Part shown: positions 1 through 64,000 of the stretch, one piece after another
How positions within the stretch are numbered: the first letter of the stretch is position 1
Layout of the letters: each line of letters begins with the position of its first letter
Origin: Dipodascopsis uninucleata var. uninucleata
Lineage: Eukaryota; Ascomycota; Lipomycetes; Lipomycetales; Lipomycetaceae
DNA length: 64,000 bases
NCBI GenBank assembly: GCA_030568195.1
Contig: JAJLTO010000021.1
Coordinates: 105,952 to 169,951, forward strand
Direction: 5' to 3'
Position numbers and translations under genes: made by a program
The notes under the pieces: model-generated
Seen by the model: only the letters and a program-made list of their open reading frames with translations
Database searches by the model: none
What the model was told of the DNA's origin: nothing

Positions 1-1844
1 TAAGTGGATGATGTCCGCGGCTTCTATTTTTCTGATTTTTTCGATGGATTATCAATTAACTATTTTCTAGCCGTAAACGACGGAAAAAATGCCGCCTTGA
101 GAAGCCTACCTGTAAGTCATGTCAAGATCGTAATTGGATTTGTATATATCCTACTCCAAATTCATCGAGTCAGGCTGTTCCTACGGTTCCTATGCTATCA
201 GTATCACCATCTGCGACTGTGGATCCAATGATGGATCCAAAGATATCGATGTCGAGCAAATCAGAGATACCTATTATACATACTCAGCATTCAGTTGGAG
301 AGCCCCAAATTTCATCAGCGAATGGAACTATTAGGATGAATCCAATATATGGCTCAAATGTAGTTTCCTGTGCAGATGATCAAAACAGGGCATCACGAAT
401 ACAGTACCAGGAAAGTCTATTAGGTTACAGTGACGGCAGTAGTTCGATTGAACATTCTCTCATAGACTCTGATATCTTCAGCAGTGAAACGTTTTCGGTC
501 GGTCCTGGCAGTGAAAATGTATCAGTAACTAAGCTGTTGGGTGAAAACCTGTTGTCGTCGCTTAGCAATGGTTTAGATCCTTTCTCGTTAATTCAACTTA
601 ACGACTCTGAACGTGACCTGATGGCGTATTTTTCGTCTTCCATCTCAAATTTTATTTCATATCATAATTCAGAAGGTCCAATGGCGCGACTTATTCTGTC
701 ACTCTTAGTGCCTACTAATTCTGTGCAGTGTCCCAAAGAAAACTCACTGTTGCAATCTGCAGTCTGTGCTCTTGCATCTGCTCATCGCTCTTACGCCCTT
801 GGAATTACACAAGATGACCAGCAATTGGCGTATCACACTCACGCGCTTGAGACTCTGATTGTTCAGCTGCAAGATCTTCCAGATAGACTAGAAGATGAAC
901 ACAGCCAAAATGTACTTTTAACGGCGATTATTGTGCTGATATACTATGAGATAGCTAAAGGCGGCTATGTGGAAAGTATTTACATGCATCTTAATGGTGC
1001 TTATCGAATTATCACGGCGTTTCTCAATCACATTATAGACAAAATTCAGGACCAGGCGCTCATGGGAAATCCTATTCTATCAGTATCAAAGACTACAATA
1101 TTTTTATTCAGAACATTTCAGTACTTTGATGTCATATTTTCACTTTCTAAGAAGACAAAGCTTGTAGATTCATCCCTACAGCTTTACCACTTTTTGGAAA
1201 CCTACGAACGTATCCCATTTACCCCGGATCCAACTCTAGACTACTTTGTATTTCCGCATATCGCTAATGATATAGACCCTGTGATGGGTCTTGGCCGTAC
1301 ATTATGGCCACTTATGGTTCGTTTAACGTTATTATGCAATGATGCTAATTTCGGTATGTCAATGACCCCCGATATCATAGGCCGTGCGGCACTGCTCGAG
1401 CTTGAAATTAGCTCTTGGGAGGTACCCCGCCTAAATTCTCTATCCACTCTATCCGCTCCTTCAGCTACTGCTGAACCATCTCCTGGTGATCTTGCACATC
1501 AAGCATCAGCTAGAGTTTTTCAGTTAGCAAGTCAAATATACTTGCTACGGATGTTTTTCCCTCCCGAGAAAGTTACTGATAGAATACAAAAATATGCTCG
1601 TGCGGCACTAGAACATCTAGCTCACGTGTGTACACTTGAGGGGAATATGGCCACACTTCTTTGGCCTATATTCGTTGTAGCATCAGAATGTGTCGATTCT
1701 ATAGATCGGGGTTTTGTTCGCGTTGTCTTTATGAAGTTAGCAAAACGGCAAGGCATGGGAAATATCATGCGTAGCTTACGTGTGGTTGAACGAATATGGA
1801 ACAGCTTCCAGCTTACGGATGAAGATGCTGTGATTTTGGCATAA
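1..1844 (+). CDS. Zn2Cys6 transcription factor, 5' end cut by the window start
   Basis: The visible coding part is one exon from 71 to 1844. Bases 1-70 read as the tail of an intron: the window opens with TAAGTG, which would be a GTAAGT donor if the previous base is G, and the intron ends in TTTTCTAG at 63-70. The exon completes a split Cys codon and continues RKRRKKC, then a further C-X6-C-X2-C-X6-C, giving a full Zn2Cys6 cluster together with the missing first exon. A Ser/Thr-rich linker follows. A helical region encoded from about 600 onward (conserved-looking LQSAVCALASAHRSYALG) resembles the Fungal_trans_2 regulatory domain. An ATG at 192 would exclude the zinc cluster, so it is not the true start. 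The DNA-binding half and the family are clear; the target pathway is not. Confidence 0.85.
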
Positions 1845-2710
1845 GCTTAAAATATTTTGTGCATATGTGTTCTGCTTCCATCTGCTGTACAATAAGTTAT
1901 TTTTGCGGGAAGGGGAGCAGCACAGAACAGTTTTTAGTTTTCTGTAATTTTATTATTAAATGTACCTCGTTTTATGTTTTTTCTTTTAACATATTCTATT
2001 TAGAATGAAAATAAGCAGTTATCTCCACTATCTACCATTTTTGTCTGACTGTAGTATGGAACGTTTTCTCGTGATGGCCATCTGGTAGCTTTTGCTGCTA
2101 TAAAACATACTAAAGGATATATAATATTTCTATGAACAGACAGCCTAAGATATGGTGGGCATGTTCATCACACTGTCGGCTAGTGGAAAAACTATTTTTC
2201 CGTGTATCGCAGTACATTTCATCACAGTAGCCACAGACCTTGCCATATAGCCGACATCCCAATTGGCTAATGTCGCATACACTGTGTTTGGAAGGTCGAG
2301 GTAGGGTTTTCACGCGAGAAGTGGCAAAATAGAGCTCTTATTTGGGACTCAAGAGTGTCCGAGAGAACCAAAAACTTATAACTTGTTACTGGGGTTTTAG
2401 CATTTGCCACATATGGTAACAGGTTAACTTTCTTGTGTCTACTTCTCAAGGTTACGTGACTTCTGTTACTTCTAGATACCGATATCCGGTTAACACAGAA
2501 TTTAATATAAGAACTGTCAATTTCTGCCTGATAGATCTAATCTCTTTAGTCTGATTCTTAAATTTCACTCACATTCAAGACAGCCAAGAGTAGTCTCATA
2601 AATAATTGATCAAAGCAGTAAAGACTTCGCTCCGATTCACATACAACAAAAGAATTCGAATATATATCTTAATATCTCAACAGAGAAAAATTTTATGCTT
2701 TTGATTAAAA
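1845..2710. other. Intergenic, promoter of the 2711 regulator
   Basis: The first part is the 3' flank of the preceding regulator, and the rest is the upstream region of the next gene. A GGTTACGTGAC stretch lies near 2450-2460. I see no RNA gene or coding structure. Confidence 0.5.
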
Positions 2711-3562
2711 ATGGCTGGTAATACTAGTAAAAAGGTTCAGAAACCTACTACTACTCGTCGAAGAATTGACAGAGAACCTCGATCTCGATCAGGTTGCTTG
2801 ACTTGCAGAGCTCGTCACAAAAGATGTGACCAACGTGCACCTACTTGCATGAATTGCGAGAGGCTTAAGATTAAGTGCGAGGGATACAGTTCCATTCTTC
2901 GCTGGCAGGAACGTTTCATGCTTGGAGCGCAAATTCCTGATACTTTTTACCATAGTGTTAGATACGTCAATCTGCACTCTAATGATTATAAGCAGTATGG
3001 AAACGAGGTTGAGGTGTTACTCGACATTTATTCTCCTTATGATGTGAAAGATAGCAACAATAATTATGTTCGCCCTCCTTTGAACATTACTGCAGCTAGC
3101 TTATCTACACCAAGCCGAGTTCATCACCTCCCTATTGCTGACAGTACTACCTTTACGCAGCCATCAGTTCAAACTCCAACTCCGACTCCCTTTATGAATT
3201 CTGCAATAGGCACTCCTGATCTGACTGATATTGATGACAGTGGAGCAAGCTCCATATCTACTCCTTTCACGCCATATAATGACAGCTCTTCTGACTATTC
3301 CTTTCCTTCAGTCAGTGCACCTCTGTCTTCGTCTGGAGACATTAGTGTTGGATCCATTGATAGTTTACATCAAGACGATGACTATTTTAGTTTGCTCTCC
3401 AGCGGAGCGAATGATCGCAAGCTTTCTTTCTCATTTGGTCAGATGAAGTCTGGCTTTTCTGGTGACAATGACCCTATGTCTGCGTTTGCGAACCTAGACA
3501 AAGATTGGCTTTGTCAGCCAATTGAGAGCAATAGAAAACTCAGTCTTTCATTGGCTTGGTAA
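2711..3562 (+). CDS. Short Zn2Cys6 regulator, tandem copy 1
   Basis: This is a 283-residue intronless protein. After a basic N-terminus (TTRRRIDREPRSRS) comes a textbook binuclear cluster, GCLTCRARHKRCD...C..C......C, at about residues 29-58, ending in CEGY and an RW pair typical of many ascomycete C6 factors. The C-terminal 170 residues are rich in Ser, Thr, Pro, Asp and Gly and look disordered and activation-domain-like. There is no large middle homology domain, so the protein is far shorter than Gal4-type factors. Its nearest relative is the gene at 5917: the zinc cluster and the following ~35 residues (IP-T-YY-S-RY-NL) are shared and the tails diverge. The two are tandem paralogs on the same strand. 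Targets are unknown. Confidence 0.9.
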   Translation: MAGNTSKKVQKPTTTRRRIDREPRSRSGCLTCRARHKRCDQRAPTCMNCERLKIKCEGYSSILRWQERFMLGAQIPDTFYHSVRYVNLHSNDYKQYGNEVEVLLDIYSPYDVKDSNNNYVRPPLNITAASLSTPSRVHHLPIADSTTFTQPSVQTPTPTPFMNSAIGTPDLTDIDDSGASSISTPFTPYNDSSSDYSFPSVSAPLSSSGDISVGSIDSLHQDDDYFSLLSSGANDRKLSFSFGQMKSGFSGDNDPMSAFANLDKDWLCQPIESNRKLSLSLAW

Positions 3563-5916
3563 ATAGAACGCATTTTAGTTTTAATTTAGATATTTTATTG
3601 TTTGTTTTGTATTTTGTATATGCTCGGTCACGTTTCGATTTATTTTTACGACTTTGCGGGTTTAAAGGATTAGTTGCTTGGTCTGACAGGTTAACGGTTT
3701 GGGCAAAAATTGTACTATTATAATTATGATTATTATAATAACTATTAATGATATTTCTCTTTTTAAGTGTAACAAATTATTCAATTTTTCAAGTTTGTGT
3801 ATATTAATTATACCTTATAGAAGGTCGTTTATTTGATCGCAATAGAGACTATGAACTTATGATTTTCCTTCTTTCAAACTCATCTCGAAGTAATTAACAC
3901 TTCCCCGCAATTATTCTGATTCTACAAAGGTCATGAGTACTAAGCATCATAAGAACAGCTGTCGAGGGGACATGATAAATATTCTGCTATAATTCCAGTA
4001 ATAAACTACTCGTCAATGTGTAATTTTTACTCGAAAAAAGCACAAAGATAAGCCGATCAGTAGATTATTTAGCTTCGGTGTCGATTTGGAGCAGTCTTTC
4101 AAGGCGGCAAAAGAACTCACGTGGAGCTACTATAAGAATGGGATAATAATTCTCCCGTGTACTGGCAGCGCATTTGCCTTCTTGGTAAGGTGGATTGTCT
4201 ATTTGCTAACGTGTGCCATGTGTAATTATTCTCAGAACAAATTACATCCACTGTCTAGAAATGGACACTAAACTTAGATCAGTATGTCGGGCAGTAGACG
4301 GGAAGAATAAATAAGGTATTTCAAACATTCAATCTCCCAGCGGAATTTCATCGATGATTCTACATTCCAGCTTCACCATCTTTTATATAACTATGATAGA
4401 TTGCACCATAAATTGAAAGGTAGATCTTTTAAAAAACTTTCCATATTTCTAGTTGGTGCAGAAGTGGACAAAGCTTGACACTAGCAGAGATATAGCGAAG
4501 CCATGATAGAGACTTCGCTATAGCATATTTATCAGCAGATTGTAGAGGTAAACCGATTTACCCGAAATAAACTTTCAGAACCTACTAAAGCGAGTGGCTC
4601 CGAGACGACCTGAAACGTATGTGGACGGTATGTAGTTTTCTTGCACCAGTTACTGTCTGTCCATAGCAACAATTACATGTCCAAAATTACAGACCAGCAC
4701 AACTGCTCACGAAACTTTCAGTATACTCATGACCGGAAACTCTGAGCTGAATTTTGTATAGATAAGCGGAATTTTTGATACAGTAGTATAAAAGATAGGC
4801 TATAAACCATCTGTACATGATGTGGGTCACCTTCCATGCTCAGAAGAGACTTCGGCAACATACTTCGAGGTATGATGCAACACTTCCAAGACTGCAAATC
4901 TTATCTTCTCACGTGGAAAGCAGAATAAAGGGAAAATTCGTTATATTGTGCGTCCCAAAGATGCCTTAACAAGTAAATAGCTCAACTTTATAAATTCTAT
5001 ATTTCAGACTGATCGCAAGAGTTCGAATTTGGAAAAGAGTTTGCCATGTGTCGAATACTGAGAAGACGCAGCACTACTGATATGGCAAGATGTAGAGTTT
5101 CTAAAATCAGTACCCGCAGTGACGTGCGAGGTCGGCAGAATGAAGTTCCACTCTGTCCAATAAGCTCGAGAATGACTCTATACATCCGCTCTGGCCCATA
5201 CAATTTACTCAGAAGTTCTTCCTTTTCCAGCAAACTTGTAAGTCTTGGAAGTTATACTTTCCTCACGACCGGGTACCTTTAACTTTGCACGGCGCTATCG
5301 GTATCAGGAGTCGGCAATGGACTGCCAAACTGTATATTTTACAAGGCAAAAAGTCTTCCCTTCTACACTAAACAGGTCTGAACGACGAAGAAGCCACGCG
5401 CTGGGGGTACTTAGAAAGGCATGTCCGCCCTTTTTCGCTAAGCAATTGGTCCTCTTGTACTATGATTAGTAAACTCAGCCATCAAACTACGACAAAATTT
5501 AATATAAATTTAATATAAGATGCAGAGTTACTTGACTAATGTAATGCCATATATCTTTTTAAGTCAAGGCTAATGTAACCTTGACATATATAGTGTACGC
5601 CAGAGCCATCCTCCTGCATACGTCAAAGCAGATACTTATATTATCTAGCGCATGTCCTGTTTCTGATAACTCTTTGAAGCCGTTTATTTTCCAGACGGGT
5701 CAGACTAGTTACCGAGAGGCGCCAACTATCCTATAGTACGGCTTCGATACTATACATAGAGTCAACGTATCCGTACATGAAATTAACAGTACTTTCTCTT
5801 CTTAAGGCTAACAGTTTTTAAAGACTGACAGTCAGGTGCTTATACTTTCGTAAGTGTCTATTTTTTTTTGGCTCTTGTCTACCAGCTATTTCTCTGGTCA
5901 AGTCACTAGAGTCATC
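3563..5916. promoter_or_regulatory. 2.35-kb upstream region of the 5917 regulator
   Basis: This is unusually long for this otherwise compact stretch. Open frames inside it (for example 4086-4271, 4997-5469 on both strands) have no recognisable domain and overlap one another. There is an AATTTAATATA direct repeat around 5498-5518. The region probably combines the 3' flank of the first paralog with an extended promoter of the second; an unannotated non-coding transcript is possible but not shown by sequence. Confidence 0.4.
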
Positions 5917-6723
5917 ATGGTTGCGAAGTCTGCAGCCAACAAGTCCTCCAGACGCAGCGTAAGCGGCCGGCGCAGATTTGACCGGCAACCAAGGTCAAGA
6001 ACGGGCTGTCTTACCTGCCGCGCTCGACATAAGCGTTGCGACGAAAGAGCGCCTACATGTTATAATTGCGAAGTACTCAACCTGAAATGCGAAGGCTACA
6101 GGTCCCTGCTAAGATGGCACGATCAGTCGATGCAGTCTGTTGATATACCAGAAACCTACTATAATAGTATACGATACATAAACCTTTCCATGGATACATT
6201 CAAGGAGGACATAGAGGATTTCATGCAGCATTACAATCCATTTGATGTCGATTACACTGCCCATCTTGAACGGCCTTCAGTATTTAGAAATTGGTCAGAC
6301 ATGGCCGAGCATCCACAGCGTGATATAGACAGTAGTGCTTGGGTTCATACTCCAGACTTGGTGATGTCTTCAGCTTCATCGGTTATACAGCAATCGGAGC
6401 CAGACGACTACTTATCTTTAGCACCAACATCTGGAGGAAGCAATATTTCACTTCCACTTGACAACTACAACGATAATTCATATGACCTCAAGTATTACAA
6501 GAACGAGCCACATTCTAATAGTTACCTTGGTTCTGACCTTTCATCAGGTGGTTTCACTTCTATGACGACTATCTCGCCAATTCTCTACCCATTTTCTGAA
6601 GCGCGTATGCCAAGCGGTGACGAAGGTGGTATGTTCCATCAATCTGCACCTGCTTCAATGTTCCATTCTACTGAGCCACACGGACAATTTGACTTTCCTC
6701 TCGTTTTACAGACCAACAATTAA
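5917..6723 (+). CDS. Short Zn2Cys6 regulator, tandem copy 2
   Basis: The frame is open from 5854, but the ATG at 5917 (context ATCATGG) is chosen. It gives a 268-residue protein whose start lines up with that of the paralog at 2711, and the extra 21 upstream residues are hydrophobic and unlike a nuclear factor. The zinc cluster GCLTCRARHKRCDE...C..C......CEGY is near residues 30-60 and is almost identical to that of copy 1. The rest is a low-complexity Ser/Asp/Asn/Tyr-rich tail without a middle homology domain. Codon choice is slightly more GC-rich around the zinc cluster than in copy 1. The role is unknown. The pair presumably arose by tandem duplication followed by divergence of the effector region. 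Confidence 0.88.
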   Translation: MVAKSAANKSSRRSVSGRRRFDRQPRSRTGCLTCRARHKRCDERAPTCYNCEVLNLKCEGYRSLLRWHDQSMQSVDIPETYYNSIRYINLSMDTFKEDIEDFMQHYNPFDVDYTAHLERPSVFRNWSDMAEHPQRDIDSSAWVHTPDLVMSSASSVIQQSEPDDYLSLAPTSGGSNISLPLDNYNDNSYDLKYYKNEPHSNSYLGSDLSSGGFTSMTTISPILYPFSEARMPSGDEGGMFHQSAPASMFHSTEPHGQFDFPLVLQTNN

Positions 6724-7781
6724 ATGGTCTCCTTGGTATTGTATATGATAATTTGTATTTATAATGGTCGAGGTTCTGAAGTAGGAGTTATCCTGTCTTT
6801 GGCGTTATATGGGATTTTAACGATGGGTTTGCCACATATTTGGTCTCCTTAAGATGAGTTATTATACGATTTTTCTATTTATATCTAATTTACATTCTGA
6901 GATCTAATGGTGACCTATGGAGACGTATGACTATCCATTGGTTTTGTTTTGGTGTTTCTGAATATTTCACTGTAATAATTATATATATATATATATGGCA
7001 CGGTAACATTGTAGATTACAAGATAAAATTTGTATCACCTACCTGCCAACTACTACTATTATTTATAGATAAGATATAGACTACAATTTTTAATCCAAAC
7101 AATTACCATTTAAGCTAAGCTCCTCCCACGTGCATGCAAAATGCAGCAAATTCTATTCTACTAATGCGCAGAACTTCGGGTACTGATCGGGATATGACAT
7201 AAAGATAAAGGTTGTAGATCTCTTACCTTTCACTACGTCTCGCTTCGTAGTTTTATCCGCGTCACTTCCGAGAGGCAGCATTAAATTAGCGAGATCGATA
7301 GACTATGCAATTGACATATGACATACTGATACGAGCATTAATTGCTAGTAACAGATAGCGTTCGGTAATAGTGAAGTTATAAAGAATGCAGAAATTCCGA
7401 ACAGATGGTGTTACCATGTGAAATTATATCACCGTACTTCGAAGAAACAATCACCGAAGGCATGGCATGTTTTAAACCAGGTTTTTTTCACCGGCTAAAT
7501 ACTCAATGTGTGAATTAGCGTGGGCACAGTCGACCTTATTAGTGGGATATGAACTAAGCGAGAAAAAGGGAGACCAGAAGCTACAAAAAAACAGACACTT
7601 GAATTAGTATTGAGCCATGTATAATTAGTGTCTACAAGACGCCTATAACTCTTGTGTCCATGTGTCTTATGGCATCATATACAGTATATTACTCAAGAAT
7701 GTTACAAGCAACAAGTTCTAAATGAAAATTTTATATTATATAGGCTATTAGCTCCACTATTGTTTGTCACAGATAGACTAC
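6724..7781. other. Convergent intergenic region
   Basis: This lies between the 3' ends of the 5917 regulator (+) and the acyltransferase (-). It contains an alternating AT run at 6980-6996 and a 7652-7855 open frame that is a shadow of the acyltransferase end. I see no other gene. Confidence 0.5.
6980..6996. repeat. (AT)n microsatellite
   Basis: A 17-nt alternating AT tract in the 3' flank of the second short regulator. Confidence 0.9.
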
Positions 7782-9052
7782 CTAGAAAGCAAGCTCAAAC
7801 TCTTCAAGGACTCGCTTTGGTCTCCCAACTGATACCCACGCATGAGCATCGGTAAGATCCATCACAATGGAAAAGACAGTTTGCAGTTGACCCAGAAGAC
7901 CAGATTGCGAAGCGTCATTATCTCTGCATATCGAATTAGGATAGTTATCTTCGTCCTTTAGAAAACTAAAAATTCTATCCTTTTGCTCCTCGTCTGAGAG
8001 ATCTTCAGTTCTGGCATTTCTAGAATCAGAAATCGAAACGAGATCTTTCAGTCTCGCGACTCTGCTTTGTGTATCATCAAGCCAAACTATTTCAGTAGCC
8101 TTCTGACCCTCCTTGAGGATATGGTTTGTATGATAGAGTCTACCCTTCTCGTCTTTTTCTATTATTGCTAATCCATACGGTCCGATCTCCCAGCTCATTG
8201 CCCTGCCACTACCATCTGCCACTCCAAAATGACCATAGCATGCAGAGCCATTGCCAAATCGTGTCTGAATACGTTCGAGTGCGCTCTCTGCTGATTTGGA
8301 CTCTAATATGAGACGTAACAGAACATGAAGTGGCAACTTAGTTGTATCAATATCAGTTGCTCGGAGAGCATTCAAACACACACCGACGTGCTCGGAATTA
8401 AAGCCAATTTTCGCAAGCAATCCAGCCTCGGTCATTGTTTTTAACTTTTTAGCCTCAGCTCCAGAGTTCTCAGGTAAATCTATTTCAAGCAGCACAAGAT
8501 TGCCAAGCTGTGATGTCTGCCAGTCCCAGTTCTGTGCCAGCCACTGCTTCCCGTTGGATAGAGTCTCTGCAAATGTAGTACACCCATCAGGTGGGATAGG
8601 TACCGTTGTTTCATCAATCGGTGTATGAGATGAATTGTCAATTGGCTTTGCAGCTAAAGCTATCTCTGACCGAGCATTGAGTGCGACAATATCTAACACG
8701 CTTACATCTGCGCCTTCGGCAATTCCTTTTATTTCCTCATACAAATGTGGTACCTTTTCCTTGATAGACTGTCTAAAGTCTTCCGCTAGTCTAGCAACAT
8801 CTCCCGGAGACATGCCAACGCTGGCGAAGTATGTTCCATACGCCTTCAGGCAAGCTGATATCTGAGACTTTGCGAGGACGCCATGCTTATATCCGATCTA
8901 TTTCAAGTAAATCAGTCCTTAAAGCCTACCGGATGAAATATCACTCAATACACTTCGAGCATATTCTCAAGAAGCTTCAGTGCATCTCCCTAATATAATC
9001 AGATGAATCCTACCTCATAATTAGTTCCCTTCAAGTGGAGAATATTAACCAT
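7782..9052 (-). CDS. Acyl-CoA:6-APA acyltransferase-like Ntn hydrolase (peptidase C45 type)
   Basis: There are two exons on the minus strand: 9052-9014 (MVNILHLKGTNYE) and 8897-7782. They are joined by a 116-nt intron with a GTAGGA donor and a TAG acceptor. Splicing restores the family signature GTNYEIGYKHG at residues 9-19, which is missing if translation starts at the internal Met at 8813. The full protein is 384 residues. The autoprocessing site is visible as PPDGCTTF. The Gly-Cys pair puts the catalytic N-terminal Cys at about residue 119, close to Cys103 of the Penicillium isopenicillin-N acyltransferase. QNWDW downstream is also typical. Homologues occur widely in fungi that make no penicillin, so the true substrate is unknown. 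The C-terminus (ELAF) is not a canonical PTS1 peroxisomal signal. Confidence 0.88.
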
Positions 9053-9593
9053 GCTGAATAACAATAATAACAATAGCGCAATAGATTATCAGAAATAGGA
9101 ATGTGCACTCTAGAATAAACCTACAAAAGAATAAAAAATCGTAATAATTATTTTAACTAATATTAAGCTCGTCTTAATGTAAAAAAATTCGTGATATCAT
9201 GTTACTTAGTTAGCAACTACCAAGTACAACGGGAAGATCGGACAATTGGACAATGTATGCTAAATAAGGGTTTAACACCGTTCCCAGTTGTTTAATCAAA
9301 TAAATATACCAGAACTGTAAATTGGACGACCGAAGTCATTATTGCCAATGACTTCCATAAATACATCGATATTTTTGTGAACGAATTTTACTAATCTTAA
9401 TACTATATTACTTGCGATTAAATACAAGTCTAGCTTATGCGATTGTGTAGGTAAATATGATATACAAGAAACAGTTCTAAGAAATGACTAATCCATTAAT
9501 ACTCTTTTTATGCTATCGAAACCATAATTGAAAATCAGATTGCTACAAATACTATTACAAACACCTATACACCTCTGCCGCAATATTAGAGGT
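9053..9593. promoter_or_regulatory. Promoter of the acyltransferase and 3' flank of LEU1
   Basis: AT-rich intergenic DNA between two minus-strand genes. No further coding or RNA signal was seen; the open frames here are LEU1 shadows. Confidence 0.45.
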
Positions 9594-11977
9594 TTACCAC
9601 TCGACAACGTTTGGAACACCAGGATTCTTTCCCTGAATGATAGGACGAACGACTCGGCTGCCACCTTCAAGCCATGGGAAAGAAGTCTTACGATGGTTTT
9701 CGTACTTCACAATCTGATCCTCTTTTTGAAGAGTGAGTCCAATATCATCAAGACCATTTATCAAACAGTTGCGTCTAAACTCATCGGTAGCAAAAGTAGT
9801 AAGAACATCTCCGGTTTCAGGGTTACGGATTTCCTGTTTGACAAGATCAACAGTGATCTCCTTACCAGCCTTAGCGAGAGGAAAAATCTTTTCTACAATA
9901 ATCTCCTGTGGGATAGCAATAGGAAGCAAACCATTCTGAAGGGAATTACTGTAAAAGATCTCACCGAATGAAGGAGCAATGACAGATCTGATACCGAAAT
10001 CTGCAAGGGCCCATGGAGCGTGTTCCCTTGAGGAGCCGCATCCGAAATTTGGTCCACTGCAAACTATGATCTTGGACTTGCGATATGGTTCAACGTTAAG
10101 AACAAAATCAGTCTCCTTATTGGTGACGATATCAAATCTAACATTATAGAACAATCCAGCAGACAAGCCAGTTCTCTTAATAGTCTTCAAAAATTGCTTT
10201 GGAATGATGAGATCAGTATCAATGTTGACTCTATCCATCGGTGCAGCAATGCCAGTCTCAATGGTGAAAGGTGGGATACCTGTAGGCTTTGAAGCACTTT
10301 CAGTGGCACTCTGAGTAGCATTAGTAGCATAATCTTCATAAGAAACCTCAGACTCAGTCTCACTTTCATAGAACTCGGAAGTATCAGTTTCACTTGCAGA
10401 TGCCGAAGATGGCACACTGATTTCTATGGCAGCAAGCTTCTCATCCTGATAATATTTGCGAATATCAGTTATGTGACCGGTAATACCAGCAGCAGCAGCC
10501 ATAACAGGGCTCATCAGATGAGTTCTACTGCCAGCTCCCTGCCGACCTTCGAAATTTCTGTTCGACGTAGAAGCACATCTTTCTTTGGGCTTCATAATAT
10601 CAGTGTTCATACCGAGACACATAGAGCAACCTGCCTCACGCCATTCGAAACCAGCATCAGTGAATATCTTGTCTAGACCTTCATGCTCAGCCTGAAGTTT
10701 AATAAGACCAGAACCGGGAACAATCAAGGCACGGGTAATATTAGAAGCAATCTTCTTGCCCTTGACAACGTTAGCTGCAGCACGAAGATCTTCTAGTCGC
10801 GAGTTAGTGCAAGATCCAATGAAAACCTGATCTAATTTAATATCCTGGATTGGCATGTTTGGTTCGAGTCCCATATAGGAAAGGGCACGGATAATATGCT
10901 CTTGCTTGGCTGGATTATCAGCGAAGTCCTTTGGATCTGGGACATTACCAGTAACGGGGAGAGCGTCTTGTGGAGATGTACCCCAGGTAACAGTCGGAAT
11001 AACATCCTTTGCCTGTATAGTGACAGTAACGTCAAATTTAGCTCCTGGATCACTATAGAGTGTTTTCCAGTATTCCAGAGCCTGATTCCAAAGTTTGCCC
11101 TTTGGAGCCATTGGACGGCCCTTCAGATAAGCAAATGTAGTAGCATCTGGTGCAATCATGCCTGCACGCGCACCAGCCTCTATAGACATGTTGCACATAG
11201 ACATTCGAGCTTCCATAGATAAATCACGAATAGCTTCTCCCGAAAATTCGATAACACATCCAGTGCCACCTGCAGTTCCAATGACTGAGATAATATGAAG
11301 GATCAAATCCTTTGAGGTAATACCTGGTGATAGTTTTCCTTCCACATTGATTAACATGTTCTTGGACTTTTTCTGCAAAATAGTTTGAGTGGCCAAGACA
11401 TGCTCAACCTCAGAAGTTCCAATACCGAATGCAAGAGCACCAAAAGCACCATGTGTAGAAGTATGAGAATCACCGCATACCATAGTAGTACCAGGAAGTG
11501 TGAAGCCCTGTTCTGGTCCAATTACATGGACGATTCCCTGTCGCGAATCATCCAGACCAAAGTATCGAAGACCAAAGTTCTTGACATTTTCCTCTAATGT
11601 CAAGCACTGCAACTTAGAGTCTTCTTGCTCAATAAAAGTATTAAGAGCTTTGTATGACTTTCTTGAAGTCGTAGGGATGTTATGATCCACAGTAGCCAAC
11701 TAGAGTAATTACATTAGTAATCGTACAGCCAATCTATATAGACAACTATCATGCTGTCTTGTGATTCAAAATCACTCTTAAAATCACTTACTGTGCAATC
11801 TAATCTTCTGACTCCTCGACCAGCCTTAGTCAGTCCTTCAAAAGCCTGAGGTGAGGTAACTTCATGGACAAGGTGTCTGTCGATGTATATCAGATAGGTG
11901 CCATTATCCTCTGAAACAACATGATCGCTGAACACCTTATCGTAAAGAGTACGTGGTCCGTCCACTGCTGACGGCAT
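9594..11977 (-). CDS. LEU1: 3-isopropylmalate dehydratase, cytosolic leucine biosynthesis
   Basis: The enzyme isomerises 2-isopropylmalate to 3-isopropylmalate, the second step of leucine synthesis, using a 4Fe-4S cluster. Exon 1 is 11977-11792 (62 codons, starting [16 protein letters not shown]) and exon 2 is 11699-9594. They are separated by a 92-nt intron with a GTAAGT donor and a CTAG acceptor. The join gives [13 protein letters not shown], the conserved active-site segment. The 763-residue product matches the fused LeuC-LeuD fungal form (779 in S. cerevisiae). Cluster ligands are visible in GSCTNSR and GCSMCLG, and substrate-side motifs in [13 protein letters not shown]. The small LeuD domain begins near [15 protein letters not shown]. 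The linker between the domains is unusually rich in Ser, Glu and Thr. Exon 2 begins with TTG (Leu), not a start codon. Confidence 0.97.
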
Positions 11978-12270
11978 TTTGATAATATTAGATTATTGAT
12001 GGTATAACCGATATTGCTCTGTCTTTTGAGTAAGTAAAATCAGTCAATATTCAATATAATCTAGAATGAAACTGAAGGTGAACTGAGAGCATTTCTGGTC
12101 ATATTTAAATGTATTGGAGAAGCGAAATTTTTTTGGTTGCATCTTAGCCACCCCGAAAGTGTTGTAATTTCTTTACTGTATAAAAATATCAGTTTAGTGC
12201 TTTACTTTTGCATTAACAACCATAATTGATATTTTGATAGTACTATAAATCTCACACTGAGCCAATCAAT

Positions 12271-12289
12271 ACGCCGATAATTCAAATCG
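12271..12289. promoter_or_regulatory. Candidate CCG-N11-CGG zinc-cluster site
   Basis: CCGATAATTCAAATCGG lies about 300 bp upstream of LEU1. The half-sites and their symmetry fit a Zn2Cys6 dimer, but this everted spacing is not specific to a known factor. The call rests on pattern only. Confidence 0.2.
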
Positions 12290-12396
12290 GTCTTTATATT
12301 GCGCTAATATGACATATTATGGAGTAAACGTCTAATGTTCTTCGGAGTTATGCAGCGATATCGGCGAAGCAAAATTCTGACTAATTTATGTTACAG

Positions 12397-12406
12397 CCGG
12401 AATCGG
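12397..12406. promoter_or_regulatory. Candidate Leu3-type site upstream of LEU1
   Basis: CCGGAATCGG is one mismatch from the Leu3 consensus CCGGNNCCGG. It lies about 420 bp upstream of the LEU1 start. LEU1 is a classical Leu3 target in budding yeasts, which makes the location meaningful, but one imperfect 10-mer could occur by chance. Confidence 0.3.
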
Positions 12407-12430
12407 AGAATTGAAACAGAGCTATTAACC

Positions 12431-12445
12431 ATATATATATATATA
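12431..12445. repeat. (AT)n microsatellite
   Basis: A short alternating AT tract in the LEU1 upstream region. Confidence 0.9.
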
Positions 12446-12706
12446 AATGCAATCTATTGATTCAATCAAATATAGACAAGATAAATACAGATTTGTAGTG
12501 GTATATAATACAATACCTCGCTGAAGAATATGTGCGCCTTGCATATATGCGTGCGTGTATGTGTAAGCGGTATGTGATGTAAGTGACTCCTCCAGTCTAA
12601 CAAAAAAAATAACAGTAATGTAACAAAGTACATGTAAATCCAACAAACATTCCCATAAACCAGTAAAATGCAAAATAGAGTCTCTGGCAATAGAGATATA
12701 TCGATA

Positions 12707-14956
12707 CTACAATGCTTTAGAACGACATGAGAGTCTATACTTATGATCGGGATGGACAAAAGCTTCGAGAGACTGAATAGACTCATCATCTTCTGCAACT
12801 AAGCCGGACTTCCACACATTAATACAATTCTGTATTTTAGATTCTGTGTCGGACCTCGTATTTACAGAAAATGCATCACATAAGGGAAGTTCACGCTTAA
12901 TTAGCCTGATAACACCTTTTGTAGATATGTTAAGTCCTTGCTTTCTCCAGCGCTGAACAGTCATTAAACCTCTCCAAGGGCAATCGCTATTGTTTTTGAA
13001 TGAGGTTTTGATTACTTGCAGCGGGAGCGAACGGCCAAATAGTTGACGCCGAATATACGCCCTTGCACCGGGGCTTTTATTCAGTGACAATTGGCGAAAT
13101 AATATATCAGAGTTTGCCGAGTTATAGTTATACAAGAGCCAGTCAGTGACAAACTCTAGTTCTCTACTAGGCACCCGACATGCGAGCGCACGCAAAACAG
13201 ATTGCCATGATTCCGGTTTCACAAATCCATTACATTGCAGAGTCATAGCAAGCATATTGACCAAAGATTCTGCATTCTTGATGCGAATAAACATATGTTT
13301 CTTATGATCTCCCGAACACATCATTTGATTTATAAGCTCCGCTGACTTGCGATTGACTGAGAAATTCCGTATTGTCATTTCCTGAAGGACTGCTAGAACA
13401 AACTTAAGTTTCATGGGCCTTACTATAGCGTCTTCTTGCATGGATAGTACAGTTGCCTGTAGCAATCCATTCCAAGTATCCATGTCGTCCATACGAAGAG
13501 CTTCTAGTTCGTCGTGAACAATATAAACGAACAAGTAGTCCCTGCGATCTAGCAGACCTTTCATGACCGATACCAGCAAATCTTTAAATATTGCTTTGTC
13601 AAATTCAATATAGGATACTAAACCGCGGAAAACAGTTACAGCCCTGTCGAGACTTAAGTCTCTATACGCTAATTTCAGCGCATGGAGCGCAGCGTCAGAA
13701 GACAGTTTCCCTTCTCCTTGCAACAGATTTAGCATAAGAGACGCCGCTGCTTCATAATTCTCACTTAATAGGATAAGTGTATTATGATAACGCTGTCCTG
13801 CGGCACACGAAAGACTCTTTCTCCATTCTTCAACTTGTTGTATGTCAGTAGCACTAGACAACAAAATCTGACTCCAGAATTCATCGGTTAGAAATTCTGA
13901 TGGATTGGAAATCCAGGACGTCCAATATGCCACTCGTTTTATCGGCTCACGTAAGATCAAGTCCGCCACAACGCTTAATAAAGATCTAGTGGTCGTCACC
14001 GTCTTGATTCTTGTCGGGTATCTATTTGGGGGCGACAGCTCTCGGCTAATAATGATCAATGAGCTCTTTACTAGCTTCGAGAGACCAAGAGTTCGGGCAA
14101 TAAATAATATGTATGCAAATAAATCCGTCTCTGGTGGTAGTACGCCAGATCTAATTAAGTTATAGTGCATGAATACTATTTTTCTAGCATAAATGCGCTT
14201 ATGTCTATAATCCAAAGTTCTCAGATGCTCCACCATAGGCAATATTTTATAAATATATGTACTGACTAGCATCCCCGAATACATAAATTTAGGTATAAAA
14301 TATAAATCTCTTGCGAGTGTGATAGTTCCAAATGCCTCACTTGCTAATTTTCTATTGTATGATATTAGAATATGCTCGTTAATTAACGTATCCAATGTTT
14401 TTAGTTCTGACTGATTATGCGATCGTTTAATACACTGATAAGTGGTACTACCATCAGATTGACGCCAACGGTATTGATTTTGCAACCCAAAAGGCCGCTC
14501 TTGGAAGCTTCTTACGATTCGAAAGGTCTCGACTAAAGAATCGCTAACAGCTTTCGACCGTCTGTTGGCTGACTCTGTCTTCCTGTTAATCAGCGCTTTC
14601 GACCAGATATTGAGGTACCAGCCAGTTTTAGCTCGCTTGAGAGAGTTGACTAGCTTATTAGGTTTTGTATCTTCCGCATCCTGTCTTCTCCGGCGTTCTG
14701 TATAATGTGAATTGTGTTCTTGTATATCATGGTGGTCAGGTTCCCGATTGTGTAATGCACCTTTGTGGATTGCCGACCCTGCTGAAGAGTACATCCTATG
14801 TATACTAATCGGAAAACGGTATTGCGTGTGCTGTATCCTAAAGATCAATCTGTACAGTGAATAATAGCATGTTGACGAAGGTACATACTTCTGTAAGCCA
14901 AATTGAGAAACAGAATGCACCATTGTAGACCTCGAAATCGGGTTGAGAGACCTCAT
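12707..14956 (-). CDS. Putative mitochondrial helical-repeat (PPR-like) protein
   Basis: This is a 749-residue intronless frame. The first ~60 residues are basic, rich in Arg, Ser and Tyr and almost free of acidic residues (ending near HRMYSSAGSA), as in a mitochondrial targeting presequence. The body is a long alpha-helical series with segments such as LSLDRAVTVFRGLVSYIEFDK and DMDTWNGLLQATVLSMQ, which have the helix-turn-helix rhythm of pentatricopeptide or related RNA-binding repeats of yeast mitochondrial expression factors. I cannot assign it to a named factor. Alternative Met codons at residues 12 and 54 exist; the first is kept because the presequence is then complete. It starts 60 bp from a small plus-strand frame at 15016. 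Confidence 0.8.
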   Translation of the reverse strand: MRSLNPISRSTMVHSVSQFGLQKYVPSSTCYYSLYRLIFRIQHTQYRFPISIHRMYSSAGSAIHKGALHNREPDHHDIQEHNSHYTERRRRQDAEDTKPNKLVNSLKRAKTGWYLNIWSKALINRKTESANRRSKAVSDSLVETFRIVRSFQERPFGLQNQYRWRQSDGSTTYQCIKRSHNQSELKTLDTLINEHILISYNRKLASEAFGTITLARDLYFIPKFMYSGMLVSTYIYKILPMVEHLRTLDYRHKRIYARKIVFMHYNLIRSGVLPPETDLFAYILFIARTLGLSKLVKSSLIIISRELSPPNRYPTRIKTVTTTRSLLSVVADLILREPIKRVAYWTSWISNPSEFLTDEFWSQILLSSATDIQQVEEWRKSLSCAAGQRYHNTLILLSENYEAAASLMLNLLQGEGKLSSDAALHALKLAYRDLSLDRAVTVFRGLVSYIEFDKAIFKDLLVSVMKGLLDRRDYLFVYIVHDELEALRMDDMDTWNGLLQATVLSMQEDAIVRPMKLKFVLAVLQEMTIRNFSVNRKSAELINQMMCSGDHKKHMFIRIKNAESLVNMLAMTLQCNGFVKPESWQSVLRALACRVPSRELEFVTDWLLYNYNSANSDILFRQLSLNKSPGARAYIRRQLFGRSLPLQVIKTSFKNNSDCPWRGLMTVQRWRKQGLNISTKGVIRLIKRELPLCDAFSVNTRSDTESKIQNCINVWKSGLVAEDDESIQSLEAFVHPDHKYRLSCRSKAL

Positions 14957-15015
14957 CAGAACCTTCTACATATAGTACCACCACCTCCACCAACCACTTA
15001 GAGCGCTCAACGGCA

Positions 15016-15216
15016 ATGCTATCTTATTCTAAACAATCCTATCATCCGGACTATGACAGCTGGTACATTATTCTTCTATCAATGCTGTCCTTATTTGTGC
15101 TGGCTCCCTATTCCGCACTTGATGTTTTCAATTTTTTCTTAAGTCGCATTTCAAAAATCTTTCAAAAAGTCGTACCATTGTACGTAGATAGTATGATTGA
15201 GACATATGCCATATAG
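15016..15216 (+). CDS. Possible small single-span membrane protein
   Basis: A 66-residue frame starts 60 bp from the divergent start at 14956. Residues about 16-36 (WYIILLSMLSLFVLAPYSAL) form a plausible transmembrane helix, followed by an aromatic and basic tail. Promoter sharing with a mitochondrial-type gene would be reasonable, but no family is recognised and the length is close to chance. Kept as tentative. Confidence 0.3.
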   Translation: MLSYSKQSYHPDYDSWYIILLSMLSLFVLAPYSALDVFNFFLSRISKIFQKVVPLYVDSMIETYAI

Positions 15217-15472
15217 CTCGTAACTTCAATGCAGCTTACTCATTCTTCGATTTCCCTATAAATTTTCAGGGTAACGCGAAGTAAGGTTTTAGGGTTATTT
15301 AGACATTGGCCCAGATAGGAAGGCTTATTTTTTTTTTTTTTGACCGCGCTGAATAGCTAGGTCTGGAGTAATTAGCTATTCTTTTTTAAATGTAAGGTAC
15401 TAGTGAACCGAATCATTACATTGTATTAAGCAATGTATTCAATACTATTATATTATACGAATGGTAGAGGTA
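15217..15472. other. Intergenic, 3' flank
   Basis: Contains a 13-nt T tract near 15329-15341 and otherwise AT-rich sequence. No gene seen. Confidence 0.4.
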
Positions 15473-17293
15473 TCATTCAACAGACTTCCATACAGCCTCA
15501 AGCTGTGGAATAGCATTCATGATTCCCGCAAGACTCATCGGTCGTGAATTTTGTAAATCCATATTGGCGGCCTGCGCCCCTACATAGTTATCGTGTGTTA
15601 TCCCAGTCGAATCGGTATAATTATAATGTGACGTTCCCGTAGACGCAGAGATTACGTTGCTTGCACCATGTAGCATTGTAGCTGCTATCATATTCGTAGT
15701 TTGACTAGCAGCAAGCATCTTTGCTTGTGCTAACAATGCCTCTATTCTTGGGACAGTCTGGCGCCAGACTTCGTTTCTCTTCATAATGAAGGCAGAGAAT
15801 TCTGCCATTGAACCGATATCACACGCGTAGGAGTATAAGTTTCTCATACGAGTTGAATAAAAGCTGCAGAAGACCCGTTCTTGGCAGAGAGCAGGCTGGT
15901 CAGAGAAAAATGTGCGCATAGGTGACTCTCTTACGACCTCTTCATAGCAGGACGGACAGCAATAATAGCCATCGGCTGTACGATACCAGTATCCTCCTTG
16001 AATTGTACGTCTCTGAACACACGGTGGACTTGCACAGACTCTCTGAACAAAATACGAGAACTTGGTAAAGTCTCCTGATGTAGCTGCCACAAGAAGAGTT
16101 GTTTTAATTATGGCACTTCTATTACCAGAAGTGAAATCACAAGTGTAGTGATCGGTTGGCTGAACTGTGACAATACTGAAATAGTTTCGGAAAAATGGAA
16201 AGAGAATTCCAAAGTAGTACTCAAAGCAGCGGGCACATATATCAAAACCAGTTTGAGGCAATCCCTGAACTGGCTGATCTCTAAATGCGTCAGGAACTAG
16301 AAAACACCGATATCGACTTATAGGTTTATCAGGCTGACATTGGTCGATCGTCAAGTAATTTTGCAGTGCCTCGAGCCAAGTCCTAAAATTCTCTGGTGAA
16401 TCCATATGAACCTTCTGCGTTTGGAAGAGCGGTGTATTTTCTCCAACGAAACATACATGACCCGGGTCCGGTGGGATCTCTCGGACTTGAGATGCAGCAT
16501 ATGTATCATGAAAAAGCTGCAAATAGCAGAACTCGCAGAATACATTGTTAACGTCCCTAAGCCCTGGAAGGCAGTACCATTTCATTGCTTGTCTATTACT
16601 GCTGCGCACATCAATAGAAGGACAGATGGCCAGATACAAATATCTAGACATCAATGTCCTAAAGTTGTCCCAGTCATTGGTCTTTACAGCACGTCTGCAG
16701 AGCGACAGAACCATGTCACAAATATACGACGCGTTTGAAGATTTCGAATCGTTTCGTTGGAATCCTCTATTCATGCTACCGCCGTCAAAATTACCAATAT
16801 AACAACGCTCACAGAATGTGAGATTTATTATGTGAGTATTAATATAAGCTGGATAGTCGCAGTACTTTGCAGGAAGAGCTTCAGGGCATAGCTTAACGTC
16901 TCGCAGGCGTTCTATATGTGCCTTCAGGTCATGAACTGCATTTGGATTTGTACTACTACAGATAACTTCTGTCCTCGCGTCAATTCTACACGGATCCTGC
17001 TGAAAAGACTTGGATTTTGATGGAACAAGAGTGTCAATTATTTGCGTATTTCCAAAAGGTTTGATCACAGTATTGTAGCAATTCGAACATATTTTCCAGT
17101 GATCTTCACAGCCAGGAAACGTGTACACATCCTCTTGCAGATCAGAGGCCATAAACTTGGTACAGAATACTCCATATCGCGATATATCGTTTCCTCCATG
17201 GCTTAGTGCTGGCAGTACCGAAACTTGTCTGGCTGAGTTAGCGAGCGCACATGCCCCTGGCCTTGGCGGCACCGGTGGTGCCGAAAAAGACAT
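15473..17293 (-). CDS. Cys-rich five-module protein of unknown function
   Basis: The product has 606 residues and no introns. The N-terminus carries APPVPPRPG, a proline motif of the SH3-ligand type. The rest is built from about five modules of 85-105 residues. Each has an early Cys, an aromatic-rich CxxC(Y/F) core (CSNCY, CERCY, CEFCY, CARCF, CPSCY), then a further one or two Cys and a Trp/Phe-rich helical end. The regular CxxC pairs suggest zinc-binding modules. The last ~100 residues are Ala/Thr/Asn-rich and Cys-free. There is no signal peptide or transmembrane segment. It matches no named family I can identify; a fungus-specific scaffold or zinc-ribbon protein is a guess. Divergent neighbours are distant. 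Confidence 0.85.
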   Translation of the reverse strand: MSFSAPPVPPRPGACALANSARQVSVLPALSHGGNDISRYGVFCTKFMASDLQEDVYTFPGCEDHWKICSNCYNTVIKPFGNTQIIDTLVPSKSKSFQQDPCRIDARTEVICSSTNPNAVHDLKAHIERLRDVKLCPEALPAKYCDYPAYINTHIINLTFCERCYIGNFDGGSMNRGFQRNDSKSSNASYICDMVLSLCRRAVKTNDWDNFRTLMSRYLYLAICPSIDVRSSNRQAMKWYCLPGLRDVNNVFCEFCYLQLFHDTYAASQVREIPPDPGHVCFVGENTPLFQTQKVHMDSPENFRTWLEALQNYLTIDQCQPDKPISRYRCFLVPDAFRDQPVQGLPQTGFDICARCFEYYFGILFPFFRNYFSIVTVQPTDHYTCDFTSGNRSAIIKTTLLVAATSGDFTKFSYFVQRVCASPPCVQRRTIQGGYWYRTADGYYCCPSCYEEVVRESPMRTFFSDQPALCQERVFCSFYSTRMRNLYSYACDIGSMAEFSAFIMKRNEVWRQTVPRIEALLAQAKMLAASQTTNMIAATMLHGASNVISASTGTSHYNYTDSTGITHDNYVGAQAANMDLQNSRPMSLAGIMNAIPQLEAVWKSVE

Positions 17294-18680
17294 AGCAATT
17301 TTAAATTGATGCTTTCGTAATAGTTAGCACTGAAGAGAATCAATTTCATGGCTCGAAGAGCCCTTATATGTCGCGTCCAGCTAGGATTTAGCGAAGGTCC
17401 CCGCCTCCCAGAAGGCATGCGGCTGAGCCGCCAATAAGCTTGAAGTTTAATCATGGCTATGCCAGAAGTTTTCTCCTCGGGACTTGCTCAGTTTCAAGTA
17501 GCGCGAATCCTCTGGACATTTACTAGATGCTGACGTTGGCATAGGATGATTCGATGGGCTAATATAATAGGCTAATATCGCCTATACTTGCTTTGCTATA
17601 TGCTATTATAGCAATTGGCAGTTAGCTACGCAACTGGGCTCTCGCACAGTCATAGTTATAAGTACTTTATGTGCCCAAAAAGTAAGAGTGAAGTATACTA
17701 TAGTTTGTTATTCGGCCACTAGAGGATCAGCTTACTCAAAATATCTCTAGATGTAGATATTGCTATTTACGCAATATTTTCTTGCGTCTTTGCTCGTCTA
17801 GCAGAAAGGGCTCTCTGAGTCTCTATAATTCCCTGATAGGTGCTAGCTGACTAATTTGTTAGATTTTTGCTAATTAATAATTTACTGCGTTTTAACCAGT
17901 TCAGCCATTAATTGATCGCACAAACAGCTGCAGCTTACTGCTAAGACAGCAGACCTATGCATATACGTTGGCACGGTAACCGTTACCGGGCTTCAACTTC
18001 TGTTATGTGGTGAATGCGGCAAACCTAGGACTGCAAAGGAGGCTGCAAATGCGAGATGTCTTCTATTTAGAGTGTCAGATGACATCGGTGTAGATGGCGC
18101 TAATGCAGCTTATTGCAGACAAGCGCATACAAATGCATTTCAGTACGTAAGTTAATTCATGGGTGTTCCGAAATGCGGTATTTTTCCGTGCTGCACTGAC
18201 AGCTGTCAGACAAAACACGAGTAACTGGGAGCTTTTAAGGCTCAAAAAGGAAACACTAGAGAAAAAAACCTTCTATAAGATAACTAGAAAAAAATTAAAA
18301 TAAAATATTACTGAGATTATAGGAAATTCCTAACTTACCCTAAAATAGATATTCGAATATTCGTCAATAGAATTATGCTTATTTTTCTGATATATTGTTC
18401 AGGTACATCATACATACTTAGATTGTGGCTGTTCCACGATATTTGTGCGGTACAGCATAACCATCCTTAGCTAGTCATCTCACTCTTGCGAAAATGCTTA
18501 ATACTTACATCAAGCCGCTGCCAATTCCTCATACATGGCTGCAGAGTATGGCTCTATAAATATCAGCCATTATCAGTTTTGCGATCAGCAAGGCTGCTTC
18601 TTTGGCTACATATATATATATATATATATTTATACTTATACTTATATCAGCGGCATCAAAAAATACCATATCGGTTCTCA
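17294..18680. promoter_or_regulatory. Divergent upstream region of the Cys-rich gene and YHB1
   Basis: A 1.39-kb divergent region. It contains a (TA)n tract at 18610-18630, about 50-70 bp upstream of the YHB1 start. The frame upstream of YHB1 (18486-18680) stays open without an ATG-initiated domain and is treated as 5' leader. No RNA gene seen. Confidence 0.45.
18610..18630. repeat. (TA)n tract in the YHB1 leader
   Basis: About 20 nt of alternating TA just upstream of the flavohemoglobin start; it may serve as a TATA region. Confidence 0.85.
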
Positions 18681-19919
18681 ATGGGTCTCTCTAGCAAGCA
18701 AACTGAGGTAATTAAGAGTACGGTTCCCGTGCTCGCTGAGCATGGTCTGAAAATTATAACGACATTCTACCATAATCTGCTGACCGACAATCCCGACCTC
18801 TACGACGTGTTCAATATTACTGACCAGAAATTGGGCCTCCAGCAACGAGCGCTGACTGAAGCAGTGTACGCGTATGCCCAGAACATAGACAACCTCGAGG
18901 CTCTAGGTACAGCAGTCGAGCACATCTGCAACAAACATGCTTCTCTCTTTGTCCAAAAGGAACATTATGAAGTCGTAGGAACCTATCTCTTATCTGCCAT
19001 GAAAGAGATCCTGGGAAATGCGTTTACTCCTGAAATACACGATGCATGGGCAGCGGCATACTGGCAGCTCGCTGATCTCATGGTCGCAAGGGAAGCAGAG
19101 CTTTATCAGCAGAGTCACGGATGGACCAGCTGGCGCAAGTTCAAAGTGATTAAGAAAGTTAGAGAGTCGAGCGAGGTCACTTCTTTCTACATCGCCCCAG
19201 AAGATGGCAAGCCTCTGCAGTCGTTTCAACCAGGACAGTACATCTCGGTACGAGTACCAGTCCCAGAAATTGGCCACTTACAGGCGCGCCAATACTCGCT
19301 GAGCGATAAGCCAAGTCCAGATTATTACCGCATTAGCGTAAGGCGCGAACCTGCTGTCGATGACGGTACTAAGAAGATTTATGGCTACGTCTCTAACATC
19401 CTCCATGATAGTGTGAACGAGGGTGACATGCTTGATGTCTCTTGTCCGGCTGGTGACTTTGTGCTTCTTGAAAGCAGCGATGCTCCGAAGAACTCGCTGG
19501 TCTTTATCTCTGCTGGTATAGGTCTAACCCCCTTTATGTCCATGGTGAACGATCTCGTCCTCGAATCTAGCATCTCTCGGAGACAGATCCACTTTATACA
19601 TTGCGCACACGATGCGGCCTCCAGAGCATTTGCTGACCATATGCGAGCGCTTCAGAGTCCGTTGGTGCAAGTAACGCTGTTTAACAGTAGCGTTGGAGAC
19701 AGTGATGTACAAGGCAAAGACTATGATTTTAAGGGGCGCTTGGACCTTAAGAAACTAGACAAAACGAAAGACCTTCACCTGTCAGACGAAGGCACGCAGT
19801 ACTACATCTGTGGTCCCGGTAGATTTATGAGCGATACCTCGAAGGTGTTAGGAGACTTCGGCGTAGACAGTGATAAGATCAAAATGGAAGTCTTCAACAC
19901 CGGAAGTGTCCAGGCTTAA
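18681..19919 (+). CDS. YHB1: Flavohemoglobin (nitric oxide dioxygenase)
   Basis: The enzyme oxidises NO to nitrate with O2 and NAD(P)H and protects against nitrosative stress. The start at 18681 (MGLSSKQTEV) gives 412 residues, normal for the family; the longer upstream frame adds unrelated low-complexity sequence. The globin domain occupies residues 1-~140, with the B10 Tyr in TTFYHNLL (about residue 30) and proximal His in NKHASLF (about 86). The FAD domain shows RQYSLSDKP, and the NAD domain shows SAGIGLTPFMSM and YICGPGRFM. CTG encodes Leu in GLKII and NLLTDNP, which fixes the genetic code. The gene is intron-free and more GC-rich than its neighbours. Confidence 0.97.
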   Translation: MGLSSKQTEVIKSTVPVLAEHGLKIITTFYHNLLTDNPDLYDVFNITDQKLGLQQRALTEAVYAYAQNIDNLEALGTAVEHICNKHASLFVQKEHYEVVGTYLLSAMKEILGNAFTPEIHDAWAAAYWQLADLMVAREAELYQQSHGWTSWRKFKVIKKVRESSEVTSFYIAPEDGKPLQSFQPGQYISVRVPVPEIGHLQARQYSLSDKPSPDYYRISVRREPAVDDGTKKIYGYVSNILHDSVNEGDMLDVSCPAGDFVLLESSDAPKNSLVFISAGIGLTPFMSMVNDLVLESSISRRQIHFIHCAHDAASRAFADHMRALQSPLVQVTLFNSSVGDSDVQGKDYDFKGRLDLKKLDKTKDLHLSDEGTQYYICGPGRFMSDTSKVLGDFGVDSDKIKMEVFNTGSVQA

Positions 19920-20457
19920 CAAAATGTAGTATTTGACTGTGTCTCTGAACCTCTGATATGTTTCAGGCTGTGAACCATCTAGAATATGTAATGAGATTCT
20001 TGTTATCTTTTCGTTTTTTATACATGTACCTCTTTATGTTCTTCATAATGACAAACATTATTGTACGACTGGGCTGGTATAATAATGTACCCTTTTCCTT
20101 TGAATAAATCCAATCCTTTACTTGAAGCGTTCTATATTTTCTCTTCATCAGTTTCTTACCCATCTTGGTGAATCCTCGCTCCTTGCAATGTGGTCAGTAA
20201 GTCATGATTCTTCCTGTAGCTTGTAGAAACAAATTTCATGTATTCACTTTCAGAACGATCGCTGACTCGCTGCAACTATCCTGGCAATCCATTTGAGTTT
20301 GATTTTTATGATTAGAGTTCTGTTTCCGGTGGCGCAGAGTAACAACGGACCTTAAATAATACAGACTGAATTGAAGACGAAAACTACACTACTGATATGT
20401 CAAGCTAATAAAAAATCAAAACAGTTATTCCAGAATCAATAATAAAATATCGCCTTT
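19920..20457. other. Convergent intergenic region
   Basis: 3' flanks of YHB1 and the transporter. The minus-strand frame 19963-20163 is Lys-rich low complexity and is not supported. Confidence 0.4.
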
Positions 20458-22050
20458 CTAAGCCTTGCCTTCAACCTCAATGTGATTACTAGATGTCTTG
20501 GGAATTGCATCATGCATGTCTCGTACGAGTTTTTCACCCTCTCTTACACGCTCTTTCTCTTTCTCAATGAAATATTGTGGACGAGAACGCTGAGTAAGCT
20601 CTTTCTTTCCCGGACCAACGACAATAACTCCCTTGTATTCTGTAAATATGAGGTCGATATCCTCGAGAGTACGGCTGCAGGTTTCCGGGTAGAGTAGGTA
20701 CACTATGGGGAAGTAAGAGTACACGAAAATTGCAAACATTAAGTAGAATTTCCAGTGCAGGTTATTGACTCCAGTTTTAGTGAACTGAGTCACTATGAAG
20801 CCGCCCATCCAGTTTGTTGCTGTTGCCAAAGCAGCTCCTCTGGTACGCCACCCAAGCGAGTTAACCTCAGAGTTGTATACCCATGGTACTTTAGCGTAAG
20901 ATGTGCCGTAGCAGACGTAGTAGAAAAAGAACATCGATGTGGTCACGATACCCATCTCTCGTTTCTGCTTTGTTTCAGACACCTTTAAGCAAATAGATGC
21001 AATAAGGTATGCAGTTCCTGCAGATATAGAGCCCCATAGCATTAGCCTGCGTCGACCAACCAGATCTATCAGAATCAAGCACAGAAATGCCGCTCCTAGA
21101 TATGATGTCGCATTACAAGCAACCAACAGACGAGAAATCGTTCCTGAAAAGCCAATGTAGTCTTTGAGAATTGTAGGTAAGTAGTAGCCAAGAGCATTCA
21201 CACCAGTAAATTGTTGCATAAGCTGTGTTCCCATAGACAGTAAGAGACGGCGGAAATTCTGGCCCGGATCTCTAAAGGTAAGCACTTGCTTTACAGGTAC
21301 ATACGCAGCGCGTTCCTCCTCCAATGTCTTAATGATAGATGCATGTTCAGCTCTGACTTCTTCGTCATCTATAGATAAGTTTTTTCCCCAGAGACGAGAA
21401 ATCACTAGAAGCGCCTCATCAGAACGATCCTGCAAGATCAACCAGCGTGGTGATTCTGGAAGAAACACGATGATAGGGATCACAAAGAGTGGAAAAATTA
21501 ATTGAAATGCAAGCGGAAAACGCCACTGATATGGACCACTTGAGAAATACAGAGCGTAGTTCATCCATGAAGCAAGCATGTAGCAGAACGTGTTCGTCAG
21601 TGATCCTATAACCACTAGCTTTCCGCGCATGCGAGCTTTTGTGCACTCTGCCTGATACACAGGACAAGTAGACGACGTCATGCCCATACCAAAGCCGTTG
21701 ATTATACGGCCAACGATAAGCATAGGCAAATGGAAGGCTGCAACCTGCAAAATTGCCCCAATGATATTACATATTTGACCAAACGTTATAGTCTTTTTTC
21801 TTCCTACCTTGTCTCCGTATGTAAATGCAACAAGACAGCCAACGAAAGCTCCGAGAGAGAAACATGACGATGTGATACCATTAACATTTGCACGCTTCGT
21901 TTCCGGGAAGTGCTCGATAAAGTCCTCTGCTATAATTACGCCAGAGAATACGCCTTGATCGTAACCGAACCATCCCATTGAACATGCATTGCAGAAAGTT
22001 AGGAAAAATAGAAGCGTTCCTCCACTGAATCTGTCTAAAGGGTTGAGCAT
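20458..22050 (-). CDS. MFS sugar transporter of the D-galacturonate-type cluster
   Basis: The 530-residue protein is a sugar-porter (SP) family member of 12 transmembrane helices. Visible signatures are GWFGYDQGVFSGVI in helix 1, GRIINGFGMGMTSSTCPVYQAE, RMRGKLV, PESPRWL, QQFTGVNALGYYLPT and the C-terminal PETCSRTLEDID. It starts 561 bp from the divergently transcribed aldolase, so the two share a promoter. Clustering with sugar-acid genes suggests it imports the pathway substrate (galacturonate or a related acid or sugar); substrate cannot be read from these motifs. Intron-free and full length. Confidence 0.9.
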   Translation of the reverse strand: MLNPLDRFSGGTLLFFLTFCNACSMGWFGYDQGVFSGVIIAEDFIEHFPETKRANVNGITSSCFSLGAFVGCLVAFTYGDKVGRKKTITFGQICNIIGAILQVAAFHLPMLIVGRIINGFGMGMTSSTCPVYQAECTKARMRGKLVVIGSLTNTFCYMLASWMNYALYFSSGPYQWRFPLAFQLIFPLFVIPIIVFLPESPRWLILQDRSDEALLVISRLWGKNLSIDDEEVRAEHASIIKTLEEERAAYVPVKQVLTFRDPGQNFRRLLLSMGTQLMQQFTGVNALGYYLPTILKDYIGFSGTISRLLVACNATSYLGAAFLCLILIDLVGRRRLMLWGSISAGTAYLIASICLKVSETKQKREMGIVTTSMFFFYYVCYGTSYAKVPWVYNSEVNSLGWRTRGAALATATNWMGGFIVTQFTKTGVNNLHWKFYLMFAIFVYSYFPIVYLLYPETCSRTLEDIDLIFTEYKGVIVVGPGKKELTQRSRPQYFIEKEKERVREGEKLVRDMHDAIPKTSSNHIEVEGKA

Positions 22051-22611
22051 TTTGTATTGTGACGATGTGATTTTATAATTCGCTCCTTTATTTTTATCGT
22101 CATAATGAGAACATGCCAGTCCTTTAAGTACTTCGATCTTTTGTAGGAGGTCCTTTGATTTCGCTCAACGTACGATTCTCTCCACAATCCATGGGTGGGT
22201 TATTGTATTTCGGCGTTGTTTTCTTGTTCCGGAGTTCTGTAACTAAGAGATTTTGGGTAAAGAGGCGAAGTGCGGGGAAATTTGAAGCTTAACGGGGAAC
22301 GGCGGAGGACCCTGAGCTGGAAAATGTCAGAACAGACTCTCCACCTACCCGCGACACTTGTCATTCTCTCGAGAGACGACGCCCACTATCGTCATCAAAT
22401 TAATTAGTTCAAAGTAAATAACCAGAAATCTGGGGGTTTGGCATCAGCTGGTATGCGTTACTGATTGAGTTCAACTTTAGAGTAAAACTCAAAATGCATA
22501 ATGACATGAGATAAAATCACGTTCAAGACCAAGTGAGCATATAAAGTGGAGAGAAAGCCGAATTACATAGCAATAAGCACAGAGATAATTCAGAGAGCTT
22601 TATTGAACAAA
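22051..22611. promoter_or_regulatory. Divergent promoter: transporter / aldolase
   Basis: 561 bp between two divergent starts. A TATAAAG box at 22540-22546 lies 66 bp before the aldolase ATG. Mig1/CreA-type G-boxes are visible: GCGGGG at 22272-22277 and GCGGAG at 22292-22297. The 8-mer TGCGGGGA recurs, inverted, in the other divergent promoter of the cluster at about 25073-25080. This suggests coordinated carbon-source control. Confidence 0.5.
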
Positions 22612-23595
22612 ATGACTAGAGCTATTAAGTCACTTGTCCCAGGTGTATACGTACCAACGCTGACATTTTTCGATCAAGAGAGCGAAGCTATTGATCTTGA
22701 TACAATAGCCTTACATACTACTCGACTTGCAAGAGCAGGTGTGTCAGGTATTGTTGCTCTTGGCTCCAACGGCGAGGCTTGCAATCTCAATGACACCGAA
22801 AGAGTTGACGTCATTAAAACAACTCGTGAAGCTCTAGATAGTGCTGGTTTCACTGACATGCCTATCATAGCTGGGGTTACCCAGCAGAGTGTTGCATGTG
22901 CTGTTGCGGACTGTGCGGCTGCGTACCATGCCGGTGCAGATGCTGTTCTAATGTTAGCACCAACATACTACCGCGGTGCAGTGACGGATGAACTGGTAGA
23001 GAAGTTCTTTACTGCAGTCGCAGGCATGTCCCCAATACCTCTGATTCTGTATAACTATCCAGGTGTGGTCGCCGGATATGATATGGACTCGGACCTCATG
23101 ATACGCCTAGCCGCACATCCTAACATTACAGGAGTGAAGTTTACGTGTGGTAACACAGGAAAACTTGCTCGCGTAGTTGAAGCAACTAATGCATGGGGAC
23201 CATTTCGGCGAGAGCCTGATGACAGACCATCGAGCACTGACTTCCTTGCAATTGCAGGTATGGCAGACTTCGTTGTCACTGCAGCATCGCTCGGAGCATT
23301 TGGAGTTATTTCTGGTGCAGCTAATTTGATTCCGAAGACCATTGTACAGGCGTGGAGCCAAAGCATGTCTGCTGATGCTTCTGTGCGCGCTAAGGCGTGG
23401 AAATCACAACTTAGCCTTGCACAAAGTGACTGGGTTTTGACGAAAATTGGTCTTTGGGGTGCAAAGGCAACATTACAGAAATATTTTGGATATGGGGGTT
23501 ACATGCGCTTGCCTGGAAAACGACTGACAGAAAATGAGCTCAATTTGCTAGCAAATGATGTCGCTAATGTATTGAGTTATGAGCAGCTACTTTAA
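22612..23595 (+). CDS. LGA1: 2-keto-3-deoxy-L-galactonate-type aldolase (DHDPS family)
   Basis: The predicted reaction is cleavage of 2-keto-3-deoxy-L-galactonate to pyruvate and L-glyceraldehyde, the third step of fungal D-galacturonate breakdown. The ATG at 22612 (MTRAIKSLVPGVYVPT) gives 327 residues, typical of class I DHDPS/NAL aldolases; the frame is open upstream to 22546 but has no ATG there. Motifs: GSNGE at 51-55, catalytic Tyr147 in LILYNYPG, and Schiff-base Lys176 in ITGVKFTCGNTGK, the last very like Lga1/GaaC. It is divergent from the transporter and convergent with the reductase. A 2-keto-3-deoxy-L-fuconate aldolase would look similar, so the exact substrate is inferred from the adjoining dehydratase. 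Confidence 0.82.
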   Translation: MTRAIKSLVPGVYVPTLTFFDQESEAIDLDTIALHTTRLARAGVSGIVALGSNGEACNLNDTERVDVIKTTREALDSAGFTDMPIIAGVTQQSVACAVADCAAAYHAGADAVLMLAPTYYRGAVTDELVEKFFTAVAGMSPIPLILYNYPGVVAGYDMDSDLMIRLAAHPNITGVKFTCGNTGKLARVVEATNAWGPFRREPDDRPSSTDFLAIAGMADFVVTAASLGAFGVISGAANLIPKTIVQAWSQSMSADASVRAKAWKSQLSLAQSDWVLTKIGLWGAKATLQKYFGYGGYMRLPGKRLTENELNLLANDVANVLSYEQLL

Positions 23596-23773
23596 ATAGA
23601 TAGAATTTAGACTGGTGTTATAATGCAAATAATTGTTATTTAATTTAGATATAATAGATGACGATTACATTCATTAACTATCTTAATATACTATTTCAAT
23701 CTCATAAATTTAAAATGCCAAGAACACAAAAAAGAATATAATAATATAATAATATGACAATACATGTAACAGT

Positions 23774-24814
23774 CTATTGTTTCTCTATGTTGGCCATGGT
23801 AAGGAATTGTGATATGGAATTTACAATCATGCTTTCGAATGAATGATAAGAGAATCCAAGCTCAGCTGCCGCTGTCTTTCCATCGAGTTCATAGCTTGCC
23901 GGGATCTCTTCACCTGGATTTCCTAGTGCAATTCTATCACTAAGCTCAGGGAACTTTTCACGCATTATGTCTGCCGCCAATTGATAGGAGAAGAATTCAG
24001 GTGAAGCCGGAACATAGCGTTTACCGCCAGCTTCCCTTTGTAATAGAGAGAGAATGTGTGCTTGTGCAAGATCGCGAACATCGATCCATACAGGAACCCT
24101 AGATACTGGCAATGGGTTAATTCCAGAAGCGATGGACCACAGTATTGCATTTGAGATGTTGAGACTTCCTACGTTTTTCACAGGATGAACGATAGGACCA
24201 AATGTCATAGGAGGGCAGAGTGTAACTAAATCAAAATTAATCTCTCCGCTATGTTCACGAACGTAGTCCCAAGCTGCTAGCTCAGCAAATTTCTTTGATC
24301 CACGATAGGCAATGACTGGATCTGCCTTGCATGCTTCATCGTAAGTTAATGGGTTCCAATCCTCACCTGTGTACGTGAATCCTGGACCGGGACCTCTAGA
24401 AACATCCATGACTGATGCGAACGATGATGTGATTACCACACGTCGCACAGTCCCAGACTTATGCGCGGCAACCATGACGGCTTTGACTCCAGCAATAGCT
24501 GGGATTACGAGCTCCTCCTCTGCATTGCTGATGTCGTAACTGAAAGGAGATGCTACGTGGATAATTCCGTCACAACCTTCAGCAGCTTCATCCAAATCGC
24601 TTTCTGAGGAAGAGAAGTCAGAGATTAGAGCATATGAAAGAAGTTTTCCATACTGTGGACGTTCATTGACAAATGTTTGAGCCTTCTGAAGAGTCCTTGA
24701 GCCTACTTTAACGGCAATCTGTTTGCTGAGCAGGGCATCGACTACATGTGCGCCGATAAATCCTGTTGCTCCAGTTACAAGCACTTTTGAGTATTGTGCG
24801 AAGTTTTCTTCCAT
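23774..24814 (-). CDS. GRE2-like NAD(P)H-dependent aldehyde/ketone reductase (extended SDR)
   Basis: 346 residues. The Rossmann motif GATGFIGAHV is near residues 15-24, and the catalytic triad region TSSFASV and YRGSK is typical of the dihydroflavonol-reductase/GRE2 group. The C-terminal half contains the substrate-pocket region (LCPPMTFGP, VWIDVRDLAQAH). It shares a 444-bp divergent promoter with the dehydratase. In known galacturonate pathways, an aldo-keto reductase makes L-galactonate and another reduces L-glyceraldehyde to glycerol. GRE2 enzymes reduce small aldehydes such as methylglyoxal, so L-glyceraldehyde (or lactaldehyde) reduction is the favoured inference; uronate reduction is a less supported alternative. 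Confidence 0.85.
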   Translation of the reverse strand: MEENFAQYSKVLVTGATGFIGAHVVDALLSKQIAVKVGSRTLQKAQTFVNERPQYGKLLSYALISDFSSSESDLDEAAEGCDGIIHVASPFSYDISNAEEELVIPAIAGVKAVMVAAHKSGTVRRVVITSSFASVMDVSRGPGPGFTYTGEDWNPLTYDEACKADPVIAYRGSKKFAELAAWDYVREHSGEINFDLVTLCPPMTFGPIVHPVKNVGSLNISNAILWSIASGINPLPVSRVPVWIDVRDLAQAHILSLLQREAGGKRYVPASPEFFSYQLAADIMREKFPELSDRIALGNPGEEIPASYELDGKTAAAELGFSYHSFESMIVNSISQFLTMANIEKQ

Positions 24815-25258
24815 TTCTAATAGTTGCCTCTTCTAATTCGTTACTTTACCAGTTTCATTGACACACTGAAGTAAATAATTATCCTATTTATCATATATCT
24901 GTTCATAAGTAGATCTCAAGTTAATCTAGAGTTTACTTAAAGTCAGCCAATGATGAAAATGTTGTCACTTTCTATCTTTCGGCGCGGAAAGGCGGCAGCA
25001 ATACTTTTAAACTCGAAAGCCGAGCCACATGAAAGTTAATTATTATATGCCCTTAACCGATGCACCCGTCCATCCCCGCAATATTTCGCCCCGCTATTGT
25101 CTTCATCGTCGACCGGCAGACGGAAGCAATTGTGTACCTTCTCTCAAAGTATTTTTCTTGCATATACGTATATAAGGAGGGCGTATTGAAAGAAATCTTC
25201 TAGATGACAATTTCAAGAAACAGGCCGTAAATATTATATGCAAAAATAATAGAGCAAA
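24815..25258. promoter_or_regulatory. Divergent promoter: GRE2-like reductase / dehydratase
   Basis: 444 bp. TATATAAG at 25169-25176 lies 83 bp upstream of the dehydratase ATG. Two CCCCGC boxes (Mig1/CreA-type, reverse orientation) are at 25074-25079 and 25089-25094. CGGCGCGG and CCGACCGG-like GC islands occur between 24979 and 25120 in otherwise AT-rich DNA. Confidence 0.5.
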
Positions 25259-26623
25259 ATGGTTGCAGAACTTACTATTGTGTCTTTCGAGGTCACGGAT
25301 ATTCGATTTCCAACCTCGCTGGATGGGATTGGCTCAGATGCTATGCATGTGGGAACAAATGGCTCCCATCCATATATCAGGCTATACACTAATGAGGAAA
25401 AACTTGTTGGTGAAGGAATTGCGTTCTCTAATGGTCGAGGATCTGAATTAGTTTGCAGTGCAATGGCTATCTTTGCAGAGCGAGTCGTTGGAAAAACGCT
25501 GAGTCAACTGACTGCAAATATGGGCAAGACTTGGAGATATATGGTGTCAGACTCACAATACCGATGGATTGGTCCTGAAAAGGGCGTGACCCACTTAGGA
25601 ATGGCTGGTGTCATGAATGCAGTTTGGGATCTTTGGGCCAAGTCATTAAATAAGCCAGTTTGGCGTGTTGTTGCCGACTTCACTCCCGAAGAATTCGTCA
25701 GATGCATCGACTTCCGATACATAACCGACGTGATTACACCTGAAGAGTCTATTGAGATGTTGTCTAAAGTACAAGCCTCAAAGCAGGAGCGTATTGAAGA
25801 AGCAATGAACAACAAAGCTGTCCCGGCCTATACAACTTCTCCAGGATGGCTGGCATTTTCAGGAGATAAAATGAAGCAGGTTCTTCAAGAGACCATTGAT
25901 GAAGGATTTACAGTGTTCAAGTTCAAGGTGGGTTCTGACCTTGAATCGGACCGTGCACGTCTTCGTGCTGTACGGGACATCATAGGATATGATGATAAGT
26001 ATCAAATCATGCTTGATGCAAATCAAGTTTGGTCAGTTCCTGAAGCTATCGAATGGATGAAACATCTTGTCGAGTTTAAGCCAGTTTTCATTGAGGAGCC
26101 TACGAATCCAGATGACGTTCTAGGTCATGCAACAGTTCGCAAAGCTTTGAAGCCATATGGTGTTGGCGTTGCGACTGGCGAAATGGCACAGAACAGAGTT
26201 ACTTTCAAACAATTATTACAAGCAGAGGCTACTGATGTCGCTCAAATCGATGCAGTGCGCCTTGGTAGTGTAAATGAATGCATGGCCGTTATGCTTATGG
26301 CTAAGAAGTTTAATGTTCCCTGTATTCCACATAATGGTGCTATGGGACTCACAGAGCTTACTTCACATTTGTCTACCATTGACTATATTTGCGTGTCAGC
26401 AAAGAAATCAATGCTGGAAGCAGCTGAAAGCTATCGTGAAAATCTTTTGTATCCATCAGTGATTGAAAATGCTCACTATGTTACTCCATTAGCTCCAGGG
26501 TATTCAATAGGCTATGTTCCTGGTGCTATTGACAAGTTTAAGTATCCAGATGGAAAGTTTTGGCAATCTGAGATTGGGAAGAAGATAATCAACTCTCCAA
26601 AAGGCGGCGAGGGTCTCATATAG
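25259..26623 (+). CDS. LGD1: L-galactonate dehydratase (Lgd1/GaaB type; enolase superfamily)
   Basis: Predicted to dehydrate L-galactonate to 2-keto-3-deoxy-L-galactonate. The 454-residue protein aligns over its whole length with the fungal Lgd1/GaaB and animal ENOSF1 (L-fuconate dehydratase) group: IRFPTSLDGIGSDAMH near the start, RWIGPEKGV, WDLWAKSLNKPVWR and CIDFRYITD. Active-site residues are visible: the KxK base pair K221/K223, Mg ligands D253, E279 and E308 (LDANQ, FIEEP, ATGEM), and the D331/H358 pair. L-galactonate and L-fuconate share the relevant stereochemistry, so the motifs do not separate the two activities. The adjoining Lga1-like aldolase and the closer similarity to fungal Lgd1 favour L-galactonate. 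Confidence 0.88.
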   Translation: MVAELTIVSFEVTDIRFPTSLDGIGSDAMHVGTNGSHPYIRLYTNEEKLVGEGIAFSNGRGSELVCSAMAIFAERVVGKTLSQLTANMGKTWRYMVSDSQYRWIGPEKGVTHLGMAGVMNAVWDLWAKSLNKPVWRVVADFTPEEFVRCIDFRYITDVITPEESIEMLSKVQASKQERIEEAMNNKAVPAYTTSPGWLAFSGDKMKQVLQETIDEGFTVFKFKVGSDLESDRARLRAVRDIIGYDDKYQIMLDANQVWSVPEAIEWMKHLVEFKPVFIEEPTNPDDVLGHATVRKALKPYGVGVATGEMAQNRVTFKQLLQAEATDVAQIDAVRLGSVNECMAVMLMAKKFNVPCIPHNGAMGLTELTSHLSTIDYICVSAKKSMLEAAESYRENLLYPSVIENAHYVTPLAPGYSIGYVPGAIDKFKYPDGKFWQSEIGKKIINSPKGGEGLI

Positions 26624-26819
26624 AAAGATACAGTCTAATGTTCGTAAAATATGATTATTTATTATTGGTGAACATTCGATATGTTTCATGATAGTGAAGT
26701 GATTGGATTACAAATTGGTCCGTTATCATTATATAAATTTAGATGTGTGCTATCAGTCCAATGATAATCTCTGGCGAGATATCAAAAGGCTGATATTTTA
26801 TTTACAAACCAATTTTTTC

Positions 26820-28928
26820 TCATTCATTCCAAATTTCCTGTTTGTGTAAAATGTGCTTCAAAATCCACACACCTCTTTGAATACTGCTTCCTTCTTCAGC
26901 TCTAAGCGCTAAGTTTGATATTGTAATTTCCTGTAACTCCCGTATATCAGAAATATAATCACGTAATGCTGGTATTCTGCTGGCCGTAGTAGCAATGACA
27001 ATTGCTCCTAGTGAGCTCATTGAAAGAGTCCAAGAGTACGATGAGGACTTTTGAAGAACAGAACTAACATGTTGCAAGTACATTCGAATGCTCTCCAAAC
27101 ATTTTGCACAGCCATCTAATATTTGGGAGTAAAGACCACCATAATCCTCTTCGGCCGGTGACTTTGCAATAATATTCAACACAAACGGACGGAATATTAT
27201 ATGCCTTGCAGCATAATAACGTATTCGAAGAATCGCTTCTCGCTCGTTTCGGGGTTCTAGTGCGTCTGGACCTAAAGTAGGCTTCACGGGTCCAGGTATA
27301 GATTCATGCCACATTTCTAGCTGTCGATTAAGCTCATCACAGATAGCCATCATAGATTTCAGAGGTCGTGACGTCTGATCCTGTTCGCAATATAAAGAGT
27401 TATGAACTCGATTCAAAAGCCTTCTTATTGAAATCTCAGCTAAAAAATATATCATCGCAGGATCAGGAGGGTTTGAAACTGATGGCAACGGCATGTCATC
27501 CACCAGTGCTTCAATTCCAGACCTTGGTAGCTCGAATTCAGCGAGCCTGTCTGACTCAATTAAAAAGCAGCTCCAGAATAGCCTTATCTCAATTTCACTT
27601 AGATTTCCAATAGTTTTTTTTTGAGTTATTAGCATCTGAACTGCACATGAAGCAGCATGAATCATTTTCCAGCTACTGAGAGGATGGACTGCATAGGCGA
27701 GATATGCGCCAGCCAAAACCTGAGCTTGAGCTACTTCAATCTTTAAACCGAAATCAAACCTACTTATATCACTAATAATGTTAAATGCAGGATTGAAATA
27801 GTGCATACCAGGATAAGCCTTGTCAGAACTGTTTTCGGAACCTCCAGAAACAGACAAGGGTGTGCTTGCAGATGGCGATAATAGTGGCGGAGTTGCTATG
27901 TCCGTGTTGCTTGCAATCTCTCCTAGTGCTAGCACTATCAAAACAATGGCCGACTTGATATCCCAGCAAAGACCATTTTCAAGAATTGATTTGTAATATT
28001 CAAAAATTACATCCGTATCCACAACTGGGTGGTGAGGGTGTACAGTTGATATATACGTGGCTACAAGCATATCACCAATGTCTTGATCAATTGGTGGGAA
28101 CATTCTATCTGAAACTAGCCCAGAGATGTTTCGTTTCGCTTCGATATTGAAGAAATAGTTTTGCGGATAGTCACCAATGAGTGACTTTATTAAGGGAAGT
28201 CGCAGTACTCGAATTGTAGAGGTATTGTGTCCCATAGGAATTGTAAATGGCGGTAAAGTCTGACCGGCGAGTATATCAGCCTGGTAATCCTTAGTTGCGA
28301 CTCCTGCAGTAACATCATCCACACTAGAGTTAGGACTTCCATTAACAGTGGCCGACTGTCCATTGAATACTAAGCATTCATTTGAAGTAGAGCCGAGTGG
28401 GGAAACTTGCTTTTCATGCTCAGTCATTCTCTCCGACAAAGCGAAAAATAGTGTATCGTGTCTCCACAGTAGTTGTTCGATTCTATCTAATCTTTCTTGG
28501 ATGATATTACTATTACTACTGCCATCGAATCTAGATCAGAATCGTTAATATTGCATTCTGTATCGCCATTTCAGAGAAATACTCTCCTACCTAAACGAAC
28601 TAAGTTCCTGGTATGTGCAATCCGCGTCTGATTCTGCACAATTTCCGCAAACTGGACGTCGACCGTCACATCGCCGCTTCCTGAGTCAAGTTAGAAGTTT
28701 GCCGAGAATCAGAATTTTCAGAGAAACCGAAAGGAGTAACCAACTATCCCAAATATTTATTCATAGTAGAAGTAGAATGCTCCTTGTATATCGCATATAT
28801 CAAAACATAACAGCTCTGGCCAATCGTCTGTTATAATTGCTATTTACACTTGTTGGAGTATATATTTAATCTTACCTATGTCGACAGAAGTTGCAAGCAA
28901 CTGGTGCCCTCTTGCGTGCATAACTCAT
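26820..28928 (-). CDS. Zn2Cys6 regulator adjoining the sugar-acid cluster
   Basis: Three minus-strand exons are required: 28928-28876, 28680-28591 and 28530-26820. The introns (195 and 60 nt) have donors GTAAGA and GTAGGA and acceptors CTCAG and TCTAG, with a CTAAC branch-like motif before the first acceptor. Splicing yields a complete cluster: C12 and C15 in VACNFCRH, then C22, C29, C32 and C39. The ORF alone (from a TTG at 28439) would lack it. A short helical dimerisation-like stretch, RLDRIEQLLWRHD, follows, then a fungal_trans-type middle region (YISTVHPHHPVVDTDVIFEYY; RLFWSCFLIESDRL). Total 617 residues. It is convergent with the dehydratase, and physical linkage makes it the candidate pathway activator, a position analogous to GaaR by role; orthology is not established. 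Confidence 0.88.
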
Positions 28929-29415
28929 TATAAGAGCCTGATGACCCAGCCGACACTTTATATGATACCTATACTTGTAGACCGTATTCCAGTTGATAAA
29001 TTATAACAACTCTTAATTGATGTGCTCCCTACAGCCTGTTAATAGTGTGGTGACCTGTTCAATACTGGATTTGCGGGGTTACGAATTCAAATCTCTGAAT
29101 AATGTCAGTCAACGGCCGAAAATTTAAAATTATCCTGTATTATCACGTGACTTCCGGACAGCAAGCATCATCTAGGCACAAAGTTCTCGTATTAGCTTTA
29201 GAAACTAAAGTATAAAATATGTATATTGAACTTGGGTCAGAATAGGTTTGGCCGTGTGAGCAATGTAGTACAAACTTTCCCCTTGAGAGCAACCCTATCG
29301 GATATATGTATTCGGTAGACAAACTAGCTATACCGAGGAATCTACGCTCTCGGCGCGAGCAACTTAGTAAAACTAGAAATCTTTGACTATAGAAAGTACA
29401 TTGAGCGAACCGTAT
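28929..29415. other. Promoter of the cluster regulator, 3' flank of the GH30 gene
   Basis: AT-rich intergenic DNA with no second gene. A tRNA-like B-box fragment near 29080-29095 was examined and rejected. Confidence 0.4.
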
Positions 29416-30786
29416 TTACATAGAGTATTTCTCTTTCTTAAAATGCATCACGACCAGAGAACGGTCAGGCATAATAGTGTGAATCTTATTTCCATTTTTC
29501 CACGTTTTCTGCATTTCCATAGTGTGATTGTTATCGACCAAGAAGGCCTCTGGAAGATCATTCACTGTGAGAGAAATTGTGACATCAGTCTCCGCCCCAT
29601 TATTAATTAAATTAACTATCAAGGAGCCGTCGGTGTTGACGAACGCAGCTGCCTTAATTGCCGAGGATAAGCTTGTTGCTTCAACACGCTTCGCTCCTGG
29701 TCTAATGTAGCGGGAGAATGGTACGAAAGCCCAGAATCTAGATGATGGCGTGATGGTGTCATTGTTGACATTCACCAGATGAGCAGAGTTGGTGTTATAC
29801 TCAGCGCCAATCCAATAGAGGTATGCGCTTACATCAGCTTCTATAATAGCATCCATAATATTATTAGCCCACGCCAGACCCTCATTATCTTCACCGCTAG
29901 AGTACCAAGATGCGGTGAAATCAGAAGTCAGGGGAGCATTTTCAGTTATCCAGACTGGTAGATTTGTGTTTATCTTGTAGGTAGGCTGCGTTGAATAACT
30001 GTGGGATGTGATAACTGAGAGTAGCTTCTCTGTGCCAGATTTCTGAATCTCCTTGGTCATATTTGCTTGATTGTCCCATCCCATAGAGTCGCAACAGGTC
30101 ATGCCAACTTGAGAGAATTCCGAGCGCTTTAGAGCCTCGTGGAACACCTTGATAAAGTCTGCTGCTTGGTATCCATCCGATATCATGGATGCATAGGTAG
30201 CGACGAAGTCTGGCTCATTTAAGAAGCCGACATGGGAGAATGATATACCTGATTCCTTATAGAATCTCATATATTGAATGAGATACTCAGCGTATGCTTC
30301 TCTCCAGTCACCACTAACACACTTCTCTCCTACAACGCCACAGATATAACCGCCATCTGAGATATTTTGATTGGTCTTCATATACGCAGGTGCAGTCCAA
30401 GCGTCTGCATATATGGTTTCGACACCATATGAAGCCGCCTTCTGGGTAAACCAAAGTTGGCCCTGATCAAATGCATCCCAAGAGTAAGTAGGCTTCTCCT
30501 CGGGGGAGCTTGGAGCATTAAGAACGAGATCATAGTTCACCAAGTTACGCAAGATCGACATACCTGCACCAGAGGTCTTGTTATAAAGAAGATCAATTAC
30601 CTTTTCTCTTTGACTATCGACAAGGTCTACTACTTGAATAGCATCTCCAAAAGCTTCGGCAAAGCCAAAGCCATCCATTGTTTGGTACTTCTTAGAAGTG
30701 GAAATTGTGATGGCCTGGCTGGCCCGCCTAGCCAGACTGGCAGAAGCGAAACATAAAACTAAAATAGATATCTCTGAAAGGTGCAT
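29416..30786 (-). CDS. Secreted GH30 glycoside hydrolase (xylanase-like, subfamily 7 type)
   Basis: 456 residues. The N-terminus MHLSEISILVLCFASASLA is a signal peptide, so the enzyme is secreted. The (beta/alpha)8 catalytic domain shows the general acid/base Glu191 in HVGFLNEPDF and the nucleophile Glu282 in PVWITENAP. The ~91-residue spacing is as expected for GH30. TYADAW-like and SWDAFDQ segments, and the compact beta-sandwich C-terminus (SLIVNLINNGAETDVTISL), fit fungal endo-xylanase or glucuronoxylanase members rather than glucosylceramidases. Several N-glycosylation sequons are present. Its position beside uronate catabolism fits release of uronic-acid-bearing sugars from plant wall polymers; that link is inference. 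Confidence 0.88.
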   Translation of the reverse strand: MHLSEISILVLCFASASLARRASQAITISTSKKYQTMDGFGFAEAFGDAIQVVDLVDSQREKVIDLLYNKTSGAGMSILRNLVNYDLVLNAPSSPEEKPTYSWDAFDQGQLWFTQKAASYGVETIYADAWTAPAYMKTNQNISDGGYICGVVGEKCVSGDWREAYAEYLIQYMRFYKESGISFSHVGFLNEPDFVATYASMISDGYQAADFIKVFHEALKRSEFSQVGMTCCDSMGWDNQANMTKEIQKSGTEKLLSVITSHSYSTQPTYKINTNLPVWITENAPLTSDFTASWYSSGEDNEGLAWANNIMDAIIEADVSAYLYWIGAEYNTNSAHLVNVNNDTITPSSRFWAFVPFSRYIRPGAKRVEATSLSSAIKAAAFVNTDGSLIVNLINNGAETDVTISLTVNDLPEAFLVDNNHTMEMQKTWKNGNKIHTIMPDRSLVVMHFKKEKYSM

Positions 30787-32267
30787 TTCGGCTTAGTTTG
30801 CGTTGGGATTTATTACTGCCCTCGAGTGATACAGGTGCCCTTGACCGACACAGATCACAGACTTATAATGATCTCATTCTATGCTTTTTATACTACTTGA
30901 TCCAAGCTACATTTTCATTTCTGCCGGACAGTATGGATACATTTGATAATAGGCTTTTGAATGGTGGAGAGCTTACTCCCGCTCGACGTTGTAAAGTGCC
31001 ATCGTGGGGTAAGCTGTCCGCCTATCGACGAAACTAATCATATGCTAGAGAGAACCTAACGCAGTCATTGATCGTATTAGCAGCTGCGATTGAATTATCG
31101 TTTAGTGGGAAATCACCTACGATATACTCTACCTAATAGCCGGGGTTGCATTCTATTAATCACTGCTAATATCGACTCAAACAGTGCATGATGAAGCATA
31201 ATTGGAAGCAGCGGGAGAAAAATAAAGGATTTTAAGTGAAGTCAAAGCTGGGGTAGTAGTGTTTGGGCCACTTCGGAGCGAGCGGGGTATAAGTATTGCG
31301 GATATCAACGATGGATAACCTAGTTGCGCGCTGGAAGAATGCATTACGTAATTGTATTTATCCTTAGGCTCCTTAATCAGCCGTGTTTTGGCTAAAACTG
31401 AAAGGAAAAACCAAGACCTTGAAGCTATTTGACGAAGTATTCGCACTGATGAAAGAACTTCTTTGAGCTAACTACACTAATAAAGCCATATGTAAATTTA
31501 GGATAGGGACAAATAGATAAGACTGCCTTTCTGACATAAACAGGATGTACATGGACTGGAAAAGGTTGTAGGAAATATCATTGGTGAGGACATTAACTAT
31601 AAGATGCACTGATACATCTGGGGACTAATTTATCTCGCCCTGAATTAGCTGTTCTACAGCATCTGGTCGATAGCGCATTAACAGGTAATTAAGACTCCTC
31701 TGCGATCATTGGTATTTGCTAATAGGATCGTACTATCTGTGAAATGGTCACATGCTTATTGTAGTTATATATTTTGAAGGAGCCATGGCTGCGAAAAGAT
31801 ATCTTTTGTCAAGAAGAGTTCCGTTTGAGCTTGCTCTACAATAGACCGACGTAATTTACAATATAAAACCCTGAACAAAGTGATCTTCTTATAGCATTTA
31901 TTATCCGTAGACTCTATATTATTATATACGGCTACTATAGCTTGACATACTGTCTTCATTAGCTCTCGCGATCGTTTTGGTAGGATTTTAACGCTAAATA
32001 CTGAATCTACTGGAAGAATCAGGTATGTACTCCTTCGATACTGCTACAGCTTGAATGTACTCAAATGGATTATCATATCTTGCATAATTTGTATTGCCTT
32101 GATATCCGATCATACTTAAGAATAGAGAAAGTAAGCTATCAATATGGACAAAGCTTAGATGAACTTTCTAAATATTCATGAGGTCGCCGATAATTAGAAT
32201 TTCAATGTCACTATATACATAATACTTCAGTAATAACAGCTCTGCTAATACGCCTGGACTGAAGTTC
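30787..32267. promoter_or_regulatory. GH30 upstream region and unassigned intergenic DNA
   Basis: About 1.5 kb. The first part is the GH30 promoter, with a GTGGGG (Mig1-like) box near 31003-31010. Frames at 31177-31446 and 31765-31959 (minus) lack domains. I see no supported gene; a decayed one cannot be excluded. Confidence 0.4.
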
Positions 32268-33035
32268 TTACCAAGGCAATGATGTGCCATCGTAGTTCAA
32301 AAAACTTCCAGTTTTCTCAACTGTCAAATCTCCCAAAGTTTTGATTATAGAAGCTGCACTCTCTTGAGGGCTAATAACGGGAATATCCTTTAGAGACTCT
32401 AGAGGAACACCAGCGTCAACCACCAAGTCAAAGAATTTCTTTTGCATTCCAGTCGATACAACTCCGGGATGGACTGCATAAATTTTGAATCCAGCAGATT
32501 TGTACTCCATTGCGGTCTCCGCAACAAAATTGTTCAATGCTGCTTTCGAGATACTGTATGGTAAATTGTAGACTGAGCCAACCTCTGTGATGAATGTATT
32601 TGATCCTGCTGACGAACTTATAGCCAAAAATGTCTTTGTTGAACTCCTTTCAAGTAAAGGAGAGAAAGCCTTGAAGAGAAGAACTGGACCAACTGTATTG
32701 ATCTTGAAATGATCAATGAGCAGATCAGCAGTTACATCACTTACCTTTCCAACCCACGTAGCAGTAGCAGCATTTGCAATTACCACATCGACGGAGTCAG
32801 TGACTTTGAGAACCTCCATGGCAGCTTCAGAAGCTGAAGTCTCAGAGGCCGCATCATATACGACTGTATGAACATTCTTATGCTCAGATACTAGCTTTTT
32901 GAGACCGGGAGATTTTGAAACATCGCGTGCGGAAGCGAAGATGACATTTTCGCTATTTTGGGCGAGAATTGTTGCAATATTGAGGCCAATGCCTTGAGAA
33001 GCACCAGCTACAAAGTAAGTCTTTGCGACGGACAT
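32268..33035 (-). CDS. Short-chain dehydrogenase/reductase (ketoreductase-like)
   Basis: 255 residues, intron-free, a classical SDR. The cofactor loop GASQGIG is at about residues 11-17, NAA at the end of beta 4 (VVIANAATATW), a Ser in FLAISSSAG and the YSISK catalytic pair near residue 160. The overall shape and the NTVGPVLLFKAF segment resemble fungal carbonyl/norsolorinic-acid-ketoreductase-like SDRs of unknown substrate. It stands alone, with more than 1 kb of non-coding DNA upstream, so context gives no pathway. Confidence 0.88.
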   Translation of the reverse strand: MSVAKTYFVAGASQGIGLNIATILAQNSENVIFASARDVSKSPGLKKLVSEHKNVHTVVYDAASETSASEAAMEVLKVTDSVDVVIANAATATWVGKVSDVTADLLIDHFKINTVGPVLLFKAFSPLLERSSTKTFLAISSSAGSNTFITEVGSVYNLPYSISKAALNNFVAETAMEYKSAGFKIYAVHPGVVSTGMQKKFFDLVVDAGVPLESLKDIPVISPQESAASIIKTLGDLTVEKTGSFLNYDGTSLPW

Positions 33036-34376
33036 GTTAATATATTCCCGTATTTTGTTAGCTCTTGTTGTTACAGAAAATGTTGTGGGGATATAACATC
33101 AAATGCAAAAAAAGTCGTATTTATAGTAACTATGGCATCTATTGTAGGATCGAGCAATACACATTATATGGACATACAGTTTCACTTTAACATACAGGTT
33201 TAGTAAGCCCTATCATTCAGTTGATTACAAATTCTCTTACGTGTACTCAAGATCTGCAGCATAATTTATAGATGACTAATAGTAATTTTAATCTGTACAA
33301 AATAGTCAGTCTGACGTGACAATTGGAAGATTATTGAATATCGACGATGTAATTGTTATTTGTGACATAAGCCAGCAGCTGGGTGGATTTGTCATGTGGA
33401 AAAACTTTAACCATGAACGCCATCGCGTAGAGTATGTATTACAAAGCACTAAATCACGAGTATTTGACATCAAGAACCATGAGTTTTCTACACGAATTTG
33501 AATAATCAGCTGGAGATATGGTAATAGTAGGTTTCTCAACTAATATAGATAATGCTGAAGGACGGGCAGAAGGTGACATTTTGGGTGGTACATTGGTATC
33601 AATAATCGTTTGAAGCATTTGACGAAGAAAATAGGCGTAAGCGATCTTTCTCTAACTCAGGCACACATAGAATGTACATAGCACTGTGTTTAGTAACATA
33701 CAGATCAATAGTATCTAACATTTGAGATATCCTGCTCAATCACAAAATTGCGTTACACTTGATTTTTTTTTCATATTGAGCCAATAGATCTCATCGCAAA
33801 TGCCATCGAGAATACTAGACCTAAAAGTAGTTTTGCAGCGTAGTGCTATAACAGAGTATCCACCTTTTGTTACTCGCATTATTTTACAAATACTTGCTTG
33901 AGAATGACAACCTCGCATAAGTTAATATGACTGATTTGAAGACAATTCGTGTAACCGGAAGGAGTGCTATAGAATATATCTATAGTAATGAGTAATATGG
34001 CCATCGGCGATTATTGCTCTTTCTGTACATCTCTTAAAGACGAGTCATCGAGTAAGAATTGCTGAAAAAAAAATTCTCAGAAGATCTAACAGTCTCGTTC
34101 ATAAAAATTATGGTATACATAGTTCTATATAGGTGGATTGTCGTTCAATTGAGCATATTGAAAGCTGGGTTAAATGCACAATTAGTAGTGTTTTTACGAA
34201 CTGTAGACCTACACCTGGGTTTATTTCTTCGAGTTTTTGTTGACCACTTGCTGATCCCAGCTAAACGTGTTGTGAAGTCTGTGAAAAAGTGTTTTTTCGA
34301 GTGCATACAACCACTCAGTATTTGAATAGAATCCTATTTACAGTTGTCGGAAAGTCTAGTGTCTGTGTAGTCAGAA
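33036..34376. other. Unassigned intergenic region
   Basis: 1.34 kb between divergent genes. Short frames (33306-33539, 33736-33918, 34059-34325) overlap antisense frames and show no domain. No RNA or repeat recognised. Confidence 0.4.
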
Positions 34377-34909
34377 ATGTCTGCTCCATTTGACTCGCTC
34401 CCTAAGCCACTCTGCACAGTCTCTTCTCTAGATCACATCGTTTTAACAGTGACATCGCTTACGGACGCTATCAGATTCTATACTGAGGTTCTTGGTATGA
34501 AACACCAATCATTCGTATCTACCAGTGATCCCACGCAGACAACCCGTCATGCACTAGTATTTGGCCAGCAAAAAATAAATTTGCATCAAGCAGGCAAGGA
34601 ATTTGAGCCCAAAGCTAAGACCGCATATCCCGGAACCGCCGACCTATGTTTCCTAACGCAAGAAAATGTCAGCGAGGTGTTGGAAAAGCTGAAAACAAAT
34701 GGAATTGAAGTATTAGAAGGCGTAGTCAGAAGGACTGGAGCGCGGAGCGCTCTGAGAAGCGTGTACGTGCGAGATCCGGATGGTAATTTAATTGAGTAAG
34801 TTTCTCGAAGTTATACGATTCAAGTCCCAATAATCATCGATTCTTATTAACCTGGATTTAAGAATGACGCTGACCACTTATATATAGGATTTCAAATCCA
34901 GTCGTATAG
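34377..34909 (+). CDS. VOC-family (glyoxalase/bleomycin-resistance fold) protein, GLOD5-like
   Basis: Two exons: 34377-34795 and 34888-34909, separated by a 92-nt intron with GTAAGT donor and TATATAG acceptor (CTGAC upstream). An unspliced reading stops at NLIE; splicing adds ISNPVV, matching the family ending NLIE-(V/I)SN. Interestingly the intron splits the codon of the last metal-ligand Glu. The product is 146 residues, a single VOC domain with His20 in LDHIVLTV, NLHQAGKEFEPKA, PGTADLCF and RDPDGNLIE. These are the hallmarks of the GLOD5 (glyoxalase-domain 5) group. Substrate unknown; likely a divalent-metal enzyme of the cytosol. Confidence 0.88.
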
Positions 34910-35163
34910 CTGACAGTGTACAGTTCTATGGAAGTCAGAAGAAATGCATAGATAGCTATTAATATTTGGGCCGTGATTTGGTTGATTTTCGTTGTTGAAC
35001 AGATATTATTGTAAAGGTAGTTAACTATTTTATTTAATTACAGATATCAGTAGAATGAGTTGAAACAAAGCAAATTAAATTCAGTGAATTAATATCAATA
35101 AAATTGCACATCAGCATTGCCTTGATGATCATACTAAAGAAAGAGTACATAAGACGCTATAGG

Positions 35164-36740
35164 TTAATCTACAGTTTCCTTTACATTCGTAGAAATCTCG
35201 AAGTCGAATACATTAGTCTCAGTCGTCTGGAATTTCCTGGCCGGAACTTTTTTCGCAAATAATGCGTCAAGTTTTGCATAACTCAAACCTCGAGGTTCAG
35301 GGAGTTGAAAGAAAATCCATACTATACACAAAAGGGTAGTACTGCCCCAGAAGAAGCCACTCCTTTGTCTCCAGTTCCAGGCAGTAGTGTTTAACATATA
35401 TGGTGTCAGGACCTGTCCTACAATCTGTCCCACTATGTACGTGCCTCTTGCAAGTGCAATGGTCTTTGACCGCAGTCTAGACGATGGTATCTCAGCTGCA
35501 ACCGAGTATACAATCGGCCCAATACCTATATCATACGTAAACATTAAGACTAACAGCAAGACGCCGCTTGCCCAGCTTATGCCAGAAGACGTTGGAACAC
35601 ATCCTAGAATTCCAATAACCATGCATACTACAAACATCATGGCGAATGAATTTAAGTAGAGTGTTCTACGACCATAGAACTGCATCAAGAACCAACAGCA
35701 TATTGTGCTAATGTAAAATCAAATGAAACAGACGGCGACAAGCCACCTTTCTCGAAGAAATAAGTGGAGTATCTAAGTAGTTGAGATCCACATAGACTTT
35801 GGCACGCGTATGCTATACACGAAATATGCGTGCGACGAAGGTCGACGTCCCTAAAGCAGTCGAGATAGGTGCCTCCCTGTGTTATCTCTCTTTCCAAAAG
35901 TACTGCGTGCTCAATCATAGCTACTGTCTTATGAACATCGATACTCCCTTTCGTAATTAGTCTCTCTAGAGAATGGACAGCTTCGCTATTCCTTCCACAT
36001 CTCACAAGCCACCACGGGGATTCTGGAGCGACAAAGGAAACATGCACAATGGGAATTGGCCACATCCACTGAAGCGCAAATGGAATTCTGAAACCCCACT
36101 TGTCTGTTCTATACAGTAAACCGCGGATAACAGCTGCAGACAAAAAATTGCCTATCTTCCAACAAATATTGACATATGTTGTCAAATACGATCGAAGAAC
36201 TACAGGGCATACTTCTGCCGCATACGCTGTAGTAATTGTCTGGAATACCCCCCAAGCTACTCCTAGCAAAACTTGTCCGGTGAGCAACGTAGGAAGATTT
36301 TGTGCAAAGAACGGAATAAATATGAAACCTGTCATGAACAAGGGTCCAATGTGCATTGTGTGACGATATCCAAGTTTATCGGTCAGATAACCTGTTATCA
36401 ATAGCCCCACAATTTGACCAGATGACGATCCAGCACTATAACCAGACTGCCATCTAGCGGGAAGCTCTTTTACGCCACTAGCAGAGATGATTCCAAAGGT
36501 GTCCAAAAATGACGGATATGTATAAAAGGAAAACATCATGACTTGATCAAATCCCTCCATAATTACGGCCGAGAGAGTACACAGGACCAGGCCATAGCTT
36601 TAGGGTAGGCTCTTATACCTTGCATCAGAGTCATTTTATGCTCGGATTCTGTAGCGAACTTGGCATCCTCGATGAGTTTCTGTATTTTCAAGGCTCCATC
36701 TTTCTCGAGGTATTCCACATCAGTTTTTTCTGGAACTGAT
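35164..36740 (-). pseudogene. Broken alpha-glucoside (maltose-type) MFS transporter
   Basis: Three reading segments of one transporter are out of frame with each other. The N-terminal piece (about 36740-36580) reads HKMTLMQGIRAYPKAMAW, then a GA-repeat at 36571-36576 (one extra 2-nt unit relative to the expected frame) leads to a stop. The middle piece (36560-35685) starts MEGFDQVMM and carries AAEVCPVVLRSYLTTYVN and APESPWWLVR. At 35685-35692 the frame shifts again, between AQYAVG and FLMQFYGRRTLYL, where several residues expected in this family are missing. The C-terminal piece ends at 35164. No in-frame ATG exists at the expected N-terminus because a stop lies just upstream (near 36742). 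The motifs are those of MAL/AGT-type permeases. Two independent lesions plus start loss argue for decay rather than one sequencing error. Confidence 0.8.
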
Positions 36741-37885
36741 TATACCATCGCTATATTCAATGATTTTTATGAGAACTTATACTATAGACTGCTTTCTGGT
36801 AATTTCATCAAAGGGCCAGAAATTTATCATAATTTGCTCTAGAAATATCACAGCATTTCCCGATATATTATATTACGGTAGCGATTTATTGGTTTGTATA
36901 GGTGAATTATCGGCGTAATACTTCCCCGCAAGATCTCACAGCCTTGAAGACTCTGGTTAAAAGAAACTTCTCTCATAGAACTCCATACACAAAGCAACTT
37001 AGCCATTTGTTAATCGCCCAGATCTCGTTCGAGGTCTCGACACAAAGACGAGTAGACTTAACAATGGAATATTTGCTTCAGCATAATTATAATTAGCAGG
37101 AAAATCATAGTATTATTAGTTACCACACGGCGGGATCGTGGAGGTTATCCGTCCGCATTATGATTCATTATCTCGCAGCATCCTTGGTCCGAATTTATGA
37201 AATTAGATTGATTATCGTTTAGACAGAGCATTAAAGTGAGATGTAGTAGTCTGCAATACTAATGGCGACCCCACAAAATAGCTGAGGCATCTGTCACATT
37301 TATACATGACAAGCTTTTCATAGTAACTCAAATTAGAAACTTAAAAAGTTGCTTGAAGTAGCGACGGAAAACCAAACAAGCTACCATCAGGCTTTCGTCG
37401 GAATTCGAAGTAATGACAATCATTTGTTATATAACGCTACAACTGCTTTGATTATTCGGGAATAATGTTAAGAGCTCGTTGAGGAGATTGAAGCTATTGT
37501 TGAAATAGCGCACATGAGATAGATCTACATACGTTACTGCAACTATGGTCTGCAAGCACGTGGATTCTCGCATTATAACTATTTGTAAAATAGGAACATC
37601 TCGTTCCTCCCTTTTCATGAAGTTCAACATTTGCTTGAATATTGATTGGGCACTGAATTTTTAATATCAAGCTTGAGATTAAAAATGTGATCCCGTTGAC
37701 ACTATAATATATAGTATATATTCGAAATCTGACTTTGTGGAGTCAGCGGCTCTCTATGGGCGGGCAATATAGATATAAAGACTACATATTCCTCCTTGAA
37801 TACACTTAGGCTCTGAGCATCCTGTTTATACTGAAAAGTGTAATTGAGATCAGATCCCGTGAAGGAGCTGTGACGACTGGCAAAC
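36741..37885. other. Unassigned intergenic region
   Basis: Just over 1 kb. Frames at 36902-37096, 37427-37630 and 37702-37887 are short and featureless. No repeat or RNA recognised. Confidence 0.4.
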
Positions 37886-38290
37886 ATGGTAGCGGTTACA
37901 GAGAGAGGTGTTACATTTGAAGCTGGCGAAGTTCAAAAGTCAGTGGGCATGCTCTATCAGACCATTCAACGTGCAACCCAGGGTCTTGTTGATCCTGGAT
38001 CTATAATTAGTAAAGAAGAATATCTCAAGAGGCTTTGTAATCACTATAGATCAATGTTCCCGCTTTCCAGTGTGGTCGTCTGTGCTGTGGAACATAGAAT
38101 CAGCGGAGAGTATTACCATATACGACACGAGCAAAGATCAACGGTGTTCGGACATACTCGTAGAACTGATGTGTATATAATTGGCCGCCAACTGGGAACA
38201 GTCTTCACAATATTGGGAGATGGTGGATATAAGAACTGGCGCTACAGCGGCTGGTTCGAGAGAAATGGCACTACGCTGAAATTCTTATGA
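37886..38290 (+). CDS. Small orphan protein (134 aa)
   Basis: An intact ATG-initiated frame with a balanced amino-acid composition and no overlap with another gene. The C-terminal part ends GDGGYKNWRYSGWFERNG, a Gly/Trp/aromatic pattern suggesting a small beta-structured domain. There is no signal peptide or transmembrane helix, so it is probably cytosolic. No family recognised and no close neighbour; the start at 37886 (MVAVTERGV) is the only upstream Met. Coding status is likely but not certain. Confidence 0.5.
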   Translation: MVAVTERGVTFEAGEVQKSVGMLYQTIQRATQGLVDPGSIISKEEYLKRLCNHYRSMFPLSSVVVCAVEHRISGEYYHIRHEQRSTVFGHTRRTDVYIIGRQLGTVFTILGDGGYKNWRYSGWFERNGTTLKFL

Positions 38291-38863
38291 AGGTGAGAGA
38301 GCAGTCTATAATATATATCTGATCTGATATAGCTATAGAAATAAAATGAAGGTGTAATATAAGAGTAGTAGAACTGATCATTAAATTGACGTGATTTCAT
38401 AGAATTATGTCTAACAGAGATCCTCGTGATTCAAGATCAGGATCCAAATTGGTTGTCGTGATACCACATAAATTTGAATATCTCAGCTAAAAAAGCCAGT
38501 ATTCATTCTTTTAGCATGTTTTGATTTACAGAAGTAATTATTTTAACTTCTATTTAGCACTCCTGCAATCGATAGGATCGATGCATTTGGAAGTGCTCGT
38601 TGGTATTAACGATTTATCAATACAAAAAAATCACTGGTAGATTAGATATCTACAAAAATCTCACTTTTCATTTTGGGTAAACAAAGCAATCTTAAATTCT
38701 GTCAAGCATGATTTACTATAACCGAAAAGTACATGAACTAAAACACACAAAAGAAATTTTAAGATTATGGCGAACAAAACAGGTAGATCACATCATATAC
38801 AAGCTAACGTTAATGTATTAAATTTTCATATATTTGATGGATTGCAAAATGGCTTTCTAGGGC
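38291..38863. other. Convergent intergenic region
   Basis: 3' flanks of the orphan gene and the OPT transporter; very AT-rich, no gene seen. Confidence 0.4.
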
Positions 38864-41398
38864 TCATGGATAAGTTCCCGGATCCAATCCAAAATATCCC
38901 TTCTCAGGAAGCTCTAGAAGTGTCTGCTGACCATTTCCTCCATCAACACCAGCTGAAATAACAGTATTTCCCCACCAAGACACAGTCTTCGACTCATACT
39001 GAACTGAAAAGAAAATAATAATAGCAGAGAAAGCTACACCAGCAGTCAATGCAGCAGATAGGACATAGTTATATTTTTCCCACCATGCCAAGTATCTTCG
39101 TCGAATGTAATACATAAAGAAGGATGAAGCATAAAGGCCAGGTGTATAATATGCTAAGTTATAAGGAGCCCAAGACATAAATCCTGCCATAACCAAAAGA
39201 GGCTCTATCTTTCTTGTCCGAGGGACCTTAAGCCATAAAAGGTAAAAAAGTGGTCCCATAATAGCACCTGCAAGGAAGCACCAAGCAAATACTGTGTAGA
39301 TACCTTGAAATGTTCTCATAGGACCGATGACACCCCACATTACTGATGCAGAATAGATAGTCTTAAGACCAGGACAAGTGAACCTATCAGGTTGATCCGC
39401 TGCGCACAAATCATGAATATTATACATTTGCCACTGAACAACTGCAATTGATACAAGGCACTGAAAAGTTGTTGTTACAAGCTGGCCACGGAACATTGCA
39501 CGAGGAGGTATTTTCGCGTAATGTGACATTTTCTGGTCACTAGCAAAAGTTTCAGCCTGGTCGTCTGCTTCATAACCATAGCATTTGAGAATCAGATTAG
39601 CGGTTCCGTTACCAGGAAACATAAAACCGGCTATCATCTCAGCTAGTACAGATATACTAAGAGAATAACCAGTCGAGGCTCTGATGATAGTAAATGGTAT
39701 TAAAAAGACAACGCTAGCAAGAATTGTAACGACTATACCATATACTGGTGTTTCTGTGTTTGACTTATAAGTTTCAACTGCAATGATACCAAATACAAAC
39801 GAGAGTAACATAAGTATAAGATACCACCAGTCAGGAACCTCTTTATAAGATCTCATCATTACTGAATGGGCATCATGGTAGTGGTCATAAACTTGTCCTG
39901 TGCTCTTTCGTCTCAATGCCTGAACGAAACCGACAAAACTGTCATATATTGGTCTCCATTCCTTCAAAAGAATATAGATAATTGAGAAAGGATACATAAT
40001 GAAATATGTACCATACGTCACCATAAATCCCGCTGAATAATATGGAGGTGAATATGCTTGATATTTCTCCTCGTCCAAAACATGGTTAGTTAGAACCCTC
40101 GTAACATTATAAGACTTGTTAAAGTGATCTCGGAGATCATTTGTGTTGATTGGTAGATATGCACACCATTTATAATTTGTCCAATATAATGCTATCACTA
40201 CAAAACCACCCAAGGCCATGCCGATATATCGCTGTAAATAAGAATAAAAAGGAATCGTCATACAGTAACTGTAGTTAATAATATTCCAGTCAAAAGAAGT
40301 AACAGGATTAAATCCCAAACCAAGAGAAGAACCTGTTACAACTGCCAACGTGAAGTTTTTAGGAGATATCCATGTCATCCAGTTAAATGTACTGAGCGCC
40401 TGAAATAGATAGTCCGGAAGCCAAAAATATGCAAAACTAGCGCAGAAAGTAATAAGAAAGAATGAGTATCGATTAATAGTCCACCCATTGATATTTGTTT
40501 TCTTCTCTTTCGCCAGTAATGCTCTGTTCAATGCAAGAGTCGGTAGAACAGTAGGCCAAATAGCTTTGACTGGATAGACGACCCATCTTCTCAGCATTCC
40601 AGCAAATCCAAATCCAAAAAACTGACTAGAAAAGTTCATTAAAAACTCATATCCGAGCGCAACGTCTGTGTTATAATACATAGACAGCTTCTGAGTCATA
40701 ATATTATCCTTTGTAACGTATGTACCTCCGTTAGCAACGTTCACCATCAGTGTCGCCAACATTTGCTCCTTAAGTGTCCACGGACCGGGATTAAGTGAAA
40801 CTTCTTTACCAAACAGCTTGAATCTCCATCCAGGCACTATCAGTTCCCATGCCTTTCCGCATGGATATAGAAAAAGTTGAATAACAGCAGAAGTGATGGT
40901 TATAGAAGGCTTCCTGAATGCAAAAAACTGACTGACACCAGTTCCAATAATTGTCCAAATGATAGCTAGCACATACACCCGTATACTCTCACAAGTCATC
41001 TTAGGATCATCAAAGGGATCCGTAACAGAACGTACTTCTGGATAGGGAGAATAGAAAGCAATCAAGGCTGCCTCTGCCCTTAGATCAAACTCGTATTCAT
41101 CCCGAGGCTTTTTATAAGACTCAGGACCGCTGACGAGAAGCTTGATTTTGTCCATAGTCTCCGAAGAGAAATTTATATCCGACTCATGCTCTATAATAGC
41201 ATCCTTAAGAATCTTCATTGCGTCCTCGGAAGACATCGCATTGATTTTATCAAGCACGAGCTCAACGTCCGTGGTAGTTTGTAATACCTCGGTCTCATCA
41301 TTTTTTTCGTTCAAAGAACCAGACTTGTTCAATATTTCGTTACTATAGACATAAGTCTGATCCTTTTTGCTAGGGAGGCTAACATCAATGTCATCCAT
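38864..41398 (-). CDS. OPT-family oligopeptide transporter
   Basis: The 844-residue protein imports small peptides (or glutathione-like compounds) across the plasma membrane with protons. After a ~110-residue cytosolic N-terminus comes the family signature SPYPEVRSVTDPFDDP and then NPGPWTLKEQMLATLMVNVA, both diagnostic of the PT clade of OPT proteins. Many transmembrane helices follow (GYSLSISVLAEMIAGFMFPGN, GALxGPL-type segments, GVIGPMRTFQG). The length is as expected and the frame is uninterrupted. It is the last clear gene before a 4.3-kb gene-poor stretch. Substrate specificity cannot be read. Confidence 0.95.
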   Translation of the reverse strand: MDDIDVSLPSKKDQTYVYSNEILNKSGSLNEKNDETEVLQTTTDVELVLDKINAMSSEDAMKILKDAIIEHESDINFSSETMDKIKLLVSGPESYKKPRDEYEFDLRAEAALIAFYSPYPEVRSVTDPFDDPKMTCESIRVYVLAIIWTIIGTGVSQFFAFRKPSITITSAVIQLFLYPCGKAWELIVPGWRFKLFGKEVSLNPGPWTLKEQMLATLMVNVANGGTYVTKDNIMTQKLSMYYNTDVALGYEFLMNFSSQFFGFGFAGMLRRWVVYPVKAIWPTVLPTLALNRALLAKEKKTNINGWTINRYSFFLITFCASFAYFWLPDYLFQALSTFNWMTWISPKNFTLAVVTGSSLGLGFNPVTSFDWNIINYSYCMTIPFYSYLQRYIGMALGGFVVIALYWTNYKWCAYLPINTNDLRDHFNKSYNVTRVLTNHVLDEEKYQAYSPPYYSAGFMVTYGTYFIMYPFSIIYILLKEWRPIYDSFVGFVQALRRKSTGQVYDHYHDAHSVMMRSYKEVPDWWYLILMLLSFVFGIIAVETYKSNTETPVYGIVVTILASVVFLIPFTIIRASTGYSLSISVLAEMIAGFMFPGNGTANLILKCYGYEADDQAETFASDQKMSHYAKIPPRAMFRGQLVTTTFQCLVSIAVVQWQMYNIHDLCAADQPDRFTCPGLKTIYSASVMWGVIGPMRTFQGIYTVFAWCFLAGAIMGPLFYLLWLKVPRTRKIEPLLVMAGFMSWAPYNLAYYTPGLYASSFFMYYIRRRYLAWWEKYNYVLSAALTAGVAFSAIIIFFSVQYESKTVSWWGNTVISAGVDGGNGQQTLLELPEKGYFGLDPGTYP

Positions 41399-44300
41399 GA
41401 CTCCAGTATAGAAGCTCCGAAGCTAATGATATGTAGAAGAGCACAATACTGGAAATATTTTATCAAGTTTATATATTTCGGCAAACTACAGTGTCTTTCA
41501 ATAGTTCAATATTTCGGTCCTCGAGCGTCATTTAAGTATTCGCCAAGATTGTGGGTACTTAGTATTCTTATCTACTCTGACTACAGATATGCAACAATAA
41601 CATCCATGATGTGGGCGTTTATCAAGCAGATAACTCATAAGCGCAGCTTATTTGTAGATCTCAAGATGTATCTTAATGCTTTTTCTATGCTTCGTCTAGA
41701 CCTTGACACTACACCATAACTTGCATAAACCTTGCTGTTCGATTCGCCAGAACACGAGCTGTCAAGTGTAATTAATATGCTCAACTAATAAGAATAGATA
41801 GTGTGAACCCAAGTAGTATGACAAGAGGTGTGATGGTTTATGACATCCGCAGTCCACAGCGGGTGATAGCATGAGAGAACATTTTATGAAACTGCAAGGG
41901 AAAACTTTAAAGAGTATTAACTTGAGCAAAGACGCACTTGGGCGCTTATTTTGAGTTAACAAAGCACTCTCAATGAGGCGTAGGTTTAGTTCGGCGAAAA
42001 ATTGTTTTTTTCTGCAATCATCTAATAAAAAATAAAATGATGTATACTGCGTAGAATAAGGGTAGGAAGGATTCTAGCAAAAGAAAGAAAGTACTTTTTA
42101 AACGATATTAGAGCATCTAGAACTAGAGGCTTCATCATAACCTAAATCTGAAAGAGAGAATCTCTCCTCTGATAACAGAACATGCATGTCTGATAGGAGA
42201 TCTGAACGTATCTCAGTAAGCTATTAGCAAGGTTAACAAGAGGGGAGAGCATCTAAGTAATGGGCGCTCTTGAAGATGTTGTACTATCCTTTGACTAGCG
42301 AATAATGAATATAGAGAGAGCTAAGTTCATTGGAGACTCTTCAAACTGTCCGTTTGACTGCTAATACTCCATACAAAGGTCTCGAGAATTAGATATAGTA
42401 ATTGCGACTCTTGAGCATAGATAACATTTAAAAATATATGAGACTATCTTTTCTGACAGGAGAACACTTAACTGCGTGTGTCCTACGGACGTAGACATTT
42501 TCCGCGGTGATAGCAATACAGTCACACTTGAGAGTCGATGTCTTCCCGAAACTGCCGACGGTGCATTTTCAGAACACTCTTAGCAGTATGGGTTTCCAGA
42601 AGTGTAATCGTTTGACGCAATTAAATTCTGATTTTTTTCATTGTTGCGGTATATTCGGAGATGCAGCATTAGCCATATCTAGTTCGTTAGCTGATATCTC
42701 GAAGAACTGAGACAGTGGCAACACTAGAGACGGACGTTATATTGCTTGTAGACGCCAGCCATGGTGAGCTATGCAATACAGAGATATGCGTTAATTTCAT
42801 TGTTGAAACACTACTCGATTGGAGAGGAGAAGTCTCCGATACCATTTACTCTAAAACCTGAGCAATTGAATGCCGATATTTCTAGACCTACCATACTTAC
42901 GATACTTACTATATAGGTTAGGGTTGTATATGCTTATGTGATGTATAATGTAAACTACACGGTGAATTCACCATAAAAAACTTTTAATTACTAACATTAA
43001 TATTCACTAAAAGTTTTATAAAACAAATATAAATCCAGAGCGCTATAAGGCTTGCTAGGTTTAATATTAAGGACTTTTGATCTAGTAGTCGCTAACAGAA
43101 ATCGAGCCTAAATTTAATTGGCAAATTTTTATTTTTCGTAATTCATATCTCTGGAAATAGAATCCTGAGTATAGATTCGTATTTCATAGACTAGAGCGGA
43201 AGCTAGCCATACACTTTTATTTTATGAAAGCAGCGGGTTGATATAGCCAGAGCTTAGCCTACAAATGAAGTTAGCTACAAGACGGGTTGATACATGCCAC
43301 ATGCTATAGCGGAAGGGAACAGCGTAGCGGATAGCGGCGTATTCCGAATGCTAGACTTTTACTATTAAGGCATAAAATCTACGACTTGTTGAGCACTTGT
43401 CAGTTAAAGTGCCTGCTGCATGTCAGTTTCTGATAAGGTTCCCCTCTCGTGCTTTACTTTATTATTAGCTCATGTTATAGACCAGTTTCATGATCAAGCT
43501 CAATGAAATCGGCATTCCTGTTATCAATATGAAAGATAATAAGATCAATGCATTGGCCAAAATTGTCATACTATTAACAAAGCAACGGTTAAGAGCAGCT
43601 AAGTTATTTGCCAAGGAGAACGGACCAAGTGATAACAGAGTTCTACATTACTGAATATGTGTTTACTCCGTTAGTAACATATACACTAATACGATAAGGT
43701 CCTAAGTCAGAAAACCCAAAAAAAATAAGCACTTGGAAGCTACGGACCTTTCTCTTAAATTGCTTCTTATTCAGTAGCTGAGCCAATGAATTTACCTTGT
43801 AGTGAATCAATATCTTATGGTCTCATTCAAGGTCTCATTATGTCTATGATAAGCACCACCATAGCAATTAGCAGGATCTAGATTACTCCGCATTGCGTTG
43901 AGAAAGAAAGTCATTCATTCTTTGATGGCAGTATCTACTGCATCTCCACAGCTGATAGCAAATTGAGCAAGCATAGCCTTAAATATGGTGCTTGACATAA
44001 CTCACTAGATCTATCTAAGTTCGTGATAAAGCCGTACCACTCCAAGTGATTTAATGCTTGCAGCGGTCTTATCATAATATGAATAGGTAGAGCTAATTAC
44101 GTTGACTGATAAGTACCAAATATAAAAACCACTGAAAGAAACATTTCTAATAAGTTAATGTAGATTGAATTTAGCATCTAATTGCTTTATTGTTATGAAA
44201 CTATCTCTTGGGTATACAAGAAATATCTGTAAATCAATATGGCTAAAAAGGTTTTTCACTCCGCGGTATTTTCGGTAGATCCCTAGAAGTGCAGTGTCGT

Positions 44301-45678
44301 AATACATGTCTTGATAAACCCATTATCGCTATAAATACTGGAACGAATCCATCTATCGGCCTGGACAGTATTCTTGATTCAGTCAGTGAATTTCCATGAG
44401 TAGACTACTTTATGAGTAATATATCTAGAATAGCTTCTCGTTGAAAAATCTTCTACGCATTTACCTAAGCAATTGGTAACATGCCACTAAGCATACTACT
44501 GTGAATTGTATATACCAATACAAGTAGTGAAGAACGATATGACAAAGCTAGTATTAGCTCTGCTAGATGCTTTTACAGCCTGAGATAAAGACATCTATAT
44601 ATTTCACTCAGCACGGAGATATGAATCAAAATGGTCTGTAGTATTTGCCAGAGTAGAACTCATTATATATTATCATAGGTTTCTATTACAAAAGTTTTCG
44701 GCTCTGGATGGCGTATTTATGCTTCTTTTGCCACTATGCTTGGGCCAGTAATTTTTTTACGAGATGGTAGCTTTATAAAAATGACAGAAAGTTCCTTTAC
44801 TTTTAGATACTCTTAAAAAGTGTGTAGCGTAATGTAAGTGGTCTAAGACATACATATTTTCAGAAGATGAATATGGTTTGGATAATTTTCAATTAAACTC
44901 AATCTGAAACCTTCAATGAAGTATATAAAATCCTTGAAATATAAGCATGTCGTTTCTGAAATAATCCAGAGACTTCGATAGCATCGATGGAGACACTAGA
45001 TAAATCAGAGATATTTTTTCAAACACGCTTAAGGTTCAAATATAAATATATAGATGATACGAGTGAAAGATAATGCTAGTTTGCGTAATATATGATATTG
45101 GTATTCCCGGTGACATATGAGAACTACTCTGCGCATGCCTTGCCATTATAATAGTAAACATAGAGCTCAGTAATAATATGACGCGGAAATCAGATCCATA
45201 GAACGTTCTAATAGTTTAATAATAGCTTAGTGCACTTTGCTGGCCAGCTTGGTCCATATTGAGATATATCCTGAATTAGGTAGACTGACAATGTAGTGAC
45301 CGTCACGCAGATAGTCTCTTTTTCCAGATCTATTGCATGCTATATGATAAGTGCGATCGACTAGTAATAATTCACTACTTAAGTTCGATGGTGGCCATTC
45401 GAAAGCACTCTAGATACATGCCCATACTGGAACATATTTCTGGGCACCATTATTCGCCGCTTAGTAACGACTCTATCTGTAGACTCATAGCGCAAGAGTG
45501 CAGAAGTGCCGACCGCTTTTAGAAGTCTATATTGTTTAGGACGTAAAGGAGATTCTAGATTTACGACTTTTATACTTCTTGTTCATGTTGTACTATCACA
45601 TTTTTGCTTCTAAGCATAATATATTCAGATACCACTTAACTATAGAAAAGTTCCCCTTCTAAACGAACGCGGCTCACT
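41399..45678. other. Gene-poor stretch with decayed coding traces
   Basis: 4.3 kb without an intact gene. The OPT promoter occupies the first few hundred bases. Protein-like fragments broken by stops are visible. On the plus strand near 42735-42860 there is a run reading ASHGELCNTEICVNFIVE. On the minus strand, about 44100-43790 and 43640-43485, frames include MRSNLDPANCYGGAYHRHNE and a hydrophobic run. I could not assign a family to any of them. No LTR, terminal inverted repeat or RNA gene recognised. Confidence 0.45.
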
Positions 45679-46805
45679 TCAATCAAAAGTAATGGCAGCT
45701 TTAATGCAGGTTTTGTTTCTAACAGCATCAAGTGCTTCACCAAACTTTTCGATAGGATAACAGTTTGTTACAATGCCCTTTACATTAACTTTCCCGCTCT
45801 CCATGTATTTGAGAATACGCGGAAGGTTCCACATTTCAGAAAATGAGCCAACAATAGTGATTTCATCACCAAAGATGCGCGAGGGACTCACATTAATGAG
45901 AGCTGACTTCTCATAAACACCATAATATACAAGTTTGCCGCCTCGAGCTACGTAATCAATAGCTTTCTCCAGAAGCTTGTGTGCGCCAGTGGCCTCAACA
46001 ACAACGTCAAAGCCATATGGGTAATCAGCTTTTAGTTTCTCCCACTGAGCTTCTTGATTGCTGCGAGATAGTGCAACATATTTATCGCCGGCATTCAACT
46101 TCTTTGCAAGATCAAGCTTTGGGCCCTCATGAGAAGCAATAACTACCTCAGCACCACCATTCTGCTTTAAGAGCTGGGCTAGAACCAAACCTGTTGGACC
46201 AGCGCCAATCAATAAAATAGTGGTGCCTACCTCAGGACGAATTCTATCCATACCATGAAGAGCGCAAGCAGCGGATTCAACGAGGGCAGCTTCCTCCCAG
46301 CTCAAGTTGGTGATCTTGAAGACCTTTGCAGCTGGGAATGCGCAGTACTCAGCGAAACCACCATTTAGGTGAACGCCATGAGCAGCGAAGTTTTCGCAGT
46401 ATAAGAGCTTTCCGTTCCTACAATAGTGACAGTATCCGCAGAGTTCGGAATTATCAGCAGTAACTCGGTCGCCTAATTCGAAACCCGTAACTTCTGATCC
46501 CTTGGCAACGATAACACCAGAAGTCTCATGACCCGTAACAACTGGCATTCGAGAGTCAAAATCGCCATTATGAATGTGCAAGTCAGTACCGCAAATGCCG
46601 CAAGATTTCACTATCCATATAGATGAGTTAGTCGCTAATAACATGTAGAGCTACCTGCGGATACGAGGTTAGAGAGGACTATACCTTTGACCAACACTTC
46701 ATCTGGTTTAGGGATGGGAACAGGAATTGTTGTTATTGAGAACTCTTTCACTTTCGTATAGAGAACAGCTTTCATTTGCGTGGGAATTATATACTCGTTT
46801 GTCAT
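45679..46805 (-). CDS. Zinc-dependent medium-chain polyol dehydrogenase (D-arabinitol dehydrogenase-like)
   Basis: Two exons: 46805-46685 and 46610-45679, joined over a 74-nt intron (GTATAG donor, TAG acceptor, CTAAC branch-like motif). Splicing restores MKAVLYTKVK...VLVKVKSCGICGTDLHIH and gives 350 residues. Zinc ligands: the catalytic set in CGICGTD and GHETSG, the structural lobe CGYCHYCRNGKLLYC. The Rossmann motif is GAGPTGLVLAQ. The sequence pattern (CENFAAHGVHLNGGFAEY) is that of fungal polyol dehydrogenases acting on arabinitol/sorbitol-type substrates. It is divergent from a sugar transporter 856 bp away, in a cluster with an SDR and a kinase. Cofactor and exact substrate are unproven. 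Confidence 0.9.
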
Positions 46806-47661
46806 CTTGGTACTGAAAATCTATAGTATGCGATTGCTTGTAATGCTAAGTGCTTTTTGCTCTCTATGGAATCACTGTAAACCACGACGAGTATTATTAG
46901 CGACCGCTGAACTCATATTTAAATTGAGTAGCGGACATCAGAAGAGCGATACCTGAAATAACAAGCTTTACTGCGATCATCCCGCGCGGAGCTTTCTGAT
47001 ATTTGAATGGAACATCTTTAAACCACAGAGACGTCATTGAAGAATCTTAATAAAAGCAGCCATGCACAGGACTTTACTACCAAACGACTCTCTAAGTTTT
47101 ATGTGCTTTAATTGGGTCGCTCTTGAGAAGACCGACTGTAAAACTTTAGTAGTATGGTATTCTGTTATATCGGCGGACCGTAGACCGATGCGCTGTCCCA
47201 ATCTGAGCGGATAGCAAAACTTTATACAGAATAGACTTGTATAAATCAAAAGTGTTATTGTCAGGGGAAGTTACTACCCCACAATATTCCTATGTGGACA
47301 TACTCATGTCAACACTATTTCTCCACAGATCGATCGTTAGATGGTGTGGAGACGGAATCACGACACTGCCCAAGTAGGCTATGTGAGATTTCCGGAGAAA
47401 CGAGACACTCATCGTGACATAGGCCATCTTCGAGACTAGCTTAAACTTTAGGACCCCATACGGAGAACAGTAGAAAACCAATCTGAGGAAGCGTTAAGGA
47501 TCATAGAAACGAAGATCCGATTCTCTCATAGTAGAATTTAATTTTGTGTATAAATAACTAGTAATTTCGCGAAACTTCAAAAAGAAGACATGACATTACC
47601 GCTGATAGCTATATAGTCTGGAAATTCAAGAAATCGTACCAATATTATAATTCCTCTCATC
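46806..47661. promoter_or_regulatory. Divergent promoter: polyol dehydrogenase / transporter
   Basis: 856 bp. CCCCAC (GTGGGG in reverse, Mig1-like) at 47277-47282. The minus-strand frames 47034-47249 and 47290-47481 have no domain and are not called. Confidence 0.4.
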
Positions 47662-49480
47662 ATGGTTGCCATAGTAGGAGGAGACACGAACAATAATTTA
47701 GCGGAAGCTTACGGTCCTAATGGAGTTCGGGGGATATTAAAGAACAAATTTGTGTTCGCCTTAGGTCTATTCGCAAGTTTAGGAGGCTTCATGTTCGGGT
47801 ATGTATCGATGTCTGCTGATTTCTTTAAAGTCAATAAATAATGCGGTTGAATCTGGTTGTTATGAATGGAATTTAATATCTGCATGTAGCTATGACCAAG
47901 GCGTTATATCCGGAATTCTGGTTATGAATAACTTTGTAAGTATAGGCTGTAGTTATTGTGTTACAGTACGTCGATAGCTAACATGATGACGTGAATACTG
48001 ATAGGCTAAAGTATTTCCAACTCTTGCAAATGATGCGAACCTTCAAGGATGGATGGTCTCCGTGTTACAATTGGCAGCATTTGTTGGTGCTCTGCTAAAT
48101 GGACCAATTGCAGATAGGTTCTCAAGGAAATTAAGTATTGCGTCCGCAAATATTATTTTCATATTAGGCGCTAGCTTACAGACCGCTGCCAAGAACGTTG
48201 CAATGATGTTTGTGGGAAGATTTATAGCAGGTATTGCAATTGGACAGCTGAGTATGTGTGTACCGCTATATCTGGGAGAGATATCCCCTCCCAATGTGAG
48301 AGGCTCTCTTGTTACTCTACAGCAATACGGAATTACTATAGGAATAATGATCTCTTTCTGGTTAAATTATGGAACTCAATACATCGGTGGTACAGATGAT
48401 GGACAGAAAGAAGTTGCTTGGAGGCTCCCTCTTGGGCTGCAGATTCTACCATCCGTCTGCCTCCTGATTGGAAGTATATTCTTCCTCCCGTACTCACCGC
48501 GATGGCTCTTCCTAGTTGGAAGAGAGGATGAAGCTCTGAAAAGTTTAGCTCGCATTAGGAGACGGTCTGTTGATGACGAATTGGTACTGGCAGAAATTCA
48601 CGATATCAAGGTTAGTGATCGTTTTGATCGACTAACACTTGAAGAGCTATTTCCAAATGCAAAGACCAAATTGATGCAGGAATATGAAATGTATAAACAA
48701 CTCTTGGTAGTACCTAATCTTCGGCGCCGGTTGGTAATTTCATGCGCGATGCAAATAATTCAGCAGTTCACTGGTATCAATGCTATTATCTATTATGCGC
48801 CTAAAATATTTTCATTCCTTGGTCTTGATGGTACCTCTATCAAGCTCTTGGCTACAGGTGTTGTAGGAATTATAAACGTCTGCTCTACTAGTATTGCATT
48901 TTTCACTTTGGATATGTTTGGAAGACGCAGTGTCCTCATTGTAGGTGCTGTAGGGATGGGCATTTCTCAGCTCATTGTAGCCACCATTTATGCTGTATAT
49001 GACAACAATTGGACCGCACATAAGTCTGCAGGCTGGGTAGCTGCTACTTTTATTTGGCTGTTTATTGCAAATTTTGCGTACTCCATTGGATGCGTTAACT
49101 GGGTTTACCCGTCTGAAATTTTCCCGCCGTCTGTTAGATCTAAAGCTGTCGGTATTGCTATTTCTACAAATTGGCTGAGCAATTTTATTATCGGTCTTGT
49201 TACTCCGCGCATGCTGGAGAGTATTCGTTTTGGTACATTTTACTTCTTTTTTGCGTTCTGCGTTATATTGTTTTTTTGGGTCATATTTTTCCTCCCTGAG
49301 ACAAAAGGAGTTCCTATAGAAGATATGGATCGTATCTTTGGTGGAAACCAGGCTGCTACTGATCTTGACCGCATGAAGCGTGTCATACAAGAAGTAGAAG
49401 CAGATACAACAAGGTCTTTATTTACGGGCAAGAAAGAAAGTGTAGTAGAGCTTGATGAGTATCGTAGAAGTAGCAGTTAA
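47662..49480 (+). CDS. MFS sugar transporter (SP family) of the second cluster
   Basis: Three exons: 47662-47798, 47890-47935 and 48005-49480 (introns 91 and 69 nt; donors GTATGT and GTAAGT, acceptors TGTAG and GATAG). Together they give 552 residues. Exon 1 ends and exon 2 begins inside the helix-1 signature GGFMFGYDQGVISGIL; exon 3 resumes at AKVFPTLAND. The large exon carries GRFIAGIAIGQLSMCVPLYLGE, PYSPRWL, QQFTGINAIIYYAP, DMFGRRSVL and LPETKGVPIEDMD. These are features of hexose/pentose-type SP transporters. Placed between a polyol dehydrogenase and a Zn2Cys6 regulator, it is probably the uptake component for that pathway's substrate. Confidence 0.92.
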
Positions 49481-49893
49481 TATAGCACACGCTTAAGTGA
49501 GCTATCAGAATATTATAATTTTATATATCTCTTTATTTGGTGAATGTTCTGTTCTGCTCATCGATATATACATGTTCCTGTAAAATATCGAGAGTTGCCA
49601 TACATGCTTTTTATGGTCAAGCCGCAAAACTTAAAAAGAGTCCTTTGTGTTTAAATTCCCGACAGTGAGCGGACTTACTACTAAGTAAACTTAGTTCAAT
49701 TGAGCTGCCCCGCAGTAATTTGTGCATACGGACTGTAGTATTTGGTTTTCATTATATGAAATTTTCGAGGAACCAAATAATTCCATCAGGCTACGGCGGT
49801 AAATTTGATACGAGAATTCTTTGGTATATGAGCTAGAAGTGACTGAAAATTTTTAGTAATTTGACTCGGTAAGTAATAGATTGGTTCCCTGGT
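49481..49893. promoter_or_regulatory. Upstream region of the micro-exon regulator
   Basis: 413 bp of AT-rich DNA between two genes on the same strand. Nothing else recognised. Confidence 0.4.
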
Positions 49894-52725
49894 ATGGAAA
49901 AAATAGCAATCTCCGCTGAAGTCAGAGGTTCTCCAGGTGACGACAACAGACGAAATGAATTGCGATCGGATAAAAATGATATGCAGTCCCTCAAAGACAT
50001 GGTTTATAGCATGTCCAAATCGAAATCAATAGTATCGGGTAGAGCCTATCGTCGTCCACGCTCTGTTATATTATGGGCCGTATGTATACACAAGTCTGCT
50101 AAATGAAGCGGATAATAAATCTCGACAGGTTTTTCGTTACTTGATCATGCAACGTTAACTTCTTCATTCGCTCCATAGTGCAACGAATGCAAGGTATGAC
50201 GTTTTCTTCACAAAATTTTACAAGTCTGAGGGTCCATTCTTAAAAACAGAGGATTAGGCTTATTCTTGTAGAACTACTAACTAATTATGCTGAATTAGAG
50301 ACGGAAAAGCAAAGTAAGTTGACGGTGTAGTTATTGCTCTATCAGCTTCAATCGGAGAACAGCTGACATAATTTTTGCTTCAGTGTGTTGGTAGTCCGAT
50401 ATGTGATTACTGTTCAAAAACAAATCGGCTCTGTGTATATGATACACGCCCATCTCGACTACCACTGACTCGGAAGTAGGTTGTTATTGTTTATTTTTGC
50501 TATATAATAGGGTCACTAAGCAATCGGATTTCTAGAAATATCGACTTCTTGCAGAAGAGATGTCGGGACCTGGAGCGTACTCTTGAAAAGCTACATCCCA
50601 ATACTGATATAAATAAACTCGTGGATTCTGGGGGCGCTGTAAACCACATCGATGAAATAAACATTAAGGATGCTTCTGGTGATGATGGATACGACCACCA
50701 AGACAGTATTAGCTCGGAATATACTGATATACCAGATCCAGATGAGCTGGAATGGCATGAGCCATCTGATGTTGGCGTTTTTGTCAACGATGCTTGTACA
50801 GATGGGACTGGAAGCTTACAAGTCACACCACAGGACAGCGGATACTTAGGTAGTTATTTGTGAAGACATCTTTACCGATTGAAGCTAATTGGGATTTAGG
50901 GCAATCATCTGGTGCTACTTTATTGCGAATGGTTCAGGGTCTAGTTGACGATAGATACAATAATCAACGGAAGAAACCAAATTTTAATGCTCTGAAATCT
51001 TCTAATACTGTATCAAGTTCTGCTATTAACACATCACTATTGCAGGATGAAAAGGCGCTTACATCTTCAGTAGTATCGGATATACTAGTTGATTTATACT
51101 TTGCAGTGTATCATCCCTCATTTCCTCTACTTCATGAGCCAACATTTCGTGCTCAATATTCAAACAATGATCTTATCCATGAAAAGCCAGATTGGCAGTT
51201 ACTGCTACGAATGGTGCTTGCGTTGGGAGCATTTGCAGGCAGCACTAAGCCAAACAATGATGACTATGCATTCTATGTATCTGCGAGAATGCGATTTTCT
51301 GCAGAGCTTTTTGAAAGCGGAACTGTTGAAAGAGTCCAGATGTTACTTCTAGTAGCAAATTACTTACAAAAGAGAGATCGCCCAAATACGAGCTATAATA
51401 TACTCGGTCTTGCTGTTAGAATGGCAATGGGAATGGGTCTTCACAGAGAATTAGAGCCACAGAAGCAAAATAGTACTTCAACGACCTTAAAAATGGAAGC
51501 TAGGCGTCGTATATGGTGGATACTGTATATGTTTGAATCAGGAGCTTCGATCACGTTTGGCCGTCCCTCCATGGTGTCAGATCAAATGGTAGACGTTCGT
51601 CTCCCAAAAAATATCGACGACTGTAACGTACTGTCTCACGGCTCAACCCCCAAGATCGTGCAATATGCGACCCCTTACACAGCATCAATTGCTCAAGCTA
51701 GGCTTTCTATTATTGCCAATCGCTTGTATAATAGTTTTTTTGCTCTGCATCAACCTGCAGCATCTGAAGTTGCTTTAGCGCAATTAGTATGTTCGTTCGA
51801 AGAGCAGTTATCCAAATGGCGCTCCTCATTACCGAAAGACTTCTTTTCTATAGATGCGCCAGAATGGTTTAAGGGTCCAAGGGCAATTGTATTATGGAAA
51901 GAACAAAATTTGAGGATGCTCATGTATAAAAGTATACTAAAATATGGTGTAAATCAGAAGGGCAATATCTCACGACCCGATGATCCTGGTATGTTGTCAA
52001 ACCAGGATTCTTATTCTAATTCAAATCTTCAAAGATGCATGGAGATAGCACAAGAGACAGTGGAGGCTGTTGAGAGTTATTGTAGTGAATCAAACCGTGT
52101 TACACGTGGAGTTGCCTGGTATGCTACATACTTTCTCTTTCAGGCCGTTCTATTACTTTTATTTACCGTCCTGCATCGTAATGAAAACGTTTTAATAACT
52201 GAAAACTGTCGCAAAAGCTTTGAGACAGGAAAACAACGATTGAGGAAATTAGAGTCTATCAACTTGATTGCAGTAAAGTACCTAGCAACGCTTGAAGAAA
52301 CTGAAAGAAAATATAATGAAAAACGTAGCACCACTGCTTACGGAGATGATATGAGGTCTGCGGACAGCCAACGACTCGAACGCGCGATAGACGAGCAACT
52401 GCCAGCAAATGGCGACTCAGCATCTATTATTAGTTCATCTGAAGCACACAGTACAGATAAAATAGAACAGTCAGTAAATAACTCTGGTTATCCTTCTATA
52501 GGTATTATTAATATGGAAGCGGTGGATGATTCACGAGTGATCAATTTCTATAACGAGACGGAAGTGAGCCCATCTGGTGCAGACAAAGATGCGGTCCAAG
52601 GTTTCTTTCTAGGAAATTTGAATGAAGATGGAAGTACTCTTTGGCCGCAGCAATATGAATGTAACACTGACCTTACATCTAACTTCGATATAGATGGCAG
52701 TAACATGAATGGTTTCTACTTTTAA
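49894..52725 (+). CDS. Zn2Cys6 transcription factor with two 15-nt micro-exons
   Basis: Six exons: 49894-50079, 50179-50193, 50299-50313, 50384-50475, 50536-50849 and 50900-52725 (introns 99, 105, 70, 60 and 50 nt). Exons 2 and 3 are 15 nt each and encode CNECK and RRKSK. With exon 4 they form an exact binuclear cluster (C63, C66, C73, C79, C82, C89). Every junction is in frame and has GT...AG ends; exon 5 contributes the coiled-coil-like QKRCRDLERTLEKLHPN, and the last junction gives SGYLGQSSGATLLRM. The long exon is a Fungal_trans middle homology domain (YFAVYHPSFPLLHEPTFRAQY; ARRRIWWILYMFESG; LGLAVRMAMGMGLHRE). Product 815 residues. It lies inside the polyol cluster and is its likely regulator. 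Confidence 0.88.
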
Positions 52726-52801
52726 TTTTGAATTTTTTTGTGTAAGATGGACACTGGTTTATATGTTTCAGAGAAAATCAGAGTTCTAATAAATAATGCA
52801 G

Positions 52802-53789
52802 TTACATTACAGATGATATTCCTCCGTCAATTAGTATGTCAGAACCAGTTATAAAAGATCCAGCGTCACTTGCTAATAGAACAATAGCTCCATTGAGCTC
52901 ACCACGAGCACCCATTCTTCCGAGAGGTGTTCTCTGATACCACTTTTGTCGGTGATAGTTCAACGCATCACCCTCATTGAGTACAGTATCCATATAACCA
53001 GGGGATATTGAATTAACACGGATTCCATGAACAGCTAGCTCTGTCGCCATAGTTGACTTTATGCCCAAAACAGCAGCTTTCGAAGCATTATAAGCAATCT
53101 GAGGCTGAGGGAAGTTTGATCCATGTGCTGAAATAGAAGCAGTCATGATAATCGAACCACCGTTTTTTTTTGAAATCATGGACCTATGAAATCAGTTAAA
53201 GATTGTAACGGAAGATCACTTATAAAGATATAGCACCTACTTTGCAACTGCTTTAGAAACCAAAAATGTTCCTGTAGTATTAACATCAAGGAGGCGTCGA
53301 AACGTTTCGGCAGAGTGCTCAACGGCTGGTTCACAATTTACAATGCCTGCGAAACAAAGTAGGACATCGATCTTACCAAAACTTTCAGTTATTTCATTAA
53401 TCACAGCATCTACCATCTCTGCATCTGTGATATTAACTTGTTTGAAAACGATATCTGCACCTGGAAAGAATTTCTCTAAATGAGCGACGGCTGCTAATCC
53501 ATTCGGTTCATTGATATCAAGTAAAGCCACTTTCGGAGCTCCATGCTCAAGCATTGCAAATGCTGCATCAAGGCCAAGGCCACGAGCGCCGCCAGTAACT
53601 AATGATGTCAAAAGTTAGGAACATTATCACTGTTAGCTCCATAACATAGTACTTACTGACAACGCTTTTGTCGTCTAAGCTGAATCGCTTAAGAGCTTTC
53701 TCTTCTTTTGAGAGCGCTGCGTTATCGCCAACCCACGCTGGTGCCCGAGAAACGGTTGCAAACTCCATTTGAGGAATTCCGAGAGTCAT
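52802..53789 (-). CDS. SDR of the mannitol/D-arabinitol dehydrogenase type
   Basis: Three exons: 53789-53657, 53598-53241 and 53183-52802 (introns 58 and 57 nt; GTAAGT and GTAGGT donors, ATTAG and ATAG acceptors, a CTAAC motif before the first). The 290-residue product has the cofactor loop VVITGGARGLG at 43-53, CFAGI, the Ser in MTASISAHG, and the YNASK active site. The tail is typical of polyol SDRs: RVNSISPGYMDT, TPLGRMGARGELNGAIVLLASD and GSDILIDGG. This group includes NADP-mannitol dehydrogenase, sorbose reductase and D-arabinitol 2-dehydrogenase. Convergent with the regulator (76 bp apart) and divergent from the kinase. Confidence 0.9.
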
Positions 53790-54390
53790 TTTAATTTATA
53801 ATTGGAAAATTACTTAAGTCAGAGAGACGATTTAGCTGTGGTATTGTTAGACGTTCTATGATAGATTGAGAATAGCAAACACTGCGATCCCAGTCCCTTA
53901 TGTAGATATTGTTACGACATTTAGTCCGCTGTATATGCCTATATATCATATCTTTAGGATCAAATAATTACCAACGCATATCACTTTCGGCATAGAGTTG
54001 CTGATATTTTGGGTAAGTAATCCGACTGGGAATAATCTTCGCACCAACTATAGCGATTGATCTTTGGGATTTGAGCGCTCTTCGGTCATCCGTAAACCGA
54101 GCAAAGTTAGGTTTGAATAAGCATTAAAGTATAACTTTACTCCGCAAAAACGTTTAAAGACAAAGACCAGCAGCAAAGGTCTCGTAACTTAGGCTCCACA
54201 TTCAAGAGATACTCTTAAAAGTGAATTCCATAATCTCTCTATATTCTACTCTCTAAAAATATATAATAAGCCATTCTCTTGATGTATAATTGGACCCAAT
54301 GAAGCTCATATGAACTAGTTAAGTTGATTATAGAGAACTATCACTTTGTGATTCGTTGAGTCAAGGACACAATCTAAAAGATTTCTGAAA
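53790..54390. promoter_or_regulatory. Divergent promoter: SDR / P-loop kinase
   Basis: 601 bp of AT-rich DNA between divergent starts, the second such pair in this cluster. No specific operator identified. Confidence 0.45.
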
Positions 54391-55225
54391 ATGGATGACA
54401 TTATAGAAAATCTGTACGATAGAATACTAGATCTAGATGTGACATTGCCAAAAAATCGTCATATATTAATTGCGATGGCAGGAGTCCCAGGTTCTGGTAA
54501 ATCAACAATATCTTCTGTATTGGTAAAGAAGTTAGCCTCGGAGGGTAGAATAAAAGCTCAGGTTCTTCCAATGGTAAGCTCGCTATAATGTTTTAAACCG
54601 AAAGCTAGGAGAAACTAAATGCTATAATCTAGGACGGATATCATTTACCAAAAGATTATTTGAGAACCTTACCATCGCCCGAATATGCCTTCCAGAGGCG
54701 AGGAGCACCATTTACATTTGATGGCGAAGGATTCGTTAAACTGATTGAACGTGTACGTGCACAGCCCTATAGCATCAATCAGGCTCCAATTATAAAGCCA
54801 ATTAATTTTCCTTCATTTGACCATAGTATAGGCGATCCTATACCCGATGCATTACAGATTTTGGCATCAACCAGAATAATAATAGTAGAAGGAAACTACG
54901 TACTATTAAAAGATAGTCCTTGGAACAGGCTATATCCGCTGTTCGATGAGTGGTAAGAGCTGTAAAGATCATCGTTACTTTGGCATTGACCATAGATTTA
55001 CTGATAGGATGCTATTTATTTAGCTGGATGGTGAAAATACCGTTAGATAAAGCCGAGAAGAGACTAGCAGAACGCCATGTGAAGTCTGGGATCGAGCCTA
55101 ACTTCGAAAAGGGACTTGCTCGTGCTCGTTTTAACGATATACCTAATGGAGAACTAGTATATTCAAGAAGCTATGAGTCTGATATTATCATTGAGAATCC
55201 AGATAAAATTGACAGACTGGAATAG
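54391..55225 (+). CDS. P-loop kinase of the uridine-kinase/phosphoribulokinase-like group (YFH7/FrcK type)
   Basis: Three exons: 54391-54573, 54633-54952 and 55024-55225 (introns 59 and 71 nt; GTAAGC and GTAAGA donors, CTAG and TTTAG acceptors). The product is 234 residues. The Walker A motif GVPGSGKST is at 31-39. Exon 2 opens with DGYHLPKDYL, the substrate-loop motif of this family, followed by RRGAPFTFD and IIIVEGNYVLL. Exon 3 carries the lid Arg/His motif RLAERHVKSGI. Family members phosphorylate small metabolites, and bacterial homologues are linked to sugar transport operons. Sharing a promoter with a polyol SDR suggests it acts on the ketose made by the two dehydrogenases. This is inference; the family is poorly characterised. 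Confidence 0.85.
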
Positions 55226-57873
55226 ATAATATTGAAACAGGCTTCACATGGATTGCGTTTTTGTACTGACATGGTCACTCGAACTAGCTATATCTAATAA
55301 ATTAACGAAGTAATATAAATGATAGCTAGACCCTGCTTTATATAACACGATTTCTGTAAGGTCATGTAGGGCCACCTAGATCTACCGATAGCTATGATGA
55401 TAACACCATGAATTACCATGGCGCACTGGATCAATGGCACGTAGGGAGACATAGTGTAAAGTTCAAATGATAGATACTGTGTCACAACGAGTCTGATCAT
55501 TATCAGCTAGTAGTTGGAGGATTAAATGTGCGAGCTGAGGACATATGTGTGAAACTATAGGAGTTCATTTTGCGTATGCTGATTTTTACATACAGCTTTA
55601 TGATATACAGAAATTAGGACCGTAATTTTCAGTTGATTGCTTATGGCGGACTCGTTTAAAATCGGTATGCGGGGCGGAATCAGTATAGAAGTCGACTCAA
55701 TCAAAAAATGCTACGATTTATAGAAGCTATGGACATGCAATCAATTATATAATTGCATTAATCGAAGAATTAGACTTCAAAATTGATGCGGAATATCAAG
55801 ATATTGATCGATCCAAAGATGAATGGCCTGTAAGCTCTCCTTGGACACAAAAACTCAAGAGCAATTAATAATTGGCTTAAGCTAATATATACAGAGATAA
55901 CAAGGCAAAACAGTTCTGTTTTCATAATGCCGTTAATGAGCTACTGTAGATCAAGTATCTAGTATGACTCTTGGTTTGTTCATGGTAAATGATGTATAAT
56001 GTATAGTAGAACCGATTCCTCAAATAACTACTAGCAAACATATTTATTTAAATGCGTTGACTAATCGCGTGTTTCTGCTTGCTACTCAGGAATTGACTGA
56101 ATCATTCACCACATTTCTTGGAGAGAGAATCAATGTATATCGTCCCATTCTATACATACGCCTGTACTGAAGAGTCCCAACCATATGCCTCGTACCGAGC
56201 TCTCAAGTGGAATTAGCATGTCCTAGACTCTCTGGAAATGATTGGCTATCCGTCTTAATTACTGCTACTGGTTTGTGCTCCCATAAGATATGTCAACTTG
56301 ACAGCCAAAGAGACGAGAGAAGAGATCGACCAGAAACCCTTGGACCTTTCATATAGCCTACTTAAAAATCGCTGTGCTGCAGTCACATACTCAGATTTAC
56401 ATTGGTTATCATTCTAATTTCTCTGTTAGAAGATGCTCGTTGATATTTGTATGGATAGCGAAGCAGCAGCTAAAAGGAGCAAATATCCGATAATAACTAT
56501 ATCTACAACAAATATGGTGGTGCGTTATTGGTGCTAACTTGTGCTAACTGTTCTCAAGCTATGCGACAAGATGAGGTAAAGCAGTACAGCAGTTTATTCT
56601 AGAGGTTTGTATTTAAACTTAATTCGATGTTATCTTACTATAGCCAGATATATACTTCCATTGTACCATTTATTAGAAAAATAGATTGATAGATAAATTT
56701 GATCCTGTCGCGCTGCACCGTTTACGTGACTAAATTTTATCAGTCCGCAGCGGAGATGTCCGTAGATGGTGAAAGATTTTATAGTAAATTATGGGGGTAA
56801 AGAATATCCATTTGAAAGATTAGTTATCGTAACCTCAATACATGTATCTCCACATATTGATTATTTATCTGTAATCGCAAATGTCCAGAATATAGTTGGT
56901 ATGTCCTCTTTTACCAATTTAATAGTGGTGCCTGAATTATATTTTTAAGCTTGTTAACCTTAATACTAATTGCTATTATTCCAGCTGATCGTTGGAACCT
57001 TAATAAATGACGTCATGTATATAATGGAGCACATTTGCTTAGCGTTCCAAATTTTTCATTTAGAAGGCAAGAAGAATGTCTTCATGCACTTCAATAACCC
57101 ATTTGAAAGACTTTTTATACAGAATTATGGAAAAAAGTTGGATTTTCATGCGCGTGGTGTATTAATTTTACATAGAGTGGAAAACTAACAACTCATTCAG
57201 TGACAAATTCTCAATTAACTTGACCACTTGACAGCCGTTAACGAAGAATGGGCCAAGGACTGGATTCTAGTATTTCTAATGCCGTGATCTAGAAACAAAA
57301 TCGTTACTTGTTCTGCGATTGGTGCTTTCGAATCTACGAAAACCAAACCATGCTTTTAAACACCATATCCAAACTTGTCACCAACCCTTTTACCACTAGT
57401 GATTTCTCACTTTCATGTAGTGATAATAAGCAGCCAACTCTCTCGGTATATTTAAATTTCATGCTTGTTTCAGAGAGAGGTCGGTTATCTGGAGTCTCAG
57501 AAGTTTCCTTAAAACATCTGGTCATTGAAATACGAAAGATAAATATGTCAAAGAGTGATGTTTATTATCATTTCTTAAGACATCACAGAGAAAGAAAATT
57601 ATAGACTCTGTATATGCTTCCTGATGGCCATGGTCGTAAATTATTTGACTTGAAAATAGTAGACAGTCAGAATATATAGTATGCTAGTTTCTAGCAAATA
57701 CCATCCAAAAATCCCGACATAGCTATAAGCAATGGGAAACTCTCCTATAAGAGATTACTAATTCTGAAAGAATTATGCTACGAAGATCGACCAACGTCTG
57801 GATATCCTCTAATTTTTGAAAGTTTCAATAAGAGTTGGATTCTTCACCCTATCAAATGTGCCCATGAGATTAG
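55226..57873. other. Gene-poor subtelomeric stretch with orphan fragments
   Basis: 2.6 kb. A 40-codon plus-strand fragment near 55735-55868 (ALIEELDFKIDAEYQDID) ends in a stop and looks like a gene's 3' end. Frames at 56766-56948, 56970-57188 and 57308-57604 (60-98 codons) have protein-like composition but no recognisable domain; the first two could be joined by a GTATGT...CCAG intron but then meet a stop. None is called as a gene. Confidence 0.35.
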
Positions 57874-58290
57874 TCATCTACGCTTTTGTGGTCTTTGAAG
57901 AGTCTTAAGTGGCTCGAACTCATCACCAAATAAGAACTGCTGAGGAAGGTCTGTGGAAAACCTAGATTAGATCGATATGCTTCCTTGATCTTTTCAATAT
58001 CTCTTTCAGCTAGATCGACACTGAGTGCCTCAATACTACTCGTAATATGCTATACTTTCAGCCGCCAACAATGGGGGAGACATAGACTGCCTTTGCATGA
58101 CATATACTAAAGCTATACTATTGAGAGTAGTATTCCTTTGTATATCGATGCTTCCGAGGTTTTGAGACTGCGTTCGATGGAAGTTGGTGATATACCCTTT
58201 CAATCTGGATTGCTTGTTTCACGTTCTTTGAAAACATCCTCGGTCTGGAAGCTATCTTGCCCTAATATGCCGGGGCGATAAATATGGTAG
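57874..58290 (-). pseudogene. Relic of an aryl-alcohol-dehydrogenase-type aldo-keto reductase
   Basis: Only the C-terminal third is recognisable, in several frames with stops. In order on the minus strand: FQTEDVFKERETSNPD, then SIALVYVMQ, then KAVYVSPIVGG, then EALSVDLAERDIEKIKEAY, then GFPQ and FLFGDEFEPL. This is the conserved C-terminal order of yeast AAD-type reductases (helix, VFPIVGGRK, IEALSI..L, GFP..F). At least three frameshifts and an internal stop separate the pieces, so it cannot be functional. No N-terminal half was found further upstream. Confidence 0.75.
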
Positions 58291-59940
58291 AGATGATTTA
58301 TCTTAGAAACGTTGTGACATGATTTCGGACATTTTGAGGTGAATTTCTCAGAGTGATGTGTTCGGGTAATTAAAATTATATTAGAATGAATGACAAGCCA
58401 AAATCTTCTCTACATTTCGTATGATTTGAAGCGATGACTAATTTAGTAGATTATTCTATCGATTGTTAACATACTCTTTACTCAAATGAATCAGAAGTTT
58501 GCAGTTATGACAGATTCTTTCTGGAATACGTTTTATTTCGCTAGAGATGCTAGCTACTCCAAGCGTCGGGCACACCAGCACCCTGAAATTTTTCTAGTCA
58601 GTTAACTGAAGTACAGAATAAAGGATACACTCAATGACAGTAATAAAGACTCTTAACAAGGGACGAGCGTGAAGAACCTATTAATGAGGAAATATTAGCG
58701 ACCAGTGGACTTGAAATGAGCAATTGCCTCACATATTAAGGTGAGACATCTAGCGAGAATCGACGAACTGCATCGATTTCGCGGATTTTTAATATTGCCT
58801 AGTTTAATTATCGCATTATCTGCTTTAAGATCAATACATAATTGGAAGCTTTGTTTGAATTGAATAAGCGAATTTGATAACGACGAGCCAGTTTATGCGT
58901 GGCGAAGCCTCGACTGTATACAGGATGTTTTCACAAATACAACTTGACTTTGTGATAATGGAAGTGTGTGGGTTAATCGAGCTCTCACAGATCCGCTGAA
59001 GATGCTAAGTGGTGTGATGTAACTAATGGCATCAAAAAGATATGCTTACTGCTGTCGAGTGCGTTGATAATATGTTAGTCATTATGAGATCTGTATTAAG
59101 CGAGTTCATCGCTGTTAAGGATGCAATTCTTGTTAAGAGAGTCCATAAGCGTACTAAAGGTAGAAATTCACAAAATATTATGTTAAAAACGCTTGCCTAG
59201 TTGAAAAACGGTCTAGCGGTTCTCAAAAAATATAATAGCAAATTCGCGATCGTTGTATTTTTCAAAAATTCGATGTCACCTCTCTTGAATAAGTTCCAGA
59301 TTCGCATAGTGTTGCAGCAGTCTCTAATTGAATAGAAAGTCTTATATTTGTGATGATAATGTATTATTTGAACTATAAATTTTATATATAATGAAAGTAG
59401 CAAAAGCTACAAATGGCTCTTCTAGGGCGATTAAAACGGCGACATTTATGGAAAAAATTAAGATTGTTCTCCAACACTAGGAAATACCGATGTAGAGCAA
59501 GCAGGTGCTCATATCTTGAAGAGACATATACAATTCGATTTCTCCTAGTTTGGTAGCATTGAGATATACAAGGTATCATTTATAATGTCAAAATATTAGA
59601 GTATCTGTAACAGTTTCATTCTAGATCGAAAGCTCGTGAAGAAAGAATGCTTCAAGTGTTCATATTTAATATAACAGCAAATTCTAACCTGCGTGAGAAA
59701 CCACTGCTCAGAGCACATCGTTATGAGTATATCTTACATATCTAGAATAGAGACACTACTTATTAAAAAATTAAAGAGTCTTAGCATTTCACGAAATTAC
59801 AAGCTATTGACCGAAAACCATACTGCTTTATTAATCAATGGTATTAAATCAATATATATTATTAATTATTACACTGCAGAAGTCAGGATACAAGTTCAAT
59901 TCCTGTTCGGACAAATCGACTATTAGTACTGCTCAAAACA
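58291..59940. other. Gene-poor subtelomeric stretch
   Basis: About 1.65 kb with only short unsupported frames (59197-59403, 59382-59579, 59693-59926). The missing upstream half of the reductase relic was sought at 58291-58700 and not recognised. It includes the 3' flank of the terminal transporter. Confidence 0.4.
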
Positions 59941-61536
59941 CTATTGACGCCTCTCTGAATTGGCAGTAGACGCAACGCTTGCACTGCTTCGCGGTACATT
60001 TTCGACATGAGCATCTTCAGCATTACGCTTTGCACTAAGCTGGCGTTCGAGTTCCATGAGTTCAGGATATTCAACAGTAGATTTTGGAGTACGGAAAGTC
60101 CATTGTTTTGGACTCATAAACAAACCGCTCGAGAACACCTCGTCCATATTCTCTAGTGATATGCCAGTGGTCTCACGAATCACGAGAAAGGAATATACTG
60201 CGACAAATGCATTCAATATTGAAAACATCAAAAACGTACGCCAGCCGATATTAGCAATCGCTATAGGAACGATACGTGAGATACAGTAATTGAATGCCCA
60301 CATGGTTGCGACGCCGATGGACACACAGTATTCACGAATTCGGCTTGGATAAATTTCAGATACAACTGTGTAAGGTAATGGACCCCAGGAGACAGCGTAC
60401 GAGATGCAATAAAGGTATACCATAACTATAGCTGCAATAGATGCAGATGAAGGAGACGAAGAGCCAGCAACAGGTGGCTGAGCAGCATCAATTGCTGCTA
60501 CGATTGCCATAAAAGTCATCATAGCTAACGCACCCAAAATCAGAGGGAGTCTGCGACCAACCCGTTCAATAAAGAAGAGGAGAAAAATCATTGTAGCTAC
60601 GCTTTTAACAATACCATAGACTCCGGTAGCAAAAAGTGACGATGATGTGCTCGAAAGTCCAAGCGTTGTAAACAGCAGGGGAGCATAATATGTTAAAGAG
60701 ACTGTACCAGTAAGTTGCTGGCAAATCATAGTCGAAAATCCAATAAATACTCGCCATCTGTACATTGGAGAAATCAGCTCTTTCAGCGAGACCCCCTCAG
60801 AGACGCGAATCTCCTCTTCGATAGCGTGGCAAATGTCATGAAACTCCTGCAGCAATTCTGCGTCATCTTCGGGCTTCATGCGGATATGCGAAAGATGGCG
60901 TAGAGCCTCCTCTCTACGATTGACTTTAGCCAACCATCGAGGAGATTCCGAAATGAAATATGCACCGATGCAGAGCATTGCTCCTGGAACGAGCTGTAAA
61001 GCAACCGGTATACGCCACTGGTTGTGCCCTTTCGGATCAAGACCCCTCTCACATCCGTAATCAATCCAATATGATATCATGATACCGAAGAAAATAGAAA
61101 ATCCATAGATCATACTAAGCTTTCCTCGTATTCGTGCAGGAGATATCTCTGATAAATACAGAGGAGCAAGCATTGATGCACCACCTATTCCAAGGCCACT
61201 TATTGCTCGGCCTCCATAGATAACACCAAGATTATTAGTTGTAGCAGTTTGAACAATTGCACCAACGACAAAGACAGTTGAGCTAATAGCCATACCCCAT
61301 TTTCTGCCTGTTTTTGATGTAACAACCGCCATCATGAGGGTGCCGAAAAAACATCCTGCCTGCAGAGTTGCAACAACGTTGCCTTTAACATTTGCAGCAT
61401 TGGCTGTATTCATACCAAAGTCCCGTTGAAACGCTTCGAGCTGAACAGCAGCACCAATGAAACCGGTGTCGTAGCCAAACAACAATCCACCTACGCATGC
61501 TGTGATAGCGGAAAGATATAATCGATAGTTGAACAT
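59941..61536 (-). CDS. Quinate-type MFS sugar/acid transporter, last intact gene before the telomere
   Basis: 531 residues, intron-free and uninterrupted. SP-family motifs: GGLLFGYDTGFIGAAV in helix 1, GRAISGLGIGGASMLAPLYLSEISPARIRGKL, SESPRWL, QQLTGTVSLTYYAP, ERVGRRLPL, VSEIYPSRIREY and ETTGISLENMDEVF. This pattern is that of the quinate-permease (QutD/Qa-y) subgroup, which in filamentous fungi also contains galacturonate carriers of the GAT-1 type. C-terminal cytosolic tail ~60 residues, Ser/Ala-rich. It lies 2.3 kb from the telomeric repeat among relics, yet is intact, implying retained function or recent arrival. Confidence 0.92.
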   Translation of the reverse strand: MFNYRLYLSAITACVGGLLFGYDTGFIGAAVQLEAFQRDFGMNTANAANVKGNVVATLQAGCFFGTLMMAVVTSKTGRKWGMAISSTVFVVGAIVQTATTNNLGVIYGGRAISGLGIGGASMLAPLYLSEISPARIRGKLSMIYGFSIFFGIMISYWIDYGCERGLDPKGHNQWRIPVALQLVPGAMLCIGAYFISESPRWLAKVNRREEALRHLSHIRMKPEDDAELLQEFHDICHAIEEEIRVSEGVSLKELISPMYRWRVFIGFSTMICQQLTGTVSLTYYAPLLFTTLGLSSTSSSLFATGVYGIVKSVATMIFLLFFIERVGRRLPLILGALAMMTFMAIVAAIDAAQPPVAGSSSPSSASIAAIVMVYLYCISYAVSWGPLPYTVVSEIYPSRIREYCVSIGVATMWAFNYCISRIVPIAIANIGWRTFLMFSILNAFVAVYSFLVIRETTGISLENMDEVFSSGLFMSPKQWTFRTPKSTVEYPELMELERQLSAKRNAEDAHVENVPRSSASVASTANSERRQ

Positions 61537-62819
61537 TCTTCAGCACTATACTACGTCACTGCTAGACAAGCACCAATCTACTCGTTGTCAGTATCACAAA
61601 TGTTACTGAATCAAATTATGATAAGTTTCCTAGTATTTTGTCACAACAGTGAATTATCTTCACTAAATGCAAACCTTTTGTGACAATCTAAATATCAGAT
61701 CAAAGATATTTGATGCAAATTACCTTATCGGACTGGAATAGCTAAAATATTGCTGCCGTTATTGTAGTATTCTTATATAGGAAGATTGTGAATGATAATG
61801 GGGGTCAACCGATGTCTGCGGTTGTGGGGGAATCCATCATGCCCAGACATTTCTAAAAGAACTATTCAATACAAGCTAATGTCAAGTTGTATCGGATATA
61901 GAAGGCAATTAACAAAATGATGTCCTTTTTTGGGCCTTAGTACGTTGTTCACGAGGTATATGATACAGCAATATCTGAATACACGAGAACAATGGAGCGG
62001 CAGAGCTCCGCCATTTAGACTTTTTCAAGGACGGGAGGATAGGTTAATCCATCGCAAATTGCGGGGAAGAAGAACCTAATCCCGATTGGTAACATACCAT
62101 GATTTCTGTTTCCAGATCATCGTATCTATTTTTATGGTAGATGACTTGATATCGCGATTTAGCGCATCTAACAACATAGTAGCAAAAACGCGTTTCTCCA
62201 TTCTCTATATTGATACGCTATCGATCAGCTTTGTGAGATCGTTTGAGGAAGAGACCACAAGAATTGCTGTACTGAGCTCAATTTTTCAATTAGACTATGA
62301 ATATAAGATAGCTAACTGCATCTCTTTTTCTTTTAAGGAAGGTATCTAATTTACTCTTGTAAGGTATTTTGCTTGTTCGTAAATTTGCCAGTATTTGAAG
62401 TATCAGATAATTTGGTTATGACAGCGCATGTATCAGATAGTTGCGGGTCAGCATGACAGTTCAACGTGCTTTTCGGATTTTGTGGGTCCAAGATCACAAA
62501 GTTTAATGCGTTAAGAAACTTTTCCCCACCAAATTAAATATCCTTCAGAACCGGTCCGCGTGTTATATTGTGAATATGCATATATATTACATAGCATCGT
62601 GGCTTACGGCTGACTACTTTTGAGATTAATCTAAGACGGGTGGGATATATGAAACAATTTTAAAATTTTCACACAATACTTCTAATTCTTATTATTAGAA
62701 TAACAGTAACACGTAAAAAATAGGTTCGTCAATGTGAACACTACTTTGAAGCACGAAAATGGCGTAATATAAAAAAATAGTAATTACTGAATATGAAGCC
62801 AGCTATCGGGTAGAGACCT
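61537..62819. promoter_or_regulatory. Upstream region of the terminal transporter
   Basis: About 1.3 kb. The plus-strand frame 62086-62349 has no recognisable domain. No other feature seen. Confidence 0.4.
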
Positions 62820-63420
62820 ATTTGCAAAGTATCAAGAGCCCTGACAGCATCTGCTGTGACCTTTGCACTAGCAGGATCTGTGCCTGTCACAATACGACTA
62901 TTAGTATAGGTGAATGCATCTCAGTGATTTCGAGAAGTAATGTACCTAGCAAGGGAAGCAGTTGCACTGGGTTCAATGTTTTGAGCATGACAGCTCTTGA
63001 TTATGCCAAGAACGCCTTCCTCTTTGCTTTTGCTAGTAAATCCCCAATATTTTTACCATCAATAAGATACGTTATAGTCCTATGGTCCAGAACATTGGGA
63101 AATATGGCATCGCCATAGAAGACTCAGACAATGCCTTTACTAACGTAGATCTCTACATAATTCCTTGCACTCCTATAGAGATTGCGTAAGCTTATATACC
63201 ATAAAGAATGAGTGATTAGTGGTTGCATAGTCAACACATGACCAGCAGAAGTGGAAACGGCCGTGTTCATCATGATTGATGCTTGAATGCTCTTTAAGGT
63301 TGTTCTTAATATCTGAATTCGCTAGAATGGTCGTCCCATACTTTGCCGCCTTCCTCAGAAAAGCCAGTCGACTTGACAAGTTAAGGTGGCTAGTCTGCGG
63401 TGGCTATCGATTAGCAGAAG
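62820..63420 (-). pseudogene. Relic of a DJ-1/PfpI (Hsp31-type) gene
   Basis: Minus-strand pieces in shifted frames follow the order of an Hsp31-like protein: VDWLSEEGGKVWDDHSS, then TSAGHVLT, then YVSKGIV-stop-VFYGDAIFPNVLD, then TYLIDGKNIGDLL, and finally RIVTGTDPASAKVTADAVRAL. The last is the typical C-terminal helix region (TG.NPASA...A). The nucleophile elbow, normally V-C-H-G-P in this family, reads VFYGD, so the catalytic Cys is gone. Several stops and frameshifts confirm decay. Family members are glyoxalase III or chaperones that often sit in subtelomeres of budding yeasts. Confidence 0.72.
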
Positions 63421-63873
63421 TCAACCGCAGTTCTGAAAAAACAAGAGCAATCTCTAGTTAATTCTGCACCACAAATTTTACAGATTAACAGGGAACGGAC
63501 AATCCAGCAGAAAGCAGACAGTTTCAGGATCGCTCAAAGTAGTAGGGCTAAAGAACCTGTAACTAGTATTAAGGCCGGTATTCCAAGTATGTCAGTACTT
63601 TTTATGACAGAATTAAGGCGTGAATAGCAAGTCAGCATTTATTGAACTATTTCGGCATTTACCCAATCAGTCTATCCATCTGACATCTATCACGGAAGGA
63701 TTGTTTCTGACGACAACCATATCCATTAGAATCCTATCGAAAATGTTACGTTATTAATAAAGTGTCAGTTTCTAATTAGCAAGCAGATTAAATATAACAC
63801 ACATCCAGAATAGCCGTGGAACAGAGTATAGTTTTGATGTTTATATTAGTATATGAAACTATTGTTGCAATCA
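63421..63873. other. Telomere-proximal unique sequence
   Basis: About 450 bp of AT-rich DNA between the Hsp31 relic and the telomeric array. No repeat, gene or known subtelomeric core element recognised. Confidence 0.5.
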
Positions 63874-64000
63874 GGGTTACATAGGGTTACATAGGGTTAC
63901 ATAGGGTTACATAGGGTTACATAGGGTTACATAGGGTTACATAGGGTTACATAGGGTTACATAGGGTTACATAGGGTTACATAGGGTTACATAGGGTTAC
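63874..64000 (+). repeat. Telomeric repeat array, unit GGGTTACATA
   Basis: Twelve perfect 10-nt units plus seven bases, running without variation to the end of the sequence with the G-rich strand 5'->3' toward the end, as expected for a right chromosome end. The junction with unique DNA is abrupt (TTGCAATCAGGGTTAC). Confidence 0.95.

What the first reader, a model, noticed from the sequence alone, without database searches (positions are those of the whole stretch)
20458..28928. Compact D-galacturonate-type catabolic cluster in a yeast-like genome
Transporter, Lga1-like aldolase, GRE2-like reductase, Lgd1-like dehydratase and a Zn2Cys6 regulator lie together as two divergent pairs plus a regulator. 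Seen directly: active-site residues of the dehydratase (K221/K223, D253, E279, E308) and aldolase (Y147, K176) are intact. Established: these are consecutive steps of the fungal reductive pathway from D-galacturonate to pyruvate and L-glyceraldehyde. Inference: the substrate is L-galactonate rather than L-fuconate. Uronate use is uncommon in budding yeasts, and a contiguous cluster with its own transporter and regulator would be notable.
Basis: partly seen in the sequence, partly recalled or inferred. Interest (0 to 1): 0.78.

Follow-up and report, generated by a model that had tools for sequence, protein, structure and literature searches.

The report
Paralogous yeast sugar-acid catabolic gene cluster
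A five-gene yeast cluster looks like the known fungal pathway for pectin's main sugar acid, but its enzymes are side-branch copies of that pathway with an altered dehydratase, so it probably degrades a different, still unidentified sugar acid.

Summary
Window 20458-28928 encodes a sugar-porter transporter, an LGA1-like DHDPS-family aldolase, a GRE2-like reductase, an enolase-superfamily sugar-acid dehydratase and a Zn2Cys6 regulator (modelled with two introns, ATG at 28928). The genome is that of Dipodascopsis uninucleata or a very close relative.

The D-galacturonate reading is not supported. The same genome carries a separate LGD1/GaaB-type dehydratase (contig 14) and a separate LGA1-type aldolase (contig 16). 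The cluster's dehydratase belongs to another clade ("group A", yeasts and filamentous ascomycetes). It keeps seven catalytic residues. However, at 18 of 139 columns where LGD1-type enzymes, ENOSF1, 4ip4 and FucD agree, group A is fixed for another residue; the reverse happens at 1 of 110. The cluster aldolase groups with Sugiyamaella and D. tothii, apart from LGA1-type proteins.

Group A dehydratase and the reductase are neighbours elsewhere: 7 of 8 species pairs with readable locus tags lie 2-4 genes apart.

Best reading: an ascomycete cluster breaking a sugar acid other than L-galactonate or L-fuconate via a 2-keto-3-deoxy acid to pyruvate plus an aldehyde. The substrate is unproven; L-gulonate (from D-glucuronate) is the boldest candidate.

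The parts
20458..22050 (-). MFS sugar-porter transporter, 530 aa; presumed importer of the sugar acid or its precursor
   Evidence: Pfam Sugar_tr E 3.5e-99; NCBIfam sugar porter subfamily TIGR00879 above its cut-off; substrate not resolvable from sequence
22051..22611 (.). divergent promoter region of transporter and aldolase
   Evidence: 561-bp gap between divergent ATGs; no motif clearly shared with the other cluster promoters
22612..23595 (+). DHDPS-family 2-keto-3-deoxy sugar-acid aldolase, 327 aa, paralogue of LGA1/GaaC
   Evidence: K176 and Y147 intact; nearest relatives Sugiyamaella 59%, D. tothii 55%, other listed rows 45-52%; separate from own contig-16 LGA1-type protein on the tree
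23774..24814 (-). GRE2-like extended SDR reductase, 346 aa; GATGFIG at 15-21, Y170-xxx-K174
   Evidence: PDB best match GRE2 E 9.1e-55; motifs; linked to group A dehydratases in other fungi
24815..25258 (.). divergent promoter region of reductase and dehydratase
   Evidence: 444-bp gap
25259..26623 (+). enolase-superfamily sugar-acid dehydratase of the uncharacterised fungal group A, 454 aa
   Evidence: 103 of 120 listed proteins, the window's own included, are group A; catalytic K221, K223, D253, E279, E308, H358, E387 kept; 18 columns shifted in group A, 17 of them in the window protein itself
26820..28928 (-). Zn2Cys6 regulator, 617 aa, three modelled exons (28928-28876, 28680-28591, 28530-26820)
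   Evidence: splicing model; Zn_clus E 1.1e-10
29416..30786 (-). neighbouring GH30 subfamily-7-like xylanase (N terminus signal-like by eye); membership of the cluster uncertain
   Evidence: best PDB match Xylanase C 6m5z E 6.3e-118; lacks the Arg that recognises methylglucuronate

Best explanation
A dedicated sugar-acid catabolic cluster that runs parallel to, and is paralogous with, the cell's LGD1-type and LGA1-type enzymes. The transporter imports a sugar acid (or its sugar). The group A dehydratase removes water from an aldonate to give a 2-keto-3-deoxy acid. The LGA1-like aldolase splits this into pyruvate and a short aldehyde. The GRE2-like reductase reduces the aldehyde to an alcohol (or, less likely, makes the aldonate in the first step). 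The Zn2Cys6 protein controls the set. Shown: gene content, intact catalytic residues, separate clades, linkage of dehydratase and reductase in other fungi. Inferred: the order of reactions, co-regulation, and that the substrate differs from L-galactonate, L-fuconate and D-arabonate. The window aldolase agrees with LGA1-type rows at 90 of 109 near-invariant columns (the cell's own contig-16 protein at 94), so the dehydratase probably feeds it a product like that of the galacturonate route.
For: Separate LGD1-type and LGA1-type genes elsewhere in the genome. Group A against LGD1-type: 46 columns fixed differently in 89 and 18 sequences. 18 of 139 columns that LGD1-type rows, ENOSF1, 4ip4 and FucD share are shifted in group A, 10 of them in four stretches (20s loop, 50s loop, after H358, after E387) that hold 24 of the 139; the reverse shift occurs at 1 of 110. 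Dehydratase and reductase: 20 of 119 listed reductases have the same longest-contig length as a group A dehydratase; of 8 pairs with readable locus tags 7 are 2-4 genes apart. In D. tothii dehydratase, aldolase and reductase are all listed with a 483,378-base contig. Aldolase conservation.
Against: No expression, growth or enzyme data. No experimentally characterised LGD1, GaaB or LGA1 sequence was in hand, so 'LGD1-type' for group B rests on source names and on the absence of Trichoderma, Neurospora, Botrytis, A. niger and A. nidulans from the named group A rows. That the shifted columns line the pocket is inferred from superfamily anatomy, not from a structure; at column 127 the window protein has the residue of the LGD1-type rows, and the contig-14 protein itself departs from FucD at 389 and 391. 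The reductase family is wider than the cluster: linked members are not grouped on its tree (18 changes against a shuffled mean of 18.8). No shared promoter motif stood out. Of 119 listed aldolases only the D. tothii and Sugiyamaella ones share a contig length credibly with a group A dehydratase, so the Pezizomycotina clusters may use another aldolase.
Confidence: 0.68

Rival explanations
1. It is the D-galacturonate pathway after all: group A is simply a second L-galactonate dehydratase, and the cluster gives extra or conditional capacity beside the contig-14 and contig-16 copies.
For: At least 15 of the 103 group A rows carry source names such as (L-)galactonate dehydratase; catalytic residues intact; window aldolase agrees with LGA1-type rows at 90 of 109 near-invariant columns; two GH28 matches in the genome.
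Against: Such names are given to group B rows as well. Group A lost 18 residues shared by LGD1-type rows, FucD, ENOSF1 and 4ip4. No uronate reductase of the aldo-keto type lies in the cluster.
Confidence: 0.2
2. It is an L-fucose (or D-arabinose / L-galactose) pathway: L-fuconate is dehydrated and split to pyruvate and L-lactaldehyde, which the GRE2-like enzyme handles.
For: Nearest solved structures by sequence are ENOSF1 and L-fuconate dehydratases. T. reesei lgd1 and lga1 are induced by L-fucose, and GaaB is reported 10-fold more active on L-fuconate than on L-galactonate (PMC12370193, passages). GRE2-type enzymes act on methylglyoxal/lactaldehyde (recalled).
Against: Residues common to FucD, ENOSF1, 4ip4 and LGD1-type rows are the ones lost in group A. 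No match to PF01120 (GH29) or PF14498 (used for GH95) in the genome; other fucosidase families not tested. No separate L-fucose dehydrogenase or lactonase gene among the five.
Confidence: 0.1
3. [quoted passage not shown]
For: Stereochemistry: C2 and C3 are lost on dehydration, so L-gulonate and L-galactonate converge (reasoned). Aldolase largely conserved but dehydratase shifted. Fungal galacturonate reductases also make L-gulonate, and A. niger, not among the named group A rows, was found to have no L-gulonate dehydratase (PMC6353982, PMC4870679, PMC5306355, passages). GH115-family gene in the genome; GH30-7-like xylanase next door.
Against: The neighbouring GH30 lacks the Arg that recognises methylglucuronate; no GH67 or GH10 match. 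A. niger uses a different glucuronate route. No direct evidence for the substrate.
Confidence: 0.15
4. The genes are neighbours by chance or are a decaying remnant.
For: No shared promoter motif found; the reductase family also occurs away from group A.
Against: ORFs open and catalytic residues intact; dehydratase-reductase linkage recurs across species; composition like the surroundings.
Confidence: 0.04

Closest known systems
Fungal reductive D-galacturonate pathway (GaaA/GAR1, GaaB/LGD1, GaaC/LGA1, GaaD/GLD1)
   Same: Same enzyme families for dehydratase and aldolase; same logic of aldonate to 2-keto-3-deoxy acid to pyruvate plus aldehyde to alcohol
   Different: Dehydratase and aldolase are paralogues; closer counterparts lie on contigs 14 and 16; the reductase is a GRE2-like SDR, not an aldo-keto reductase; transporter and regulator in the same cluster
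L-fuconate dehydratase (XcFucD, 2hne/2hxt) and human ENOSF1 (4a35)
   Same: 44.5% and 49.9% identity, same seven catalytic residues
   Different: 18 residues that these share with LGD1-type rows are replaced in group A
T. reesei FUR1-controlled L-fucose system (FDH1, LGD1, LGA1; PMC12370193, abstract and passages)
   Same: Dehydratase and DHDPS-type aldolase families used for a second sugar under a dedicated regulator
   Different: T. reesei is proposed to share one LGD1 and one LGA1 between sugars; here separate paralogues sit in a cluster
Fungal L-rhamnose LRA cluster
   Same: Clustered non-phosphorylative pathway with an enolase-superfamily dehydratase
   Different: Different dehydratase branch; a candidate LRA-type group (LRA3-like, amidohydrolase, SDR; names by eye and recall) is on contig 6 of this genome

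Membership tests
Fungal D-galacturonate pathway gene set | Dehydratase of the LGD1/GaaB clade | tested here: not met
   Window protein in group A (96/100), own contig-14 protein with the group B rows (90/87) (the outgroup branch is very long). That group B is LGD1/GaaB is itself inferred.
Fungal D-galacturonate pathway gene set | Aldolase of the LGA1/GaaC clade | tested here: not met
   Window, Sugiyamaella and D. tothii form their own set (94/96); contig-16 protein groups with Lipomyces and Myxozyma (97/99); most other rows are Pezizomycotina or unnamed metagenome rows. Reads as an LGA1 paralogue; no characterised LGA1 in the tree.
Fungal D-galacturonate pathway gene set | D-galacturonate reductase of the aldo-keto reductase family | tested here: inconclusive
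   None among the cluster genes; 25 matches to Aldo_ket_red in the genome, some of them exon pieces, the best next to the contig-14 dehydratase; none identified as GAR1/GaaA
L-fuconate dehydratase (FucD/ENOSF1) | Catalytic K, K, D, E, E, H, E | tested here: met
   All seven positions conserved
L-fuconate dehydratase (FucD/ENOSF1) | Residues shared by FucD, ENOSF1, 4ip4 and LGD1-type rows | tested here: not met
   18 of 139 shared columns are fixed for another residue in group A, 17 of the 18 in the window protein
L-fuconate dehydratase (FucD/ENOSF1) | Activity on L-fuconate | not testable with these tools
   needs enzyme assay
GRE2-like reductase family | Extended SDR with GxxGxxG and YxxxK and full-length match to GRE2 | tested here: met
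   GATGFIG at residues 15-21, Y170-K174; GRE2 match over residues 11-339
Zn2Cys6 regulator | Intact Zn2Cys6 domain | tested here: met
   Zn_clus E 1.1e-10 in the spliced model

The most novel reading that the evidence does not exclude
Group A is the fungal L-gulonate dehydratase that A. niger was found to lack. [quoted passage not shown]
Probability: 0.15. Interest if true: 0.75.

Novelty: new variant of a known kind. Interest (0 to 1): 0.5.

Why it matters
At least 15 of the 103 group A rows listed carry names such as L-galactonate or galactonate dehydratase that the evidence here does not support. The clade is a distinct, probably differently specific dehydratase linked to a reductase in fungi from budding yeasts to Pezizomycotina, with a member in Komagataella, the genus of the production yeast. 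One enzyme assay on a panel of sugar acids could name the pathway. If the substrate is L-gulonate it would supply a glucuronate route not known in fungi; in any case it offers a new enzyme and perhaps a new inducible regulator for sugar-acid use.

Tried and rejected
Galacturonate assignment: rejected as the leading reading because LGD1-type and LGA1-type genes lie elsewhere.

L-fucose: kept as a minor rival; no GH29 (PF01120) or GH95-type (PF14498) match.

GH30 neighbour as a glucuronoxylanase that would point to glucuronate: it matches subfamily-7 enzymes but has Asp where Xylanase B and the 7ncx/7o0e/8cbc chains have Arg, and so resembles Xylanase C, which lacks both such arginines; this counts against that link.

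Contig-14 aldo-keto reductase as the galacturonate reductase: not shown; by eye and recall it looks like another AKR branch.

Shared regulator motif: shared words and CGG/CCG pairs in four promoters gave nothing convincing.

Horizontal transfer: gene composition is like the surroundings and the named yeast sequences lie outside the Pezizomycotina set (98/100, with 27 of the 103 group A rows); no sign of recent transfer.

Bacterial source of group A: one scan of genome contigs (84,980 species) with two short conserved stretches gave 132 pattern matches and 1 confirmed relative, at 41% identity; relatives without either stretch would be missed, and the context of that one was not pursued.

Cluster-specific reductase clade: not found (119 of 120 listed rows, 20 labelled linked including the window's; A. 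tanneri counted as unlinked).

Galactarate as substrate: A. niger galactarate-induced genes include a mandelate-racemase-family protein (PMC5153877, passages); its sequence was not in hand, so not compared.
Full report
WHAT IS THERE. The five genes are confirmed at 20458-28928. Transporter and aldolase form one divergent pair, reductase and dehydratase another, with the regulator beside them (gaps 561, 178, 444 and 196 bp). The regulator's first exons had to be modelled: ATG at 28928, introns 28875-28681 and 28590-28531, giving 617 aa with a clear Zn2Cys6 domain. The window lies on contig 21 (bases 105952-169951) of a 16.2-Mb genome in 25 contigs. The aldolase is 99% identical (2 differences in 327) and the reductase 100% identical to proteins V1511DRAFT_507560 and 507561 of Dipodascopsis uninucleata, so the host is that yeast or a very near relative.

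WHAT THE DEHYDRATASE IS. Of 120 relatives listed (7992 passed the cut-off among 8000 scored), 103 including the window's own form a first group, 'group A'; the other 102 are 66-83% identical to the window protein, and the list then drops to 59-61%, 'group B', 17 rows. Group A holds yeasts (D. tothii 83%, Sugiyamaella 81% over 81% of the length, Komagataella pastoris 80%, Kuraishia 75%) and many Pezizomycotina. Names such as L-galactonate dehydratase occur in both groups and decide nothing. I take group B as the LGD1/GaaB type because none of the named group A rows is from Trichoderma, Neurospora, Botrytis, A. niger or A. nidulans, fungi in which LGD1/GaaB has been studied (partly recalled; rows are representatives of 90% clusters and some have no name). 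No experimentally characterised LGD1 sequence was in hand. The closest PDB chains by sequence are ENOSF1 (E 7e-139), 4ip4 and L-fuconate dehydratases (E about 1e-121).

THE CELL HAS SEPARATE LGD1- AND LGA1-TYPE GENES. Six places in the genome match MR_MLE_C, five over the cut-off. The one on contig 14 (ORF 129745-131013; its first exon is not in that ORF) is 73% identical to Fusarium solani's group B protein and 56% to the window protein. It joins group B in the tree (90/87), while group A is set apart (96/100); ENOSF1, FucD and 4ip4 form a third branch (92/64). The tree has 40 rows and very long outer branches, so the deep order is unsure. Four DHDPS-family places exist. The contig-16 one groups with Lipomyces and Myxozyma (97/99), whereas the window aldolase groups with Sugiyamaella and D. 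tothii (94/96) (31 rows, 28 of the 120 listed; two contig-8 paralogues are on very long branches). So the genome has an unclustered LGD1-type and LGA1-type pair and, in the window, a clustered paralogous pair.

SHIFTED RESIDUES. In an alignment of 89 of the 103 group A rows (14 shorter than 436 aa dropped), the 17 group B rows, the contig-14 protein and three solved chains, 46 columns are fixed (90% or more) differently in A and B. Of 139 columns fixed in B and identical in ENOSF1, 4ip4 and FucD, group A is fixed for the same residue in 103 and for another residue in 18. The reverse, A equal to the structures and B fixed differently, is 1 of 110. The window protein itself shows the shift at 17 of the 18 (not at 127); the contig-14 protein itself departs from FucD at 2 of them (389, 391). 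Ten of the 18 fall in four stretches (residues 30-38, 52-64, 358-369, 387-396) that hold 24 of the 139 (hypergeometric 7e-5; the stretches were chosen after seeing the columns, so this is a description, not a clean test). These are the 20s and 50s loops and the ends of barrel strands 7 and 8, which form the pocket in the enolase superfamily (established knowledge, recalled; not mapped on coordinates here). The seven catalytic positions of FucD (K218, K220, D248, E274, E301, H351, E382; roles recalled) are kept as K221, K223, D253, E279, E308, H358, E387. The picture is an active dehydratase with altered specificity.

ALDOLASE. The catalytic Tyr and Lys are in place. At 109 columns that are near-invariant in 118 other rows (117 listed relatives and the contig-16 protein), the window aldolase agrees at 90, the contig-16 protein at 94, and all three cluster aldolases agree at 82; all three differ at 8, of which about half are exchanges among small hydrophobic residues. 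So it is diverged but not obviously changed in kind.

A CONSERVED CLUSTER. The reductase search listed 120 proteins (591 passed). Of the 119 other than the window's own, 20 are listed with a contig whose length equals that of one of 101 group A dehydratases; in the 17 named cases the species agree, 3 are unnamed (lengths copied by hand). Eight of these pairs have readable locus tags: seven are 2-4 tag steps apart (Cylindrodendrum, Neonectria magnoliae, Cosmosporella taking its tags to run in tens, Stachybotrys, Lomentospora, Collariella, Sporothrix bragantina); A. tanneri's are far apart. In D. tothii dehydratase, aldolase and reductase are all listed with a 483,378-base contig; in Sugiyamaella dehydratase and aldolase share a chromosome-sized contig, which is weak. 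No other of the 119 aldolases matches credibly. Against overreading: linked reductases are scattered over the reductase tree (18 changes, shuffled mean 18.8), so the reductase family is broader than this pathway. Outside fungi, one pattern scan of 84,980 bacterial and archaeal species found a single relative at 41% identity.

HOW IT WORKS. I propose: uptake of a sugar acid or its parent sugar; dehydration of the aldonate by group A; aldol cleavage to pyruvate and a short aldehyde; reduction of the aldehyde by the GRE2-like enzyme; control by the Zn2Cys6 protein. The chemistry is inferred from the families. The substrate is open. L-galactonate and L-fuconate are disfavoured by the lost residues. 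L-gulonate is attractive because dehydration removes the C2 and C3 stereocentres, and L-gulonate differs from L-galactonate only at C3, so an LGA1-type aldolase would serve. Passages seen state that fungal galacturonate reductases also form L-gulonate, that LGD1 was specific for L-galactonate, and that A. niger has no L-gulonate dehydratase (PMC6353982, PMC4870679, PMC5306355). Another paper disagrees on LGD1's narrowness: it cites activity on D-arabonate and a 10-fold preference of GaaB for L-fuconate, and shows fucose induction of lgd1 and lga1 (PMC12370193; abstract and passages). The genome has a GH115-family gene but no match to the GH67, GH10, GH29 or GH95-type models used and two GH28 matches. 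The GH30-7-like neighbour lacks the methylglucuronate-binding Arg, which weakens the glucuronate link. Other aldonates are not excluded.

NOVELTY. I found no paper describing this clade or cluster in the ten paper searches that ran, all in an open-access library only; one search was the one worded for it. Motter et al. 2014, the A. niger dehydratase survey, was seen only as cited by others. I class it as a new variant of a known kind: known enzyme families and pathway logic, with a distinct dehydratase clade and an unassigned substrate.

Noticed in passing
window 29416-30786 (-): GH30 subfamily-7-like xylanase next to the regulator, closest in the PDB to Xylanase C (6m5z); lacks the eukaryotic methylglucuronate Arg. 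Yeast GH30-7 xylanases are reported as rare, 3 in 332 genomes (PMC8840591, passages).
   Followed up: partly
G000 contig 8, 654026-685293 (L041-L043): Two DgoD-like dehydratases (by eye) and two further DHDPS-family genes lie with two related putative regulators (1038- and 747-aa ORFs): looks like another non-phosphorylative sugar-acid region.
   Followed up: no
G000 contig 6, 625909-629529 (L044): LRA3-like dehydratase, amidohydrolase-like ORF and SDR in a row: a possible L-rhamnose-type cluster (names by eye and recall).
   Followed up: no
G000 contig 14, 127380-131013 (L038, L039): LGD1-type dehydratase beside a divergent aldo-keto reductase that does not obviously look like GAR1/GaaA; the pair may serve L-fucose, D-arabinose or galacturonate.
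   Followed up: partly
window 35164-36560, 48053-49480, 59941-61536: Further sugar-porter genes (ORFs 35685-36560, 48053-49480, 59941-61536 match Sugar_tr; 35164-35685 adjoins the first and was not tested) and a zinc alcohol dehydrogenase at 45679-46644: a transporter-rich region.
   Followed up: partly
window 15473-17293 (-): 606-aa cysteine-rich ORF without any Pfam match at E 0.001.
   Followed up: no
window 2711-3562 and 5917-6723 (+): Two short Zn2Cys6 proteins with very similar N termini, possibly a tandem duplication whose later exons were not modelled.
   Followed up: no
window 18681-19919 (+): Flavohaemoprotein (NO-inducible type) with the highest third-position GC of the 21 ORFs checked (0.54 against 0.34-0.45).
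   Followed up: no
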